Of a stretch of 64,000 bases of DNA, positions 1 through 64,000 are shown piece by piece (the stretch's first letter is position 1; each line of letters starts with the position of its first letter). Position numbers and translations under genes: made by a program. The stretch comes from Modicisalibacter xianhensis. Lineage in GTDB: Bacteria; Pseudomonadota; Gammaproteobacteria; Pseudomonadales; Halomonadaceae. The stretch spans positions 255,669 to 319,668 of the forward strand of contig NZ_FOPY01000001.1 in assembly GCF_900113605.1 (NCBI RefSeq). The letters run 5' to 3'. A model generated the notes under the pieces. The model did no database searches. It had not been told where the DNA came from and saw only the letters and a program-made list of their open reading frames with translations.

Positions 1-2
1 TC

Positions 3-740
3 ATACCGCGTATCGGCGCCTCGGTCACCTTTTATGGCTGCGCCGTGCTGCGCCAGTTCGAGATGATGGGCACCTACGTGCTCAACGATTCGGTGGCCAT
101 TACGCGATCTCGGGACAAGCTGCGCTCGCTGCAACTCCTGTCACGCAAGGGACTGGGGTTGCCGATTACGGGCTTTGCCCATTCGCCAGACGACATTCCC
201 GACCTCATTACCATGGTCAAGGGTGCACCGCTGGTCATTAAGCTGCTGGAAGGTACGCAGGGCATCGGCGTCGTCCTGGCGGAGACCAATCAGGCCGCCG
301 AGTCGGTGATCCAGGCCTTCATGGGCATGAAGGCCAATATCATGGTCCAGGAGTATATCAAGGAAGCCAAGGGCGCCGATATTCGCTGCCTGGTGGTTGG
401 GGACAAGGTAGTGGCCTCGATGAAGCGTCAGGCCGCCGAGGGGGAGTTTCGCTCCAACCTGCATCGTGGAGGCAGCGCCAGCGTAATCCGCATTACGCCT
501 GAGGAGCGCTCCACGGCAATTCGCGCCGCCAAGGCCATGGGACTGAGGGTCGCCGGTGTGGATCTGTTGCGCTCCAACCATGGGCCGGTGATCATGGAAG
601 TCAACTCGTCGCCCGGTCTGCAGGGCATCGAAACTGCCACCGGCAAGGATATCGCCGGCCTGATCATCGAACATCTCGAAAAGCAGGCCAGCATACCGCG
701 CAAGGCACCCAACAAGGCGCCACCCAAGCCCAAGGGGTAA
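3..740 (+). CDS. rimK: Ribosomal protein S6 modification ligase RimK (5' end missing)
   Basis: An ATP-grasp ligase that adds glutamate residues to the C-terminus of ribosomal protein S6. The reading frame is already open at the first bases, so the N-terminal part lies outside the window. About 245 of roughly 300 residues are present. Visible family segments are a [13 protein letters not shown] stretch, the ATP-grasp loop [12 protein letters not shown], the NLHRGG motif, and the metal/nucleotide end [12 protein letters not shown]. The tail is short, basic and proline-rich. An internal GTG at 45 opens in frame but is not the true start, because the sequence before it ([12 protein letters not shown]) continues the RimK family match. 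Confidence 0.95.
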
Positions 741-866
741 TCTTGGCAATAGCGTTGGGGCAATACACGAACAACAATAATGGAAACGCACAATTTCTTG
801 GCACCGGGGGTAGAAAAACACTGTTCTCCCCCGCACAATCTGCGTCACCGGAGGAGGTGACCGCTC

Positions 867-1313
867 ATGTTTCTCGATAATCGCCAAGTGGCGATGGATA
901 GCGTGCTGGAAGCGCTGGCTGACAGCCTGGATTACTTTCAGGACAATCTCGAACGCCTGCGCCCTTCGCTGCGCGATGCCCTGAAACCGCATTACGAACA
1001 GCGCGGCAACGACATGCGCGAACTCCAGGCCTTGGCCAAGCAGCACTTGAACCTGCTTCCCCGGGATGCCGACGTCGAGCGGGACGACTACCTCTGGCTA
1101 TGGAGTCGCCTGAAGAGCTTCGTCGGTGACGACAGCCAGGTTCTTGTCGGCGAGCTTCTCGAACAGGAGCGTGTGCTGATGCAGGCCCTGGCGACACTGC
1201 ACACCCACCCCCTGCCAGACCCCATCGAGCCGGTGATCGAGCGCTGTTGGAAAGGCTGCCGCGCCTTGATTCGCGAACTCTATCGCCTGCAGAAACCCAA
1301 GCATCGGCGCTGA
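867..1313 (+). CDS. Small helical protein of unknown function
   Basis: A 148-residue protein with no signal peptide or membrane segment. It is rich in Leu, Arg, Glu and Asp with heptad-like spacing, suggesting a mostly alpha-helical bundle. A distant relation to ferritin-like DUF2383/PA2169 proteins is possible but not shown. The ATG follows an excellent Shine-Dalgarno sequence (GGAGGAGGTGA, about 850-860), which fixes the start and argues for efficient translation. It is co-directional with rimK, 126 bp downstream, and converges on the sanA-like gene. No function is proposed. Confidence 0.75.
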   Translation: MFLDNRQVAMDSVLEALADSLDYFQDNLERLRPSLRDALKPHYEQRGNDMRELQALAKQHLNLLPRDADVERDDYLWLWSRLKSFVGDDSQVLVGELLEQERVLMQALATLHTHPLPDPIEPVIERCWKGCRALIRELYRLQKPKHRR

Positions 1314-1388
1314 CGCCGATGCCTGCCCGGCTCGTCCAACCTCATGGTTGCCACTCGAGGGCATAAAGCAACACACTGACTGACTGGG

Positions 1389-2066
1389 CTACCGTGCCGC
1401 CGGCACAATGTGCAGCGGCTCCCGAGGGCCCAGGAAGTAGGGTTCGCGCCCCCACAGGTAGAGATCACCCAGAGTCGCCACCCGAGCCAGCCACTCGCGC
1501 ACATGGAGCTGCCAGACGCCGCTCACTGCCGGCGTCGGAGCGGCACACCCCTTCGCGTCGATGCCTAGGGCATCGGCAATGAACAGCGCTCTTGGCAGGT
1601 GCCAGTCCTGGGTTATGAGCAGCGACCGCGAGACGCCGAATATCTCCCGAGCCCGCACCAGCGTGTCGAAGGTGCTGAATCCGGCGTAGTCGAGGGTCAT
1701 GTCGCTGTCGCGCACATTGTTGGCGCGCAGGTCACGCCACATGGTCACAGGCTCGTTGTAGAAACGCGTACGATTGTCGCCGGAAAGCAGGAGGTGTTGG
1801 ACTCGTTGGGTCCGCAACAGCTGGGAAGCGGCACTCAAGCGCGCCGAGTACAAGGGATTACGCCCGCCGCCACGCGCCCAGTAGGAGGTACCGAAGACGA
1901 CCCCCACGGGTTCGGAGGCACAAAGAAGCAGGTCGTTCTCGATGCGATCCTGGGTCCTGGCCAGGACCCAGGCATTGGCCGCCACCACAACGCCAATGGC
2001 AAGCAGGACCAGCAGGGTCAGGATCACGATCAGTCTTTTTACAAATAGAGCCACGGCCGGCCGCAT
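1389..2066 (-). CDS. sanA: SanA/YdcF-family (DUF218) inner-membrane protein
   Basis: A 225-residue protein with one N-terminal membrane anchor (about residues 9-30) followed by a DUF218 domain facing the periplasm. Family landmarks are VGVVFGTSYW, LLLSGDN, YNEPVTMWRDL, LDYAGFSTFDTLVRA, ITQDWHLPRALF and a C-terminal LYLWGREPYFLGP. These match the E. coli SanA layout, in which loss of the protein affects the vancomycin barrier at high temperature. It sits downstream of sufT on the same strand after about 120 bp. It is probably a separate unit, although read-through from suf cannot be excluded. Confidence 0.85.
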   Translation of the reverse strand: MRPAVALFVKRLIVILTLLVLLAIGVVVAANAWVLARTQDRIENDLLLCASEPVGVVFGTSYWARGGGRNPLYSARLSAASQLLRTQRVQHLLLSGDNRTRFYNEPVTMWRDLRANNVRDSDMTLDYAGFSTFDTLVRAREIFGVSRSLLITQDWHLPRALFIADALGIDAKGCAAPTPAVSGVWQLHVREWLARVATLGDLYLWGREPYFLGPREPLHIVPAAR

Positions 2067-2185
2067 CGCAACATTCGCTCCTGCATGCGGCTCTTGTTGG
2101 AGGGGGAGCCGGGAATGTCTGGGTTAACGTTTCGTGCCAGCAGGCAAGCGCAGAGGGTCATGATAGTCGCCAGTCACCCTTGCGA

Positions 2186-2767
2186 CTAGAACATGCCCAG
2201 TTCGAGACGCGCCTCCTCGGTCATCATTTCGCGACTCCACGGTGGATCGAACACGGTCTCGACATGGACTTTGGAGATCTGTGGCGCTCCCAGGATCTTG
2301 CGCCGGGCATCTTCGGCGATGACATCGCCCATACCACACCCTGGGGCCGTCAGTGTCATGCGAATGGTGACGATACGTTCACCGGAAAGCAGGCGTTCGA
2401 TACGACAACCGTAGACCAGCCCCAGATCGACGATATTAACCGGGATCTCCGGATCGAAGCAGGTCCGCAACTGATCCCAGACGAACTGTTCGATGTCCTC
2501 TTCGCTCGCGCTTTCATCGAGGGTCGGCCGGGGCACCGGATCCAGCCCCAGGGCATCGAGGTCGCTGCCCTCGATCAGGAAAAGGCGGCCCTCGAATGCC
2601 ACGCTGACGGTGCTGCCCTTGGCCTGCATCACCGCAACGACACTGTCTTCGGTCAATGTCACGCTCTTGCCGAAGGGGATCGAAATGGCTTCGATATCAC
2701 GCTGAAGGGGCATTTCCTGCCCCTTGTAAAGCCCATCAAGTTGCTGCATTGAGTCTCGCCTTGCCAT
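2186..2767 (-). CDS. sufT: SufT family Fe-S assembly factor (DUF59)
   Basis: A 193-residue protein, last gene of the suf operon. A central to C-terminal MIP18/DUF59 domain carries DPEIPVNIVDLGLVYG and TLTAPGCGMGDVIAEDARRKI, the hallmark of PaaD/SufT proteins, with one conserved Cys in the APGCGM loop. The N-terminal approximately 90 residues are the SufT-specific extension. SufT helps mature Fe-S proteins when demand is high. The ATG at 2767 lies 7 bp past the sufS stop, suggesting translational coupling. A second ATG at 2749 is possible. Confidence 0.9.
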   Translation of the reverse strand: MARRDSMQQLDGLYKGQEMPLQRDIEAISIPFGKSVTLTEDSVVAVMQAKGSTVSVAFEGRLFLIEGSDLDALGLDPVPRPTLDESASEEDIEQFVWDQLRTCFDPEIPVNIVDLGLVYGCRIERLLSGERIVTIRMTLTAPGCGMGDVIAEDARRKILGAPQISKVHVETVFDPPWSREMMTEEARLELGMF

Positions 2768-2774
2768 GTTTCAC

Positions 2775-4016
2775 TCAGCGAACCATCGCCACGACGCGCT
2801 GAAGCGCCTCGACGAAAGTATCGACTTCTTCTTGCGTATTGTAGGCGGCAAACGATGCCCGGCAGGTCGCCTCGACACCGAAGTGGTGCAGCAACGGCTG
2901 CGCGCAGTGATTACCGGTCCGAATCGCCACGCCAAGCTGGTCGATCAAGAGCCCGATGTCCTGCGCATGCGCCCCTTCGACCACGAAGGAAATCACACCT
3001 GCCTTGTGCGGCGCCGTGCCCAGAATGCGTAGCCCATCGATGTCCGCCAGGCGCCCGTTGGCGTGAGACAGCAGTTGCTGCTCCCAGGCGCCTATCCGGG
3101 CGATACCGACGTCCGTGACCCACTCCAAGGCACGCCCCAGGGCAATGACATTGGCGATCGGTGGCGTGCCGGCTTCGAATTTATGGGGAATATCGGCATA
3201 GGTCGTTCCGGCATCGAACGATACCGTCTTGATCATTTCGCCGCCACCCTGCCAGGGCGGCATGGCCTCGAGCAGTGCCGCCTTGCCGTAAAGTACACCC
3301 ACGCCCGTCGGTCCATAGACCTTGTGACCAGAAAAGGCGTAGAAGTCGGCGTCGATAGACTGGACATCGACCGGCTCGTGGGGAATGGCCTGCGCGCCAT
3401 CGACCAGAATCAACGCCCCATGCTCATGTGCGATGGCAGCCATTTCCCTGACAGGATTGATGGTGCCGAAGGCATTGGAGATGTGGTTGACCGCCACCAG
3501 ACGCGTCCGCTCATTGAACAGGTCGCGATAGGCGGCCATGTCCAGCGCGCCCCGCTCGTCGACCGGGATCATGCGGATGCGGAAACCCAGCTGTTCTGCC
3601 AGCAACTGCCAGGGCACGATATTGGAGTGATGCTCAAGCTGGGACACCAGCACTTCATCACCGGGCTTGAGGTGGGTACGCCCCCAACTGTTGGCCACCA
3701 GATTGATGGCCTCAGTCGTGCCCCGCGTGAAGACGATCTCGCGCCGCTCGGCGGCGCCCATGAAGCCACGCACGACCTCCCGAGCCTGCTCGTAGGCCGC
3801 CGTGGCCTCGTCCGCCAGAGTATGCAGCCCACGATGAATGTTGGCGTTGTAGTGCCGGTAATAATGATCCAGCGTCTCGATGACCTGCCGCGGCGTCTGG
3901 CTCGTCGCGGCATTGTCGAGATAGACGAGCGGCTTGTCGTGGACCCGGCGCGCCAGGATCGGAAAATCCTTGCGCACTGCTGCCACGTCAAGGGTCGGGT
4001 CGGCCAGCACGGTCAT
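2775..4016 (-). CDS. sufS: Cysteine desulfurase SufS (group II)
   Basis: A PLP enzyme of 413 residues that removes sulfur from L-cysteine for Fe-S cluster assembly. Clear landmarks are YLDNAATSQTP near the N-terminus, the PLP-binding lysine in FSGHKVYGPTG, and the persulfide cysteine in RTGNHCAQPLLHHFG. The short Cys loop typical of group II SufS is present. It lies 3 nt downstream of sufD and 7 nt upstream of sufT, so the three are almost certainly co-transcribed. No sufE or sufU sulfur acceptor is encoded in this operon. Confidence 0.97.
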   Translation of the reverse strand: MTVLADPTLDVAAVRKDFPILARRVHDKPLVYLDNAATSQTPRQVIETLDHYYRHYNANIHRGLHTLADEATAAYEQAREVVRGFMGAAERREIVFTRGTTEAINLVANSWGRTHLKPGDEVLVSQLEHHSNIVPWQLLAEQLGFRIRMIPVDERGALDMAAYRDLFNERTRLVAVNHISNAFGTINPVREMAAIAHEHGALILVDGAQAIPHEPVDVQSIDADFYAFSGHKVYGPTGVGVLYGKAALLEAMPPWQGGGEMIKTVSFDAGTTYADIPHKFEAGTPPIANVIALGRALEWVTDVGIARIGAWEQQLLSHANGRLADIDGLRILGTAPHKAGVISFVVEGAHAQDIGLLIDQLGVAIRTGNHCAQPLLHHFGVEATCRASFAAYNTQEEVDTFVEALQRVVAMVR

Positions 4017-4019
4017 GCG

Positions 4020-5392
4020 TCATTCCTCCCCAAGCCCGGCATCATGCACCTCGTTGAGCGAGGCATCGACCAGCTCCGCCAGATTGAAACGCTCGGGCAG
4101 CTTGCCTGCCACGGTACGTTCGACCCGCTCGGCAATCGCATCCACGTCCACCTGCTCCATGACCTCGCCGGCAAAGGCGAGGGTCAGCAGGCCACGCGCC
4201 GTCTGCTCATCGATGCCGCGCGTGCGCAGGGCAAAGACCGCCTTTTCGTCGAGCTGGCCGGTCGTGGTGCCATGAGAACATTTGATATCATCGGCATAAA
4301 TTTCCAGCTCGGGCTTGGCATCGATCTCGGCGCGGTCGGACAGAAGCAGGTTGGCGTTGCTTTGATACGCCTCGATCTTCTGGCTGTCGCGCTTGACGAT
4401 GACCTTGCCGTTGAAAACGCCACGCGCCCGATCACCCAAAATACCCTTGTAGTTCTCGTTGGAGAACGTCATCGGTGCATTGTGGTTGACCAGCGTATGG
4501 TTATCGACGTGCTGACGCCCCTGAGCGAAGAACAGCCCCAAGTAGCTGGCTTCAGCCCCCTGGGCGTTGAGGTCCGCCACTAGATCATTGCGAACCAATG
4601 CACCGCCCAAGTTGACGTTGAAGGAAGTGAAACGGCTGTCGCGTCCCTGATCGACATGCAGGCTGGCGATATGCAGGTCTCCCAACGGGGCTTCCTGCAG
4701 CTTGTAGTGCTTCAGGATTGCGCCACGATCGAGCAGCACCTCCCCCACCACATTGGTAAAGTTGGCGGCGTCGGTTTCGCCCACGTAATGCTCGACGACC
4801 GTAGCCTGGCTACGTGCGCCGGCTTCGATGAGCACCCGCGGATGGCTCATGACTGCGGCTTCGTTGGCACGCGACAGGAATTGCAGCACGATCGGCTGCT
4901 CGACGACCGTGCCCGGTGCCAGCCTAATCACCGCCCCTTCTTCGGTGAAGGCGGTGTTCAACGCAGCGAAGGGAGAAAATTCCACGCCGCTCAAGCGGCC
5001 CAGCGCGCCCCCGACGGCTTCATGGTTATTTGCCAGGGCCTGCGATAGCGGCTCGACGGTCGCGCCACTCGGCAAGGCGGACAAGTCCGAGAGATCGGCA
5101 GAAAACAGGCCATCGACGAACGTCAGACGAATGGCCTCGATCGGCAATGTCAGGGTCGCTGCTGTTGCCTTGGAGAAGGCCGCGTCACGTGCGAGCACGA
5201 AGTCACCTTCACCGATACGGCGCACATCGGTGTACTTCCACGCCTCGTCACGGCGAGTCGGAAACCCCAGTGCCTCGAAGCGTGCCGCGGCTGCCTGCCG
5301 GCGTGCCGCAATCCAGGTAGGCTCGGGCAAGGAAGCCGCCTGACGTTCGCTGAGGCGCTCCTCGAGACGGTTCAGAAAGGTTTGGGCTGCAC

Positions 5393-5396
<4 letters not shown>
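4020..5396 (-). CDS. sufD: SufD subunit of the SufBCD scaffold
   Basis: 458 residues; the beta-helix partner of SufB in the SufBC2D scaffold for new Fe-S clusters. The C-terminal core (DDIKCSHGTTTGQLDEKAVF, then LRTRGI) is the diagnostic SufB/D signature. The start is set at MSAAQTF (5396), because its ATG overlaps the sufC stop as an ATGA junction (5393-5396). An upstream in-frame start would run into sufC and is not supported. Confidence 0.96.
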
Positions 5397-6145
<749 letters not shown>

Positions 6146-6240
6146 GTGTTGCCACCTTTGAATTCTGGTTTCGCGAGGCCGACAGCGCGCCCTCTCTAGA
6201 ACTAAAACTGTTCGAAAAACGAGCGAGCAAGGCCTGAACA

Positions 6241-6296
6241 AGGCGGAAGCTGGAGAGAGAAGCGGAGTTTACATCTCGAACCAGCTTCCAACGCCG
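6241..6296. repeat. Palindromic intergenic repeat, copy A
   Basis: Arms GGAAGCTGG (6245-6253) and CCAGCTTCC (6281-6289) are perfectly complementary over 9 bp and flank the conserved block GCGGAGTTTA (6262-6271). A related element at about 41.51-41.60 kb has the same block with arms that differ but still pair. This copy lies in the sufB-sufC spacer, so it is transcribed within the suf operon and could affect mRNA stability or relative expression. Confidence 0.65.
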
Positions 6297-6319
6297 TGCA
6301 GGCGTTACGCAGCCGTTTT

Positions 6320-7762
6320 TTAACCTACGGCGCCTTCAAGCGTCACATTAAGCAAGGCCTCCGCCTCCACGGCGAACTCCATCGGCAACTCCTGGAAGAC
6401 GTCCTTGCAGAAACCGTTGACGATCATGTTCACCGCGTCTTCTTCGGAGATGCCGCGCTGACGGCAGTAGAACAACTGATCCTCGCCGATCTTCGACGTC
6501 GTGGCCTCGTGCTCGACGGTGGCACTGCTGTTACCGATTTCCTGATAAGGGAAGGTGTGTGCACCACAGCGGTCGCCGATCAGCAGCGAATCACACTGGG
6601 TAAAGTTGCGCGCGCCCTTGGCCCGCGGCCCGATCTTCACCAGGCCACGGTATGCCTGGTCGCTGTTGCCGGCTGCGATGCCCTTGGACACGATGGTCGA
6701 CTTGGTGCCTTCACCGATATGGATCATCTTGGTGCCGGTATCCGCCTGCTGGCGACCGTTGGTCACCGCCACGGAATAGAACTCACCGACACTGTCCTTG
6801 CCGCGCAGTACGCACGATGGATACTTCCAGGTGATGGCGGAGCCGGTCTCGACCTGGGTCCAGGACACCTTGGAACGATCGCCCCGGCAATCCGCACGCT
6901 TGGTGACGAAGTTGTAGATCCCACCCCGGCCCTGTTCGTCGCCGGGATACCAGTTCTGTACGGTGGAATACTTGATATAGGCATCTTCCAGCGCTACCAA
7001 CTCGACCACGGCGGCATGCAACTGGTTCTCGTCACGCATGGGTGCCGTACAGCCTTCCAGGTAGGAAACCTGTGCCTGCTTGTCGCAGATAATCAGGGTG
7101 CGCTCGAACTGGCCTGTGTTGGCAGCGTTGATGCGGAAGTAAGTCGATAACTCCATCGGACAGGTCACGCCCTCGGGAACGTAGACGAACGAACCGTCGG
7201 TGAAGACTGCCGAGTTGAGCGCGGCGAAGAAGTTGTCACCCTTGGGTACCACCGAGCCGAGGTATTGCTTGACCAACTCCGGGTAATCTCGCATCGCCTC
7301 GGAAATCGAGCAGAAGATGACCCCGGCTTCGGCCAGCTTCTCCTTGAAGGTGGTGGTCACCGAGACCGAGTCGAATACGGCATCGACGGCAACCCCGGCC
7401 AGCGCAGCGCGCTCATGCAGCGGAATGCCCAGCTTCTCATAGGTCTCGAGCAGCTTGGGGTCGACCTCATCGAGGCTCTGCGGACGGTCTTCGGGCTTTT
7501 TCGGCGCGCTATAATAGGAAATCGCCTGATAATCGATAGGCGGATAGTTGAGATGCGCCCAGGACGGCTCCTTCATCTTGAGCCATTGCCGATAGGCATC
7601 GAGGCGCCATTCGAGCATCCATTCCGGCTCACCCTTCTTTTGCGAGATGAAGGCGATCACGCTCTCGTCCAGGCCGGGTGGTACGGTGTCGCTTTCGATG
7701 TCAGTCACGAACCCTTGGGTATATTCGCGACGGACAAGCTTTTCCATTTCCTCGGTAGCCAT
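6320..7762 (-). CDS. sufB: SufB scaffold subunit
   Basis: 480 residues, the main scaffold protein on which Fe-S clusters are built. It carries the characteristic SufB segments: [49 protein letters not shown], the catalytic-region Cys in RADCRG, and the C-terminal [22 protein letters not shown]. It is the first structural gene after the Rrf2 regulator (55 bp), transcribed leftward with the rest of the operon. Confidence 0.97.
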
Positions 7763-7817
7763 GGTCTTTTCCTCCGGGCCTGTATGGATGACCCTTGTTC
7801 AAGCCAAATGACGGCGC

Positions 7818-8285
7818 TCACCCCTCGGCCGAAGCGGCCAGAGAAACGCTCTGTATAGGTAGCTGCACTGGCAACTTGATCGGTGTCGTCTGTGCCAGGT
7901 GCGCCAGGGTAACGCTATCGAGCAGCGTGCGAATCGCCAGAGAGACGCGCTGCCAGTTATCGGCGACACCACAACTGCCCGCCAGGTCGCACCCACCGCC
8001 TGCATGACTGCAATCAGTCATGGCCACAGGCCCTTCGATGGCAGCGATGATGTCACTCGCCGTGATCTGATTGGCCGGACGCGCCAGACGATAACCACCC
8101 TGAACTCCGCGCTGGGAGATCAACAAGCCGGCACGCACCAGCATTTTCAAGGTCTTGCTGACCGTGGGGTGCGGCAGATTGACCGCCTCTGCCAACTCGG
8201 TGGCGGCATATGACTGCTCTGGCTGCCTGGCAATCTGCGCCATCACCACGGCGGCGTAATCAGTTAGCTTGGACAGCTTTAGCAT
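7818..8285 (-). CDS. Rrf2-family Fe-S regulator of the suf operon
   Basis: A 155-residue winged-helix regulator. The N-terminus (MLKLSKLTDYAAVVMAQIAR) and the recognition helix region (HPTVSKTLKMLVRAGLLISQRGVQGGYRLAR) are typical of Rrf2 proteins. Three cysteines in DCSHAGGGCDLAGSC (about residues 92-105) match the IscR/SUF-regulator Fe-S ligand triad. As first gene of the suf operon, behind a palindrome overlapping its own -10, it most likely senses Fe-S status and represses the operon when clusters are plentiful. This is inferred from family and position. Confidence 0.92.
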   Translation of the reverse strand: MLKLSKLTDYAAVVMAQIARQPEQSYAATELAEAVNLPHPTVSKTLKMLVRAGLLISQRGVQGGYRLARPANQITASDIIAAIEGPVAMTDCSHAGGGCDLAGSCGVADNWQRVSLAIRTLLDSVTLAHLAQTTPIKLPVQLPIQSVSLAASAEG

Positions 8286-8308
8286 TCCTGCGCTCCAGCC
8301 AACGAAAG

Positions 8309-8347
8309 AATGAGGACCATTTTAGTCCTCATTAAAACCATTGTGAA
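8309..8347 (-). promoter_or_regulatory. suf operon promoter with overlapping Rrf2-type operator
   Basis: Read on the minus strand: a -35 element TTCACA (8342-8347), a 17-nt spacer and a -10 element TAAAAT (8319-8324), each 5/6 to consensus. A perfect palindrome with 9-bp arms AATGAGGAC (8309-8317) and GTCCTCATT (8325-8333) around a 7-nt A/T-rich centre covers the -10 box. Its size and layout (25 bp, GGAC...GTCC arms around an AAAAT centre) resemble IscR type-1 sites. Repressor binding there would block RNA polymerase. Confidence 0.75.
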
Positions 8348-8725
8348 GGCGCCATCTCGATTGAGGTTTTCTAGTTATCAAATAGGCAATAACGATTATC
8401 ACTCGTGGCTAGCATTTCCTTTCTGTTACATAGCTGCAGCGCAGCAAAGCAGAATTGTATCCATAAAGAGACACTTAGACTGCTTGAAAGTCGTCTAAAT
8501 AAGACATTTGACGCATGGACCCAAGGTCTCTAGGCTAAGCTACAAAGTTCTGGACAAGCACACGAACGTAAACGCTTTGAAACCAGCTGCAAAAATCTTG
8601 TAAGATTCTATATTCCTTGAGTTTTCACCTATCGAGAAAGGATCGCCTCGCCGGTAGACTCAGGTATAGATAGCGAACACTGTTAGAAAACAGTTTCACC
8701 TCCCAAATACCAAGGAGTGGTATTC
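8348..8725. promoter_or_regulatory. AT-rich spacer with probable promoter for the polysaccharide locus
   Basis: The spacer between the divergent suf and ugd units is clearly more AT-rich than the surrounding genes and holds no convincing gene. A candidate sigma-70 promoter reads TTGAAA (8577-8582), 18 nt, TAAGAT (8601-8606). A small inverted repeat, ACTGTT/AACAGT (8679-8684 and 8689-8694, 4-nt loop), lies in the presumed leader just before the ugd ribosome-binding site. No AlgU/RpoE-type -35/-10 pair was recognised. The length leaves room for regulator sites I cannot name. Confidence 0.4.
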
Positions 8726-10108
8726 ATGAAAATCACCATTTTCGGTTCTGGCTATGTTGGTCTCGTCACAGGCACCTGTCTGGCGGATGTTGGCCATGAC
8801 GTGATGTGCGTCGATGTCGATGAGGACAAGATCGCCCGGCTCAACAATGGTGAAGTCCCCATTTACGAGCCCGGTCTTGAGCCCATGCTCAAGCAGAACA
8901 TGGAAGCCGGTCGCCTCCAGTTCACGACCGACGCTGCCAAAGCCGTCAAGTATGGCAAGCTGCAATTCATTGCTGTCGGAACTCCACCCGACGAAGATGG
9001 CAGTGCCGATCTGAAATACGTGCTCAAGGTGGCGGAAACCATCGCCACTCACATGGACGAGTACAAGATCATCGTGGACAAGTCGACCGTTCCCGTTGGT
9101 ACGGCCGACAAGGTCAGCGCTACCGTCCGCGCCACCCTCAAGGAGCGAGGGGCCGATATCGATTTCGACGTTTGCTCGAACCCGGAATTCCTCAAGGAAG
9201 GCGCAGCGGTCGAGGACTTCTCCAAGGGAGCGCGCATTATCGTCGGCACTGATGCCGAGCCAGTAAAGAAAGCGATGCGCGAGTGTTATGCTCCCTATAA
9301 CCGCAATCGCGAAAAGCTGATGTTCATGGACGTACGCAGCGCCGAACTGACCAAGTACGCTGCCAACGCCATGCTTGCCACCAAGATCAGCTTCATGAAC
9401 GAAGTTGCCAATCTGGCGGAAAACCTGGGTGCCGATATCGAGCAGGTTCGCCACGGTATCGGTAGCGATCCTCGTATCGGCTATCACTTCATCTATCCCG
9501 GTTGCGGTTACGGCGGCTCCTGTTTCCCCAAGGACGTCCAGGCATTGGCGCGCACTGCTGGAAATGTCGGCTACGATGCTGAACTGCTGAACGCCGTCGA
9601 AGCCGTCAACAAGCGTCAGAAAGGTAAGCTGTTCCAGAAACTGTCCCAGGCCTTCGATGGCGATCTCAAGGGCAAGACCATCGCCCTGTGGGGGCTGGCA
9701 TTCAAGCCGAACACGGACGACATGCGCGAGGCCCCCAGCCGTACGCTGATGGAAGCCCTGTGGGAAGCAGGTGCCAAGGTTCAGGCTTACGATCCGGAAG
9801 CCGCCACCGAGTGTCGCCGTATCTATGGCGAGCGCAACGACCTGGTCATCACCGAGAAACGTGACGATACACTCGAAGGTGCCGATGCCCTGGTCATCTG
9901 CACAGAGTGGAAGATGTTCCGCGCCATCGACTTCGATCATCTCAAACAGAAGTTGAGCACGCCTGTCATTGTCGATGGCAGGAACCTGTTCGACCCGGAA
10001 ACCGTCAAATCAGCAGGTTTCCTCTACTACGCCATGGGACGTGGCGACTCGCTCAAGCGAGACGTCACACGCACGCAGAGCGAGTCATCGCTCAAGCGCA
10101 CCGCTTGA
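8726..10108 (+). CDS. ugd: UDP-glucose 6-dehydrogenase
   Basis: 460 residues. It oxidises UDP-glucose to UDP-glucuronate using NAD+. The N-terminal Rossmann motif is [10 protein letters not shown]. The middle carries [13 protein letters not shown] and [15 protein letters not shown], and the catalytic cysteine is C266 in [10 protein letters not shown]. The C-terminal domain has [17 protein letters not shown]. These segments are UGDH-type and differ from AlgD/GDP-mannose dehydrogenase. The start is the ATG at 8726 after AAGGAG (8712-8717); a GTG nine bases earlier overlaps that ribosome-binding site. First gene of the locus, it presumably supplies UDP-GlcA to the downstream synthase. Confidence 0.95.
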
Positions 10109-10156
10109 TTGCAAGGCTGACCTAGCTACCTCCGGGTAGGGCCTGCCATGGTGACG

Positions 10157-10218
10157 ATACGCAAGCCGGACCGATTCGATATGGAACCTCCCAGTCGGGT
10201 AGTATGCGGCTTGCGTAT
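10157..10218. repeat. 12-bp perfect inverted repeat after ugd
   Basis: ATACGCAAGCCG (10157-10168) and CGGCTTGCGTAT (10207-10218) are exact reverse complements with a 38-nt loop. The right arm is followed by TTCTTG. The position, 50 bp after the ugd stop, would suit a transcription terminator or attenuator separating ugd from the synthase operon. The long loop and short T tract make this uncertain; a protein-binding site or RNA structure is also possible. Confidence 0.5.
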
Positions 10219-10431
10219 TTCTTGTTGCCAGAGCGACCCTCGCTGTCAGGAGTCAGGTAACTAACTGCCTTGACATACTGTTATTTGATTAATGGCTTGG
10301 GATAAGAAGCCCTTAAATCAATTAACTGTAATGCAGATGTTTGGAACTTCATCTGCCAACACCTCAACGATGTCGATATCGGCGCGTGGAAAACCGAGTT
10401 TTCCCTCTGTCGCGATCAAGGATGGTTCGAC
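10219..10431 (+). promoter_or_regulatory. Leader/spacer upstream of the Alg8-like synthase
   Basis: 213 bp without a credible gene. It contains a perfect -35 hexamer TTGACA (10270-10275) in an AT-rich patch, but no good -10 at normal spacing, and a GGAACTT (10343-10349) without a matching sigma-E -10. The spacer may carry a promoter that lets the synthase operon be expressed apart from ugd. The synthase ATG is preceded by AAGGA at about 9 nt spacing. Confidence 0.25.
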
Positions 10432-12357
10432 ATGCAGAACTTTCAATCCGATGCCACCCGGGCCAGCTGGGTCACGGAGTTGACGACCTTTCTGTTTGGT
10501 GCAGCGCTGTTGATCGTACTGGTCTTCGAGCTGCCCCCAGAGGTCTTCTCGCCGGAATCCAAGAGCTTCATTCTCGCCATTGGTATTATCGGTGCCTGGC
10601 GATATTCCTGGTGGTTTGTCCAGGCAATACGCTCCGTCTGGTACAACCGCAAGGTCTTTCCCGAACTGCGCGCTCAGGCCGACGCTGTTGGCGCAGTGGA
10701 AAAGCCCGATCATCTTTACGTCCTGTGCACCTCCTTTCGCATCGAGCCGGAAGTGAGCTTTGCCGTCTACGATGCCCTGATAAGGGATGCGCATGCCTAC
10801 GGGGTACCTACGACTATCTTTGCCGCGATCTCCGATCGCAGCGATGTCGACGTCATCGAGCACGTCATGGCCGAGAACGGCTGGCCGACCAACATCGAGA
10901 TCAGCTACATGTTCCAGAAAGGCGACGGCAAGCGTTCGGCCATGGCCGAAGTGCTGCGTGCCATTTCACGCCGCCTGCCGTCTCACCGCTCGCTGCTGGT
11001 CTCGATGGATGGCGACATCCAGATCGAGCCAGGCACCCTGGAGCATTCCCTTTCCTTCTTTCTCGCCAACGATGAGCTGGGCGCACTGACCACCAACAAT
11101 CGGGCCATCGTCAATGGCGGCGATGTCACAAAAGAGTGGTACGACCTGCGCTACGCCCAGCGTCACCTGGTGATGAGCTCGATGTCGATCTCCGAGCGTC
11201 TGCTGGTCCTCACCGGCCGCTACAGCGCTTTCCGCGCCGAACTGGCGACCGACCCCGAATTCATCGAACTGGTCGAAAACGATCATGTAGAGCACTGGCG
11301 CTTCGGCAACTTCAAGTTCCTGTCCGGTGATGACAAGTCGACCTGGTACTGGTTGATGAAGAATCACTGGAAGATGCTCTACATCCCGGATGTCTATGTA
11401 TCCGGCTTCGAGGAACTGCCCGATCGTGATCGCTTCTTCAAATCCACTATCGATCTGATGCGCCGCTGGTTCGGCAACATGCTACGCACCAGCGGTCGGG
11501 CCATTTCTCTTGGCCCCCGCTCCATGGGCATGTTCACATGGTGGAGTCTGGTCGATCAGCGACTATCCATGTGGACGACCCTGATCGGCCCGACCGTGGC
11601 GATTCTGCTGACGCTGTTCGTGCGCCCGTCGTTCATCTTTGCCTATGCCCTGTGGATCATCTTCACCCGCAGCATCGCATCGACCGTACTGGCCATGCAG
11701 CGTGGTCGCTTCAGCCTGCTCTGGGTGCCCCTGCTCTACTACAACCAGATCGGTGGCGCCTTGCTGAAGACTTACGTCAGCTTTCGCTTCAATCGACAGA
11801 AATGGTCCCGTCAAGGCATCTCCGCCGGGGAGCCCAGCGATCCCAAGGCCGCACGCCGCCAGCGGCGCATGGGCCACCTCATCCATGGCGTCTATGCCGG
11901 CACCATGCTGCTGATACTGGCCATCGCTGTCGGTGTCCTGGCACCACCCGACCGAACGGCTCTCGCCGTGCTCAAGGACGAAAGCGGCCTGCTGTCCAGC
12001 GGGGAAGACCTGGATGGCGACAGTTACTGGATCGCACTGACGTTGGCCGATGTGCCCATGGATGGCCACGTTCAGCTACCTGCAGGGAAGATGTTTCTGG
12101 ATGCCACCCTGCCGAAAGAGTTGGCCAAGCTAGAGGCGATACGTGCCGCCAGCATGTCGGGTTATGACGGCAACCGGACCACGACGCTGCTGGTCGACCC
12201 GGCGATTGCCGAGCGACTCCGTGACTCACGCGACCGTCCACTGAGTGACATCGGCAGCATGACGTGTGGACAAGATGATAGCTGCACCCTGGTTACCCAG
12301 GAGCGCCCCATAACGCTGACCAACATGGAAGTGAGGCTTCGTTCCGCCGAGGCGTGA
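10432..12357 (+). CDS. Alg8-like family 2 glycosyltransferase (polyuronate synthase)
   Basis: A 641-residue inner-membrane processive glycosyltransferase related to alginate polymerase Alg8 over about residues 40-460. Landmarks are VFPELR, CTSFRIEPE, GDGKRSAMAEVLRAISR, the DxD-type DGD (193-195), TGRYSAFRA, an acceptor-side END (282-284), LSGDDKSTW, the RW of the LxxRW signature (345-346), and DQRLSMWTTLIG. Hydrophobic segments lie near residues 18-33, 47-65, 383-420, 428-445 and 485-503. Alg8 is about 490 residues. This protein has an extra membrane span and a soluble tail of about 140 residues with a CGQDDSC pair. The neighbouring ugd suggests UDP-GlcA as donor. Confidence 0.88.
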   Translation: MQNFQSDATRASWVTELTTFLFGAALLIVLVFELPPEVFSPESKSFILAIGIIGAWRYSWWFVQAIRSVWYNRKVFPELRAQADAVGAVEKPDHLYVLCTSFRIEPEVSFAVYDALIRDAHAYGVPTTIFAAISDRSDVDVIEHVMAENGWPTNIEISYMFQKGDGKRSAMAEVLRAISRRLPSHRSLLVSMDGDIQIEPGTLEHSLSFFLANDELGALTTNNRAIVNGGDVTKEWYDLRYAQRHLVMSSMSISERLLVLTGRYSAFRAELATDPEFIELVENDHVEHWRFGNFKFLSGDDKSTWYWLMKNHWKMLYIPDVYVSGFEELPDRDRFFKSTIDLMRRWFGNMLRTSGRAISLGPRSMGMFTWWSLVDQRLSMWTTLIGPTVAILLTLFVRPSFIFAYALWIIFTRSIASTVLAMQRGRFSLLWVPLLYYNQIGGALLKTYVSFRFNRQKWSRQGISAGEPSDPKAARRQRRMGHLIHGVYAGTMLLILAIAVGVLAPPDRTALAVLKDESGLLSSGEDLDGDSYWIALTLADVPMDGHVQLPAGKMFLDATLPKELAKLEAIRAASMSGYDGNRTTTLLVDPAIAERLRDSRDRPLSDIGSMTCGQDDSCTLVTQERPITLTNMEVRLRSAEA

Positions 12358-12397
12358 CGACCCCGGGTCAGTCGATACGTAAATGGAGAATGACACT

Positions 12398-14077
12398 ATG
12401 GCCGACGAGCATATCCCCAACGTTGACAATCGTAACGAGCCCACGTTGGGCAACTCACGCAATACGCGCAGTCAACCCGGCACCGGGTCGAACAGTGGCG
12501 TGGGCGGTCAACTGAATCATGAGCGTCGTGACGAGCGCCGTCACGTCCGCATCGATGCCCCTTTCCAGGTCAAGCTGGAAGATGGGCGCAGTCTGCCGGG
12601 CCACGACCTGTCGCTGGGTGGATTCTCGATTCACAGCGACAAGCCCTTCGAAGAAGGCCGTGTCGCGTCCATGTCGTTGCTGCTGATGGCGGGCGCTGCC
12701 GAATTGATCGTGCCTGTCACGGCCCGCGCACTGCGCAACCAGTCCGAGCGCAAGGGCAACAGCCACGAAATCGCCTTCGAAATCGTCAAGATCGACCAGC
12801 GCCATCGCGAGTTGCTGCGCCGGGTCATTCGCTCTCATCTCAGTGGCCGCTATGCGGCCATCGAGGACCTGGTCGAGAAGGAAGACCCCCAGACTCCGCG
12901 CAAGCGAAACACCCGCGCCGCTGCCGCCCAGACGACCAAGCCCAAGAAACCTTGGGGACGCTACTCGCTGCTGATCCTAGCCGGCCTGACTCTCGTCGCC
13001 GTCGCCGCTGCCACTGCCTATCGCAACTTCATGCTCATCGAGCCCAGCTTTGCGGCGGTGACCGCTCCGCGTGTCGACATTCGCGCCCCCGGGCCCGGCA
13101 TTCTTGCCGAGCATGACCTGCAGGCCGGTGACAAGGTCACGCGCGACCAGAAGCTGACCGAAGTCAACAACAGCGACCTGCAGACCCAGCTGATCTTGGC
13201 CAAGGCATCGTATACCTACAACCAGCAGCTGATCGAGAACATGCGCGAGGCGATCGAGGCACCTGGCGACAGCAATGTCACCATGCCCGAGTCGACGAGC
13301 CCATCCGGCGGCGAGCCCTCCAGCTATGAAAGCGTGTCGCCGGAAGTCGCTCGGGCCCGTATCGAGCAGTTCGAGACAGCCCGCGACTTCGAAAGTTCGC
13401 GTATCGATGCCCTGGAAGCCCGCGTTGCCGCCAACACCATCTACAGCCCCTGCGATTGCCAGGTGGCCTGGGCACTCAGTAGTGCCGGCGGGACCTGGAT
13501 CAACGAAAGCGAACGCATCATGACACTGTTGCGCACCGGCCCCAACGATGTCATGGCGGAAGCGCTGGTACACATGAGCGACATCGCCCGGATCGAACCG
13601 CACCAGAAGGCCTACATCGCCCTGCCCAACGCCTCCGAGCCCATCGAGGCCACGGTGCGTACCATCGCTCTGGACGTGGAAAGCCAACCGCGTGCCGGTT
13701 TCCCCAAATGGGTACGTCAACAGCAGAACGTCGCCAGTGTCCTGCTGGTGCCCGAGGAACCGCTTCCTGCCAGTGCCGTCGGTGTCCCCGTCGATGTGCG
13801 CTTCTCCGAAGTTCCCCTGGTCGATGCTACGGCGGAATGGGTTTGGCAGGGTGGTCGCGCCATCTACCAGCAGGCAACGGACCTGATCGAGGCCGTGTTG
13901 CCTGGCGATAGTTCCACTTCCGGCACCCAGGTCAGCGAGACCACCGAAACCGCTCAATCCTCCGGCGAGTCAGTCATACCCAGTGATGGTAATGCCCAGG
14001 CCGGAAGTGCAACGACCGTTACGGCGCGCAAGGACGAGAGCGTCGAAAACGACACCACGACACTGAGCGAGACCTGA
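12398..14077 (+). CDS. Alg44-like c-di-GMP receptor/co-polymerase (PilZ + HlyD-like)
   Basis: 559 residues. The N-terminal PilZ domain has overlapping RxxxR motifs (R43-R48) and DLSLGG (70-75), the c-di-GMP-binding signature. A single membrane span (about 188-208) is followed by a periplasmic HlyD/membrane-fusion region, with a barrel-sandwich beginning APGPGILAEHDLQAGD, a coiled-coil-like insert and a second half from YSPCDCQVAW. The tail is Ser/Thr-rich. This is the Alg44 architecture, in which c-di-GMP binding switches on the partner Alg8. The start at 12398 is chosen because GGAGA (12386-12390) sits 7 nt upstream; the ATG at 12383 overlaps it. It follows the synthase by 40 bp. Confidence 0.9.
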   Translation: MADEHIPNVDNRNEPTLGNSRNTRSQPGTGSNSGVGGQLNHERRDERRHVRIDAPFQVKLEDGRSLPGHDLSLGGFSIHSDKPFEEGRVASMSLLLMAGAAELIVPVTARALRNQSERKGNSHEIAFEIVKIDQRHRELLRRVIRSHLSGRYAAIEDLVEKEDPQTPRKRNTRAAAAQTTKPKKPWGRYSLLILAGLTLVAVAAATAYRNFMLIEPSFAAVTAPRVDIRAPGPGILAEHDLQAGDKVTRDQKLTEVNNSDLQTQLILAKASYTYNQQLIENMREAIEAPGDSNVTMPESTSPSGGEPSSYESVSPEVARARIEQFETARDFESSRIDALEARVAANTIYSPCDCQVAWALSSAGGTWINESERIMTLLRTGPNDVMAEALVHMSDIARIEPHQKAYIALPNASEPIEATVRTIALDVESQPRAGFPKWVRQQQNVASVLLVPEEPLPASAVGVPVDVRFSEVPLVDATAEWVWQGGRAIYQQATDLIEAVLPGDSSTSGTQVSETTETAQSSGESVIPSDGNAQAGSATTVTARKDESVENDTTTLSET

Positions 14078-14123
14078 GCGTCGTCGCCAGGACGTCCGTT
14101 AGAGACACAGCTAGGAGTTCGAC

Positions 14124-15059
14124 ATGTCGACACTGCACGCTGACTACCAACTTATCGACTCGACTCGCCAAGGATCGACGCGTCGGGTTTCCCTCAAGGT
14201 ACTGGCCGCGAGTCTTCTCGCGGCATCTCCCCTGCTCTCGCAAGCAGACGAAGGCAACAAGGACGACAAGATCCAGCTTTCCACGCCTCAGGTCGCTGCC
14301 TGCTCCATGCGCTATGACCTGGTGGCCGATCTTGCGCCACCGTCTTACGCCCGTGATGGCAAGGAGGCCGTGCGCCTCGGCTACGGTACCAATGACGACT
14401 GGGGCACCGAAAAGAACGTCGAGGTGATTTCCCCCCAGGAAGCCGGACTGGGAGAAACGGCGCTGCGAGTTCATTACCCTGAAGGCACATCGGCGCCCAG
14501 CGACCAGGGAGAAGGAGGCGCCGGGTTCTACGCGACGATCGGCGAGTTGCACCGCGCCGAGCGTGCCTGCCTGCAATACAAGGTGCGCTTCGAACCAGGG
14601 TTCGATTTCGTCAAAGGCGGGAAACTGCCCGGCCTGTACGGCGGCAACGCCCCAAGCGGCGGCGACGAGGTCAACGGCGAAAAAGGCTTTTCCATGCGTT
14701 TCATGTGGCGTGAGGATGGCAAGGGCGAGCTCTACGAATATGTCGTGAAGGACGAGGAATATGGCCAGTCGGTGGGGCGTGGCCGCTGGACCTTTCCGAC
14801 CGGCGAATGGGTCACCGTCGAACAGGAAATCATCCTCAATGATCCCGGTCGGGATAACGGTGTCGCCCGGGTCTGGATCGATGGCGAGCCGGTCCTCGAG
14901 CAGCACAACATCATCTACCGTCGTGATGACGACATTTATGTCGATGGCCTGATGTTCTCGACCTTCTTCGGTGGTCACGGCAAGGGGTGGCGCACCCCCA
15001 AGGATCAGGTGGCCGACTTTGCCGACTTCCGCTTCTACCGGCAGCGAGGCAATACCTGA
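14124..15059 (+). CDS. Secreted polysaccharide lyase-like protein (PL14/PL20 type)
   Basis: 311 residues with an N-terminal signal peptide containing a twin-arginine-like TRRVSLK before a hydrophobic core ending near SQA (about residue 40). The mature part looks like a jelly-roll lyase: QYKVRFEPGFDFVKGGKLPGLYGG, RFMWREDGKGELYEYV and FSTFFGGHGKGW resemble PL14-type domains, with PL20 glucuronan lyases the nearest alternative. It probably trims or clears polymer in the periplasm or outside. Its family has alginate- and glucuronan-cleaving members, so substrate is unproven. RBS TAGGAG precedes the ATG. Confidence 0.7.
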   Translation: MSTLHADYQLIDSTRQGSTRRVSLKVLAASLLAASPLLSQADEGNKDDKIQLSTPQVAACSMRYDLVADLAPPSYARDGKEAVRLGYGTNDDWGTEKNVEVISPQEAGLGETALRVHYPEGTSAPSDQGEGGAGFYATIGELHRAERACLQYKVRFEPGFDFVKGGKLPGLYGGNAPSGGDEVNGEKGFSMRFMWREDGKGELYEYVVKDEEYGQSVGRGRWTFPTGEWVTVEQEIILNDPGRDNGVARVWIDGEPVLEQHNIIYRRDDDIYVDGLMFSTFFGGHGKGWRTPKDQVADFADFRFYRQRGNT

Positions 15060-15103
15060 ACGAACATTAGCGCACGCCATACACCTAAAATAAAGAATTC
15101 GCC

Positions 15104-16333
15104 ATGACATTACGTACGCAGAACACCGGCCGCGGCCTGGTGATGGGATTGTTGTTTCTCGTCGGCATCACACCGGCCTGGAGCATGACATACGAAGAGC
15201 GCCAGCAATTGGATCTTTCTGCCTATACGGTCACGGATCCCGATGCATCGTACTTCGATGTACCACAACGCATGGCGCTGTTGGAGGACACGGAAAACCC
15301 GTTACTGATGCAGCACGCTCACGAACTCTCCTATGGCGTCAGTTGCCAGCAGATGCTGGAAATTCCGCCACTCGAGAAGAAAATTCGCATACCGGGCTTT
15401 TATCCCAGCCCGGACGAGTGGCGGTTTGCCGTCAAGCCGCTCACTGAGTTCGAGGATGTGGTATCCCGCCTGGCCGGCACCTACGTGGCAACGGGGGATG
15501 ACTACTATGCACAGTGTCTGGTCAAGTTCCTCGACCACTGGGCCGAGTCCGATGCCCTGATGGATTTCTTCTACACCTGGCAGCAGCCACAGGCCTGGTT
15601 CTCGACCGAGTCCATGCTCTTCTCGGCAGCTATGGCCTACTCGGTGGTTCGCCCTTCAGTCGAAGGAATGGACAGCGAAATCCAGCGCATCGACGACTGG
15701 CTCAGTCGCCTTGCCTACCAGCACTCGGCCATCCCCGGTCACAACAGCAGCTGTTGCAACAACCACTTTTACCGGCGTGCCCTGTACGCCACGATGGTGG
15801 GCGTACTCACCGATGACGATGAACTGTTCCGCTTCGGTGTCAGTGCAATCTATTCGGCACTCAGCGACATGACACCGGAAGGTGCCTTTCCCCTGGAAAT
15901 GCAGCGCGGACGTCGGGCCAGCCATTACCAGAACTACGCCCTGCTCTACCTGATCCCCAACCTGCAGATCATTGCACGCCAGGGCTATGACGTGTTCGAC
16001 CTGGAGATCAATGGTCACACCATCCACGATGCGGTCGATTTTGCCCTGGATACGTTCGAGGACCCATCAGCCCTCGGCGACATGGCACCGCACGAGCAGT
16101 ACAAGGGATTCTTCCAGGACGACCAGTACTTCGCCTGGATGGAAATGTACCAGTCGCGCTTCCACGATCCGAGGATCGCCGAGTTCATCACGCCTTACCG
16201 GCCAATCTACAACCGGGGTACTGGGGGCTACGTGACGCTTCATTTCATGGATCCGCAGGCCCAGTGGCACGAAACACTGCAGGACCGCAGGGAAGAACAA
16301 AAAGAACGTATCTGGAAGAAAACGGCACATTGA
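15104..16333 (+). CDS. AlgL-like periplasmic uronate lyase (PL5), copy 1
   Basis: 409 residues with a signal peptide (hydrophobic 11-26, cleavage near AWS). It resembles alginate lyase AlgL: NNH (219-221), R268 and Y275 in RGRRASHYQNYAL fall at the same spacing (47 and 7) as the AlgL catalytic His202, Arg249 and Tyr256. The AlgL SKYEGSD segment carrying Lys66 is not recognisable; IRIPGFYPSP stands at about that place. It is a close paralogue of the next gene. In alginate systems AlgL clears stray polymer from the periplasm; a similar role is likely here. The predicted ribosome-binding site is weak. Confidence 0.82.
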   Translation: MTLRTQNTGRGLVMGLLFLVGITPAWSMTYEERQQLDLSAYTVTDPDASYFDVPQRMALLEDTENPLLMQHAHELSYGVSCQQMLEIPPLEKKIRIPGFYPSPDEWRFAVKPLTEFEDVVSRLAGTYVATGDDYYAQCLVKFLDHWAESDALMDFFYTWQQPQAWFSTESMLFSAAMAYSVVRPSVEGMDSEIQRIDDWLSRLAYQHSAIPGHNSSCCNNHFYRRALYATMVGVLTDDDELFRFGVSAIYSALSDMTPEGAFPLEMQRGRRASHYQNYALLYLIPNLQIIARQGYDVFDLEINGHTIHDAVDFALDTFEDPSALGDMAPHEQYKGFFQDDQYFAWMEMYQSRFHDPRIAEFITPYRPIYNRGTGGYVTLHFMDPQAQWHETLQDRREEQKERIWKKTAH

Positions 16334-16405
16334 CCAGCCGCCAGGACGTAACCAGGGAACTGTCGCCACATGATTTCAATCCACATCTGACTACGGTAGA
16401 TAGTG

Positions 16406-17644
16406 ATGTCTTTGCCAAATGGACTTAGCAATACACTCAAAGGCATGAGCCGACTGCTCGTGGCATGCCTCGCCCTGGCGGCAACCGAGGCCATGGCCAT
16501 GTCACTGGAAGAACGCCGGGCGCTCGATCTCTCCGAGTATACGGTGACGGATCCCGACGCTTCCTACTTCGACGTGCACGAGCGCATGGCGTTGCTCAAC
16601 CAGACGGATAATGCCCTTCTCTTGCAACAGTCAGCGCAATTGGAGAGCGGTCCGAGTTGCCGGGAATTGCTCGCCATTCCCCCTCTGGACGATCAGATCC
16701 GCGTACCAGGCTTCTATCCGAACCCCAAGGAGTGGCGAGTCGTTTCACGCCCCATGTTCCAGTTCGAGGATACCGTCGCCAAGCTTGCAGGCTCCTACGT
16801 TGCCAGTGAGGACATCTATTATGCCGAATGCCTGGTCAAGTTCCTCGATCATTGGGCCACGTCCGACGCCTTGATGGACTTCTATTTCGAGACCTCCCAG
16901 CCTCAGGCCTGGTTCGCGACGGAATCGATGATCTTCGCTGCCGCCATGGCCTACTCCATTGTACGACCGGACATCGAAGGCATGGACGAAGAAATCGCGC
17001 ATGTCGATGATTGGCTGAATCGCCTGGCCCACCAGCACGCCGATATTCCCGGCTTGCCGGAGAACACGTGCTGCAACAACCACTTCTATCGGCGGGCGCT
17101 ATACGCAACCTCGGTCGGCATCCTGACCCAGGACAACGAACTCTTTCGCTTCGGCGTGAGCGCCATCTACTCGGCGCTCAGCGACCTGACACCGGAAGGC
17201 GCGTTTCGGCTGGAGATGAAACGCGGACGCCGGGCCAGCCACTACCAGAACTACGCCCTGCTCTACCTGATTCCCAACATGCAACTCATTGCCCGTCAGG
17301 GCTATGACATCTACGACCTGGAGATCGATGGCCACACCATCCACGATGCAGTCAGCTTCGCGCTGGATATCTTCGAGGACCCCACCCAACTCGGCGACAT
17401 GGCTCCACAAGAGCAGTACCGGGGGTTTTTCCAGGATGACCAGTATTTTTCCTGGATGGAAATCTACCAGTCACGCTTCGACGAGCCACGTATCGCCAAG
17501 TTCCTGAAACCGCTCCGTCCCGTGTTCAACCGTGGCGCTGGTGGCTATGTCACGCTGTATTACATGGACCCCGACGATCAGCAACACCAAGTCATAAAAG
17601 AGACTGAAGAGCGCATGGCCGAACTGCAGGACATGTCCGAGTGA
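16406..17644 (+). CDS. AlgL-like periplasmic uronate lyase (PL5), copy 2
   Basis: 412 residues with signal peptide (hydrophobic 16-26, cleavage near AMA). It is aligned almost without gaps to the preceding gene, sharing long identical stretches such as YTVTDPDASYFDV, LVKFLDHWA, CCNNHFYRRALYAT and RGRRASHYQNYALLYLIPN. Putative catalytic residues H226, R273 and Y280 keep the AlgL spacing. The tandem arrangement indicates gene duplication with divergence. The ATG at 16406 is used; a GTG directly before it is also possible. Different specificity or timing of the two copies is speculation. Confidence 0.82.
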   Translation: MSLPNGLSNTLKGMSRLLVACLALAATEAMAMSLEERRALDLSEYTVTDPDASYFDVHERMALLNQTDNALLLQQSAQLESGPSCRELLAIPPLDDQIRVPGFYPNPKEWRVVSRPMFQFEDTVAKLAGSYVASEDIYYAECLVKFLDHWATSDALMDFYFETSQPQAWFATESMIFAAAMAYSIVRPDIEGMDEEIAHVDDWLNRLAHQHADIPGLPENTCCNNHFYRRALYATSVGILTQDNELFRFGVSAIYSALSDLTPEGAFRLEMKRGRRASHYQNYALLYLIPNMQLIARQGYDIYDLEIDGHTIHDAVSFALDIFEDPTQLGDMAPQEQYRGFFQDDQYFSWMEIYQSRFDEPRIAKFLKPLRPVFNRGAGGYVTLYYMDPDDQQHQVIKETEERMAELQDMSE

Positions 17645-17693
17645 CAGGCCGGCACAGACTGGCCCGATTGACCCGCATAGGAGGGCGTACTTA

Positions 17694-19583
17694 ATGACTG
17701 TCAGTGCTACGTCGAGCCAGTCCCTGCGGCGTGCACGAGCCTGTCAAGGCCTGCTCGCTGCCACCTCGCTGATGTTACTGGGTGGCTGTGCCATGGAGCG
17801 CGGCCATTCCTTGGCGCTGGATAGCGCCATCGATCCCGCCTATCAGGACTGGTTCGATGGGGGAGCCCCCGCAGACATGGACTCCATGGACTGGGGGCGT
17901 ATCGACTTTGCCCGCCAGGCCGCAGAGTCAGGCAATGCCCAACGCGCCAAGGGGTTGCTTGCCTCGCTGATGAATGAAGGTTTTCCGCCGGCCTACTACG
18001 AAATGGGCAAGCTGTACGAAGAGGGGCTGGGCATGGCCCCGGACCCGGCCGAGGCAGCCAGATACTATGGGCAGGCGCTACGCCGCCCCTCCCCCATTCT
18101 CGGTAATGCCTCCCTGCGTCTTGGTCGCCTCTATCGTGACGGACGCGGCGTCGACCGGAACGAGTCGCTCGCCTACCAGCTCTTTCGTCAGGCGGTTGCC
18201 GAGGATACCGGCCCTAATGCCCAGGTCGCGCTCGCCGAGATGCTCGTCGAGGGGCGCGGTACGTCACGCAGTACCCAGCGCGCCTCGGTGCTATATTCCC
18301 AGGCAGCGGCTCAGGGCGACGGGCAGGCCCTGCAGGCCTTGGCCGAGGCGCATGCCCCAGGTGGCTGGTTGGCACGCGATGTGTCTCTCGCCAATGACTA
18401 CGCCGAGCGCTACGCCAGAACACTCGAGAGGCAGGCTCACCAGGGCGATGCGGATGCCATGGCAGCCTTGGCCAGGCTGTATGAGCGGGACGGCTTGCTG
18501 GGACCGCAACCAGATCAACACCGACATTGGCTGATGAGAGCGGCACAGGCCGGCCATGTCGGCTCGATGGGCACAGCTGGAGACATCCTGCTCGAGGAAG
18601 GCCAAACGGACCAAGGGTTGGCCATGTTGCGTCAGGCCGCCCAGGCAGGCGATATCTATGCCATGCGGGACCTGGGCGAAGCACAACTGCAACGTGACCC
18701 CGAACAGGCCAGGTACTGGTTGTCGAACGCAGCCGATCGGGGCTCCGTGAACGCGGCAGCGACGCTGGGCCGGGCCTATCGACACGGCACCGGGCTCGGG
18801 ATCGACAAGGCTAGCGCTGCCCGCTGGCTGGCTCGGGCCACGCAGGGTGGGCACGCCGGCGCGGCCGCCGAGCTGGGCCGCATGTATCTGGCCGGCGAGG
18901 GTGTCGAAAGGAGCCCGTCCCAGGGCGCCGAATATCTCCAGATAGCAGCCGAGCGAGGGCATGAAGGCGCCCGTGCCGACCTTGGCGAACTGCTGCTGAC
19001 CGGCACGGGACTTCCTGCCGACCCCGACAGGGCCATCCCGCTGCTCAAGGCTGCCGCGCAGTCAGGACACACCGGTGCGGCTCGCCTGCTGGGCAAAGCC
19101 TATCTCGAAGGCACCGGTGTCGCCCAGGACCCTCAGCAGGCCAGGCAGTGGCTGTCCCAGGCCGCCGACGGCGGACACATCCCCTCCCGCTATCGACTAG
19201 GCTATGCCTATCTGTTCGGGGAGAACGGCTTCACGCAGGACGTGCAGCGTGGCGAGCGTCTTCTTCTTGACGCCGCCAAGCAGGGCCACGCCGGTGCCCA
19301 GGTCGCCTTGGGCCGGGAATACCTCAAGGGCGAACTCCTCACCAAGGATCGCCAGCAAGGCGCCGAACTACTCTATCAGGCAGCCCAGCAGGGCCATCCC
19401 TCGGCTCGCTTGGCACTGGCCAAGGCCTATCTCTGGGCCAATGGCCTCGAAGATGCCAACCAGCAGCAGGCATTGCTATGGCTGGATACCGTGCTCGACA
19501 GCGGTAGCCAGTTTGCACTGGACACCATGCGCCAATTATTGACCAAGGCGAATGACGAGGCAGTGGCAAACGCCATGCTTTGA
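17694..19583 (+). CDS. Sel1-repeat lipoprotein, AlgK-like (copy 1)
   Basis: 629 residues. A lipoprotein signal ends in LMLLGGC (Cys32), so the mature protein is lipid-anchored, probably at the outer membrane. The rest is built of some fifteen Sel1/TPR-like repeats of about 36 residues (patterns such as AxxLGRxYxxGxGV...A..WL..AA..G). AlgK of the alginate exporter has the same construction and links the inner-membrane synthase to the outer-membrane porin. A shared N-terminal block, DWFDGGAPADMDSMDWGR, shows it is a paralogue of the next gene. A strong RBS (AGGAGG) lies 9 nt before the ATG. Confidence 0.8.
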   Translation: MTVSATSSQSLRRARACQGLLAATSLMLLGGCAMERGHSLALDSAIDPAYQDWFDGGAPADMDSMDWGRIDFARQAAESGNAQRAKGLLASLMNEGFPPAYYEMGKLYEEGLGMAPDPAEAARYYGQALRRPSPILGNASLRLGRLYRDGRGVDRNESLAYQLFRQAVAEDTGPNAQVALAEMLVEGRGTSRSTQRASVLYSQAAAQGDGQALQALAEAHAPGGWLARDVSLANDYAERYARTLERQAHQGDADAMAALARLYERDGLLGPQPDQHRHWLMRAAQAGHVGSMGTAGDILLEEGQTDQGLAMLRQAAQAGDIYAMRDLGEAQLQRDPEQARYWLSNAADRGSVNAAATLGRAYRHGTGLGIDKASAARWLARATQGGHAGAAAELGRMYLAGEGVERSPSQGAEYLQIAAERGHEGARADLGELLLTGTGLPADPDRAIPLLKAAAQSGHTGAARLLGKAYLEGTGVAQDPQQARQWLSQAADGGHIPSRYRLGYAYLFGENGFTQDVQRGERLLLDAAKQGHAGAQVALGREYLKGELLTKDRQQGAELLYQAAQQGHPSARLALAKAYLWANGLEDANQQQALLWLDTVLDSGSQFALDTMRQLLTKANDEAVANAML

Positions 19584-19639
19584 GTGGACGGGCAAGGAAA
19601 GCCAGTCCTCGTATCGCTTTGCACCAGGAGAAGACAGTG

Positions 19640-22426
19640 ATGACAGATCCGACGCTACGGAACGTGACTCGTTCGGCAGGATCCGCAAGATGGCTTGCTA
19701 CCGCAACTGCCGCACTTTGGCTGGGCGGTTGCGCAACAGGCGGTGGCGGCATGCAGACCAGCGGGCTGCCCGAGCCCGCCGTCGATTCACAGTACAGTGA
19801 CTGGTTCGACGGCGGTGCACCAGCCGATATGGATTCCATGGACTGGGGGCGTGTCGACATGGCCAGCCAGGCCGTGGAGAGCGGCAACACCAGCGATGGT
19901 ATCGCTCAGTTGCGGGCCTTGGCACGACAGGGTTATCCACCAGCCTATTACGAGTTGGGCAAGGTCTACGCCCAAGGGCTGGGCGTGGCTCGCGACCCTG
20001 CCAAAGCCGCTGAGTACTATGGCGAAGCCATTCGGACCCCTACCTCAATTCAAGGCTATGCCTCGTTGAACCTGGCCCGGCTCTACCTGGCTGGTGACGG
20101 TGTCCAGCGCAACGAGACACTTGCCTATCGCCTGGTCAAGCAAGCCGTGGAGGCCGGTACCGGCGGAAGCGCCGAGGACATGATGGGCGATATGCTGGCC
20201 CAGGGCCAGGGAGTGCCTGCCGATCCCCGCATGGCGATCAAGTTCTACGAGAGTGCCGCCAAGCAGAATCATGAAGGGGCGCTGCGCGCCCTGGCCGAAG
20301 CCTACAGTGAAAATGGCTGGTATCAGCAGAATCTGAGTCAGTCACGTGCCTATGCCCGCCGCTACGCCGATATTCTCGAGAAAAAGGCTAACGCCGGCGA
20401 TGTCGGCGCCATGGTCAACCTGGCCTCGCTATATTCGCAGAATGGCCTGCTGGAGCCTGATCCCGACAAGCGGCGTCAATGGCTGATGCGGGCCGCCGAT
20501 TCCGGCAACCCCGAAGCCTTGGCGGAGACCGGCGAAATGCTGCTGGCCTCGGGAGACACCCAGCGCGGCATGGATCTGCTGCGACAGGCCGCGGAGGCAG
20601 GCGACGTCGAAGCCATGGAACATCTCGGCAATGCCCTGCTTGGCGAGAACGGGGTCACTCCCAACCCGACGCAGGCTGAGCATTGGCTAAGCATGGCTGC
20701 GGACCAAGGGTCCACCTATGCCCAAGTTGTGCTGGGTCGTGCCTATCTCGAAGGCAATGTGCTACCGGCGCAACCCAACCGGGGAATCGACCTGCTCGAA
20801 CAGGCCGCCCGGGAAAACGATCCTCTGGCATTGGCTGTCCTGGGGGGAGTTTACCTCGACCCCGAAAATGGTCCGACCCAGCCCCAGCGTGCCATCGAGT
20901 ACTTGCAGCGGGGTCATGAAGCAGGCAGCAGCTATGCCACGGCCCAGCTCGGCGAAGCGTACCTGGAAGGCAACGGAGTTGCGCCGGACGGCGTGCGCGC
21001 CGTGCAACTGCTCAAGGAAGCCGCTGCCGAGGGGCAGGTTTTCGCATCTCGCCTGCTCGGCGAAGCGTACCTGGAAGGCGAGGTACTCAACAGCGACCCC
21101 GTCAAGGCGGAACAACTCCTGAAGCAGGCCGCCGAGGCCGGTGATACCACTGCCATGACCAAGCTGGGCGTGGCCTACCTCGACGGCCCGCTACAGGAGA
21201 CCGAGCCCGGCCAGGCCGTGCGCCTGCTCGAAACCGCCGCCGAAGGCGGCGATGCCTATGCGATGGTCGAGCTGGGCCGTGCCTACCGCGAAGGCAATCT
21301 GGTCAATCAGGACCTGGCGCAATCCGAGTACTGGCTCAAGCGAGCGCAACAGGCCGGACACGACTCCGCCACCGACGCGCTCTCTCGCACCTACCGTGCC
21401 CGCGGCGAGCGCGGCGACATCGATGCACTCAAGCGTGCCGCGGAACTTGGCGACCCCTCGGCAATGGCCGACCTGGGACGCGCCTACCTCAACGGCTCCG
21501 GCGTGAGCCCGAACTACCGAGAGGCACGTCTCTGGCTCGAACGCGCCTATGACGAAGGACATGCGGGCGCCGCGGCCAGCTTGGGCAACATGTATCTTGA
21601 AGGCAAGGGCGTCAAGCAGAACGCCACGCATGGGATCAATTACCTGAAGAGCGCCGTGGCCCGAGGCAATGCCGGTGCGCGTCGCGATCTCGGGCGCATC
21701 CTTCTCGAAGGGAGGCTAGTGCCTGCGGAGCCCCAGCGCGGCCTAGAGCTGCTGCGTCAAGCGGCAACCAGTGGTGACGATGCAGCAAGCCTGACACTCG
21801 GCGAAGCCTATCTGGAAGGCCATAACGTCGAGCAGGATATCGACACGGCCGTACGCTACCTGACCCAGGCAGCCGAGCGGGGCAACCCCCATGCGGCACA
21901 GGCGCTGGGCGAGGCCTACCTGAAAGGCGATGTCGTCGAGCAGGATGCCGAACTTGCCAAGAAGTGGCTGACTCGCTCTGCCAATGCCGGCGTCGCCTGG
22001 TCCCAGTCTATCCTCGGACGCGCACTGCTCTACGGTACGGCCGGTATCGAGAAGGATGTCGAACGCGGTCGACAGTTGATGACCCAAGCGGCCGAATCCG
22101 GACACCCCGGTGCCCAGGCCTCGCTGGGCCGTGAGTACCTGGCTGGTGAGGTGCTCGACGTGGACACCAACCGTGGTGCGGAGTGGCTGTACAAGGCAGC
22201 CAGCCAGGGCCATTCGACTGCCCGCCTGGCACTGGCCAAGGCTTACCTTTGGGCCAACGGCCTGGAAGGCGCCAACCAGCAGCAGGCCCTTCTCTGGCTG
22301 GACAAGGTGATCGATGGTGATAGCCAGATTGCGCTGCAGACCATGCGCGACCTGCTGGAAGACGAAAAAGCTGTCGAGGCCATCCAGCGTGCCGCCGCCG
22401 ACGAGAGCGAAGTGACGGAAAGCTGA
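19640..22426 (+). CDS. Large Sel1-repeat lipoprotein, AlgK-like (copy 2)
   Basis: 928 residues, lipobox ending at Cys31 (LWLGGC) followed by a glycine-rich linker and then more than twenty Sel1 repeats. It shares the DWFDGGAPADMDSMDWGR block and the C-terminal repeat LALAKAYLWANGLE with copy 1, from which it differs mainly by extra repeats. The ATG at 19640 has AGGAG (19626-19630) at 9 nt. A longer frame beginning inside the previous gene would push the lipoprotein signal inward and is not preferred. It is the last gene before a strong terminator. Probable role: periplasmic scaffold for polymer export. Confidence 0.8.
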   Translation: MTDPTLRNVTRSAGSARWLATATAALWLGGCATGGGGMQTSGLPEPAVDSQYSDWFDGGAPADMDSMDWGRVDMASQAVESGNTSDGIAQLRALARQGYPPAYYELGKVYAQGLGVARDPAKAAEYYGEAIRTPTSIQGYASLNLARLYLAGDGVQRNETLAYRLVKQAVEAGTGGSAEDMMGDMLAQGQGVPADPRMAIKFYESAAKQNHEGALRALAEAYSENGWYQQNLSQSRAYARRYADILEKKANAGDVGAMVNLASLYSQNGLLEPDPDKRRQWLMRAADSGNPEALAETGEMLLASGDTQRGMDLLRQAAEAGDVEAMEHLGNALLGENGVTPNPTQAEHWLSMAADQGSTYAQVVLGRAYLEGNVLPAQPNRGIDLLEQAARENDPLALAVLGGVYLDPENGPTQPQRAIEYLQRGHEAGSSYATAQLGEAYLEGNGVAPDGVRAVQLLKEAAAEGQVFASRLLGEAYLEGEVLNSDPVKAEQLLKQAAEAGDTTAMTKLGVAYLDGPLQETEPGQAVRLLETAAEGGDAYAMVELGRAYREGNLVNQDLAQSEYWLKRAQQAGHDSATDALSRTYRARGERGDIDALKRAAELGDPSAMADLGRAYLNGSGVSPNYREARLWLERAYDEGHAGAAASLGNMYLEGKGVKQNATHGINYLKSAVARGNAGARRDLGRILLEGRLVPAEPQRGLELLRQAATSGDDAASLTLGEAYLEGHNVEQDIDTAVRYLTQAAERGNPHAAQALGEAYLKGDVVEQDAELAKKWLTRSANAGVAWSQSILGRALLYGTAGIEKDVERGRQLMTQAAESGHPGAQASLGREYLAGEVLDVDTNRGAEWLYKAASQGHSTARLALAKAYLWANGLEGANQQQALLWLDKVIDGDSQIALQTMRDLLEDEKAVEAIQRAAADESEVTES

Positions 22427-22457
22427 CCAGGGTCAGCGTCATTCATTCCACGCAAAA

Positions 22458-22486
22458 AATAGCCGGCGCCAAAAGCGCCGGCTATT
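22458..22486. terminator. Bidirectional Rho-independent terminator
   Basis: AATAGCCGGCGC (22458-22469) and GCGCCGGCTATT (22475-22486) form a perfect 12-bp stem with a 5-nt loop. On the minus strand it is followed by a run of T (complement of the A tract 22454-22459), ideal for purA. On the plus strand it closes the polysaccharide locus. It sits exactly between the convergent genes. Confidence 0.9.
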
Positions 22487-22517
22487 CATTCCAAGCTTCC
22501 CTTCAAAGAGAAGTTAG

Positions 22518-23870
<1,353 letters not shown>

Positions 23871-23885
23871 TCAACGCCCACCATG

Positions 23886-25082
23886 TCATGTCAGTGGTGA
23901 AACCTGCCAGTCGTCGCCCAGGCGCACGAGCTGGCGATTGCAGCGGTGCTCGGCGGGACCGGTCTGCTGGTCGGGCAGCGCCTGTACCACCCGCTCCCCG
24001 GCATTGCGAAGGTGCGCGATGGCCGCGTTGAGCTGCTGCGCCTCGGTTTCCGAGGTTGCCATTGTCGGCGCCCAGATACCATCGGCCTGCGGCGCCTGCT
24101 CGACCAGGGTGGCCAGCAGCTTGAGATCCATCGAGAAGCCGGTCGCCGGTCGGGCACGGCCGAAGGCGCGGCCAGTATCGTCATAGCGCCCCCCCTTGGC
24201 CAGCGCCTGGCCATACCCCGGCACGTACGCCGCGAACATCATGCCCGTGTGGTACTGGTAGCCCCGCAGGTCGGCGAGGTCGATGTACAGCGTGACGTCG
24301 GGATAGTCCCGCTTGACGCCTTGGCACAGGGACTGCAGCTGGTCAAGCGCCTCGACCACTTCTGCCGGAGCATCGACCAATGCACCACGCGCCGCCTCGA
24401 TAGTTTCCTCGCCACCATGCAGATTCACCAAGGCGGAAAACATCTCGGCCAGCCCCGCGTCGGCGACATGCATTGCCACCAACGTCCTGACCTCGCTGGG
24501 TGACTTGCGCTCGATGGCCTCGAACAACGCGCGCCGGGCATCCTCCTGCAGATTAGCAAGCTGGACGAGGGCACGATAGATTCCGATGTGGCCGAGTGCC
24601 AGGTGGATCTCCGAGGCGCCGGCCGTGGTCAAGCTGGACAGGGCCAGACGCAGGATTTCCAGATCGGCCTCGAGGCCGGCATGGCCGAATAGCTCGACAC
24701 CGACCTGGACAGGGCTGCGCCCACCCTGATGCTGGTCGGCCTTGGCCCGCAAGACGTGGCTGCAGTAACAAAGCCGCGCTGGCCCCTGACGCTTCAGGGA
24801 ATGCGCGTCCATGCGGGCCACTTGCGGCGTCACGTCGGCACTGGCGCCCATCAGGCGTCCGGTCAGTTGGTCGGTGAGCTTGAAGGTCTGGAGATCGAGG
24901 TCGGTTCCTGTCCCGGTCAGCAAGGAATCCAGAAACTCCACCGGCGGCGGCATTACCAGGTCGTAACCCCAGCGATAATAGAGATCGAGCAGCGCCCGAC
25001 GCAGCGTCTCCATTCGGGTCGCCTGCGGAGGAAGCACCTCGTCCATGCCGTCGGGAAGCAGCCAGCGGTCAGCGATGGTCAT
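23886..25082 (-). CDS. hisZ: ATP phosphoribosyltransferase regulatory subunit HisZ
   Basis: 398 residues resembling a histidyl-tRNA synthetase core without the anticodon-binding domain. It activates the short form of HisG in the first step of histidine synthesis. Visible are LLPDGMDEVLPPQATRMETLRR, DLVMPPPVEFLDSLLTG, LTDQLTGRLMGASADVTPQVARMDA, RLCYCSHVLR and GGRYDDTGRAFGRARPATGFSMDL. The position between hflC and purA is usual for pseudomonad- and Halomonas-type genomes. Short HisG should be encoded elsewhere. Confidence 0.93.
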   Translation of the reverse strand: MTIADRWLLPDGMDEVLPPQATRMETLRRALLDLYYRWGYDLVMPPPVEFLDSLLTGTGTDLDLQTFKLTDQLTGRLMGASADVTPQVARMDAHSLKRQGPARLCYCSHVLRAKADQHQGGRSPVQVGVELFGHAGLEADLEILRLALSSLTTAGASEIHLALGHIGIYRALVQLANLQEDARRALFEAIERKSPSEVRTLVAMHVADAGLAEMFSALVNLHGGEETIEAARGALVDAPAEVVEALDQLQSLCQGVKRDYPDVTLYIDLADLRGYQYHTGMMFAAYVPGYGQALAKGGRYDDTGRAFGRARPATGFSMDLKLLATLVEQAPQADGIWAPTMATSETEAQQLNAAIAHLRNAGERVVQALPDQQTGPAEHRCNRQLVRLGDDWQVSPLT

Positions 25083-25119
25083 TTACCCTGTCCTGCCAGA
25101 AATGAATGGCGCACAAAAA

Positions 25120-25138
25120 AACCGGGCCACGCCCGGTT
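25120..25138 (-). terminator. Rho-independent terminator between hflC and hisZ
   Basis: AACCGGGC and GCCCGGTT (8-bp perfect stem, 3-nt loop). Read on the minus strand it is followed by a run of about seven T (25115-25121). It ends the hflX-hflK-hflC transcript before hisZ, about 30 bp ahead of the hisZ start. Confidence 0.8.
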
Positions 25139-25157
25139 GAAGGATTCTACCACGTTT

Positions 25158-25182
25158 GCTCTCCGGGTGTACCCCGGAGAGC
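25158..25182 (-). other. Second hairpin just downstream of hflC
   Basis: GCTCTCCGGG (25158-25167) and CCCGGAGAGC (25173-25182) pair over 10 bp with a 5-nt loop, 6 bp after the hflC stop. There is no T tract, so it may protect the hflC mRNA end or act with the terminator 20 bp further on. Confidence 0.55.
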
Positions 25183-25188
25183 CTTTCG

Positions 25189-26085
25189 TCATTGGCCTGA
25201 GTTCTGGCCCTGTTCCGGGCGAGCGCTTTCGAGATAGCGGAAGAAGTCGCTGTCCGGCGCCAGGACAAGCATGTCATCTTTTCCATCGAAGCTGTCGCGG
25301 TAGGCGTTCAGGCTGCGGTAGAAGCGGAAGAACTCGGCATCCTGTTCATAGGACTGGGAGTAGAGCGCCGCCGCTTCGGCATCGCCCTGACCGCGCAGGG
25401 TCTCGGCACGCGCCTGGGCTTCGGCAATCAACACCTGACGACGCCGATCGGCGTTGGCACGAATCTTCTCGGCCTGCTCCTGGCCTTGAGCGCGATACTC
25501 GCGGGCCTCGCGCTGGCGCTCGGTACGCATTCGGTCGTAAACCGCCTGGGTCACCTGGTCCGGCAGATCGATGCGCTTGATGCGAATATCAATGATGGCA
25601 ACACCCAACTCCTCGCGCAGCAGCTCGTTGAGTTGCTCGGTGGGTTCCGCCATCAGCGCGTCACGCTTCTCGGCGATGATTTCCTGTAGTTCGAGGCGAC
25701 CGAACTGGTTACGCAGGCTCTCATCCACACGAGGCATAATCAGCCGCTCGGCGGTCTGCTCGTTACCCGTGGTTGCCTCGTAGTAACGGGTCGGGTTGAC
25801 GACCTTCCACATCACGAACGAATCGACAATCACCGCTTTCTGTTCTTCGGTCAGGTAGCGGCTGGTGTCGGTGTCCAGTGTGAGCACACGTGTGTCGAAG
25901 GTCCGCACGGTCTGGATGAACGGAATCTTGAAGTGCAGGCCAGGCTGGATGTTCTCCTCGATGATTTCACCGAAGCGCAGCTTCACGGCACGCTCCGTCT
26001 CGTCGACGATGTACAGGCTGCTGCTGCCGACCCAGGCGACTACCGCAAGGCCGGCGACGATGACCAGTGAACGATTGTTGATCAT
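25189..26085 (-). CDS. hflC: HflC, FtsH protease modulator
   Basis: A 298-residue SPFH/prohibitin-domain membrane protein with an N-terminal anchor (about residues 5-24) and the SPFH segment ETERAVKLRFGEI. The later helical part contains REAREYRAQGQEQAEKIRANADRR and AEAQARAETLRGQGDAEA. With HflK it forms the large periplasm-facing cage that surrounds and tempers the FtsH protease. Its ATG overlaps the hflK stop by 4 nt (ATGA at 26082-26085). Confidence 0.96.
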   Translation of the reverse strand: MINNRSLVIVAGLAVVAWVGSSSLYIVDETERAVKLRFGEIIEENIQPGLHFKIPFIQTVRTFDTRVLTLDTDTSRYLTEEQKAVIVDSFVMWKVVNPTRYYEATTGNEQTAERLIMPRVDESLRNQFGRLELQEIIAEKRDALMAEPTEQLNELLREELGVAIIDIRIKRIDLPDQVTQAVYDRMRTERQREAREYRAQGQEQAEKIRANADRRRQVLIAEAQARAETLRGQGDAEAAALYSQSYEQDAEFFRFYRSLNAYRDSFDGKDDMLVLAPDSDFFRYLESARPEQGQNSGQ

Positions 26086-27314
26086 TGACGGCCCTCCCTG
26101 CGGATACCACTGCTGCTCTGCTGCTGGCTATTGCTGCTGTTACTCAAGCGTTCGAGGATGCGCGGATCCATGCCCGCCTGGCTCTGGGACTGACCGTCGT
26201 TGCCGTCATCCGCTTCCGGGCTGCCCTGGCGCAATCCCATCTGCTCCAGTGGCAACACCATCAGCGGGCTATTTGCACCGGTATCGATCAGCACCTTGCT
26301 GGTATTGCCATACACGTCGGACAGCGCCTCGATATACATACGATCACGCATGATCTGCGGCGAGTTCTTATACTCGGACAGCAGGGAGTTGAAGCGGTTG
26401 GTATTACCCTGTGCCTCGGCAACCACCGATTCACGATAGCCCTGTGACTGTTCGATCATGCGCTGGGCTTCACCTTGAGCGACCGGGATGATGGCATTGG
26501 CGTAACCAATGGCTTCGTTGATGGAACGCTGACGATCCTCACGAGCCTTGATGACATCGTCGAACGCTTCCTGAACCGCATCCGGTGCCGAGGTAGACTC
26601 GACGTTCACGGCCTGGATCGTCACACCGGCCCCATAGGTATTTAGGTAGGACTGCAGGCGTGTCGACACGGTATCGGCCAGCAATTCACGACCCGATGTC
26701 AGGATCTGCTGCATCTCGGTCCCTCCGACCACATGACGCAGCGCCGAGTCCAAGGCATTCTCGATGCTGAGTTCCGGGTTACGCACGTTGAGGACATACT
26801 CGCCCGGATCGGTCACCCGGTACTGCACCGACATGTCGACCTCGACGATGTTCTCGTCCTGGGTCAGCATCGACTTGGACTGCTCAATGGAGCGTACGCG
26901 CGTGACATTGACCATGCGCACGTCATCGATAAACGGCGGATTCCAGTGCAGACCGGGGCTCACCACGTTCTGCAGCTTGCCAAAGCGCAACACGACGCCA
27001 CGCTCGGACTGGTCGACCAGGTAGAAACCGGACGCCGCCCAGATTGCCAGAGCGATGATGACCAGCAACGCAGGCAACGTGAAGGTATTGCGCTTGCCGC
27101 TACCGCCCCCGGTGCCGCCACTGCCGCCACGCTTGCCGCGACCGCCACCGAGCATATTGTTGAGCTTGTCCTGAAATTTCTTCAGAGCTTCATCGAGATC
27201 GGGCGGGCCCTGGTTGTTACCACCGCCACCGCCATTGCCGCCGCCACCGCGACGGCCACCACCACTCCAAGGGTCGTGCTGGTTGCCACCACCACCAGGC
27301 TCGTTCCAAGCCAT
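26082..27314 (-). CDS. hflK: HflK, FtsH protease modulator
   Basis: 410 residues. The cytoplasmic N-terminus is very Gly-rich (about residues 6-75, several G runs), followed by a membrane span (about 77-97), the SPFH domain starting FYLVDQSERGVVLRFGK, and a helical region with AQGEAQRMIEQSQGYRESVVAEAQG. The C-terminal tail is Ser/Gln-rich. It partners with HflC, to which it is translationally coupled. The low-complexity N-terminus is normal for HflK. Confidence 0.96.
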   Translation of the reverse strand: MAWNEPGGGGNQHDPWSGGGRRGGGGNGGGGGNNQGPPDLDEALKKFQDKLNNMLGGGRGKRGGSGGTGGGSGKRNTFTLPALLVIIALAIWAASGFYLVDQSERGVVLRFGKLQNVVSPGLHWNPPFIDDVRMVNVTRVRSIEQSKSMLTQDENIVEVDMSVQYRVTDPGEYVLNVRNPELSIENALDSALRHVVGGTEMQQILTSGRELLADTVSTRLQSYLNTYGAGVTIQAVNVESTSAPDAVQEAFDDVIKAREDRQRSINEAIGYANAIIPVAQGEAQRMIEQSQGYRESVVAEAQGNTNRFNSLLSEYKNSPQIMRDRMYIEALSDVYGNTSKVLIDTGANSPLMVLPLEQMGLRQGSPEADDGNDGQSQSQAGMDPRILERLSNSSNSQQQSSSGIRREGRQ

Positions 27315-27394
27315 ACGTCGTCTCCACTCAGCATTGATTGCGACATGCGTTGATCAGGTGTGCACGGCCCATCGACATCACCGGCATCGATCGG

Positions 27395-28726
27395 TCACCG
27401 CCGGGCCTCGTCGGCCCACACCGGCGACGTATCCATGTCTTCCGGTGATAGATAGTCTTCGGCCTTCTCGCCCAGCCGAGCGAGAAGTTGCATGAAATCT
27501 CGCCTCGGCAGGCGTACGCTCAGCAGCGTGTGGCCCTCGTCGTCGAAGGTCTCTTCGCGCACGGCGCCCAACTCATGCAGGCCGGCACGTAGTCTACCCT
27601 GCTTTGGAGCCAGCGTCAGACGGGCCTCGATCACGTTCTCGGCAAGACGCTCGGAGAGCGCCTCGGCCAGCAGGTCGAGCCCTAGCCCCTGCTGGGCCGA
27701 GAGCCAGACGACCTCGGGAACCCCGCTGCCGTCACGCTCGATGCGTGGCGCGCTGTCGAGCAGGTCGATCTTGTTCATGACCCGCAGACAGGGCACCTCA
27801 TCGGCACCGATCTCCCCGAGCACGCCCTCGACCTCGCCGATATTCAGCTCACGGTCGGGATCGGCGGCATCGATGACATGGACCAGCAGCGAGGCCTCGG
27901 CCGCCTCCTGCAGGGTGGCCTGGAAAGCCTCCACCAGCTTGTGCGGTAGGTGACGAATGAAGCCCACCGTATCGGCCAGCACCACGGGGCCGACATCGGC
28001 GATTTCAAGGCGCCGCAACGTGGGGTCGAGTGTCGCGAACAGCTGGTTCGCGGCATATACCTCAGACGACGTCAGGGCGTTGAACAAGGTCGATTTACCG
28101 GCGTTGGTATAGCCGACCAGCGAAACACTGGGAATCTCGGCGCGCGATCTTGCCCGGCGATTCTGCTCGCGCTGGCTGCGCACCTTGTCGAGACGCTTGT
28201 GAATCGCCTTGATGCGTGCCCGCAGCAGTCGGCGGTCGGTCTCGAGCTGGGTTTCCCCGGGCCCACGCAGACCGATGCCGCCCTTCTGGCGCTCGAGGTG
28301 GGTCCAGCCACGTACTAGACGAGTGGACATGTACTCGAGCTGGGCCAATTCGACCTGCAGCTTACCCTCATGGGTACGCGCACGCTGCGCGAAGATATCC
28401 AGAATCAGCCCGGTACGGTCCAGGACACGGCACTTGAGCGATCGCTCCAGATTACGTTCCTGCGACGGGCTGAGCGCATGATTGAAAATGACCAGCTCGG
28501 CATGATGGACGGCCAGCAGCTCGCGCAGCTCCTCCACCTTGCCGCTACCTATGAAGGTACGCGGGTCGGGCTTGCGCCGGCTTCCCTGCAAGAGGGTCGC
28601 CGGCTCAGCCCCTGCGGAGCGCACCAGCTCCAGGAATTCACCCGGATCTTCGCGCTCCTGTTCGTCCTGAAAGTCGACATGGACGAGTACCGCCGTTTCT
28701 CCGGCGTCGGGACGTTCAAAAAACAA
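27395..28726 (-). CDS. hflX: GTPase HflX
   Basis: A 443-residue ribosome-associated GTPase that splits stalled 70S ribosomes under stress. The N-terminal HflX domain (residues 1-190) contains GSGKVEELRELLA and LSPSQERNLE. The G domain has GYTNAGKST, DTVGFIRHLP and NKIDLL. A linker GGIGLRGPGETQLETDRR precedes the G domain, as in E. coli. It follows hfq by 13 bp on the same strand. Confidence 0.96.
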   Translation of the reverse strand: MFFERPDAGETAVLVHVDFQDEQEREDPGEFLELVRSAGAEPATLLQGSRRKPDPRTFIGSGKVEELRELLAVHHAELVIFNHALSPSQERNLERSLKCRVLDRTGLILDIFAQRARTHEGKLQVELAQLEYMSTRLVRGWTHLERQKGGIGLRGPGETQLETDRRLLRARIKAIHKRLDKVRSQREQNRRARSRAEIPSVSLVGYTNAGKSTLFNALTSSEVYAANQLFATLDPTLRRLEIADVGPVVLADTVGFIRHLPHKLVEAFQATLQEAAEASLLVHVIDAADPDRELNIGEVEGVLGEIGADEVPCLRVMNKIDLLDSAPRIERDGSGVPEVVWLSAQQGLGLDLLAEALSERLAENVIEARLTLAPKQGRLRAGLHELGAVREETFDDEGHTLLSVRLPRRDFMQLLARLGEKAEDYLSPEDMDTSPVWADEARR

Positions 28727-28739
28727 TCAAGGCCTCTTA

Positions 28740-28988
28740 TCAGCTTTCCTGTGAAGCTGCATTGGGGTCCTGTGCCGGCAACCGCACGTTACGTGACGGT
28801 ACCACAGTCGAAATGGCATGCTTGTACACCATTTGGCTGACGGTGTTGCGCAACAGGATCACGAACTGGTCGAAGGATTCGATCTGTCCCTGCAGCTTGA
28901 TCCCGTTGACCAGGAAGATGGAAACCGGGATGCGCTCCTTGCGCAGGATGTTCAGATACGGGTCTTGAAGGGACTGCCCTTTGGACAT
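28740..28988 (-). CDS. hfq: RNA chaperone Hfq
   Basis: 82 residues. Sm1 motif from [34 protein letters not shown] and Sm2 with [14 protein letters not shown]. The Q8/D9 and YKHA features of RNA-binding faces are present. The C-terminal tail is short (about 12 residues), as in pseudomonads. It lies between miaA and hflX in the standard gene order. The ATG has GGGAGAG shortly upstream. The 133-bp gap to miaA may hold an hfq promoter, but I cannot define one with confidence. Confidence 0.98.
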
Positions 28989-29121
28989 TTTGCTCTCCCT
29001 AACTGTCTCTTTGATGTTGATGTATTTTTATCGATTCGCCTGAGGCATGTGCCCTTAGGGTCACGTATGCGCAGCGTATCAGCGTACCGCCACACGAAGC
29101 CCTTATCTTACGCTAAGAGCG

Positions 29122-30072
29122 TCAGGGGCGCACGAGATTCAGGACCTTCTCGAGCGGAGCGCGACCCAGTGAATCAACCCAGTGAAGCGCTGGCCAGCTA
29201 CGTAACCAAGTCATCTGACGCTTGGCCAGTTGTCTAGTGGCGACGATTCCCTTGAACTTCAAGGCTTGTTCATCAAAAGCGCCATCGAGATACTGCCACA
29301 CCTGGCGGTAACCCACGCTTTTCATCGATGGCAGTTCCGGGTGCAGGTCGCCCCGCTGCCGGAGTCCGGCGACTTCATCGATAAATCCCGCTTCGATCAT
29401 GCGTGTGAAACGTTGCGCGATGCGCTCGTGCAGCACATGGCGCTCGGCCGGCGCCAGCCCTATGGACATCGTACGCCAAGGGAAGGTTCCCCTGGCCTGC
29501 TCGCGCCACAGTTCACTCATTGGGCGCCCGGTGAGGCGCTGAACCTCCAGGGCACGCATCAACCGCTGCGGGTCATTGGGGTGAATGCGCAAGGCAGACT
29601 CGGGATCGACCCGCTGCAACTCGTCGTGCAGCGCCTGCAACCCTTCACTTCCTGCCCAGGCCTCGAGTTCGGCACGGACGATGGCATCGGACTCGGGCAG
29701 GTTGGCGATACCGCCCACCAGGCTTTTATAGTAAAGCATGGTGCCGCCGACCAGCAGCGGGGTATTGCCACGGGCAGTGATCCGGCGCATTTCTTCGCGC
29801 GCGTCGTCGCGGAACTGGGCCGCCGAATAGGGCTCGACCGGGTCACGGATATCGATCAGGCGATGCGGCGCTTGCGCCAGTTCACTCGGCGACGGCTTGG
29901 CCGTACCGATGTCCATGCCTCGATAGACCATGGCCGAGTCGACACTGATCAGCTCGGCACCAAGCCGCTCGTGCAGCGCCATGGCCAGGTCGGTCTTGCC
30001 TGAGGCGGTCGGCCCCATGAGAAAGATGGCGAGAGGCCGGTCGTCGGTCTGCATTGTCACTCTGTCGTTCAT
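29122..30072 (-). CDS. miaA: tRNA dimethylallyltransferase MiaA
   Basis: 316 residues. It transfers a dimethylallyl group to A37 of tRNAs reading UNN codons. P-loop [11 protein letters not shown], then [50 protein letters not shown] and a C-terminal [12 protein letters not shown]. The start at 30072 (MNDRVTMQ) is chosen because its ATG overlaps the mutL stop as ATGA (30069-30072). A longer frame reading into mutL is unlikely. Confidence 0.96.
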
Positions 30073-32099
30073 TGGCCACGCAGGAACAGCTTGTCGAGTT
30101 CCTGCATCGACATCTCGGTCCAGGTGGGGCGCCCGTGGTTGCACTGGCCGCTACGCTCGGTACGTTCCATGTCGCGCAACAAGGCATTCATCTCCGCCAG
30201 TGTCAGGCGCCGGTTGGCACGTACGCTGCCATGGCAGGCCATGGTGGCCAGCAATTCGTTGATGTGTGCTTCGATGCGATCGGAATGGCCATAGCGTTCC
30301 AGGTCAGCCAGCATGTCACGAATCAGCGACTCGGCATCGGCCTGGACCAGCAATAACGGGACCTGGCGCACCAACAGCGTCTCGGGCCCGGCAACATCCA
30401 GTTCCACACCCAGACGGGAAAATGCATCGCGGCAACGCTCGGCAGTTTCCACCTCGCCGGGGCTGGCCGCCAGCGACACCGGTACCAGCAACGGTTGGGC
30501 CTCCAAATGCCCTTGTCCCGAAGCAATGCCATGCACCTGCTGCTTCATGCCCTCGTAGACGATGCGCTCGTGGGCGGCGTGCATATCGACCACCACCAAG
30601 CCTCGCGCCGTCTGGGAAAGAATATAGACGCCATGCAACTGGGCGATGGCATACCCCAGCGGAGGTGCCTGGGTCGGGTCCTCCCCAGGCATGACCTGTG
30701 CACTGTGTGCACTGGCAGAGGGCAGCGTGGCAACAGGGGGCTCGTCGACGCGGCGCTCCTGCCAGGCGACAGCGGCTTCCGCTCCACCGGGCGATGGAGG
30801 CTGCGGTGTCAGCAGGGCCTCCTCATGGTCGGGATGAAGCGCCCGGTAGCCGGCCATGAATTCACGTACCCGATCGGCACCCGGGCGCGACTCGCCTCCC
30901 TTTCCAGAACCATCACGGCCAGGATAGAGCGCCATGGGTTGCTGCTGCCAACGGGACGGGTCGGATGCCTGCTGTTCCGTCGCGACGGTACCCGGCGTGG
31001 CAGGCGCATCATCTCCCGACTCGCTGGCTTCACTACCGCGTTGCATCTCGGCCCCGGCACGCGAAGTCTCGTTGGGACGGACCTCCGCCAATGCCCGATG
31101 CAGGCTCGAGAACAGGAAGTCGTGGACCAGCCGGCCATCGCGAAAGCGCACTTCATGCTTGGTGGGATGCACGTTGACATCGACCACGGTGGGGTCAAGT
31201 TCCAGATACAGCACAAAAGCCGGATGCCGGCCATGAAAGAGCACGTCGCGATAGGCCTGGCGTATGGCATGGGCAACCAGGCGATCCCGCACTACGCGCC
31301 CGTTGACAAAGAAATATTGCTGATCGGCCTGGGCACGCGAATGGGTCGGCAGGCCGACCCAGCCCCACAGGCGCAACCCCGACGCCTCGATGTCCAGATG
31401 CAGGGCATTGTCGAGAAACTTGCTGCCCAGCAAGGCGCTGATACGTCGCTCTCCCGCTGGGGCATCCATGGCCGGGCGCAACTGGTGCACGGTCTTCTGG
31501 TTATGTCTTAGCGTCCAGCCGATGTCATAGCGCGACAGGGCGAGACGCCGGAACGCCTCCTCGACGTGGCCGAACTCGGTCTTCTCGGTACGCAGGAACT
31601 TGCGCCGCGCCGGGGTATTGAAGAACAGGTCGCGCACCGCCACCGAGGTGCCGCGCGGATGCGGGGCCGGCGTGACGCGCGGCTCCATCTGGCGACCCTC
31701 GGCCACCACGCGCCAGCCGGCGGTGGGATCGTCGTCGATATTCGAGATCAGCTCCAGACGCGATACCGAACTGATCGACGCCAGTGCCTCGCCCCGGAAG
31801 CCCAGGCTGGCCACTCCCTCCAGGTCCTCCAGCGACTCGATCTTGCTGGTGGCATGGCGCGACAGGGCCAGGGGCAGGTCCTCCTCGGCGATGCCGCTGC
31901 CATCGTCACGAATCTTGATCAGCCGCGCCCCGCCGGCCTCCAACTCGACCTCGATCCGCCGGCTGCCGGCATCGATGGCGTTCTCGATCAGTTCCTTGAC
32001 GACCGACGATGGCCGTTCGACCACCTCGCCGGCAGCGATCTGGTTGGCCAGGCGCGGATTGAGTACATGTATGCGTCGCGTCTGCGTCATATCTACCAT
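30069..32099 (-). CDS. mutL: DNA mismatch repair protein MutL (endonuclease-type)
   Basis: 676 residues. The N-terminal GHKL ATPase shows [36 protein letters not shown] and [14 protein letters not shown] variable acidic/Pro-rich linker (about 340-480) leads to the C-terminal dimerisation domain. Around residue 500 it reads [12 protein letters not shown], which fits DQHA(X)2E(X)4E, the metal-binding nicking motif found in MutL proteins of bacteria lacking MutH and absent in E. coli MutL. Coupled to miaA and 21 bp after the amidase gene. Confidence 0.96.
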
Positions 32100-32120
32100 C
32101 GTCGTTACCCTTGGGCGGGC

Positions 32121-33614
32121 TTAACCCCGGGGAATACGCAATACTTGACCGACCCGAATCACATCACCGTTGAGCGCATTGGCCTGCTTGAGCGTCTGCA
32201 GCGGCACTTCGTGACGCGAAGCGATCTCCGACAAGGTATCGCCGGGTTGAATGCGGTACTCGTTGGCCTGGCTGCCGCGCTGCTGATCGCGCTGCCAGGC
32301 CAGCAGGCTGGCCGGTGGCGGATTGCGTTGGAAGTGGGCGTTGATTCCGGTAAAGATCGCCTTGGCCAGCGAATGCTGATAGCTCGAGTCGCGTAGCCGC
32401 TTCTCCTCCTGCGGGTTGGAAATGAACCCCGTCTCGACCAGCAACGAAGGAATGTCCGGTGACTTGAGTACCACGAATCCTGCCTGCTCGACCCGCGACT
32501 TGTGCAGATGATTGATCTGCCCGAGCTGATCTAGCACCTGGCCGCCCACGGCCAGCGAATCGTTGAGTGTAGCGGTCATGGTCAGGTCGAGCAGTACACC
32601 GCGCAGCACCTCATCCTTGTCCGCCAGGTTGAGACTGCCATCCACACCGCCGATCAGGTCCGAACGATTCTCGCTGGCGGCCAGCCATTTGGCAGTTTCG
32701 GACGTGGCGCCGCTCTGTGACAGCGCGAATACCGAACTCCCCTTGGGACGCGGACTCTTGAAGGCATCGGCATGGATCGAGACGAAGAAATCGGCCTTCT
32801 GGTCACGCGCCAGCAGGGTGCGCTGACGTAGACCGACGTAGTAGTCGCCGTCGCGGATCATGACCGCCTTGTAACCGGGCGTCCCCTGAATGAGCGATTC
32901 CAGCCGCCGGGCGATCTGCAGCACCACATCCTTTTCGCGGATGCCGCTTGGGCCGATGGCCCCCGGGTCTTCGCCACCATGGCCGGCGTCGACGGCGATG
33001 ATGATGTCCCGCTTGGGATGCGGCTGAGCCTTTTCACGAGCAAGCGTCGCTTGCGCCTGGGCGGTATTGCCGCTCACCTGCGCCTCGGCCAGTGCCCGAT
33101 CGACCGCCTTTTCTCGCTCGCGGATCTTGGCCTCGATGGGGTCGATGGGATTTTCGACCGCGCTCGCCCCAGGGTACTCGAGATCCACGACCAGGCGGTG
33201 GCCATACTGGTCGTTGGGTGCCAGCGTGAAGTGCTTGGGTTCCACATTCCGGCTGAGATCGAGTACGACACGTAGATCGTCGCCATGTCGTACCCCCGTA
33301 CGTATCTTGCTGACGGCGCTCCCCCCCAGATCCAGCGTCTCCGGGTCCAGGCGCATTCGACTATCAGGCAGGTCGATGACCAGACGATCGGGATTATCCA
33401 GGGAGAAGACCTTGGCGTCGGCAGGCGAGGAAAGGTCGAAAACCAGGCGAGCATGGTCAGGGGCCGCCCAGATGCGCAGGTTCTGTACGTCAGTGGCCAG
33501 CCCCACGACAGGCAACAGCATCGCTGTCACCCCGAGAAACAGAGTGGCCAGCCGCCGCGGCGACAGTCCAAAGGCATGACGCAGACGACACGCCGGCCGA
33601 TTCACACACATCAT
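32121..33614 (-). CDS. amiB: N-acetylmuramoyl-L-alanine amidase (AMIN-Amidase_3-LysM)
   Basis: About 497 residues. It cleaves peptide stems from murein during cell separation. N-terminal signal peptide (SPRR then hydrophobic, possibly Tat-compatible), AMIN domain (DVQNLRIWAAPDHARLVFDL onward), Amidase_3 domain with zinc ligands in VDAGHGGEDPGA, the E of REKDVVLQ, SIHADA and VETGF, and a C-terminal LysM from NEYRIQPGDTLSEIA. Start uncertain: ATG pair at 33614/33611, or a TTG at 33641 overlapping tsaE. Gene order tsaE-amiB-mutL is standard. Confidence 0.93.
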   Translation of the reverse strand: MMCVNRPACRLRHAFGLSPRRLATLFLGVTAMLLPVVGLATDVQNLRIWAAPDHARLVFDLSSPADAKVFSLDNPDRLVIDLPDSRMRLDPETLDLGGSAVSKIRTGVRHGDDLRVVLDLSRNVEPKHFTLAPNDQYGHRLVVDLEYPGASAVENPIDPIEAKIREREKAVDRALAEAQVSGNTAQAQATLAREKAQPHPKRDIIIAVDAGHGGEDPGAIGPSGIREKDVVLQIARRLESLIQGTPGYKAVMIRDGDYYVGLRQRTLLARDQKADFFVSIHADAFKSPRPKGSSVFALSQSGATSETAKWLAASENRSDLIGGVDGSLNLADKDEVLRGVLLDLTMTATLNDSLAVGGQVLDQLGQINHLHKSRVEQAGFVVLKSPDIPSLLVETGFISNPQEEKRLRDSSYQHSLAKAIFTGINAHFQRNPPPASLLAWQRDQQRGSQANEYRIQPGDTLSEIASRHEVPLQTLKQANALNGDVIRVGQVLRIPRG

Positions 33615-33621
33615 AATGTTG

Positions 33622-34107
33622 TCAGTCGTCCTTTTCGGCAAGGATGCTATTCAGACGGGAAAGGACACTTTCGCCATGGGGCGTGCCTGCTGCCAGGCTG
33701 GCCTCCCGCCCCATACCCACGACGGATAAGGTCACGGTCAGGTCGGCCCGGGGAAGCCATCCCTCGCCGCGACTCGGCCACTCGACCAGACACAGGCTAT
33801 CCTCGGAAAACAGGTCGCGTGCCCCGATGAACTCGAGCTCCTCCGGGTCTCCCAGGCGATAAAGATCGAAATGGTGCACCTGCGTCTCACCAAGCGCATA
33901 GGGCTCCACCAAGGTATAGGTCGGACTCTTGACGGCCCCGTGGTAGCCGTAGGCACGTAGAATGCCGCGCGACAGCGTGGTCTTGCCGGCGCCCAACTCC
34001 CCCTGGAGAAAGACGCGTCCGCGCCCTTCCAGGGCATGGCCCAGTGCCTCGCCCAAGGCGACCTGCGAGGCTTCATCACGCAAGGATAACTGCATGCTTT
34101 CGTTCAA
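33622..34107 (-). CDS. tsaE: tRNA t6A biosynthesis ATPase TsaE
   Basis: 161 residues, P-loop ATPase needed with TsaB/TsaD for threonylcarbamoyl-adenosine at tRNA position 37. Walker A GELGAGKTTLSRG, then KSPTYTLVEPY, HFDLYRLGDPEELEFIGARD and LVEWPSRG, all typical. The start codon overlaps the nnrD stop (ATGA at 34104-34107). Confidence 0.96.
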   Translation of the reverse strand: MNESMQLSLRDEASQVALGEALGHALEGRGRVFLQGELGAGKTTLSRGILRAYGYHGAVKSPTYTLVEPYALGETQVHHFDLYRLGDPEELEFIGARDLFSEDSLCLVEWPSRGEGWLPRADLTVTLSVVGMGREASLAAGTPHGESVLSRLNSILAEKDD

Positions 34108-35612
34108 GAAGAGTGACCGTTATCGGGATTCATCAAGGTTCGCGCATAGGATGCCAGATCGCCCGCCAGCAGGCCACGCTCCCCTTCCTCGTGTGCCGCC
34201 TTGTCAGCGGCCAGGGCATGCAGTGTGACACCGGCCCGAGCGGCTTGTTCGATGGTCAAACCCTGAGCAATGAGCGCTCCCAACATGCCCGACAGTACAT
34301 CCCCGGTTCCGCCGCTGGCCATTCCGGGATTGCCATAGGGACAGATGGCGGTGCCGGTGGGCCCCGCCACGAGCGTGCCCGCCCCCTTGAGCACGACTGT
34401 CCCGTGCAGGCGTTGCTGCAATTCGCGAGCCGCAGTCAGCCGGTCGACCTCCACCTCGCCGCCATCGCTCCCCAGCAATCGCCCCGCTTCGCCGGGATGG
34501 GGCGTGAGAAGCCAGTCGTCGCGCTGCAAGTCGGGCCAGTACAGGGCCAGCAGGTTCAGGCCATCGGCATCGATGACCAGTGGCTTGCCGGAATCCAGCG
34601 CTGCCTGTAGCAACCCTTGGCCCCAGGCGTCCTTGCCAAGTCCCGGTCCGACCACGATGACATCGGCCATGTCGATCAACGATTGGGCGTCAGAAACGCC
34701 CCTGACGCCACGCGCCATGATCTCTGGAGTACGAATCAGGCTGGCACCGACATGCTCCGGCGCCGTGGCCAGGCTGACCTTGCCGGCACCCAGCCGTGCC
34801 CCCGCCTGGCTGGCCAACAGGGCTGCACCACCAAAACCCGGCGCACCGCCAATCACCAGAAGATGCCCGTAGTTCCCCTTGTGGCTGCTGCGTCGACGCG
34901 CAGGCAATGCCTCATGAACCAGTTCGGCATCGAGCAAGTCCGCCTGCGGCTCGATGTCGGCCTGAGCCAACGGGTCGATGTCCAACGGGCAATAAACGAC
35001 ACGTCCAACATGATCGGTCGCCTTGCCGGTGTGCAACCCGACCTTGTCGGCGATGAACGTCACCGTCATGTCGGCCTCGACGGCCGTGCCCAGCACCCCG
35101 CCGGTGTCGGCCGACAAACCCGAGGGCACATCCACGGCCAGCACCGGCAAGCCACTGTCATTGATGGCGGCAATGGCCGAGGCAAACGGCTCGCGTACCT
35201 CACCGCCGAGCCCGGTGCCCAGCAGCGCATCGACGATCACCTCGCCGGCCAGGGACATACCGGCCTGCCAAGGCTGAGCCTTCAGGGACTCCGCCTGCGC
35301 CATGGCATGGGCACGGGCCGCATCCCCCTTGAGCTCCTCCGGTGAACGCACGGCAATCAGCGTGACCTCGAGCCCGTCACGCGCTGCCAGCCCGGCCATC
35401 ACATAACCGTCGCCGGCATTGTTGCCTGCACCGCACACGACACATAGGTGCCGGGCCTGGGGCCACTGCCGGCGCAACTGCTGGTAGGCGGCCTTCGCCG
35501 CCCGCTGCATCAGGCCAAAGCCGTCGCCTCCTTCCTGCGAGGCGATGATGCGCTGATCGATTTCCCGGACCTGAGCGGCGTGATACAGGGGGTGACGATA
35601 ACGTCGCGGCAT
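34104..35612 (-). CDS. nnrD: Bifunctional NAD(P)H-hydrate epimerase/dehydratase
   Basis: 502 residues. It repairs hydrated NAD(P)H. The N-terminal epimerase (YjeF_N) contains VVCGAGNNAGDGYVMAGLAARDG and VDALLGTGLGGEVREPF. The C-terminal ADP-dependent dehydratase has HKGNYGHLLVIGGAPGFGGAALLA, VGPGLGKDAWG, LTPHPGEAGRLLG and GNPGMASGGTGDVLSGMLGALIAQG. The start is the ATG at 35612 with GGAGG upstream. An open frame extending about 98 codons further lacks family similarity and overlaps the divergent queG. Confidence 0.95.
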   Translation of the reverse strand: MPRRYRHPLYHAAQVREIDQRIIASQEGGDGFGLMQRAAKAAYQQLRRQWPQARHLCVVCGAGNNAGDGYVMAGLAARDGLEVTLIAVRSPEELKGDAARAHAMAQAESLKAQPWQAGMSLAGEVIVDALLGTGLGGEVREPFASAIAAINDSGLPVLAVDVPSGLSADTGGVLGTAVEADMTVTFIADKVGLHTGKATDHVGRVVYCPLDIDPLAQADIEPQADLLDAELVHEALPARRRSSHKGNYGHLLVIGGAPGFGGAALLASQAGARLGAGKVSLATAPEHVGASLIRTPEIMARGVRGVSDAQSLIDMADVIVVGPGLGKDAWGQGLLQAALDSGKPLVIDADGLNLLALYWPDLQRDDWLLTPHPGEAGRLLGSDGGEVEVDRLTAARELQQRLHGTVVLKGAGTLVAGPTGTAICPYGNPGMASGGTGDVLSGMLGALIAQGLTIEQAARAGVTLHALAADKAAHEEGERGLLAGDLASYARTLMNPDNGHSS

Positions 35613-35708
35613 GCTCTCCTCCGGTGTGACGTGGGCTGTGATGTAGTGTAATGTGGCGCCTCCGCGCCAGTCGCTTTCCTGCACCGTTTCCTTCGTTTTT
35701 CCACGCTC

Positions 35709-36821
35709 ATGATGACACGTCAATCCGTCCACGACGGCGACGCTCTCGACCTCACCGGCCTGGCCGAGCGCATCCGGCAATGGGGACGCGAGCTGGGTTT
35801 CCAGCAGATCGGCATCACTGATACCGACCTGGCCACGCACGAGCGCTATCTGGAACGCTGGCTGGCCGCAGGCCACCATGGCGAGATGGCCTTCATGGCC
35901 AAGCATGGCAGCAAGCGCACGCGACCGGAGGAACTCGTGCCGGGCACCTTACGTGTGATCAGTGCGCGCATGGACTATCTGCCTCCAGAAATCGAGACCA
36001 CCAAGGTTCTCGGCCAGGCGGACAAGGCCTACGTGTCACGCTACGCGCTGGGACGCGACTACCACAAGCTGATCCGCAAGCGCCTGGCCACCCTGGCCAA
36101 GCACATCGAGAATGAAGTCGGCTCCTTCGGCTATCGCGCTTTCGTCGACTCCGCACCGGTCATGGAGCGGGCCCTGGCCCAGAAGGCCGGCCTGGGCTGG
36201 TTCGGCAAGAATTCGATGCTGCTTCACCCCCAGGCAGGCTCGCTGTTCTTTCTTGGCGAACTCTATACTGACCTGCCACTACCCGTCGATGCGCCCTTCG
36301 ACAGCGAGCACTGCGGCAAGTGCAACCAGTGCCGCACCGCCTGCCCGACGGGGGCAATCATCGACGACAAGGTTGTCGATTCACGGCGCTGCATTTCCTA
36401 CCTGACCATCGAACTGCACGGCAGCATTCCCGAAGCGTATCGCGAGGCGATGGGCAACCGAATCTACGGTTGCGACGACTGCCAGCTCGTCTGCCCCTTC
36501 ACGCGGTTTACCCGGGCCAGTCACGAGGAAGACTTCGCGCCTCGCCACGATCTCGACCGCGCTGCCCTGGTACGCCTGTTCGCCTGGAGCGAAGAAGAGT
36601 TCCTGTTGCGCACCGAAGGCAGCGCCATTCGACGCATTGGCTATGAACGCTGGCTGCGCAACCTCGCCGTCGGGCTAGGCAACGCCCCATGGAGCGAGAC
36701 GGTGGAGGCCGCGCTGCGAGCGCGCCTGGCCTATCCCTCCGATTTGGTGCGCGAACACGTCCGCTGGGCCCTCGACAGGCAAAGCGACAAGCGCGGGCGG
36801 TTGATCGCTACCATCGACTAG
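35709..36821 (+). CDS. queG: Epoxyqueuosine reductase QueG
   Basis: 370 residues. A cobalamin-dependent enzyme with two 4Fe-4S clusters that converts epoxyqueuosine to queuosine in tRNA. Cluster motifs are [15 protein letters not shown] and CDDCQLVCP; the upstream region holds [14 protein letters not shown]. Divergent from nnrD with about 96 bp between starts. Its stop codon overlaps that of orn on the opposite strand. Confidence 0.96.
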
Positions 36822-37399
36822 CTCGAGGCCTTGCTGTCATCGAGTCGCAGGAAAGTGCGGCGATAATGCGCCAATTCACTCACGGACTCATGGATATCGT
36901 CCAGGGCGCGGTGGGTGTTGCGCTTGTCGAAGCCCTTGAGCGCGCCGGGATTCCAGCGCTTGGCCAGTTCCTTGACGGTCGACACGTCGAGGTTGCGGTA
37001 ATGGAAGAAGTCGTGCAGTGCCGGCATTTCGCGCTCGAGGAAGCGCCGGTCCTGATGCACGCTGTTGCCGCACACCGGCGAACTCCCCGGCACCACGTAG
37101 CGGTTGAGAAACCCCAGCGTCTGGCGCTCGGCCTCGGCGGTGTCGACCGTGCTCGACTTGACCCGGTCGATCAGTCCGGACTCACCGTGGGTCCGGGTAT
37201 TCCATTCGTCCATGCCGGCCAGCAGGCTGTCGGGTTGCTTGACCGCCAGTACCGGCCCTTCGGCGATCAGATTCAGCTCGCCATCGGTGATCAGCGTCGC
37301 TACCTCGATGATACGTTCCTTGTTCGGGTCGAGGCCGGTCATTTCCAGATCGATCCATACCAGCAGGTCCTTGCGTGGCGCATCGGGCTGTTCGGGCAT
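36818..37399 (-). CDS. orn: Oligoribonuclease
   Basis: 193 residues, DEDDh 3'-5' exoribonuclease that degrades 2-5-mers, including pGpG from c-di-GMP breakdown. Exo [13 protein letters not shown], exo [19 protein letters not shown] and exo III with [11 protein letters not shown] are intact. The start is MPEQPDA (37399), supported by AGGAG six bases upstream; an upstream in-frame ATG is not needed. It converges with queG, and the two TAG stops share the palindrome CTAG (36818-36821). Confidence 0.97.
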
Positions 37400-37537
37400 G
37401 CGTAACTCCTGCAATGTACTAATAGCTTCGTGAATTGACGGTAAATGCATAAAAAGCCAGCCTCGACCGGTGTCCCGGGCGGACATGACGGAGCGTGCTG
37501 GTTACAATGCCCCCATTGTACGCCCAGCCGAGGTTGC

Positions 37538-38551
37538 ATGAGCAAACGCAAGCTGTCGCGCCAACAACGTTGGCGTATCGAAAAGATCCAGGCCGAGCGC
37601 GCCGCCCGGGCCGAAAAGCAGGCAGCCCGCGAAGCGGGCTCGCTGGAAGCCGGTGAATATGGCCCCGAAAAGCCTGGGCGGGTGATTGCCCACTTCGGCC
37701 GCACGCTCGACGTCCAGGCCCCCGACGACACCATGACCCACCGCTGTCACCTGCGCGCCAATCTCGAGGGGCTGGTGACCGGCGACCGGGTGATCTGGCG
37801 CCAGGCCCAGGATGGCAGCGGCGTGGTCGTGGCCCGGGATTCTCGCGATAACGTGCTCGAGCGTCCCGACCCTCGTGGGCAACTGAAGCCGGTCGCCGCC
37901 AATATCGACCAGATCCTCATCGTCTTCGCGGCCGAACCCGCCCCCTTTGCCAATCTGATCGACCGCTACCTGGTAGCAGCCGAAGCGACCGGCATCACGC
38001 CGGTGCTGGTACTCAACAAGGTCGACCTGTTGCCCGAGGATGGCGGCGAGCTGGGCGCCCTGCTAGAGCGCTACGCAGCGCTGGGCTACGCCGTGGTACG
38101 CGCCACGACGCGGACAACGCATGGCCTCGATGCCCTGCATGGCCGCCTACAGGCCAGGACCTCGGTGTTCGTCGGACAAAGCGGGGTCGGCAAGTCCTCA
38201 CTCATCGATCGTCTGCTGCCGGACGAGGCCTTGCGCATCGGCGCGCTCTCCGAGGACTCGCGCAAAGGCACGCATACCACGACCACGGCGCGCCTGTACC
38301 GGCTGCCCGCCGGTGGCGAACTGATCGACTCGCCGGGTATCCGCGAGTTCGGGCTGACCCATCTCGATGAACAGCAGGTGACCGAAGGCTTCGTCGAGTT
38401 CCGCGATGTGCTGGGCCACTGCCGCTTTCGCGACTGCCGCCACCGGGACGAGCCTGGCTGCGCCCTGCTCGACGCGGTGGGCCGTGGCGATATCGCCGAA
38501 GCGCGCTTTGCCAGCTATCGCCGCATTCTGGACAGCCTGAAATCGTCGTGA
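37538..38551 (+). CDS. rsgA: Ribosome small subunit-dependent GTPase RsgA
   Basis: 337 residues. It acts in late 30S subunit assembly. Basic N-terminus (SKRKLSRQQRWRIEKIQ), OB fold, then a circularly permuted G domain: NKVDLL (G4) precedes GQSGVGKSSLIDRLL (G1), followed by KGTHTTTTARLY and DSPGIREFGL. The C-terminal zinc-binding region shows CRFRDCRHRDEPGC. Start at 37538 because family similarity begins at MSKRKLS. Divergent from orn, the usual context. Confidence 0.96.
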   Translation: MSKRKLSRQQRWRIEKIQAERAARAEKQAAREAGSLEAGEYGPEKPGRVIAHFGRTLDVQAPDDTMTHRCHLRANLEGLVTGDRVIWRQAQDGSGVVVARDSRDNVLERPDPRGQLKPVAANIDQILIVFAAEPAPFANLIDRYLVAAEATGITPVLVLNKVDLLPEDGGELGALLERYAALGYAVVRATTRTTHGLDALHGRLQARTSVFVGQSGVGKSSLIDRLLPDEALRIGALSEDSRKGTHTTTTARLYRLPAGGELIDSPGIREFGLTHLDEQQVTEGFVEFRDVLGHCRFRDCRHRDEPGCALLDAVGRGDIAEARFASYRRILDSLKSS

Positions 38552-38634
38552 GCAGGCTCGCCATTCGCCGGAACCGCGCGGGTTGTGCCATGATCGATGC
38601 CAATACCCGAATGTCCGCGCAAGGAGAGTCACTC

Positions 38635-39465
38635 ATGAGTTCGGAATCCAACCTCCTGCCGTTGATCGTCGAGCCGGAACAGCTGGCAGAGTACATCGAC
38701 GACGCCCAACTGCTGATCATCGATGTGCCACTGAAGGCAGAAAGCTATGCGGCAGGCCACGTTCCCGGCGCGGTGTTTCTCGACCACCGCCGCCTGCTGC
38801 ACGGTACCGGCGAGGTGCCCAATGACGTACCCGACGAGGCGGCCCTGTCGGCGCTGTTTTCCTCGCTGGGCCTGACCCGGGACACCCACGTGGTGGCCTA
38901 TGACGACGAGGGCGGCGGCTGGGCAGGCCGGCTGCTGTGGACCCTCGAACTGATCGGTCATACCCGCTATTCCTACCTTAACGGCGGTATTCATGCCTGG
39001 CGTGCCGATGGCCTGCCTCTATCGACGGAAGAGCACGTAGCGCAACCCAGCGATTATCAGGCAGAGTATCTTCATTCCCAGGCCTTGATCGAACGCGAGG
39101 AACTCCTCGAGCGCTTGGGCGAGAAGACATTAGCCGTCTGGGATGCGCGCGCTCCCGAGGAGTTCCGGGGCGAAAAGGGCAAGAACAAGCACCTGGGCCA
39201 CATCCCCGGTGCCGTCAACATGGAGTGGACTGATGCCATGGATCGTGACCGTCAGCTGCGCATTCGCGATTATGCCGAGCTGATCACCGAACTGGAGGCT
39301 CTGGGGCTCACGCCTGACATGGAAGTAATCACTCACTGCCAGAGTCATCATCGCAGCGGATTCACCTGGCTGGTCGGCAAGGCCCTGGGCTTCGACAGAA
39401 TGCGCGCCTACGCCGGTTCATGGCAGGAATGGGGCAATCGCGACGATACACCGGTCGAAAGATAG
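38635..39465 (+). CDS. Two-domain rhodanese-like sulfurtransferase
   Basis: 276 residues with two rhodanese folds. The N-terminal one is inactive-looking (VVAYDDEGGGWAGRLLW has Asp where a catalytic Cys would be). The C-terminal one has the active loop CQSHHRSGFTW. The sequence HVPGAVFLDH and HIPGAVNMEW mark each domain. Thiosulfate or mercaptopyruvate as donor cannot be told from sequence alone. AAGGAG lies 8 nt before the ATG. It sits between rsgA and psd. Confidence 0.88.
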   Translation: MSSESNLLPLIVEPEQLAEYIDDAQLLIIDVPLKAESYAAGHVPGAVFLDHRRLLHGTGEVPNDVPDEAALSALFSSLGLTRDTHVVAYDDEGGGWAGRLLWTLELIGHTRYSYLNGGIHAWRADGLPLSTEEHVAQPSDYQAEYLHSQALIEREELLERLGEKTLAVWDARAPEEFRGEKGKNKHLGHIPGAVNMEWTDAMDRDRQLRIRDYAELITELEALGLTPDMEVITHCQSHHRSGFTWLVGKALGFDRMRAYAGSWQEWGNRDDTPVER

Positions 39466-39585
39466 CGTCGACAACCATCGTTTGCCGGAGCTTGGTCGTA
39501 CCGTTTTCCGCAAACGCATTGGCACCTTGCCTCCCGAGCCCGCTGCGACTATGGTGGCGGGCTGTTTCATCATGGATACCGAGCC

Positions 39586-40431
39586 GTGGATCGCGATCAG
39601 CTGTTTTCTCTCATCCAGTATCCCTTGCCCCATCACCTGATTTCCCGTCTGGTGGGACAACTCGCCGAGTGCCGTACGCCCTGGCTGAAGAACCTGCTGA
39701 TCGAGCAGTTCATTCGCATTTTCGACGTCGACATGAGTCAGGCGAGCGAGCCCGACCCACGCGCCTATGACTGCTTCAACGCTTTCTTCACCCGCGCCAT
39801 GCGTGACGACGCTCGCCCCATAGGTGACGGCCTGGTCTCGCCCACCGATGGCGTGCTGTCGCAGTCGGGACGCATTGAGCACGGCACACTGATCCAGGCC
39901 AAGGGCCAGGCCTACTCGCTGACCGCCTTGCTGGGTGGTGACTCCCGGCGCGCCGAGCCGTTCCGCAACGGCAGTTTTGCCACCATTTATCTGTCGCCGC
40001 GTGACTATCACCGCGTACACATGCCGCTCGGCGGCACGCTACGTGAAATGGCCTATGTCCCGGGGCGCCTGTTCTCGGTCAACCTGGCCACGGCGGCCAA
40101 CGTTCCCGGCCTGTTCGCCCGCAACGAGCGCCTGGTGTGCATCTTCGATACCGAATTCGGCCCGATGGCCATGGTGCTGGTCGGCGCAATGATCGTGGCG
40201 GCCATCGAAACCGTGTGGGCGGGTCAGATCACGCCCAAGTCGGGGCAGGTCCAGACGACCCGCTACGACGAAACCATTGAACTCGCCAAGGGCGCCGAGA
40301 TGGGACGCTTCAAGCTCGGCTCCACCGTGATCCTGTGTTTTCCCGGAGCGGTCGACTTTCGCGAGGACCTGGCAATCAACGACAGTATGGTCAGCATGGG
40401 TCAGCCACTCGGCCAGTTCCACGACAGCTGA
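39586..40431 (+). CDS. psd: Phosphatidylserine decarboxylase proenzyme
   Basis: 281 residues; an inner-membrane enzyme that makes phosphatidylethanolamine. It carries [41 protein letters not shown] and the self-cleavage site in FKLGST, where Ser becomes the pyruvoyl group. The start is a GTG at 39586 giving [15 protein letters not shown], matching the family N-terminus; no in-frame ATG precedes it nearby. Converges with epmA, 6 bp between stops. Confidence 0.95.
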
Positions 40432-40437
40432 TTGCTG

Positions 40438-41409
40438 TCAGGCCCTGGGCGTGGCAAACGCCATCACCTCGGCCACTCTCGACTTGCCTAGCGCCAGCTG
40501 GATCAGCCGGTCCATGCCCAGCGCCACGCCACACCCTTCCGGCATACCGGCCTGCAGGGCCGCGACCAGTCGCCGGTCGCTATCCACCATCGGCTTGCCG
40601 AGACGCTCACGCTCGCGATTGTCCTCGGCGAAGCGTCTGGCCTGCTCAGCGGCATCGGTCAGCTCATGGTAGCCATTGGCCAGCTCCAGCCCCTCGACAT
40701 AAGCCTCGAAGCGCGCCGCCACCTCGACGCCGTCCTCGGGGTCGTGGCGCCACCTTGCCAACGCGGCCTGGCTGGCCGGATAGTCGATGACCATATCGAT
40801 ACCGCCACGGCCCAGCCCGGGCTCGATAACCAAGCTCATCAACAGATCCAGACAGCCATCGCGTTCACTCTCACGCATGTCGATCTGACCATGCCGGGTC
40901 GCCAACTGGCGCAGCGTGTCGAGCGGCGTCGAAAAGGGGTCGACCTGCAACGTCTCGCGGAACAGGTCGCGATAGCGGCGCTGACGACACGGCCCGACGC
41001 CGGGAAGCACTTGACGGATCAGCGCATCGGTCTCGCCAATCAAGCCATCCAGGGTAAAGCCGGGGCGGTACCACTCGAGCATGGTGAACTCGAGGTTATG
41101 CCGCCGCCCCACTTCGCCATCGCGAAAGCTGCGCGCCAGCTGGAAAATCGGCCCACTGCCGGCGGCCAGCAGACGCTTCATGTGGAATTCCGGCGAGGTC
41201 TGCAGCCACAGCCGCTCACGCCCTGCCGGCGTGGCTGCTTCCAGGCTCAGCGAATCGAGATGAACGTCGGTACTCCCGCCATGCCCCAGCACCGGCGTCT
41301 CCACCTCCAGCACCCCGCGCTCGGCAAAGAACGCCCGCACCCTCGCCAGCAAACGCGCCCGCTCGCGCAGGGTCTCGATGCTCGCGGAAGGCTGCCAGTC
41401 ATCAGCCAT
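40438..41409 (-). CDS. epmA: EF-P (R)-beta-lysine ligase EpmA
   Basis: 323 residues, a LysRS class II catalytic core without the anticodon-binding domain. It attaches (R)-beta-lysine to Lys34 of EF-P. Motif 2 region SPEFHMKRLLAAGSGPIFQLARSFRDGE and motif 3 GCGVALGMDRLIQLALG are clear. The start is set at MADDWQP (41409), preceded by GGAGGTGA at 6 nt. Downstream of efp on the same strand, separated by a 200-bp spacer with a palindromic repeat. Confidence 0.95.
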   Translation of the reverse strand: MADDWQPSASIETLRERARLLARVRAFFAERGVLEVETPVLGHGGSTDVHLDSLSLEAATPAGRERLWLQTSPEFHMKRLLAAGSGPIFQLARSFRDGEVGRRHNLEFTMLEWYRPGFTLDGLIGETDALIRQVLPGVGPCRQRRYRDLFRETLQVDPFSTPLDTLRQLATRHGQIDMRESERDGCLDLLMSLVIEPGLGRGGIDMVIDYPASQAALARWRHDPEDGVEVAARFEAYVEGLELANGYHELTDAAEQARRFAEDNRERERLGKPMVDSDRRLVAALQAGMPEGCGVALGMDRLIQLALGKSRVAEVMAFATPRA

Positions 41410-41510
41410 GTGTATCACCTCCCCCTGAAACCAGAAGGCCACGCTCTCAGCGTGGCCAATCATGCTAACGCGGACTCACTTTGCCCAAAGCCTCTCCAAG
41501 CGAAGCTCAG

Positions 41511-41595
41511 GCAAGGCGAATCCTGGTGAGGCGGCGGAGTTTAGCAGCGCTAAATGAGCATAGACGAGCCAGGATTCAACACCGCATGAGCGAGC
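41511..41595. repeat. Palindromic intergenic repeat, copy B
   Basis: Arms GAATCCTGG (41518-41526) and CCAGGATTC (41569-41577) pair over 9 bp and flank GCGGAGTTTA (41534-41543). An inner small inverted repeat TTTAGC/GCTAAA (41540-41545, 41549-41554) is present here but not in copy A at 6241-6296. Outer flanks GGCAAGGCG and CAACACCGC are shared. It fills the efp-epmA spacer. Confidence 0.65.
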
Positions 41596-41610
41596 ACAGG
41601 AAGGCTGTCT

Positions 41611-42177
41611 TTAGGCTCGCGAGACATATTCGCCAGAGCGCGTATCCACCTTGAGCACCTCGCCCTGGTTGATGAACAGCGGCACACGCACCACCGCTCC
41701 GGAGGACAGCGTCGCCGGCTTGGAGCCGCCCTGCGCCGTGTCGCCCTTCAGGCCAGGGTCGGTCTCGACCACTTCAAGCTCGATGAAGTTGGGTGGCGTC
41801 ACGCTGATGGCATTGTCGTTCCACAGCGTCACGGTGTAGGCCACCTGCTCCTTGAGCCACTTCTCGGTGTCGCCAAGGGCCTTTTTCTCCACTGCATACT
41901 GTTCGAAGGAGCCATCGGTCTTCATGAAGTACCACATGTCGCCGTCGTTGTAGAGATATTCCATCTCCAGGTCCATGACGTCGGCGCCTTCCAGCGATTC
42001 ACCGGACTTGAAGGTGCGCTCCCAGACGCGACCAGTGATCAGGTTGCGCAGCTTGACTCGGTTGAAGGCCTGGCCCTTGCCAGGCTTGACGAATTCGTTC
42101 TCGACGATGTTACAAGGATCGCCGTCCAGCATGACTTTCAGACCGCCCTTGAATTCATTGGTAGAATAGTTCGCCAT
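41611..42177 (-). CDS. efp: Elongation factor P
   Basis: 188 residues. It relieves ribosome stalling at polyproline. Domain I carries [11 protein letters not shown] with Lys34, the residue modified by EpmA/EpmB. Domains II and III end in [27 protein letters not shown] and [33 protein letters not shown]. Divergent from epmB, with epmA on the same strand downstream, so the whole modification set is clustered. Confidence 0.98.
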
Positions 42178-42296
42178 GATTCCTCGCTGAAGATTTCGTC
42201 GCCCGGCCTGTCGGTCGGACGTGCATGAACTGACTCGCGAAGCGCCCCCTGCCCCGGCAAGGAGCCTGCGACCTTCGCATTGATATAGTGTGGCGC

Positions 42297-43328
42297 ATGA
42301 TAACCCGAAGCCCCGACCTTTTGCAGAGCGTTATACCCACAGTGGCGAACGACGCTCGGGACTGGCAGACACAGCTCGCCCAGGCCATCCGCGACCCGCG
42401 CGAGCTGGTTGCCCGCTTGGGTCTGGACAATCATTGGCTACCAGGCGCCAACCAGGGTCACGCGCTGTTCGAGGTACGCGTTCCCGAGGCGTATCTGGCA
42501 CGGATGCGTCCGAATGATCCCCAGGATCCACTCCTGCGCCAGGTCCTGCCCGTTACCGCCGAGACCGACAGCGTCGTAGGCTTCGTCAGTGATCCGCTGG
42601 AAGAGGCCGTGCACACCCCCAGGCGCGGCCTGATCCACAAGTATCATGGCCGGGTGCTGCTGATTGCCAGCCCGACCTGCGCCATCAACTGCCGCTACTG
42701 CTTTCGGCGCCACTTCCCGTATGCCGAGAACTCGCCATCCCGCGCCCAATGGGAGGAGACGCTGACGTACCTGCGCCGTGACCCCAGCATCCAGGAGGCC
42801 ATTCTGTCCGGTGGTGACCCTCTGGCGTCCAGCGACAAGCGCCTGGCCTGGCTGGTCGAGCGTCTCGGCGAGATTCCGCATCTGCGTCGGCTGCGCATCC
42901 ATACCCGGCTGCCAGTGGTGATCCCCGACCGGGTGGATGACGCCCTGCTCGCCTGGCTTCAAGCCACCCGGCTGCAGACCGTCATGGTACTGCACATCAA
43001 TCATCCCAACGAGATCGACGCTGCCGTCGTCGATGCCTGCACGCGCCTGCGTGGCGCGGGGGTGACGTTGCTTAACCAGAGCGTACTGCTGCGTGGCGTC
43101 AACGACGATGTCGAGACGTTGGCGGCACTCTCCGAACGGCTGTTTTCCGCCGGGGTGCTGCCCTACTACCTGCATGTCCTCGATCCGGTAGCCGGCGCGG
43201 CGCACTTCGATGTGCCTGACAGCGAGGCGCTCACACTGGTCGATGAACTACGCACACGCCTGGCCGGCTTCCTGCTGCCGCGCCTGGTTCGCGAAGTACC
43301 GGGCGAGGCCAGCAAGACTCCCCTATGA
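42297..43328 (+). CDS. epmB: EF-P lysine 2,3-aminomutase EpmB
   Basis: 343 residues, radical-SAM/PLP enzyme that turns (S)-alpha-lysine into (R)-beta-lysine for EF-P. The cluster motif CAINCRYC is followed by FRRHFPY, then [13 protein letters not shown] and [19 protein letters not shown] lysine is in the C-terminal region. The ATG at 42297 is preferred over a GTG three codons earlier. Divergent from efp (about 120 bp). Confidence 0.95.
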
Positions 43329-43347
43329 ACGAGGATTGTGGCCCCGC

Positions 43348-44538
43348 TCAGGCATGCCGAATGATCGGGGCAAAGACGATCACCGACAGCATGGCCACGA
43401 TCAGCATCGCCAGCGCCGTGGACAGGTTCGTCCACTGTGCCACGAAGCCGATCAGGGGCGGCCCGGTGAGCAACCCGGCATAGCCCAGCGTGGCCACGGC
43501 AGCGATTGCCGGGCCACGACGCATGGTTCGGGAGTTGCCCGCGGCACTGAACAGGATGGGAATCATGTTGGCCAGCCCCAGGCCAATGATGCCGAAGCCG
43601 ACCAGCGCCACCCAGAACGCCGGCGCCAGCAAGGTCAGCGCCATGCCGCTCGCTGCCAGCGTCGCACTCAGCCGGGCTGCCGGAACGCGACCGAGACGTG
43701 CCACCACGCGGTCGCCCGTTAGCCGACCCAGAGTCATGGTCAGCGAGAAGCTGGCATAGCCCATCGCCGCCAGCCCCGGCCCCAGCGAGAAGGCATCGCG
43801 CAGGTAGACGGCACTCCAGTCATTCATCGCGCCTTCACAGAACAGCGTGAACAGCGCCAACGCGCCGACGCCCAGCAAGGCGCCACGCGGCAGCACGAAA
43901 TGCGGGCCGCTCGCTTCGCCCTGGCCGCGCAGCGATACACGCAGCGCCGGGACGCAGGCCAGCAGCAGTACCACAGCTAGCGAGGTGACGTGGGTCCACG
44001 GCGCCACGCCCATCTCCAGCAGCAGCCCGCCCCCCCCGGCCCCGATCAGCCCGCCCAGGCTGAAGAAGCCGTGGAACGACGACATGATCGGCCGGCCGTA
44101 GCGTTTTTCGATATCCACCGCCTGGGCGTTCATGGCGACGTCCATGCTGCCGTTGCCCAGGCCAAACAGGACCAGCGCTGCAAACAGCGTGGGCAAGGAC
44201 GGCGCGACGATCGGCCCGATCAGCGCCAGGCAGTAAATCGGCGTGGCCACCGTGACGACGGTACGGCTGGTATAGCGCTCGATGAACTGTGCGGTAAGCG
44301 GCATGCTGACGATGGCACCGATGGCCACTCCCAGCAGGGCAATGCCCAGCCAGCCGGGACTGAGGTCGAGCCGGGACTGGAACAGCGGAATGTGTGGCAC
44401 CAGGCTGGCCGTGACCAGCCCGTTGATCAGGAACAGACCGAGCACGCCGCGGCGCGCCAGGCGCGCATCGCGGTCGTCGGCAACAGCTAGCTCAGACAAG
44501 GTTCGGCATCCTTTCCGAAAAGATACGCCTCCCGGCAT
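43348..44538 (-). CDS. MFS transporter, YbjJ-like
   Basis: 396 residues with about twelve hydrophobic spans. Resembles the YbjJ-type group of MFS proteins: NGLVTASLVPHIPLFQSRLDLSPGWLGIALLG, LFGLGNGSMDVAMNAQAVDIEKRYGRPIMSSFHGFFSLGG and a late NMIPILFSAAG. Substrate unknown. The start is uncertain: ATG at 44538 or a TTG about 13 codons later with a better-placed AAAGGA. It lies 3 nt after leuA and could be co-transcribed, but no functional link is evident. Confidence 0.82.
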   Translation of the reverse strand: MPGGVSFRKGCRTLSELAVADDRDARLARRGVLGLFLINGLVTASLVPHIPLFQSRLDLSPGWLGIALLGVAIGAIVSMPLTAQFIERYTSRTVVTVATPIYCLALIGPIVAPSLPTLFAALVLFGLGNGSMDVAMNAQAVDIEKRYGRPIMSSFHGFFSLGGLIGAGGGGLLLEMGVAPWTHVTSLAVVLLLACVPALRVSLRGQGEASGPHFVLPRGALLGVGALALFTLFCEGAMNDWSAVYLRDAFSLGPGLAAMGYASFSLTMTLGRLTGDRVVARLGRVPAARLSATLAASGMALTLLAPAFWVALVGFGIIGLGLANMIPILFSAAGNSRTMRRGPAIAAVATLGYAGLLTGPPLIGFVAQWTNLSTALAMLIVAMLSVIVFAPIIRHA

Positions 44539-44541
44539 CGA

Positions 44542-46251
44542 TTACTTGAGCGTTTCGGCCGTGACGTTGGGCGCCGCTTCCTTGTGCGTGGCCAGGTGAC
44601 GATTGAGCGCCCCCATGACGGCTTTCATCGAGGCACTGGTGATGCTCTCGTCGATGCCGACACCGAACACCGCCTTGTCGTCGATGCGCACCTCGACGTA
44701 GGCGATGGCTTCCGCCTCGGCGCCCTGCCCTCGCGAGTGCTCATGGTAGTCGATGATCTCGATACTCACGCCATGTGCGCCAAGCGCCTTGATGAATGCG
44801 GCCAGCGGGCCATTGGCGGTGCCATGGATCGTTTCGCGGCTGCCACGTTCCTCGATGACCGCCTCGAGATGCACACGCGGGCTGTCCGGTTCGGAGGACA
44901 GACGATGATTGACCAGGGCATACGGCGACGTATTGTCCAGGTACTCGTCGGCGAAGGCTTGGTAGATCATTTGGGAGGTGATTTCCTTGCCGGTACGCTC
45001 GGCGACTTCCTGCACCACCTGGCTGAACTCGATGGACAGCCGGCGCGGCAGCTCGATGCCGTGCTCCTCTTCGAGCAGGTAGGCAACCCCGCCCTTGCCG
45101 GACTGGCTGTTGACACGAATGACCGCCTCGTAGCTGCGCCCCACATCGAGCGGATCGATCGGCAGGTACGGCACCTCCCACATGGCGTCGGGATGCTGGC
45201 GCCGCTCGGCCATGCCCTTCTTGATGGCGTCCTGGTGCGAACCCGAGAACGCCGTGAATACCAGGTCGCCCACGTAGGGGTGACGCGGGTGCACCGGCAA
45301 CTGGTTGCAGTGCTCCACCTCGCGCATGATCGGCGTGATATTCGAGAAATCGAGCTGCGGGTGCACGCCCTGGGTGTAGAGGTTCATAGCCAGGGTAACG
45401 ATGTCGACGTTGCCGGTACGCTCGCCGTTGCCGAACAAGGTACCCTCGACACGGTCGGCGCCGGCCATCACCGCCAGCTCGGCAGCCGCCACCCCGGTGC
45501 CGCGATCGTTGTGCGGGTGCACACTGACGATCAGACTGTCGCGTTTGGCGACATGGCGACAGAACCATTCGATCTGGTCGGCATAGTGATTGGGCGTGGC
45601 TATCTCCACCGTGGCCGGCAGATTGACGATCATCGGCTTGTCGGAGGTCGGCCCGTAGGTGGCCGCCACAGCGTCGACGATCTCGACGGCGAATTCGAGT
45701 TCGGTGGAGGTGAACAGCTCCGGCGAGTACTGGAAGGTCCAGTCGGTCTCGGGACACTCCGCCATGCGCTGCTTGATCAGCGCGGTGGCGTCGGTGGCGA
45801 TCTTGATGCACTGCGGCTTGTCGACATTGAACACCACACGGCGGAATACCGGGTCAGTGGCATTGTAGACGTGAACGATGGCCTTCTTGGCGCCCTTGAG
45901 GGCCTCGAAGGTGCGTTCGATGAGGTGCGGGCGGGCCTGGGTCAGCACCTGGATACTCACGCCGTCCGGCACCAGATCGTTGTCGATCAGCTCGCGCACG
46001 TAATCGAAATCGATCTGCGAGGCCGAAGGAAAGCCCACTTCGATCTCCTTGAAGCCGATCTTCACCAGCATCTCGAAGAAGCGACGCTTACGCTCGAGAT
46101 CCATGGGATCGATCAGCGCCTGATTACCATCGCGCATGTCGACACTGCACCATATCGGCGGCTGCGTGAGTCGCTGGTTCGGCCACTGGCGATCGGGCAG
46201 GTCGACGGCGACGAAGGGACGATACTTGACGGACGGATCAGGCAACATCAT
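44542..46251 (-). CDS. leuA: 2-isopropylmalate synthase
   Basis: 569 residues, long-type LeuA. First committed step of leucine synthesis (2-oxoisovalerate + acetyl-CoA). Catalytic TIM-barrel: [78 protein letters not shown]-terminal LeuA dimer/allosteric domain from about residue 430. The ATG at 46251 has GAGGAG 8-9 nt upstream; an in-frame start ten codons earlier overlaps it. A leucine-rich leader peptide and a terminator hairpin precede the gene. Confidence 0.96.
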
Positions 46252-46301
46252 GGCGGAGTCTCCTCGGCTGGCGGGGGTCACTGAATTCGGGACGGAAAAC
46301 G

Positions 46302-46337
46302 AAATGCCCCGCTGAACCGGAGCTCAGCGGGGCATTT
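46302..46337 (-). terminator. leuA attenuator hairpin
   Basis: AAATGCCCCGCTGA and TCAGCGGGGCATTT (14-bp perfect stem, 8-nt loop). On the minus strand it is followed by CGTTTTCC, a short U-rich run. It lies 50 bp before the leuA start and about 180 nt after the leader peptide stop, as expected for transcription attenuation. Confidence 0.75.
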
Positions 46338-46515
46338 GGGAAATTCATGGTGAAGGCATCACGAGAGGCTGCCACCCAGCGCACCACGAGAATCCCTCGC
46401 GGACAAGTGGCAACCAACGACGATGGCGAAACATCTTGAAAGCGGGTGACCGACATAGGTTCTCTCTCATGTGACTTGGCGGAAAATCATTGCCCAGAGG
46501 CACGCTACGGCTCGT

Positions 46516-46572
46516 TCAAAGGCCGCCTAGTAGTCGTAGCGATAGTGAGAGAGTGGCAATGTCGGTAATCAT
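46516..46572 (-). CDS. leuL: leuA leader peptide
   Basis: An 18-residue open frame, MITDIATLSLSLRLLGGL, with six leucine codons (CTC, four CTA, CTT), mostly the rare CTA. Such peptides make ribosomes stall when Leu-tRNA is short, preventing the downstream terminator hairpin from forming. The SD (GGAG) is unusually close to the ATG. A perfect TTGACA (46603-46608, minus strand) upstream could be the -35 of the leu promoter, though no strong -10 is visible. Confidence 0.75.
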   Translation of the reverse strand: MITDIATLSLSLRLLGGL

Positions 46573-46627
46573 GACTCCAAGAAAATCAACTTAGCAAGGT
46601 CTTGTCAACTCGACATGATGCCCGGCT

Positions 46628-46876
46628 TCAGGTCTCGATGGTCTCCGTGGTCAATATCGTCAGCAGGCTCTGGGCATGCTCGGCGGCGTCGCGGCCCAGG
46701 CCGGTCAGATACCCCCCGTCCTGCTGCGTGACCAACCCTCGCGCAAACAGGCGTTGCGTGGCGGCAATCTTTTCCGGTGCTGCCGAGGAGTGCACCTTGA
46801 TGCCCTCCTGGGTCGTCGCCAGATTGAACAGGCAGAGTACGTTGAGCTCTTCCAGCATTTCAGCGGTATAGACCAT
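46628..46876 (-). CDS. TIGR02647-family small protein
   Basis: 82 residues. The sequence LEELNVLCLFNLATTQEGIKVH...LFARGLVTQQDGGYLTGLGRDAAEHAQSLLTIL fits the conserved but uncharacterised TIGR02647 family of gammaproteobacteria, which looks like a small winged-helix-type fold. The start is MVYTAEML with GAGG six bases upstream. It is upstream of the leuA leader on the same strand. No role can be assigned. Confidence 0.8.
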   Translation of the reverse strand: MVYTAEMLEELNVLCLFNLATTQEGIKVHSSAAPEKIAATQRLFARGLVTQQDGGYLTGLGRDAAEHAQSLLTILTTETIET

Positions 46877-46952
46877 GGCGTGCCTCATAGTGTTGTTATG
46901 CCGTCATTCACTGTAGGCCAAGGCCGGCCAGGACCGCCATACCTTGCACCGT

Positions 46953-47285
46953 TTAAACTTGCCACTCCCCATGACGCCAGAGCGCGACCAGCCCTTCGGG
47001 AGCCTGAGCTTCATCAAGCGACAGCGACCAGACCGGCAATGTACCGGTTGCCGACTCTCCTTCCTCGATCTCGATGAACAGGCGCCGCCGGTCGGCACCA
47101 CCCTCCGTATCCGGACATTGCGCGGCGCGTTCGAGCAGATCCTGCAGCCACTGCCGCTGGGCATCGGAGCATTGCCCACAATGGATGCGACGTGGCGAGG
47201 CCAATCCAGGGAAGTGCGCCACGCCACCCTCGCGCCGGATGCACAGCACGCTATGCGTTTCCAACCGCGGCATAGTCCGGCTCAT
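46953..47285 (-). CDS. Emfourin-like protease inhibitor
   Basis: 110 residues. RIHCGQCSDAQRQWLQDLL, then DRRRLFIEIEEG and a C-terminal ALWRHGEW, together with its position behind an M4 protease, match the emfourin family (inhibitors of protealysin-type proteases). The ATG overlaps the protease stop as ATGA (47282-47285), so the two are co-translated. Family assignment rests on sequence pattern and context. Confidence 0.78.
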   Translation of the reverse strand: MSRTMPRLETHSVLCIRREGGVAHFPGLASPRRIHCGQCSDAQRQWLQDLLERAAQCPDTEGGADRRRLFIEIEEGESATGTLPVWSLSLDEAQAPEGLVALWRHGEWQV

Positions 47286-48346
47286 GATGTGACACCCACG
47301 GCTCGCCACGCCTCGCGGATAGCGACCACTTCCCGGCTCTGCCTGCCGAAACGGCGATCGGCATTGTCTTCGGTCAACCAGGCAAAGGTCGCGAAATCAC
47401 AGTCGGCAGCCAGCCGTGGATCGCGCAGCGTGTCGTACCAGATATGCCCCGGTGCTCGCCAGGCATAGCCTCCCAAGGCCATCGCCACGAGATAGAAGGC
47501 GTGATTGGGAATGCCCGAATTGATGTGTACACCGCCATTGTCGGCCTGGGTTTCGACATAGTCGTGCATGTGCCCAGGCTGCGGATCGCGCCCGAGCACA
47601 GGATCGTCATAGGCTGTCCCGGGATCGGCCAGCGAGCGCATGGCCCGGCCATTGACCTGATCGGTCAGTAGCTCGGCACCGATCAGCCAGTCGGCCTGCA
47701 TCGCCGTCCTGTTCAGGTAGTGCTGACGCACCAGGCTGCCGAACACATCGGAGAACGACTCGTTGAGCGCGCCGGACTGATAGGCATAGACCAGGCCAGC
47801 TTCGCGTTCGGTCACGCCGTGGGCGAGCTCGTGGGCGACGACATCGAGCGAGGCGGTGAAGCGGTTGAACAACTCGCCGTCGCCATCACCGAAGACCATC
47901 TGTGCACCGTTCCAGAAGGCATTATCGTAATCCTGGCCATAGTGCACCGTGCCGATCAACGGCATGCCCCGCCCATCGATGGCATCCCGCTCGAAGACCT
48001 CCCAGAAGAAGCGATACGTCGCGCCCAGCCAGCGGTAGGCCTCATCCACCGCTGGGTCGTTGCTGGCCTCCTCACCCTCCTTGCGTATCAGCCGGCCAGG
48101 CAACTCCTGCCGGTGCTCGGCGCTATGGATGTAGCGGGCGGGCTGGCCCGGCGTGGCTCGCGGCAGCGGAGCCGTCAACGGCTCGACAACTTGTTGCGGC
48201 CCGCGCTGGGTTCGAAATGTCTGATCGGTGGTCAGGGTGTGCCGCGCCACATTCCGTAGCCGCTCTGACCCTTGCACGGCGACCCGCTCCAGCACATAGG
48301 GCGGCATGAAACCGTAACGGCATGAACGACAATGCAATGACCCCAT
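47282..48346 (-). CDS. Protealysin-like M4 metalloprotease
   Basis: 354 residues, thermolysin-family zinc protease. Active site VVAHELAHGVTE (HExxH), third ligand Glu in GALNESFSDVFG, and His in ADNGGVHINSGIPNHAFY. No signal peptide; instead a short N-terminal propeptide with a CRSC pair and FMPPYVLERVA, the PPxxLE motif typical of protealysin-like precursors. The protein may therefore remain cytoplasmic or leave by an unusual route. The start is the ATG at 48346 with GGAGG upstream. Paired with the emfourin-like inhibitor. Confidence 0.9.
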   Translation of the reverse strand: MGSLHCRSCRYGFMPPYVLERVAVQGSERLRNVARHTLTTDQTFRTQRGPQQVVEPLTAPLPRATPGQPARYIHSAEHRQELPGRLIRKEGEEASNDPAVDEAYRWLGATYRFFWEVFERDAIDGRGMPLIGTVHYGQDYDNAFWNGAQMVFGDGDGELFNRFTASLDVVAHELAHGVTEREAGLVYAYQSGALNESFSDVFGSLVRQHYLNRTAMQADWLIGAELLTDQVNGRAMRSLADPGTAYDDPVLGRDPQPGHMHDYVETQADNGGVHINSGIPNHAFYLVAMALGGYAWRAPGHIWYDTLRDPRLAADCDFATFAWLTEDNADRRFGRQSREVVAIREAWRAVGVTS

Positions 48347-48387
48347 TCCAACCCTCCACTGACAAAGCCTGTACCTTGCAGTGTGGC

Positions 48388-49347
48388 TCAAGATCGGTCG
48401 TTCGTGTCATGTCCTGCCATGTCCCAAGGCGTCAGGAACTCAATGGCCTGGCGTGCGGCTGGCCACATGACACTGCCATGGTGCGTTCCGGGGTAGACTT
48501 CAAGGCGTGTTTCCCATTGGGGGCGAAGCCGTTGCAGTAACTTGGCGGCCTGGCGCGCGTTGTCTACCATGGCATGCGCCCGTTTGCGCTGTCCGCGTGG
48601 CGTATTGGCCTCACTAGCCGACGGTGCCTGCTCGAACTCTCCCACACCGATCAGGACATGACGCGCCGGGGCATGACCTGGCAAATCGCGCTGTGTCGTC
48701 AGTGCCTCCATGACTTGACCGTGCTGCCACCAGAGTGATGGACTGATGGCAATGTAGCGCTCGAAGCTGTGGGGTGCCGTTTGCAGCACGTGCATCACGA
48801 ACAGTCCGCCGTAGGAGTGTCCCATCAGCGCTTCACGCGATGTATCGATCGGAAAGCGCTCGGCCATGGCCGGCTTCAGGGTCTGCTCGATGAATGCCAG
48901 GAAGCGCTCGGCCCCACCCTGTTCACGACCATCCTCGTTCGGCCCCGAGATCGGTGGCGTATAGTCAAGCGTCCGACGTGGAACGTCGAAGCGTTCGGTG
49001 TCCGGGTATCCGATCCCAACGATCAACAACGGGCTTCCACCGCCGTAAGGGCCTTGCCGCGTCAGGGTGTCCCGCGCCAAATGCAAGAGCGGAAAGCGTG
49101 CGTTGCCGTCCAGCACGTAGAGTACGGCATAGCCCCGCTCGGGGGCAGGCGTGTCGGGCACCGACACCTGAATGCGATAATCGCCCCCTGTCTGGGGCGA
49201 ATGCAGCGTGAACGCCTGCGTTCCCGGCAGGGTAACGGCAGGCGTGTCCTGACTGTGAGCCATGGCCGATACCAGTAGCAGGCAGTAGAGAAAGCGCGAA
49301 AGAAAACGGGAGCGCGATAGGCGCTCCCGAGACGGCTTAGAAGTCAT
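48388..49347 (-). CDS. Secreted alpha/beta-hydrolase esterase (IroE/Fes-like)
   Basis: 319 residues with a signal peptide (hydrophobic about 15-30). An esterase-D type fold: YAVLYVLDGNARFP, the nucleophile in MGHSYGG, and the catalytic His in GTHHGSV. Its start overlaps the end of the siderophore receptor gene by 11 nt, so it is likely translated from the same mRNA. Hydrolysis of a ferri-siderophore to release iron in the periplasm is the best guess from context. Confidence 0.82.
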   Translation of the reverse strand: MTSKPSRERLSRSRFLSRFLYCLLLVSAMAHSQDTPAVTLPGTQAFTLHSPQTGGDYRIQVSVPDTPAPERGYAVLYVLDGNARFPLLHLARDTLTRQGPYGGGSPLLIVGIGYPDTERFDVPRRTLDYTPPISGPNEDGREQGGAERFLAFIEQTLKPAMAERFPIDTSREALMGHSYGGLFVMHVLQTAPHSFERYIAISPSLWWQHGQVMEALTTQRDLPGHAPARHVLIGVGEFEQAPSASEANTPRGQRKRAHAMVDNARQAAKLLQRLRPQWETRLEVYPGTHHGSVMWPAARQAIEFLTPWDMAGHDTNDRS

Positions 49348-51511
49348 AACGCAGCGAGGCGACGACGTTGGAGGGAGCCCCTACCATATTGAACGTATTC
49401 GTACCTCCCACCCGGTTGTAATATTCACGATCGAAAACGTTGTTGAAATTCAACTGGCCGCTGACGTGTGATGTGAAATCGTATCCGAGCATAGCATCGA
49501 CTACCGCGTACCCTGGCGCTTCGATGTCGTTGCTGGAACTGAAATCGCTCATCGCCGTGATACCGCCACCCACATGCAGCCCTTGCAGGGCGCTACCCGC
49601 GAAACTGTACTGAGTCCACAAATTGACGATGTTGTTGGGCATCAGCAGGAAAACACCGTCGTCGCGAGCCGTCGAAGCTTCCTGAACCTCGGTATCGAGA
49701 TAGGTGTAGCCGGCGATCACGTCCCACTGAGCGGTGAGGCTGCCCACCAACTCAACTTCGGCACCTTGGATACGCATCTCGCCGACCGGCACGACGTAAT
49801 CGGCCCCCGTGTCGTCCGGCGACGCTGCGCGATTTTCGTCATACAGACGGAAGGCACTGAGACGTGCATTGAGATCGCCGCCGAAATAGCTGCCCTTGAT
49901 GCCCACTTCGTACTGCTCGCCATCGCGCGGCTCGAGCAGGTCGCCATCGGCAGCGTAATTGGTTTGCGGCTTGAACACCTGCGAGTAGCTGGCATAGAGC
50001 GAGTGATTCACGCCGATGTCGTAGACCAGACCGGCATAGGGCGTAAACTCGCTATCGCTGCGGCTGTCTTCGTCACCGTCCGCCCGTTCGGTGTATTCGA
50101 CATCGTAGCGGCTCAACCGGCCGCCGGCGATCAGTGCCAACGACTGCACGGGACGCAGGGTCAGTTTGGAATACAACCCCGTTTCCTCGAGCGTGGTATC
50201 GGCATAACTATAGCCTCGCCCAGTGCTACGCGCGGCGCCCAGGATATCCACGTAATCGAGTTCGTTGAGTTCATCAAGGGTCACTAGACCATTGGCCAGG
50301 CTCCGCGAGCGGCCCGATTCGATCTCCGTCTCGTAGCGCTTGTAATCACTGCCAATGACGAATTCGCTGACATTTCCCCAAGTCGCGAACGGCTGGCTGT
50401 AGCTGGCATCCAGCGATAGCGCCTGCTGGTCGACTCGGCTGCCGATCCCCGCCACGCTCAGTGTTCCTTCGTCGTCCAGAGCACTGCCGCCAAACGCGTA
50501 GTTATAAGTAGCATTACGATCGGAGTAACGCGCCGCGATGCGCCCATATCCTCCGTTAGCAAAGCGGTGAGTCAATTCGGCAATCCAGTCGTTGGCTTGA
50601 CTCTGGAAATCGTTCCACTCGGCACCATAGAACGCCGAGCGACGGCTATAGAGCAGATCGCCGTCGCTGTCGACCGGCTGCCCATTGTTGACGACGATAT
50701 CCTTGGCGTTGCGGATAAAGCCCAGCCCCAGCGTCGTGGCTTCGTCGAGATCGATATCCACCGCCGCATAAAAGTCGTTTTGTTCGTTATCGTTATGATC
50801 GACGAATTGGGGATGTTCAGTATGATCAATCACGAGCCGGCCGCGAATGCGGCCCTCGGCGTCGATCGGTCCCGACAGGTCGGTTTCCACCGAACCCTGC
50901 TCGTAGGTGCCGAGACTGCCGCTGATGTGCCCCTGGAACGCGTCGGTAGGCCGCTTGCGCACCAGGTTGACAATACCGCCCATTTCGCTGGTGCTGTTGA
51001 ACAGGCCGGACGGGCCGCGCATGATCTCGACGCGGTCGAAGGCCACCAATGACGGCACCGATCCGTTGATGCTGGTCATCGGGGCTGGCAGACCGTCGAT
51101 ATTGTATTCGTCATACTCGTAGCCACGCGCATAGATCGACGAGCGCCCATTATCGTTGCTGAGTACGCGCATGCCCGGCGTGCGACGTCCCAGCTCGTCG
51201 AGAGTCGTGAAATTCTGGTCCTCGATGGCATCGCGCGTCACGACCGTGATCGACTGGGGAATGTCGCGCAACGCTGCGGGAATCTTGGTACCTACCGTCG
51301 CGGCATCCACGTCGTAACCTTCGGTTTCCTCGGACGGCAACATTTCGTAAAGCCGGTTACCTTCGACGGTAATCGTGGCGAGACGATCATTGGCACTTGC
51401 CGACCCCAACTCCTGTGCCCAGCCATAGGAGGATGCATTCATCAACAAGGCGCCGCCAATCGCCAGGGACAACGGCGTTCTTTTCATGTCGCTCAACTTG
51501 TTCGTTCCCAT
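49337..51511 (-). CDS. TonB-dependent siderophore receptor
   Basis: 724 residues. Signal peptide, then TonB-box-like LATITVEG, plug domain (IPAALRDIPQSITVVTRDAIEDQ, RGYEYDEYNIDGLPAP, VEIMRGPSGLFNSTSEMGGIVNLVRKRP) and a 22-strand-type barrel ending NVVASLRYDF with a terminal Phe. Ligand class looks ferric-siderophore; the exact ligand is unknown. Start MGTNKLSD (51511); a further ATG at 51487 is also possible. Divergent from an AraC regulator with a Fur-like box between. Confidence 0.93.
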   Translation of the reverse strand: MGTNKLSDMKRTPLSLAIGGALLMNASSYGWAQELGSASANDRLATITVEGNRLYEMLPSEETEGYDVDAATVGTKIPAALRDIPQSITVVTRDAIEDQNFTTLDELGRRTPGMRVLSNDNGRSSIYARGYEYDEYNIDGLPAPMTSINGSVPSLVAFDRVEIMRGPSGLFNSTSEMGGIVNLVRKRPTDAFQGHISGSLGTYEQGSVETDLSGPIDAEGRIRGRLVIDHTEHPQFVDHNDNEQNDFYAAVDIDLDEATTLGLGFIRNAKDIVVNNGQPVDSDGDLLYSRRSAFYGAEWNDFQSQANDWIAELTHRFANGGYGRIAARYSDRNATYNYAFGGSALDDEGTLSVAGIGSRVDQQALSLDASYSQPFATWGNVSEFVIGSDYKRYETEIESGRSRSLANGLVTLDELNELDYVDILGAARSTGRGYSYADTTLEETGLYSKLTLRPVQSLALIAGGRLSRYDVEYTERADGDEDSRSDSEFTPYAGLVYDIGVNHSLYASYSQVFKPQTNYAADGDLLEPRDGEQYEVGIKGSYFGGDLNARLSAFRLYDENRAASPDDTGADYVVPVGEMRIQGAEVELVGSLTAQWDVIAGYTYLDTEVQEASTARDDGVFLLMPNNIVNLWTQYSFAGSALQGLHVGGGITAMSDFSSSNDIEAPGYAVVDAMLGYDFTSHVSGQLNFNNVFDREYYNRVGGTNTFNMVGAPSNVVASLRYDF

Positions 51512-51531
51512 TTGTACCTGCCTGATCAAGT

Positions 51532-51550
51532 AGCAATGATAATCTATTGC
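51532..51550. promoter_or_regulatory. Candidate Fur box
   Basis: The central AATGATAATC (51535-51544) is identical to the core of the 19-bp Fur consensus; flanks match partly (TATTGC side). It lies about 20 bp upstream of the receptor start, in the intergenic region with the AraC gene, so iron-bound Fur could repress both. Confidence 0.6.
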
Positions 51551-51598
51551 AACAACTGCCAATGCCGAGCATTATTCCAGCTACAGGATCACTTCGCC

Positions 51599-51637
51599 TT
51601 TGCGAAACCGGCGAATTGCTTTGCGAGACAGGCGAAT
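51599..51637. promoter_or_regulatory. Two direct repeats, candidate AraC operators
   Basis: TTTGCGAAACCGGCGAAT (51599-51616) and TTTGCGAGACAGGCGAAT (51620-51637) differ at 2 of 18 positions and are 21 bp apart, two helical turns. Paired direct half-sites of this spacing are how AraC-family activators bind. They are about 90-125 bp upstream of the receptor start and just before the AraC gene. Confidence 0.6.
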
Positions 51638-51690
51638 ACCCATCCCGCCGGGAACCTTTTCCAGTGTCTCTGTGCTACGAGAACTTCGTC

Positions 51691-52686
51691 ATGCCCGCTA
51701 CCGCCCCGCCGATGATCGACCAGCAACGGCTCCGCGCCCTGGCTTCCCCTCTCGTGACGCATCATCGGTTGCATGCACCGGACTGGGACCGACATACCCC
51801 CCTGCTCGAGGGCAGCATGCGCATGATCCAGCCCCAACCGGGCATGCACGTCAGGTTGGCGGATGTGCGGGATCGCTATGACCTGATCAGTGAGGCCGAG
51901 TTGACGCCCGGTGTCCGGCTGGCTCTTGTCCTGTCCGGACAGGCACAGGTCAGGTTCGGCCATCATCAGCTTACGCTCGGACCGGAAACCAACGGCAGGA
52001 CTACGGCGCAGGCCATGCTGGTCTCGCTGCAGAAAGCGACAGCGTTCCAACGTCTTGGCCAGTCCAACGGTCATGAGCGGACCCTGACGATCACACTGAC
52101 CCCGGAGTGGCTACGCCACTATCTAGCAACGCCTACGACCGAATGGGATTGCCAAGGCGTGCTGGGCCAACACCTTGCCCTGATGACCTGGACACCTTCG
52201 TCAGCCGTACTGGCATTGGCACAGCGTCTCTTTACGCCTGCCACCGAACCGGAGGCGGGCCTTGAACTGAGTGAACACCTGATGGCCGAAGGATGTGCGC
52301 TGATGCTGATTGGAGAAGCGCTGTCGGCAGGATGCGCTTCGGCGCGAAAGGCACTTGGCTCCTCCTGTCTTCGGGAGGATCGCCGGCTATATCGCCTACG
52401 CGAGATGATCGACAGTGGAGAAGCTGATGAATTGACGCAAGATGCCTTGGCCTCGCGGCTGGGTATGAGCAGCAGTAGCCTGCAACGCCAGTTCCGGGCA
52501 AGTTTCGGCATCAGCCTGGGACGTTACTTGCGTGAACGCCGCCTGCAGATGTCGCATCAGGCATTGACTGAAAGAGGGATCAGTATCGAACAGGCAGCGG
52601 CACTGGCCGGTTACACCAGTGCTGCCAATTTCGCGACTGCGTTCAAGCGCCAGTTCGGTATCAGTCCCAACGCATGTCGCCGATAA
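51691..52686 (+). CDS. AraC-family regulator (PchR-like context)
   Basis: 331 residues. The N-terminal half is a sensor region with no obvious domain name; the C-terminal 100 residues hold two helix-turn-helices (LTQDALASRLGMSSSSLQRQFRASFGISLGRYLRERRLQMS and SIEQAAALAGYTSAANFATAFKRQFGISPNACRR). The start is set at the ATG 51691. A longer frame exists but its translation across the direct repeats simply repeats LCETGE, showing those bases are operator-like. It probably activates the receptor when its siderophore is present, as PchR does. Confidence 0.85.
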   Translation: MPATAPPMIDQQRLRALASPLVTHHRLHAPDWDRHTPLLEGSMRMIQPQPGMHVRLADVRDRYDLISEAELTPGVRLALVLSGQAQVRFGHHQLTLGPETNGRTTAQAMLVSLQKATAFQRLGQSNGHERTLTITLTPEWLRHYLATPTTEWDCQGVLGQHLALMTWTPSSAVLALAQRLFTPATEPEAGLELSEHLMAEGCALMLIGEALSAGCASARKALGSSCLREDRRLYRLREMIDSGEADELTQDALASRLGMSSSSLQRQFRASFGISLGRYLRERRLQMSHQALTERGISIEQAAALAGYTSAANFATAFKRQFGISPNACRR

Positions 52687-52698
52687 GCCGAGGCTGCC

Positions 52699-54378
52699 TC
52701 ACTGCCTCGGCAGCAACTCGGGCGACGGTGCGCGGAGAATTTCCTCGACCACGCCTAGCGAGGCCACTTCACCTTCCAGCCGCAATTGCCGGGTCGGACT
52801 GATCACGGCGACCTGACGGAGCTGGCCCTTGCTGTCCAGACGCTGGATCCAGCCCTGGGCGCCGCTGGAAAAACGCACCAGGCTGCCAATCGGGTAACGC
52901 CCGAAATGGCGGATATAGCGCTGCACCCATTCACGGTCGAACATTGCCGGCTGTCCCAGCAAATACCGATAGGCATCTTCCAGTGACCAGGCCGCACGAT
53001 CCGGTCGGTGACGCGTCATGGCATCCACAACATCCACTACGGTAGCCATGCGGCTCAGCTCCGACAGGTCCGCCCCCTGCAAGCCGTTGGGGTAACCGCT
53101 TCCATCGAGTCGCTCGTTGACTTCACTCACAAGGCTTCGAATCACCTGAGGGGCCAGCCAACGACACCCTGCCAGCCTGTCGCGGAGCAGGACGACATGC
53201 TCGCTCAACTGTTCGCGCTGTGCCGCATCAAATGCCGGGCTTTCTCGTAGCGACTCGTCCAGCAGGGACTTGCCCAGGTCATGCACCATGGCAGTCGCCA
53301 CGATGGCCTTGAGCAGTTCCCGCGGCGCCTTGCGCGCCCTGGCCAGATCGGCCAGGCGAATTGCCACGGCCAGGCCGTGTTGGACCAGAGGTGGCTCATG
53401 GTGGAGGCATACGCTGGCGAATACCAAGGCCTCACGATCCTCTTCGAGTAGCCCCAGCAGCATGTCGCTGTAGCGTGACAGCAGGGTGCTGTCCACGATG
53501 GCACCCTGCTGCAATTGCAGTATCTGTGCGTTGAGGAAGTCGGCGACCTTGGCGAGTCGACGTGCCATCGGCGTGGCATAGTCGGCACGCAGTCGGCGAC
53601 CCGGTGGCTCCTGCGCCGCGGTCGGCGACGCCTGGAACAGCGATGAGGGGCCCAGCGGCTTCTCGCCCTGGGTCGCCTTGCGAATCGCCTCGCGCTCAAT
53701 TTCCTTGACCAGATACCAGATCCAGCGCTCCAGCTTGGGCGATGGCGTATTGAACTCGCAGCCCACCAACGCCCGCTGCCATTTGTCGTCGATACGCACA
53801 TGGCGTACCACGCCTTGCGCCGTCAAGCGTTGGCCACTGGGAAACACCGCTTCCAGCCGCGACAACGGCTGACCCGATTTCAGCGCGGCCGCCTTGTTCA
53901 ATGGCAGTTGCACGAGACAGCCACCCAGCGAGAGGTTGACCAGTTCGCCGTGAACTGCCTCGCGCCCGGTCTCGATATCCAGCTCCACGGTTACGGACAT
54001 GCCGGGGCCGAGCTCGGCCCGGAAGGCATTGCGCCGATGCCACACGTCGAGACGCTCCGGATAGGCGCAACTGAAGCGCAGGCGACCCGGCGTGTCTTTC
54101 AGTGGCAGCGCCGTGAGCGGTTGCGTCGTGACCATGGCCCCATGGGCCTGCCCGGTCAGGCGAAACGGGCGCTCTTCCGTCAAGGCTGAGGCGATTTCCG
54201 GCGTGCTAGTGATATCCAGGACAAGCTGACGATCCTCGATCACGTCCACCAGCAGGATGGAGAGGGGCGGCATGTCATGCCCTTCGAAGCTCAACGACAC
54301 GCCACCGGGTTGGCTCATCGCCTCCACCAGCTTGGCGATTTCACCCGCATGCTCAACAGTCGAAGGCGACTCGTTCAT
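52699..54378 (-). CDS. YcgR-type PilZ protein fused to degenerate HD-GYP domain
   Basis: 559 residues, cytosolic. Residues 1-105 look like the YcgR N-terminal domain; PilZ follows with RxxxR (R116-R120) and NLSLGG (148-153, Asn in place of the usual Asp). A linker leads to an HD-GYP domain (about 270-480): VHDLGKS (H366, D367) and DGSGYPNG (425-430) are present, but the HHE metal motif reads VNE (420-422). Enzyme activity is therefore doubtful and a c-di-GMP sensor or scaffold role is plausible. Last, a C-terminal beta-rich tail. Start MNESPS with AGGA upstream. Confidence 0.88.
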   Translation of the reverse strand: MNESPSTVEHAGEIAKLVEAMSQPGGVSLSFEGHDMPPLSILLVDVIEDRQLVLDITSTPEIASALTEERPFRLTGQAHGAMVTTQPLTALPLKDTPGRLRFSCAYPERLDVWHRRNAFRAELGPGMSVTVELDIETGREAVHGELVNLSLGGCLVQLPLNKAAALKSGQPLSRLEAVFPSGQRLTAQGVVRHVRIDDKWQRALVGCEFNTPSPKLERWIWYLVKEIEREAIRKATQGEKPLGPSSLFQASPTAAQEPPGRRLRADYATPMARRLAKVADFLNAQILQLQQGAIVDSTLLSRYSDMLLGLLEEDREALVFASVCLHHEPPLVQHGLAVAIRLADLARARKAPRELLKAIVATAMVHDLGKSLLDESLRESPAFDAAQREQLSEHVVLLRDRLAGCRWLAPQVIRSLVSEVNERLDGSGYPNGLQGADLSELSRMATVVDVVDAMTRHRPDRAAWSLEDAYRYLLGQPAMFDREWVQRYIRHFGRYPIGSLVRFSSGAQGWIQRLDSKGQLRQVAVISPTRQLRLEGEVASLGVVEEILRAPSPELLPRQ

Positions 54379-54406
54379 TTCGATTCCTACACTACGCGTT
54401 CGCTGA

Positions 54407-54431
54407 GGCCGGAAGGCCATGCCTCCCGGCC
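54407..54431. other. Hairpin between serB and the PilZ-HD-GYP gene
   Basis: GGCCGGAAGGC and GCCTCCCGGCC pair over 11 bp with one G-T wobble and a 3-nt loop. No T run follows on the minus strand, so terminator activity for serB is uncertain; the T-rich side lies towards serB. Confidence 0.35.
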
Positions 54432-54464
54432 CGTTATTCTTTTGTCATTACCGCGATCACCGCA

Positions 54465-55688
54465 TCACTTCGACGACGGCTCCAAGGCTTCCAGATCACC
54501 CTGGCGATAACCAATCAGGTACAACACGGCATCCAGCCCCAATGTGGAGATGGACTGACGCGCCCGGCTACGCACCAAGGGCTTGGCCCGATAGGCGATG
54601 CCCAGTCCGGCCGTGGCCAGCATCTTGAGGTCATTGGCTCCATCGCCCACGGCGATGGTCTGCTCCAGGCACAGCCCTTCGCGCTCGGCGATCTCCTGAA
54701 GCAGCGCCGCCTTACGGTCGGCGTCGACGATCGGCTCGCGCACGTCACCGGTCACCTTGCCATTCTCGATCACCAACTCGTTGGCATGTATTTCGTCAAA
54801 CCCCAGGTGTTTCTGAAGGTGTCGCGCGAAATACGTGAACCCACCCGAAAGAATCACCGTACGATAGCCCAGTCGCTTGAGGTGCTTCATCAAGCGCTCG
54901 ACCCCATCCATCAACGGTAGCGACTCGGCTATCTCGTTGAGCACGCTCTCGTCGAGCCCCTTGAGCTTGCTCATGCGTTCGCGAAAGCTCTGCTGGAAGT
55001 CCAGTTCGCCGCGCATGGCCCGCTCGGTGACCGCCGCCACCTCGTCGTAAACGCCATGACGCCGTGCCAGCTCATCGATCACCTCGGCCTGGATCAGGGT
55101 CGAGTCCATGTCGAAGCACACCAGGCGGCGATGACGACGCCAGATGGAATCCTCCTGGATGGCGATATCCACGCCATGCATGGCGCCCAACGCGAGCGCC
55201 TTCTCGCGCAGCGCTTCGAGATCGACCTCTTCACCACGCAGCCAGCACTCGACACAGGCGCCGTACTCGGGCGCCTCGCCGTCCAGCGGCTCGCGTCCGG
55301 ACAGGCGGTGGATCAACTCGACGGTCAGACCATGCTCGGCGGTCAGCGCCCCCACTTCGGCAAGGATGCCTGCCGGCAAGCGCGGCGCCAGCAAAGTGAG
55401 GATGAGGCGCGGCTGCCCTGCCTGGACAGTCCAGTGCTGGTAATCGTCGGCACTGACCTGAACCGCCTGGACATCGAGGCCCAATTCATCGCCAGCTTCG
55501 TTCAGGGTCGCTTCCAGTGCGGCATCTTCATCGAGTCCGACCAGGGCTTCCAGCGATACGATACCGAACGTCACGCTCTGGTTGATATCGAGCAGGCGCG
55601 CGCCGCAGCGCGCCAGAGCACGCCCCAGACCGGCCAGTTGACCGGGGCGTGCCGTGCCGGTGGCACGAATCAGAATGCGTCGAGTCAT
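54465..55688 (-). CDS. serB: Phosphoserine phosphatase SerB
   Basis: 407 residues. Final step of serine synthesis. An N-terminal ACT-like part (about 1-170) precedes the HAD core: nucleophile motif CFDMDSTLIQAEVIDELA, ILSGGFTYFA and metal motif VGDGANDLKML. The long ACT-bearing form is usual in pseudomonads and relatives. Stands alone between parC and the PilZ-HD-GYP gene. Confidence 0.95.
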   Translation of the reverse strand: MTRRILIRATGTARPGQLAGLGRALARCGARLLDINQSVTFGIVSLEALVGLDEDAALEATLNEAGDELGLDVQAVQVSADDYQHWTVQAGQPRLILTLLAPRLPAGILAEVGALTAEHGLTVELIHRLSGREPLDGEAPEYGACVECWLRGEEVDLEALREKALALGAMHGVDIAIQEDSIWRRHRRLVCFDMDSTLIQAEVIDELARRHGVYDEVAAVTERAMRGELDFQQSFRERMSKLKGLDESVLNEIAESLPLMDGVERLMKHLKRLGYRTVILSGGFTYFARHLQKHLGFDEIHANELVIENGKVTGDVREPIVDADRKAALLQEIAEREGLCLEQTIAVGDGANDLKMLATAGLGIAYRAKPLVRSRARQSISTLGLDAVLYLIGYRQGDLEALEPSSK

Positions 55689-55772
55689 GTGTCTCTCGAA
55701 TCAGGATGAATGGCAGCGGGCCATGGCAACACGGCATGGCCCACCCGACAGGCACCAAGCGAATGCCCGGGA

Positions 55773-58025
55773 TCAGGATTCTACCTCAAGCCGCTCGACT
55801 TTCTGGAAGCCACGCGGCAACTTGCTGCCGCGTCGTCCACGCTCTCCCACGTAGTACGCCAGATCGGCCGGCTTGAGCGTCAGCTTGCGCTTGCCGGCAT
55901 GCACCACCAGCGATGCTCCCTCGGGAAGGATCTGCAAGTCGCGAACGAACTCCTCGCGACGCGCGGCGCGCGCACCGGGAATATCGATCATCTTGTTGCC
56001 CTTGCCCTTGGCCATCTCGGGCAATTGCTCGACATCGAACAGCAACAGGCGACCCTCGTTGGATACTACCGCCACGCGCGAGCCTTCGACGCGGGTCACC
56101 GCCTGCGGCGGCAGCACGTTGCATCCTTTGGGCACTGACAATACGGACTTGCCCGACTTGTTCTTGCCGGTCAGTTCCTCGAGACGGGCAATGAATCCAT
56201 AGCCGCCATCGGAAGCCAGCAGGTACCGGGAATCCGGCGGCGCCAGCATCAGACCGACCATGTGCGCCCCGGCAGCGGGGTTGATGCGTCCGGTCACCGG
56301 CTCACCCTGGCTGCGCGCACTGGGCAGGTTGTGTGCGGCCAGCGTATAGGTACGACCACTGTCGTCGAGCAACACCAGTGGCTGGTTGGTCTTGCCTCGC
56401 GCTGCCAGGTGATAGCGGTCGCCGGCCTTGAAGGCCAGCCCCGTCGGGTCGATCTCATGCCCCTTGGCACTGCGGATCCAGCCTTTTTCCGAGAGCACCA
56501 CGGTCACCGGATCGGCGCCCATCAGCTCGACTTCGGACAGCGCCCTGGCCTCCTCGCGCTCGACGATCGGCGAGCGCCGCGCATCGCCATGCTCGCGGGC
56601 AGCCTCACGCAGTTCTTCCTCGATCAGGTCGGTCAGCGCCGCGTCGTTGCCAAGCAGTTCCTTGAGGCGCTTGCGCTCGGCCAGCAGTTCATCCTGCTCG
56701 CCACGGATCTTGAACTCCTCGAGCTTGGCCAGGTGGCGCAGGCGCAGCTCGAGAATCGCCTCGGCCTGTCGCTCGGTAAGCCCGAAGGCCTGCATCAATG
56801 CGGACTTGGGCTCGTCCTCCTCGCGGATGATGCGAATCACCTCGTCGATGTTGAGGTAGGCGGCCAGCAACCCCTCGAGGATATGCAGGCGATCCTCGAC
56901 CTTGCCCAGGCGATGCTCGAGACGCCGGCGCACCGTGGCGCGGCGGTAGGTCAGCCATTCGCCGAGCATGTCGTTGAGCGGCATGACCCGCGGCCGACCG
57001 TCGAGGCCGATGATGTTGAGGTTGACGCGAATGTTCTTCTCGAGGTCGGTGGTGGCGAACAGGTGCGCCATCAATGCCTCGATGTCGACGCGGTTGGAAC
57101 GCGGTTCGATCACCAGCCGGGTCGGCGTCTCGTGGGTCGACTCGTCGCGCAGGTCCGACACCATCGGTAGCTTCTTGGCCTGCATCTGCGCAGCGATCTG
57201 CTCGAGTACCTTGGAGCCGCTCACCTGATACGGCAACGCCGTAATCACCACGCTGCCGTCTTCCAGGGTATAGCGCGCGCGCAGCTTGACCGAGCCGCGG
57301 CCGCCCTCGTAGAGCTTGCGCAGATCGGCCCGCGAGGAAATGATCTCGGCCTCGGTGGGAAAGTCCGGCGCCGGCACGTACTTGACCAGGTCGGTGACCG
57401 TGGCCTCGGGATGGCGCAGCAGATGGCAGGTCGCCTCGACCACCTCGTTCACGTTATGCGGCGGAATGTCGGTGGCCATGCCCACGGCGATACCCGTGGC
57501 ACCATTGAGCAGCACGTGCGGCAGGCGTGCCGGGAGTACCGCCGGCTCGTTCATGGTGCCGTCGAAGTTGGGCATCCAGTCGACGGTGCCCTGCCCCAGT
57601 TCGGCGAGCAGGATCTCGGAAAACTTCGACAGGCGCGCCTCGGTATAGCGCATCGCCGCGAACGACTTGGGATCGTCGGGGCTGCCCCAGTTGCCCTGGC
57701 CGTCGATCAGCGGGTAACGGTAGCTGAACGACTGGGCCATCAGCACCATGGCCTCGTAGCAGGCACTGTCGCCATGGGGATGGAACTTGCCCAGTACGTC
57801 ACCGACGGTACGCGCCGACTTCTTGTACTTGGCGTTGGCAGTCAACGACAGCTCGCGCATCGCATAGACGATACGCCGCTGCACGGGCTTCATGCCGTCG
57901 CCGATATGCGGCAAGGCACGATCCAGTATCACGTACATCGAATAATCGAGGTACGCTTTTTCGGTGTATTCGCGGAGCGACAGGCGTTCGACGTCGCCTT
58001 CCTCCACGTGGATATCCATGGTCAT
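55773..58025 (-). CDS. parC: DNA topoisomerase IV subunit A
   Basis: 750 residues. Catalytic tyrosine is in the winged-helix region near [13 protein letters not shown]-terminal [40 protein letters not shown] carries the QRR-loop, and the quinolone-region sequence is [13 protein letters not shown]. The C-terminal half contains beta-pinwheel repeats such as [13 protein letters not shown]. ParC decatenates chromosomes with ParE. parC follows parE by 7 bp. Confidence 0.97.
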
Positions 58026-58032
58026 GGCGTGG

Positions 58033-59913
58033 CTATACCTCTATGTCCGCCAGATTGCCGTAATCTTCCAGCCAGCTTTTTCTGTCCGAGGCACGCTTCT
58101 TGGCCAGCAACATGTCCAGCATCTCGCTGGTGCCGTCGCCCTCCTCACGCGTCAACTGCACCAGACGCCGGGTATCGGTCGCCATGGTGGTCTCGCGCAA
58201 CTGCAGCGGGCTCATCTCGCCGAGGCCCTTGAAGCGCTGGACGTTGGGCGTGCCGCGCTTGCCTTCCAGGCGCTTGAGGATCGCCGCCTTCTCGCTCTCG
58301 TCGAGGGCATAGTGCACCTCCTTGCCAAGATCGATGCGATACAGCGGCGGCATGGCCACGTAGACATGGCCGGCATCGACCAGGGCGGGAAAGTGACGTA
58401 CGAACAGCGCACACAGCAGCGTGGCGATGTGCAGGCCGTCGGAATCGGCATCGGCGAGGATGCAGATCTTGTGGTAGCGCAGCTTGGACAGGTCGTCGCT
58501 GGCCGGGTCGATGCCGATGGCCACGGCAATGTCGTGCACTTCCTGGGAGCCGTAGATATCGTGGGAATCGACCTCCCAGGTGTTGAGGATCTTGCCGCGC
58601 AGCGGCAGGATCGCCTGGGTCTCGCGGTCGCGAGCCTGCTTGGCGCTGCCTCCCGCGGAATCCCCCTCGACCAGAAACAGTTCGCTCGACAGCGGGTCCT
58701 GTCCCGAGCAGTCGGCCAGCTTGCCGGGCAGCGCCGGGCCCGAGGTGACCTTCTTGCGCGCGACCTTCTTGGCACTCTTCTGGCGACGCTGGGCCGCGCT
58801 GATCACCATCTCGGCCAGCGCCTCGGCCTGATCGACATGATGGTTGAGCCACAGCGAGAAGGCGTCCTTGACCACACCGGACACGAAGCCCGCCACGGTG
58901 CGCGACGACAGGCGCTCCTTGGTCTGGCCGGCGAACTGCGGATCGAGCATCTTCACCGAGAGCACGAAGGAGACACGCTCCCACAGGTCATCGGGGGTCA
59001 GCTTGACGCCCCGTGGCAGCAGGCTGCGGTAGTCGCAGAATTCGCGCAGCGCCTCGAGCAGGCCGGAACGCAGGCCATTGACGTGCGTACCGCCGAGCGG
59101 CGTGGGAATCAGGTTGACGTAGCTTTCCATCAGCGGCTCGCCGCCTTCCGGCAGCCACTGGATCGCCCAGTCGACGGCCTGTTCGTCATCCGCGAAGTGG
59201 CCGATGAATGGCGAGGCCGGCAGCACCTCGTAGCCGTCGGTGGCCTGAGCCAGGTAATCGCGCAGGCCATCCTCGTACTGCCAGGTGCTCTGGGTGCCAT
59301 CGGCCTCGGTCAGTACCACCTTGAGCCCGGGACACAGCACCGCCTTGGCGCGCAACAGGTGCTTCAGCCGCGGCAGCGACAGTTTAGGCGAATCGAAGTA
59401 CTCGACTTCGGGCCAGAAGCGCACCACGGTGCCGGTGGCCCGCTTGGGGCAGGTGCCGATCACCGAGAGTTCCTCAACCTTCTCGCCCTTCTCGAAGGCA
59501 ATGGCGTGACGCTGGCCGTCGCGGCAGACCTCTACCTCCAGCCGCTGCGACAACGCATTGACGACCGAGACGCCCACCCCGTGCAGGCCGCCGGAAAACC
59601 GGTAGCTGGACTGCGAGAACTTGCCGCCCGCATGCAGCTTGGTGAGGATCAGCTCGACACCCGACAGGCCGTGCTCGGGATGCAGATCGATGGGCATGCC
59701 GCGCCCGTCGTCGATCACCTCGATGCCGCCGTCATCGAGCAGGCGTACCTGGATCTCGCGCGCATGCCCGGCCAGGGCTTCGTCGACGCTGTTGTCGATG
59801 ACTTCCTGGGCCAGGTGGTTGGGACGGGTCGTGTCGGTGTACATGCCGGGGCGCTTGCGCACCGGCTCGAGGCCGGAGAGGACCTCGATCGAAGTGGCGC
59901 TGTATTGCGTCAT
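58033..59913 (-). CDS. parE: DNA topoisomerase IV subunit B
   Basis: 626 residues. GHKL ATPase with [47 protein letters not shown] and [20 protein letters not shown] region with [20 protein letters not shown] and [17 protein letters not shown]. The start is the ATG at 59913 (MTQYSATS); about 58 upstream in-frame codons lack similarity and overlap the YqiA gene, so they are excluded. Transcribed with parC. Confidence 0.97.
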
Positions 59914-59942
59914 GCGTTGTCCATGAGGCTGTCTATTGTCTG

Positions 59943-60605
59943 TCACAGGGAACGGGTGACGGCCGCCTCGTCGACGGCGGACGGCACATTGTCCAGCCGA
60001 TGCCCGCCATGCGCCAGCACGGCGGGCAGAAAGTCGCGCAGCCAACTGAAACCGTGGTCGCCACCGGGCAGGATCAGCGTGCGACACCCTGCGTAGGCCT
60101 GGAAGGCGTCACGGCAATCCAGCGTCTCGTCGGCCGTGCCGAGCAACAGCAGGTAGCGCTGTGGTGTCAGCCTGCCCGGCGTCAGGGCCTTCAACTCGTC
60201 CCGGTGTGAGGCCTCGATCACGAAGCGCTCACCGGTATAGTCATTGACGAAGGCCATGCCCTGCCATTGGTCGACCAACCTTGCCGGCTCCACGGCCGGA
60301 TTGATCACGACCGCCGGCAACGCAAAGCGCTCCGCCAGGCAGGTGACCAGGAACCCGCCCATCGAGCTGCCCACCAGCAAGGTATTTTCTCCCAGGCTGT
60401 GTAATAACCTTTCGGCCATTTCGTAGGCCGCTTGAGGGTGGTGCGGCAACTGTGGCGTAAGGCAGGCCAGTGGCCTGCCGAAATGATTGATGCGCGCACA
60501 GGCGGCGCGCATCAATCTGGCCTTGGGCGACTCGCTACCGCTATTGAAGCCATGCAGGTAGAGCACGCCATCGACGGGTGAGGTTGCCGACGGTTGGCTC
60601 AGCAT
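59943..60605 (-). CDS. yqiA: YqiA-like esterase
   Basis: 220 residues. Small alpha/beta hydrolase: LYLHGFNSGSESPKA near the N-terminus, nucleophile GSSMGG, and a C-terminal acid/His part with PGGDHGFS. E. coli yqiA is also just upstream of parE, so context supports the name. It hydrolyses short esters in vitro; a natural substrate is not known. Confidence 0.9.
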   Translation of the reverse strand: MLSQPSATSPVDGVLYLHGFNSGSESPKARLMRAACARINHFGRPLACLTPQLPHHPQAAYEMAERLLHSLGENTLLVGSSMGGFLVTCLAERFALPAVVINPAVEPARLVDQWQGMAFVNDYTGERFVIEASHRDELKALTPGRLTPQRYLLLLGTADETLDCRDAFQAYAGCRTLILPGGDHGFSWLRDFLPAVLAHGGHRLDNVPSAVDEAAVTRSL

Positions 60606-60633
60606 ACCTCAAACCCTGGACATATAAACAGCA

Positions 60634-62301
60634 TCAATACTCACTTTCTCTCCATACCGTTTCGATCAGGCCACGACTCGAGTCATCCAGCGACTCGACC
60701 CCCTCGTGGGTCGTCAGGATTTGCTCGGTCTGGGTGGCTATCTTCTTGCCCAGTTCGACGCCCCACTGGTCGAAGGGGTTGATGTCCCAGATCGTGGCTT
60801 GCACGAACACCTTGTGTTCGTAGAGCGCGACCAGCGCGCCCAGGGTTTCCGGGGTCAGGCGGTCGAGCAACAGCGTGGTCGACGGCTGATTGCCACGATA
60901 GCGCTTGTGACTGGGCCGCGGGCCGTCGTCCTCGATGGCGTCGTCGCCGAGCATCAATACCCGCGACTGGGCGAAGCAGTTGGCCAGGGTCAGGCGATGC
61001 TGGGCCTTGAGATGCTTGCGGGTCGCTTCGTCCTCGACACGGTCGTAGCGCCGAATGGGAGCAATGAAGTCGCACTCGACGGGCTGTGTGCCCTGGTGCA
61101 GCAACTGGTAGAAAGCGTGCTGGGCGTTGGGCCCTAACTGGCCCCACAGCACCGGACAGGTGGAATAGTCGATGCTGCGCCCGTCGTTGGTGACCGACTT
61201 GCCATTGGATTCCATTTCCAACTGCTCGAGGTAGCTGGCGAAGTATTCCAGCCGCCCATCGTAGGGCAGGATCGAGTGAGCTCGAATGTCGAGGAAGTTG
61301 ACGTTCCAGATCCCCGCCAGGGCCAGCAGCACCGGCAAGTTGTCGGCTAGTTCGGCGGTGGCGAAATGACGGTCCATGGCATGCGCGCCGGCCAGCAGGG
61401 CCTGGAAATTCTCCATGCCTACCGCCAGCGCGATAGGCAGGCCGATCGCGCCCCACAATGAGTAGCGCCCACCGACCCACTCCCAGAATTCCAGCTGATT
61501 ATTATCGGCGATGCCCCACTCGCTCATCTTCTCGGGACTGGCGGAAACCCCGATGAAGTGCTGGCGCATCACCAGGCCATCGACGTCGTCGCCGTCGGCC
61601 AGATGGGAGAACAGCCAGTCGCGGGCGGTCCGGGCGTTGGACAGGGTGTCAATGGTGGTAAAGGACTTCGACGAGATTACGAACAGCGTGGTCTCGGGGT
61701 TGAGTCGTGTCAGGTAATCGGCAAGCTGCGAGCCGTCCATGGTCGAGGCAAAGTGCACCTCCACGGGATGCATGTCGCGCGGACGATAGTCGGCTAGCGC
61801 GTGGGTGACCATCAATGGACCAAGGTCCGACCCCCCAACGCCCAGGTTGACCACGTCGGTGATGGCCCGACCGGTCGCCCCCCGCCACTGCCCGGCATGG
61901 AACTTGGCCACCATGGTCGCCATGTGGTCGAGCGTGCGATGCACACCGGGCACCACGTCCTCGCCGTCCACCTCGAGCCGGGCATCTGCCGGCAGGCGCA
62001 GGGCCGTATGCAGCGCGGGACGATCCTCGGAACGATTGACGCGCTCCCCCGAGAGCAACCGACCGATTGCCGCCGGCACATCGGCAGCGCGTGCCAGATC
62101 GAGCAGCATGTCCAGCGTCTCTTCACGCCAACGCTGCTTGGACAGGTCGAGCATCATGCCGGCGGCGCGCCGGGTATAGCGCTCATGCCGCCCGTCCCGT
62201 TCCTGAAACAGGTCCTTGAGATGGACCTCGCGCATGGCGTCGGCATGCTGGCTCAGCGCTCGCCAGGCCTGCTGCTTGTCGATCGGTTCACGTGCTGTCA
62301 T
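60634..62301 (-). CDS. pgi: Glucose-6-phosphate isomerase
   Basis: 555 residues. Interconverts glucose- and fructose-6-phosphate. Signatures VVNLGVGGSDLGPLM, VISSKSFTTIDTLSNA and GQLGPNAQHAFYQLLHQGT are complete, and the C-terminal FDQWGVELGKKIA is present. It is 28 bp upstream of the YqiA-like gene on the same strand and divergent from cmoA. Glucose-6-P also feeds UDP-glucose formation for the polysaccharide locus. Confidence 0.97.
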   Translation of the reverse strand: MTAREPIDKQQAWRALSQHADAMREVHLKDLFQERDGRHERYTRRAAGMMLDLSKQRWREETLDMLLDLARAADVPAAIGRLLSGERVNRSEDRPALHTALRLPADARLEVDGEDVVPGVHRTLDHMATMVAKFHAGQWRGATGRAITDVVNLGVGGSDLGPLMVTHALADYRPRDMHPVEVHFASTMDGSQLADYLTRLNPETTLFVISSKSFTTIDTLSNARTARDWLFSHLADGDDVDGLVMRQHFIGVSASPEKMSEWGIADNNQLEFWEWVGGRYSLWGAIGLPIALAVGMENFQALLAGAHAMDRHFATAELADNLPVLLALAGIWNVNFLDIRAHSILPYDGRLEYFASYLEQLEMESNGKSVTNDGRSIDYSTCPVLWGQLGPNAQHAFYQLLHQGTQPVECDFIAPIRRYDRVEDEATRKHLKAQHRLTLANCFAQSRVLMLGDDAIEDDGPRPSHKRYRGNQPSTTLLLDRLTPETLGALVALYEHKVFVQATIWDINPFDQWGVELGKKIATQTEQILTTHEGVESLDDSSRGLIETVWRESEY

Positions 62302-62423
62302 CGGTTATCTCTCCTTGAACGCGAGTCGGTCCATCCTGACCTGCAGGTGCAAGCCCGGCTGCGGGCACGTAAAATGACCATTTTGCGCCATGATCGCGCC
62401 CCATAGACCGTTTACGAATATCC

Positions 62424-63167
62424 ATGAGTGATTCATCTTACCGTGACGCGATCTTTACGACACCCCTGGATCGTGTCGCGTCGTTTTCCTTCGACGAACA
62501 GGTCGTGGCCTGCTTTCCCGACATGATACGTCGCTCGGTGCCCGGCTATGGCCAGATACTGGGCATGCTCGGTGTGCTTGCCGAACGTCACCTGCGCCAT
62601 GGCGGCCATGTTTACGATCTGGGCTGTTCGCTGGGGGCCGTGGGCCTGGCACTTGCCGGCCGGCTGCCGCCGGACGCCTTCAGCCTGACCGGTATCGACC
62701 TGTCGCCAGCCATGGTGAGCCGGGCGCGAGCCATCCTGGCCGAGGAGTGTCCCGAGCATCGCATCGAGATCGTCGAGGGCGATATCCGCCAGGTCGAGTA
62801 TCGGCCGGCCAGCATGATCGTGCTCAACTTCACCCTGCAGTTCCTGTCGCCGGGAGACCGCGACGAGGTGATTGCCCGTCTTTACGCAGCGCTGGAACCG
62901 GGTGGCGTGCTGGTGTTGTCAGAGAAGATTGTCGCCGCGGATGAACAGGAGAACGCCTGGCTGGTTGCGCGCTATCACGACTTCAAGCGAGCCAATGGCT
63001 ACAGTGACCTGGAAATCAGCCAGAAGCGCACGGCACTGGAGAATGTACTGGTCCCCGATACCCTGGAAGCGCACCATGCGCGCCTGTCCGGCGCCGGCTT
63101 CAGTCGGGTGACGACCTGGTTCCAGTATCTCAATTTCGCCTCGATGATTGCCTTCAAGGAGGCCTGA
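62424..63167 (+). CDS. cmoA: Carboxy-S-adenosyl-L-methionine synthase CmoA
   Basis: 247 residues, class I methyltransferase fold. Converts SAM and prephenate into carboxy-SAM. VYDLGCSLGAVGLALAGRLP, GIDLSPAMVSRARAIL, LNFTLQFLSPGDRDEVI and the C-terminal WFQYLNFASMIAFK match the family. Its stop is 1 nt before the cmoB start, so the pair is co-transcribed. Confidence 0.96.
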   Translation: MSDSSYRDAIFTTPLDRVASFSFDEQVVACFPDMIRRSVPGYGQILGMLGVLAERHLRHGGHVYDLGCSLGAVGLALAGRLPPDAFSLTGIDLSPAMVSRARAILAEECPEHRIEIVEGDIRQVEYRPASMIVLNFTLQFLSPGDRDEVIARLYAALEPGGVLVLSEKIVAADEQENAWLVARYHDFKRANGYSDLEISQKRTALENVLVPDTLEAHHARLSGAGFSRVTTWFQYLNFASMIAFKEA

Positions 63168-63168
63168 C

Positions 63169-64000
63169 GTGCCGACGCCCGATGCCGCCCAGCAAGCGCT
63201 CTACCATGCCTTCGTGGATCATGGCCTGACCCGCTGGCTGGCCCACCTGCCCGAGCAGTTGGCCAGCGGCCTCGACCGCAAGCGCTACGGTGACTTGCCA
63301 GCCTGGGAAAAGGCCGTGGCCAAGCTACCTGCCCTGCCCAAGGTGCGGGACGTCGCTCTCGACCGAGACCGGGTCAGCGTCGATGTGGCACTCAGCGACG
63401 CCCAGCGACGGCAATCGGAAAACCTGTTGCGCAAGCTGATGCCCTGGCGCAAGGGCCCGTTCTCCCTCGGCGGGATCGAGATCGATACCGAATGGCGCTC
63501 GGACTGGAAGTGGCAGCGTGTCGCGCCGCACCTCGCCCCCCTGGCCGGACGCAAGGTGCTCGACGTGGGCGGGGGCAGCGGCTATCACGCCTGGCGCATG
63601 GCCGGCGCCGGCGCAGCCTTCGTGCTGGTGATCGATCCTTCGCCGCGTTTCTACTACCAGTTCCAGGCGGTCCGGCATTTCGTCGGCGACGCCGATGATG
63701 GGCGCACCCACTTTTTGCCGGTGGGCATTGAAGCCGTGCCCGATGCCCTGGAAGCGTTCGACACGGTATTCTCGATGGGCGTGCTCTATCACCGCCCGTC
63801 GCCGCTCGACCATCTATTGCAACTCAAGGGCGCCTTGCGCTCCGGCGGCGAACTGGTGCTGGAAACGCTGGTCGTCGAAGGCGATGCCAGTACGGTATTC
63901 ATGCCCGGCGAGCGCTATGCCGCCATGCCCAACGTCTACTTCCTGCCTTCTTCGGCGGCCCTGACGCACTGGCTCGAACGCTGCGGCTTTTGTAACGTAC
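63169..64000 (+). CDS. cmoB: tRNA U34 carboxymethyltransferase CmoB (3' end missing)
   Basis: 277 complete codons are in the window; the gene runs off the right edge. It transfers the carboxymethyl group of carboxy-SAM to 5-hydroxyuridine at tRNA position 34. Begins at a GTG (63169) right after cmoA. Recognisable are LMPWRKGPFSLGGIEIDTEWRSDWKWQRV, LDVGGGSGYHAWRM, VFSMGVLYHRPSPLDHL, LVLETLVVEGD and MPNVYFLPS. The SAM loop has G in place of the more usual C (VGCGSGYH). Confidence 0.95.
   Translation, partial: MPTPDAAQQALYHAFVDHGLTRWLAHLPEQLASGLDRKRYGDLPAWEKAVAKLPALPKVRDVALDRDRVSVDVALSDAQRRQSENLLRKLMPWRKGPFSLGGIEIDTEWRSDWKWQRVAPHLAPLAGRKVLDVGGGSGYHAWRMAGAGAAFVLVIDPSPRFYYQFQAVRHFVGDADDGRTHFLPVGIEAVPDALEAFDTVFSMGVLYHRPSPLDHLLQLKGALRSGGELVLETLVVEGDASTVFMPGERYAAMPNVYFLPSSAALTHWLERCGFCNV

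Follow-up and report, generated by a model that had tools for sequence, protein, structure and literature searches.

A conserved ugd-linked, Alg8-like operon of Halomonadaceae as a likely glucuronan synthesis locus

Gene content of the locus

The window, a 64,000-nucleotide stretch of the Modicisalibacter xianhensis genome, carries between positions 8726 and 22426 a set of genes that the ORF list and domain search showed to be open frames throughout, all on the + strand: ugd, an Alg8-like synthase, an Alg44-like PilZ/HlyD protein, one PL14 and two PL5 lyases, and two AlgK-like lipoproteins. The first gene, ugd (8726..10108, + strand; ATG at 8726, with GTG 8717 possible), is predicted to encode a UDP-glucose 6-dehydrogenase that makes UDP-glucuronate, and a gap of 323 bp separates it from the synthase gene. 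No Rfam match was obtained for positions 8200-22600, this gap included, and in an alignment of 14 such gaps conservation did not reach beyond the closest relatives. We accordingly rejected the idea that the gap holds a conserved RNA element.

The dehydrogenase contains the three UDPG_MGDP_dh domains (PF03721/PF00984/PF03720) and a 10-residue motif with the catalytic Cys. Its best solved match was the UDP-glucose dehydrogenase 2y0e (569 bits), compared to 211 bits for the GDP-mannose dehydrogenase 1mfz, and it shares 68% identity with the second Ugd of the genome versus 33% with AlgD. Against NCBIfam, it passed only as a nucleotide sugar dehydrogenase, the best equivalog (TuaD) remaining below its cut-off. 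By sequence, the protein is of Ugd type, and UDP-glucose dehydrogenase activity is predicted, in agreement with the original prediction that Ugd rather than AlgD supplies the sugar nucleotide. That prediction had also named a complete algA/algD set elsewhere in the genome as counterevidence. A genome search returned three UDPG_MGDP_dh proteins, two of Ugd type and one without the catalytic Cys, with lineages assigned from BLAST and best solved matches; none resembled AlgD, and an AlgD elsewhere in the genome was therefore rejected. A single AlgA/ManC was found, located in another EPS cluster. The second Ugd is encoded in another cluster of the same genome, so the supply of UDP-GlcA is not confined to the operon described here.

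The synthase gene (10432..12357, + strand) encodes a 641-amino-acid family-2 polymer synthase, assigned by PF13641, alignments, and an AF2 model, with a GT2 domain and a C-terminal extension past residue ~510. Synthases from Pseudomonas-type alginate operons score about 430 bits against a profile of its family, in line with the predicted Alg8 likeness; identity to Alg8 is ~41%, and no other Alg8-like synthase was found in the genome. The AF2 model (pLDDT 84) has hyaluronan and cellulose synthases as its nearest folds, and the match to hyaluronan synthase is not discriminating, because a phmmer search with the synthase found no solved Alg8. A GlcA heteropolymer, in which the synthase would alternate GlcA with a second UDP-sugar in the manner of hyaluronan synthase, appears unlikely. 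Hyaluronan synthase itself, whose product is an alternating polymer, is 13% identical to the window synthase.

The co-polymerase (12383..14077, + strand; PF07238 and PF13437) consists of an N-terminal PilZ domain (RRDER...DLSLGG), a membrane helix, and an HlyD-type periplasmic part with SPCDC. Its proposed Alg44 likeness was confirmed by hhalign (probability 99.9, E 1.4e-34, 357 columns), and the c-di-GMP motif is kept in 85 of 89 co-polymerases of the family. The operon thus pairs a GT2 synthase with a PilZ c-di-GMP receptor domain, the combination that marks synthase-dependent, c-di-GMP-regulated EPS systems, and c-di-GMP binding is predicted.

At the 3′ end, two genes encode predicted Sel1-repeat outer-membrane lipoproteins with a putative AlgK-like role, each with the lipobox LGGC: lipoprotein a (17694..19583, + strand; 8 PF08238 stretches) and lipoprotein b (19640..22426, + strand; 12 stretches), the latter listed from a TTG at 19580, with the ATG at 19640 as the likelier start. 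Scores against the AlgK model NF038194 were 60 bits (a) and 137 bits (b), far below the cut-off of 700. The AlgE-type porin family PF13372 had no match in the genome, a search that detected the same family in only 1 of 14 controls. The barrel protein of the Maritalea locus described below also had no match in the genome, an empty answer that shows little. A 414-amino-acid gene that follows the Sel1 gene in two family loci (L047 and L048) was considered as a porin and rejected, as it is a further PL5 (nearest solved structure in L047, 3nfv).

Conservation of the operon and divergence of its synthase

The neighborhood survey called for by the original prediction found the synthase in 89 of 275 Halomonadaceae genomes. 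Gene order recurs in most of the 91 other neighborhoods, with ugd directly upstream of the synthase in 87 and a ugd-synthase gap of 6-14 bp in 61 of those 87 (starts approximate), and a chance juxtaposition was rejected on the basis of this recurrence and the short gaps. Two family loci (L100 and L103) lie away from contig ends yet have no ugd beside the synthase. AlgD, AlgA, AlgE, AlgG, AlgI, AlgX, and AlgF were found in none of the 91 neighborhoods.

These counts bear on whether the locus makes alginate or another mannuronate polymer from GDP-ManA produced elsewhere, with ugd a mere neighbor. Such a reading draws on the Alg8-, Alg44-, and AlgK-like parts, on the one AlgA/ManC of the genome, and on PL5 lyases whose top solved match is A1-III. 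Nevertheless, no AlgD-type dehydrogenase was found in the genome, ugd adjoins the synthase in 87 of the 91 neighborhoods and AlgD in none of them, and both synthase and lyase are unlike those of alginate clusters, as detailed below. We consider an alginate product very improbable.

In a phylogeny set against Alg8, 25 ugd-linked synthases formed a single clade (support 100/99) apart from AlgD-linked Alg8, the separation that the original prediction had proposed to look for. A wider branch of 23 rows contained no AlgD-linked row (SH-aLRT 98) in a tree from which three long-branch rows and seven rows from Halomonadaceae had been dropped. Residues were then compared between 93 clade synthases (the window, 91 family loci, and Caenispirillum; ugd was seen with 89) and 45 AlgD-linked synthases, leaving out four loci that repeat others (L281-L284). 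Beside the GKR motif, F..GD replaces the mostly R..GT of Alg8: F161 and D165 are present in 93/93 clade synthases, as well as in Maritalea and in locus G1186, while the AlgD-linked synthases carry R (35) or K (3) at the F161 position, with 7 unmatched. N223 is found in 88/93 versus E in 44/45 AlgD-linked synthases. The letter patterns track clade and not the dehydrogenase alone. Five alphaproteobacterial loci where AlgD was not seen still display the Alg8 pattern, and three loci (L118, L138, and L139) display neither.

Related loci occur outside the family. In Caenispirillum, the operon has a synthase nested within the Halomonadaceae family but a Ugd of another lineage, nearest to 4a7p and not 2y0e. 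In Maritalea, a related synthase is accompanied by galU, in the order galU-synthase-co-polymerase-PL5. A beta-helix RTX protein of Maritalea was considered as a C5-epimerase, and inspection by eye revealed no DPHD, which we take to be the C5-epimerase motif and which is visible in AlgG-like proteins of the compared loci. The family of genome G742 has an Alg8-like synthase in 22 of 297 genomes; AlgD accompanies 10 of the 12 loci listed, and of the other two, G1186 bears the letters of the ugd-linked clade and the second is unassigned. Fourteen plasmid records matched the synthase, and the five inspected (three from Rhizobium, one each from Jannaschia and Loktanella) were all AlgD-linked.

Lyases of the operon

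Lyases of PL5 and PL14/PL20 type had been predicted; PL5, twice, and PL14 held, and PL20 did not, as the small lyase (14124..15059, + strand; signal peptide judged by eye) matches the PL14 family PF21294 at 221.6 bits (cut-off 27). It was aligned to 5gmt and vAL-1 (3a0n), and its best PL14 match, 5gmt, carries the name alginate lyase. The two PL5 genes are paralogues, PL5a (15104..16333, + strand; predicted periplasmic by a signal peptide judged by eye) and PL5b (16403..17644, + strand), which match PF05426 at 128 and 122 bits. As anticipated, both families include members described as cutting polyglucuronate: the Stenotrophomonas PL5 lyase Smlt1473 cleaves polyGlcA, as given in excerpts of PMC8511899, and the chlorovirus PL14 lyase vAL-1 cleaves 1,4-GlcA chains, according to excerpts of PMC5408694. 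In addition, Brevundimonas SH203, which degrades polyGlcA, encodes a single PF05426 protein, a candidate lyase only (PMC5477187).

Residue roles in Smlt1473 (PMC8511899, in part) allow the active site of PL5a to be read. The catalytic Asn-His and Arg..Tyr positions are kept, with equivalents of N167, H168, R215, R218, H221, and Y222 all present, whereas the equivalent of W171 is Arg. The best-scoring solved PL5 was A1-III, named an alginate lyase (173 bits), with Smlt1473 at 107 bits. Operon PL5s form a separate clade, and the Trp-equivalent is Arg in 101/101 of them (omitting matches weaker than E 1e-15 or below 300 amino acids) and in Maritalea, versus 0/19 others (15 Trp, 4 Leu), a group that includes three full-length left-out PL5s with Leu (L140, L149, and L276). 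The G1186 PL5 keeps this Arg, but at the positions equivalent to 218 and 221 the Arg/His pair is missing.

Three consecutive lyase genes could also suggest a polyuronate-degrading locus, its lyases serving to consume an outside polymer. However, almost every one of the 91 loci combines a synthase, a PilZ co-polymerase, and ugd in one operon, and the eight operon genes of the window include no transporter or uronate catabolism gene, which leaves this reading exceedingly improbable. Lyases at a biosynthetic locus would fit with AlgL, which removes stray polymer (PMC8829089, in part).

Proposed product and pathway

The Pseudomonas alginate operon (algD-alg8-alg44-KEGXLIJFA) has the same order of dehydrogenase, GT2 synthase, and PilZ-HlyD co-polymerase, the latter two homologous to those described here, and likewise includes a repeat lipoprotein and a PL5 lyase. 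It differs in having AlgD where the window has Ugd, in lacking the added PL14, in its AlgA, AlgE, AlgG, AlgI, AlgX, and AlgF, found in 0/91 of the present loci, and in the synthase and PL5, which fall in separate clades with other letters near the active site. The residue differences and clades of synthase and lyase, the conservation of the operon, and the Ugd lineage of Caenispirillum all point to UDP-glucuronate, and they favor, at the level of sequence, the predicted GlcA polymer over mannuronate. UDP-GlcA is also the precursor of UDP-GalA by an established pathway, and a polymer of a derived uronate such as GalA, via an epimerase elsewhere in the genome, might be envisaged; with no epimerase among the operon genes, we regard it as quite improbable.

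We return to glucuronan, poly-(1,4)-beta-D-GlcA, as the probable product of a putative c-di-GMP-gated, UDP-GlcA-fed operon built like the alginate system, a 1,4-linked GlcA homopolymer being the best inference rather than a result. Ugd would oxidize UDP-glucose to UDP-GlcA. Once c-di-GMP binds PilZ in the Alg44-like protein, the Alg8-like synthase would become active, polymerizing GlcA and passing the growing polymer through the inner membrane. From there, the HlyD part and Sel1 lipoproteins may lead it through the periplasm toward a pore in the outer membrane encoded outside the operon. The PL5 and PL14 lyases, acting in the periplasm, would cleave chains that are stray or too long, by beta-elimination.

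Glucuronan itself is made by Sinorhizobium meliloti M5N1CS and Peteryoungia rosettiformans. In S. meliloti, a glucuronan lyase accompanies production, and the genes or loci for glucuronan synthesis were still unknown according to excerpts of a 2023 paper (PMC10180729). In the literature examined, we found no report of glucuronan from Halomonas; among the Halomonas EPS in the consulted part of PMC6962145, one has trace GlcA only and another 27.9% GlcA, with no glucuronan reported. Consistent with the suggestion that this is not a standard described operon, no description of it was found in searches of the open literature, one Halomonas genome paper naming single genes, 'Alg8' and 'alginate lyase', in the part consulted (PMC4523562).

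We lean toward viewing this locus as the first set of genes put forward for a dedicated synthesis of glucuronan in bacteria, as far as searches of the open literature show: a branch of the Alg8 family, fed by UDP-GlcA and gated by c-di-GMP, that has a lyase clade of its own, is common among halophiles, has apparently passed between classes with its Ugd replaced, and exports its polymer with no porin of AlgE type. Its synthase signature separates ugd-linked synthases from Alg8, and its lyases are a group to try on cellouronate. In Halomonas genomes, annotations like 'alginate biosynthesis protein Alg8' or 'alginate lyase', as in the consulted part of PMC4523562, may mislead. The operon offers a concrete, testable gene set and probably accounts for how certain bacteria produce glucuronan.

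Gene content and probable sugar donor of the operon

The operon occupies 8726 to 22426 on the forward strand and comprises eight genes, from ugd to the second Sel1 lipoprotein gene, with suf/rrf2 genes on one side and purA, on the reverse strand, on the other (flanking genes named by eye and BLAST). Pfam returned a UDP-sugar dehydrogenase, a GT2 synthase, a PilZ-HlyD protein, a PL14 lyase, two PL5 lyases and two Sel1-repeat proteins, confirming the gene content of the original prediction (ugd, Alg8-like synthase, PilZ protein, lyases of PL5 and PL14/PL20 type). The synthase had zero NCBIfam matches, and AlgK was matched in the operon, but far under cut-off. The synthase C-terminal domain (residues ~510-641, window 11960-12357) carries a near-invariant Cys pair (C612, C618); some relatives lack it.

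The genome bearing the window (4.36 Mb, 45 contigs) was found to hold three dehydrogenase family members, operon Ugd included, and just one Alg8-like synthase. The operon enzyme has its own 10-residue motif, where AlgD of alginate clusters has a GFAFGGSCLPK-type motif instead. Its closest solved protein is the UDP-glucose dehydrogenase 2y0e (569 bits), the GDP-mannose dehydrogenase 1mfz scoring 211, and it passes NCBIfam as nucleotide sugar dehydrogenase only, all equivalog models being under cut-off. The second Ugd is 68% identical to it and adjoins a chain-length-regulator-like protein (by eye). The third paralogue (G000:C41:190857; L005 1051-2352, outside the window), beside galU, has Asn at the catalytic Cys position (GFGGPNFSRD) and, judged by its sequence, is possibly an inactive or regulatory protein. 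An algA/algD set elsewhere in the genome had been named as contrary evidence; none of the three dehydrogenases is AlgD-like, and the one AlgA/ManC above cut-off is clustered with a WcaJ-like sugar transferase (by eye).

Conservation in Halomonadaceae and distant relatives

The synthase was detected in 89 of 275 Halomonadaceae genomes, at 92 places (two each in G082, G162 and G163), and in 13 of the 14 same-genus genomes among those listed (166 match-less genomes lie outside this listing). All 91 places outside the window were retrieved and annotated. The ugd-synthase-co-polymerase-PL5 set recurs at most of these places, with ugd directly upstream of the synthase in 87/91 neighbourhoods, the co-polymerase in 88, PL5 in 87, Sel1 in 86 and PL14 in 76. 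Four loci are without ugd: two at contig ends (L045, L199), the orphan synthase L100, and L103, where the other operon genes are present. In 61/87 loci, 6-14 bp separate ugd from the synthase gene; therefore, the two genes are probably co-transcribed in most. In 74/91 loci, purA or rrf2 lies within the retrieved stretch. BLAST (E 1e-6) with queries from one Pseudomonas-type alginate operon (L110) found AlgD, AlgA, AlgE, AlgG, AlgI, AlgX and AlgF in 0/91 neighbourhoods. Locus L088 (G134) holds a second PL14-PL5 pair, and in L047 (13829-15073; nearest solved protein 3nfv) and L048 (15335-16579) a further PL5 gene of distant type separates purA from the final Sel1 gene.

The order search matched 35 of 390 genomes, 28 of them outside Halomonadaceae, all at ≤442 bits compared to >1000 in family members; the phylum search matched 24 of 398, with a top non-Halomonadaceae score of 513 bits. 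The synthase was AlgD-linked in 15/19 order loci (from 18 of the 28 genomes) and in 5/8 further phylum loci (8 genomes). Within the best 80 of 539 matches in a named-genome scan, we annotated the 17 loci named as neither Halomonadaceae nor Maritalea: 11 were AlgD-linked, one had ugd and five had neither.

Caenispirillum salinarum AK4 (Alphaproteobacteria, Rhodospirillales) carries the operon, with identities of 72% (synthase), 64% (co-polymerase), 43% (Ugd), 64% (PL5) and 55% (Sel1). Its synthase is nested inside the Halomonadaceae branch, and the solved protein closest to its Ugd is 4a7p (489 bits, versus 384 for 2y0e), which we take to be from Sphingomonas. From these placements, the operon seems to have been transferred and to carry now a Ugd from another lineage. 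Maritalea mobilis (L137/L200) has galU, synthase (49%), co-polymerase and PL5 (42%) in this order, followed by a 787-aa protein that combines a right-handed beta-helix and RTX repeats, a candidate polymer modifier, and a small (323-aa) barrel-like protein, a candidate pore. Genome G1186 (L296) has synthase, co-polymerase and PL5, with no dehydrogenase-type gene seen nearby; a neighbouring GGDEF-EAL-like gene (2751-4742, domains by eye) fits c-di-GMP control. Orphan Alg8-like synthases in G845 and G712 (L138, L139) adjoin an RND efflux operon, whose domains were confirmed for L138.

Synthase and lyase clades

A tree built from 74 synthases placed all 25 ugd-linked sequences in a single clade (100/99) apart from the AlgD-linked Alg8 rows, with orphan L100 and then Maritalea next to it (98/81). 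A second tree of 70 rows (G1186 and others added, 10 removed) gave a branch of 23 rows (SH-aLRT 98) containing 18 ugd-linked synthases, five without dehydrogenase and no AlgD-linked ones. Deeper joins are unsure because of long branches. Positions 161/165, beside GKR, are F/D in all 93 clade synthases (window, 91 family loci and Caenispirillum; ugd seen in 89), as well as in Maritalea and G1186. Of 45 AlgD-linked synthases, 35 combine R at 161 with T, S or Q at 165, and three combine K with T or S; the pattern did not match the other seven. At position 223, 88/93 clade members have N (four unmatched, one L) versus E in 44/45 AlgD-linked (one unmatched), and position 259 is V in 90/93 (three unmatched) versus T in 45/45. 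Five alphaproteobacterial loci where no AlgD was seen keep the Alg8 letters R/T, and orphan synthases L118, L138 and L139 have neither pattern; therefore, the letters track clade. These signature positions may contact the nucleotide.

Against a poly-glucuronate specificity of the operon lyases, the top-scoring solved PL5 (A1-III) and PL14 (5gmt) are both named alginate lyases. A PL5 tree (46 rows, quick method) set 27 ugd-operon enzymes, with Maritalea as their sister, apart from 15 alginate-cluster enzymes. The Trp position of Smlt1473 (W171; AlgL W205) is Arg in 101/101 operon PL5s and in Maritalea; of 19 full-length PL5s from other clusters, 15 have Trp here, four have Leu and none has Arg. 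Equivalents of 218, 221 and 223 are Arg, His and Gln in 100/101 operon PL5s (one unmatched), and Smlt1473 likewise has Arg 218 and His 221; the G1186 PL5 has Arg at the Trp position, but lacks the Arg/His pair. Both lyase families include cutters of GlcA chains, as the original prediction stated: Smlt1473 cleaves polyGlcA at pH 7 and, at different pH values, also hyaluronan and alginate (PMC8511899), and vAL-1, with whose structure the window PL14 aligns, acts on 1,4-linked GlcA chains (PMC5408694). A single PF05426 protein is present in a Brevundimonas that degrades cellouronate, the paper assigning the lyase to no gene (PMC5477187).

A probable glucuronan machine in the literature context

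No description of the operon was found in the open-access literature, most subscription papers being outside this scope, in agreement with its having been called not a standard described operon. The accessible text of PMC4523562 names 'Alg8' and 'alginate lyase precursor' in Halomonas smyrnensis with context absent, and that of PMC10180729 calls glucuronan synthesis genes still unknown. Halomonas exopolysaccharides in the portion of PMC6962145 available are mixed polymers, with GlcA at trace level in one and 27.9% in another, and thus no Halomonas glucuronan appears there.

Together, the Ugd type, the conservation of the operon and the synthase and PL5 clades support the original reading of an alginate-type machine fed by UDP-glucuronate. 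A need for UDP-GlcA predicts that Ugd is replaced by an equal activity, as seems to have happened in Caenispirillum. Overall, the operon is a synthase-dependent, alginate-type machine in a new form, most likely making glucuronan.
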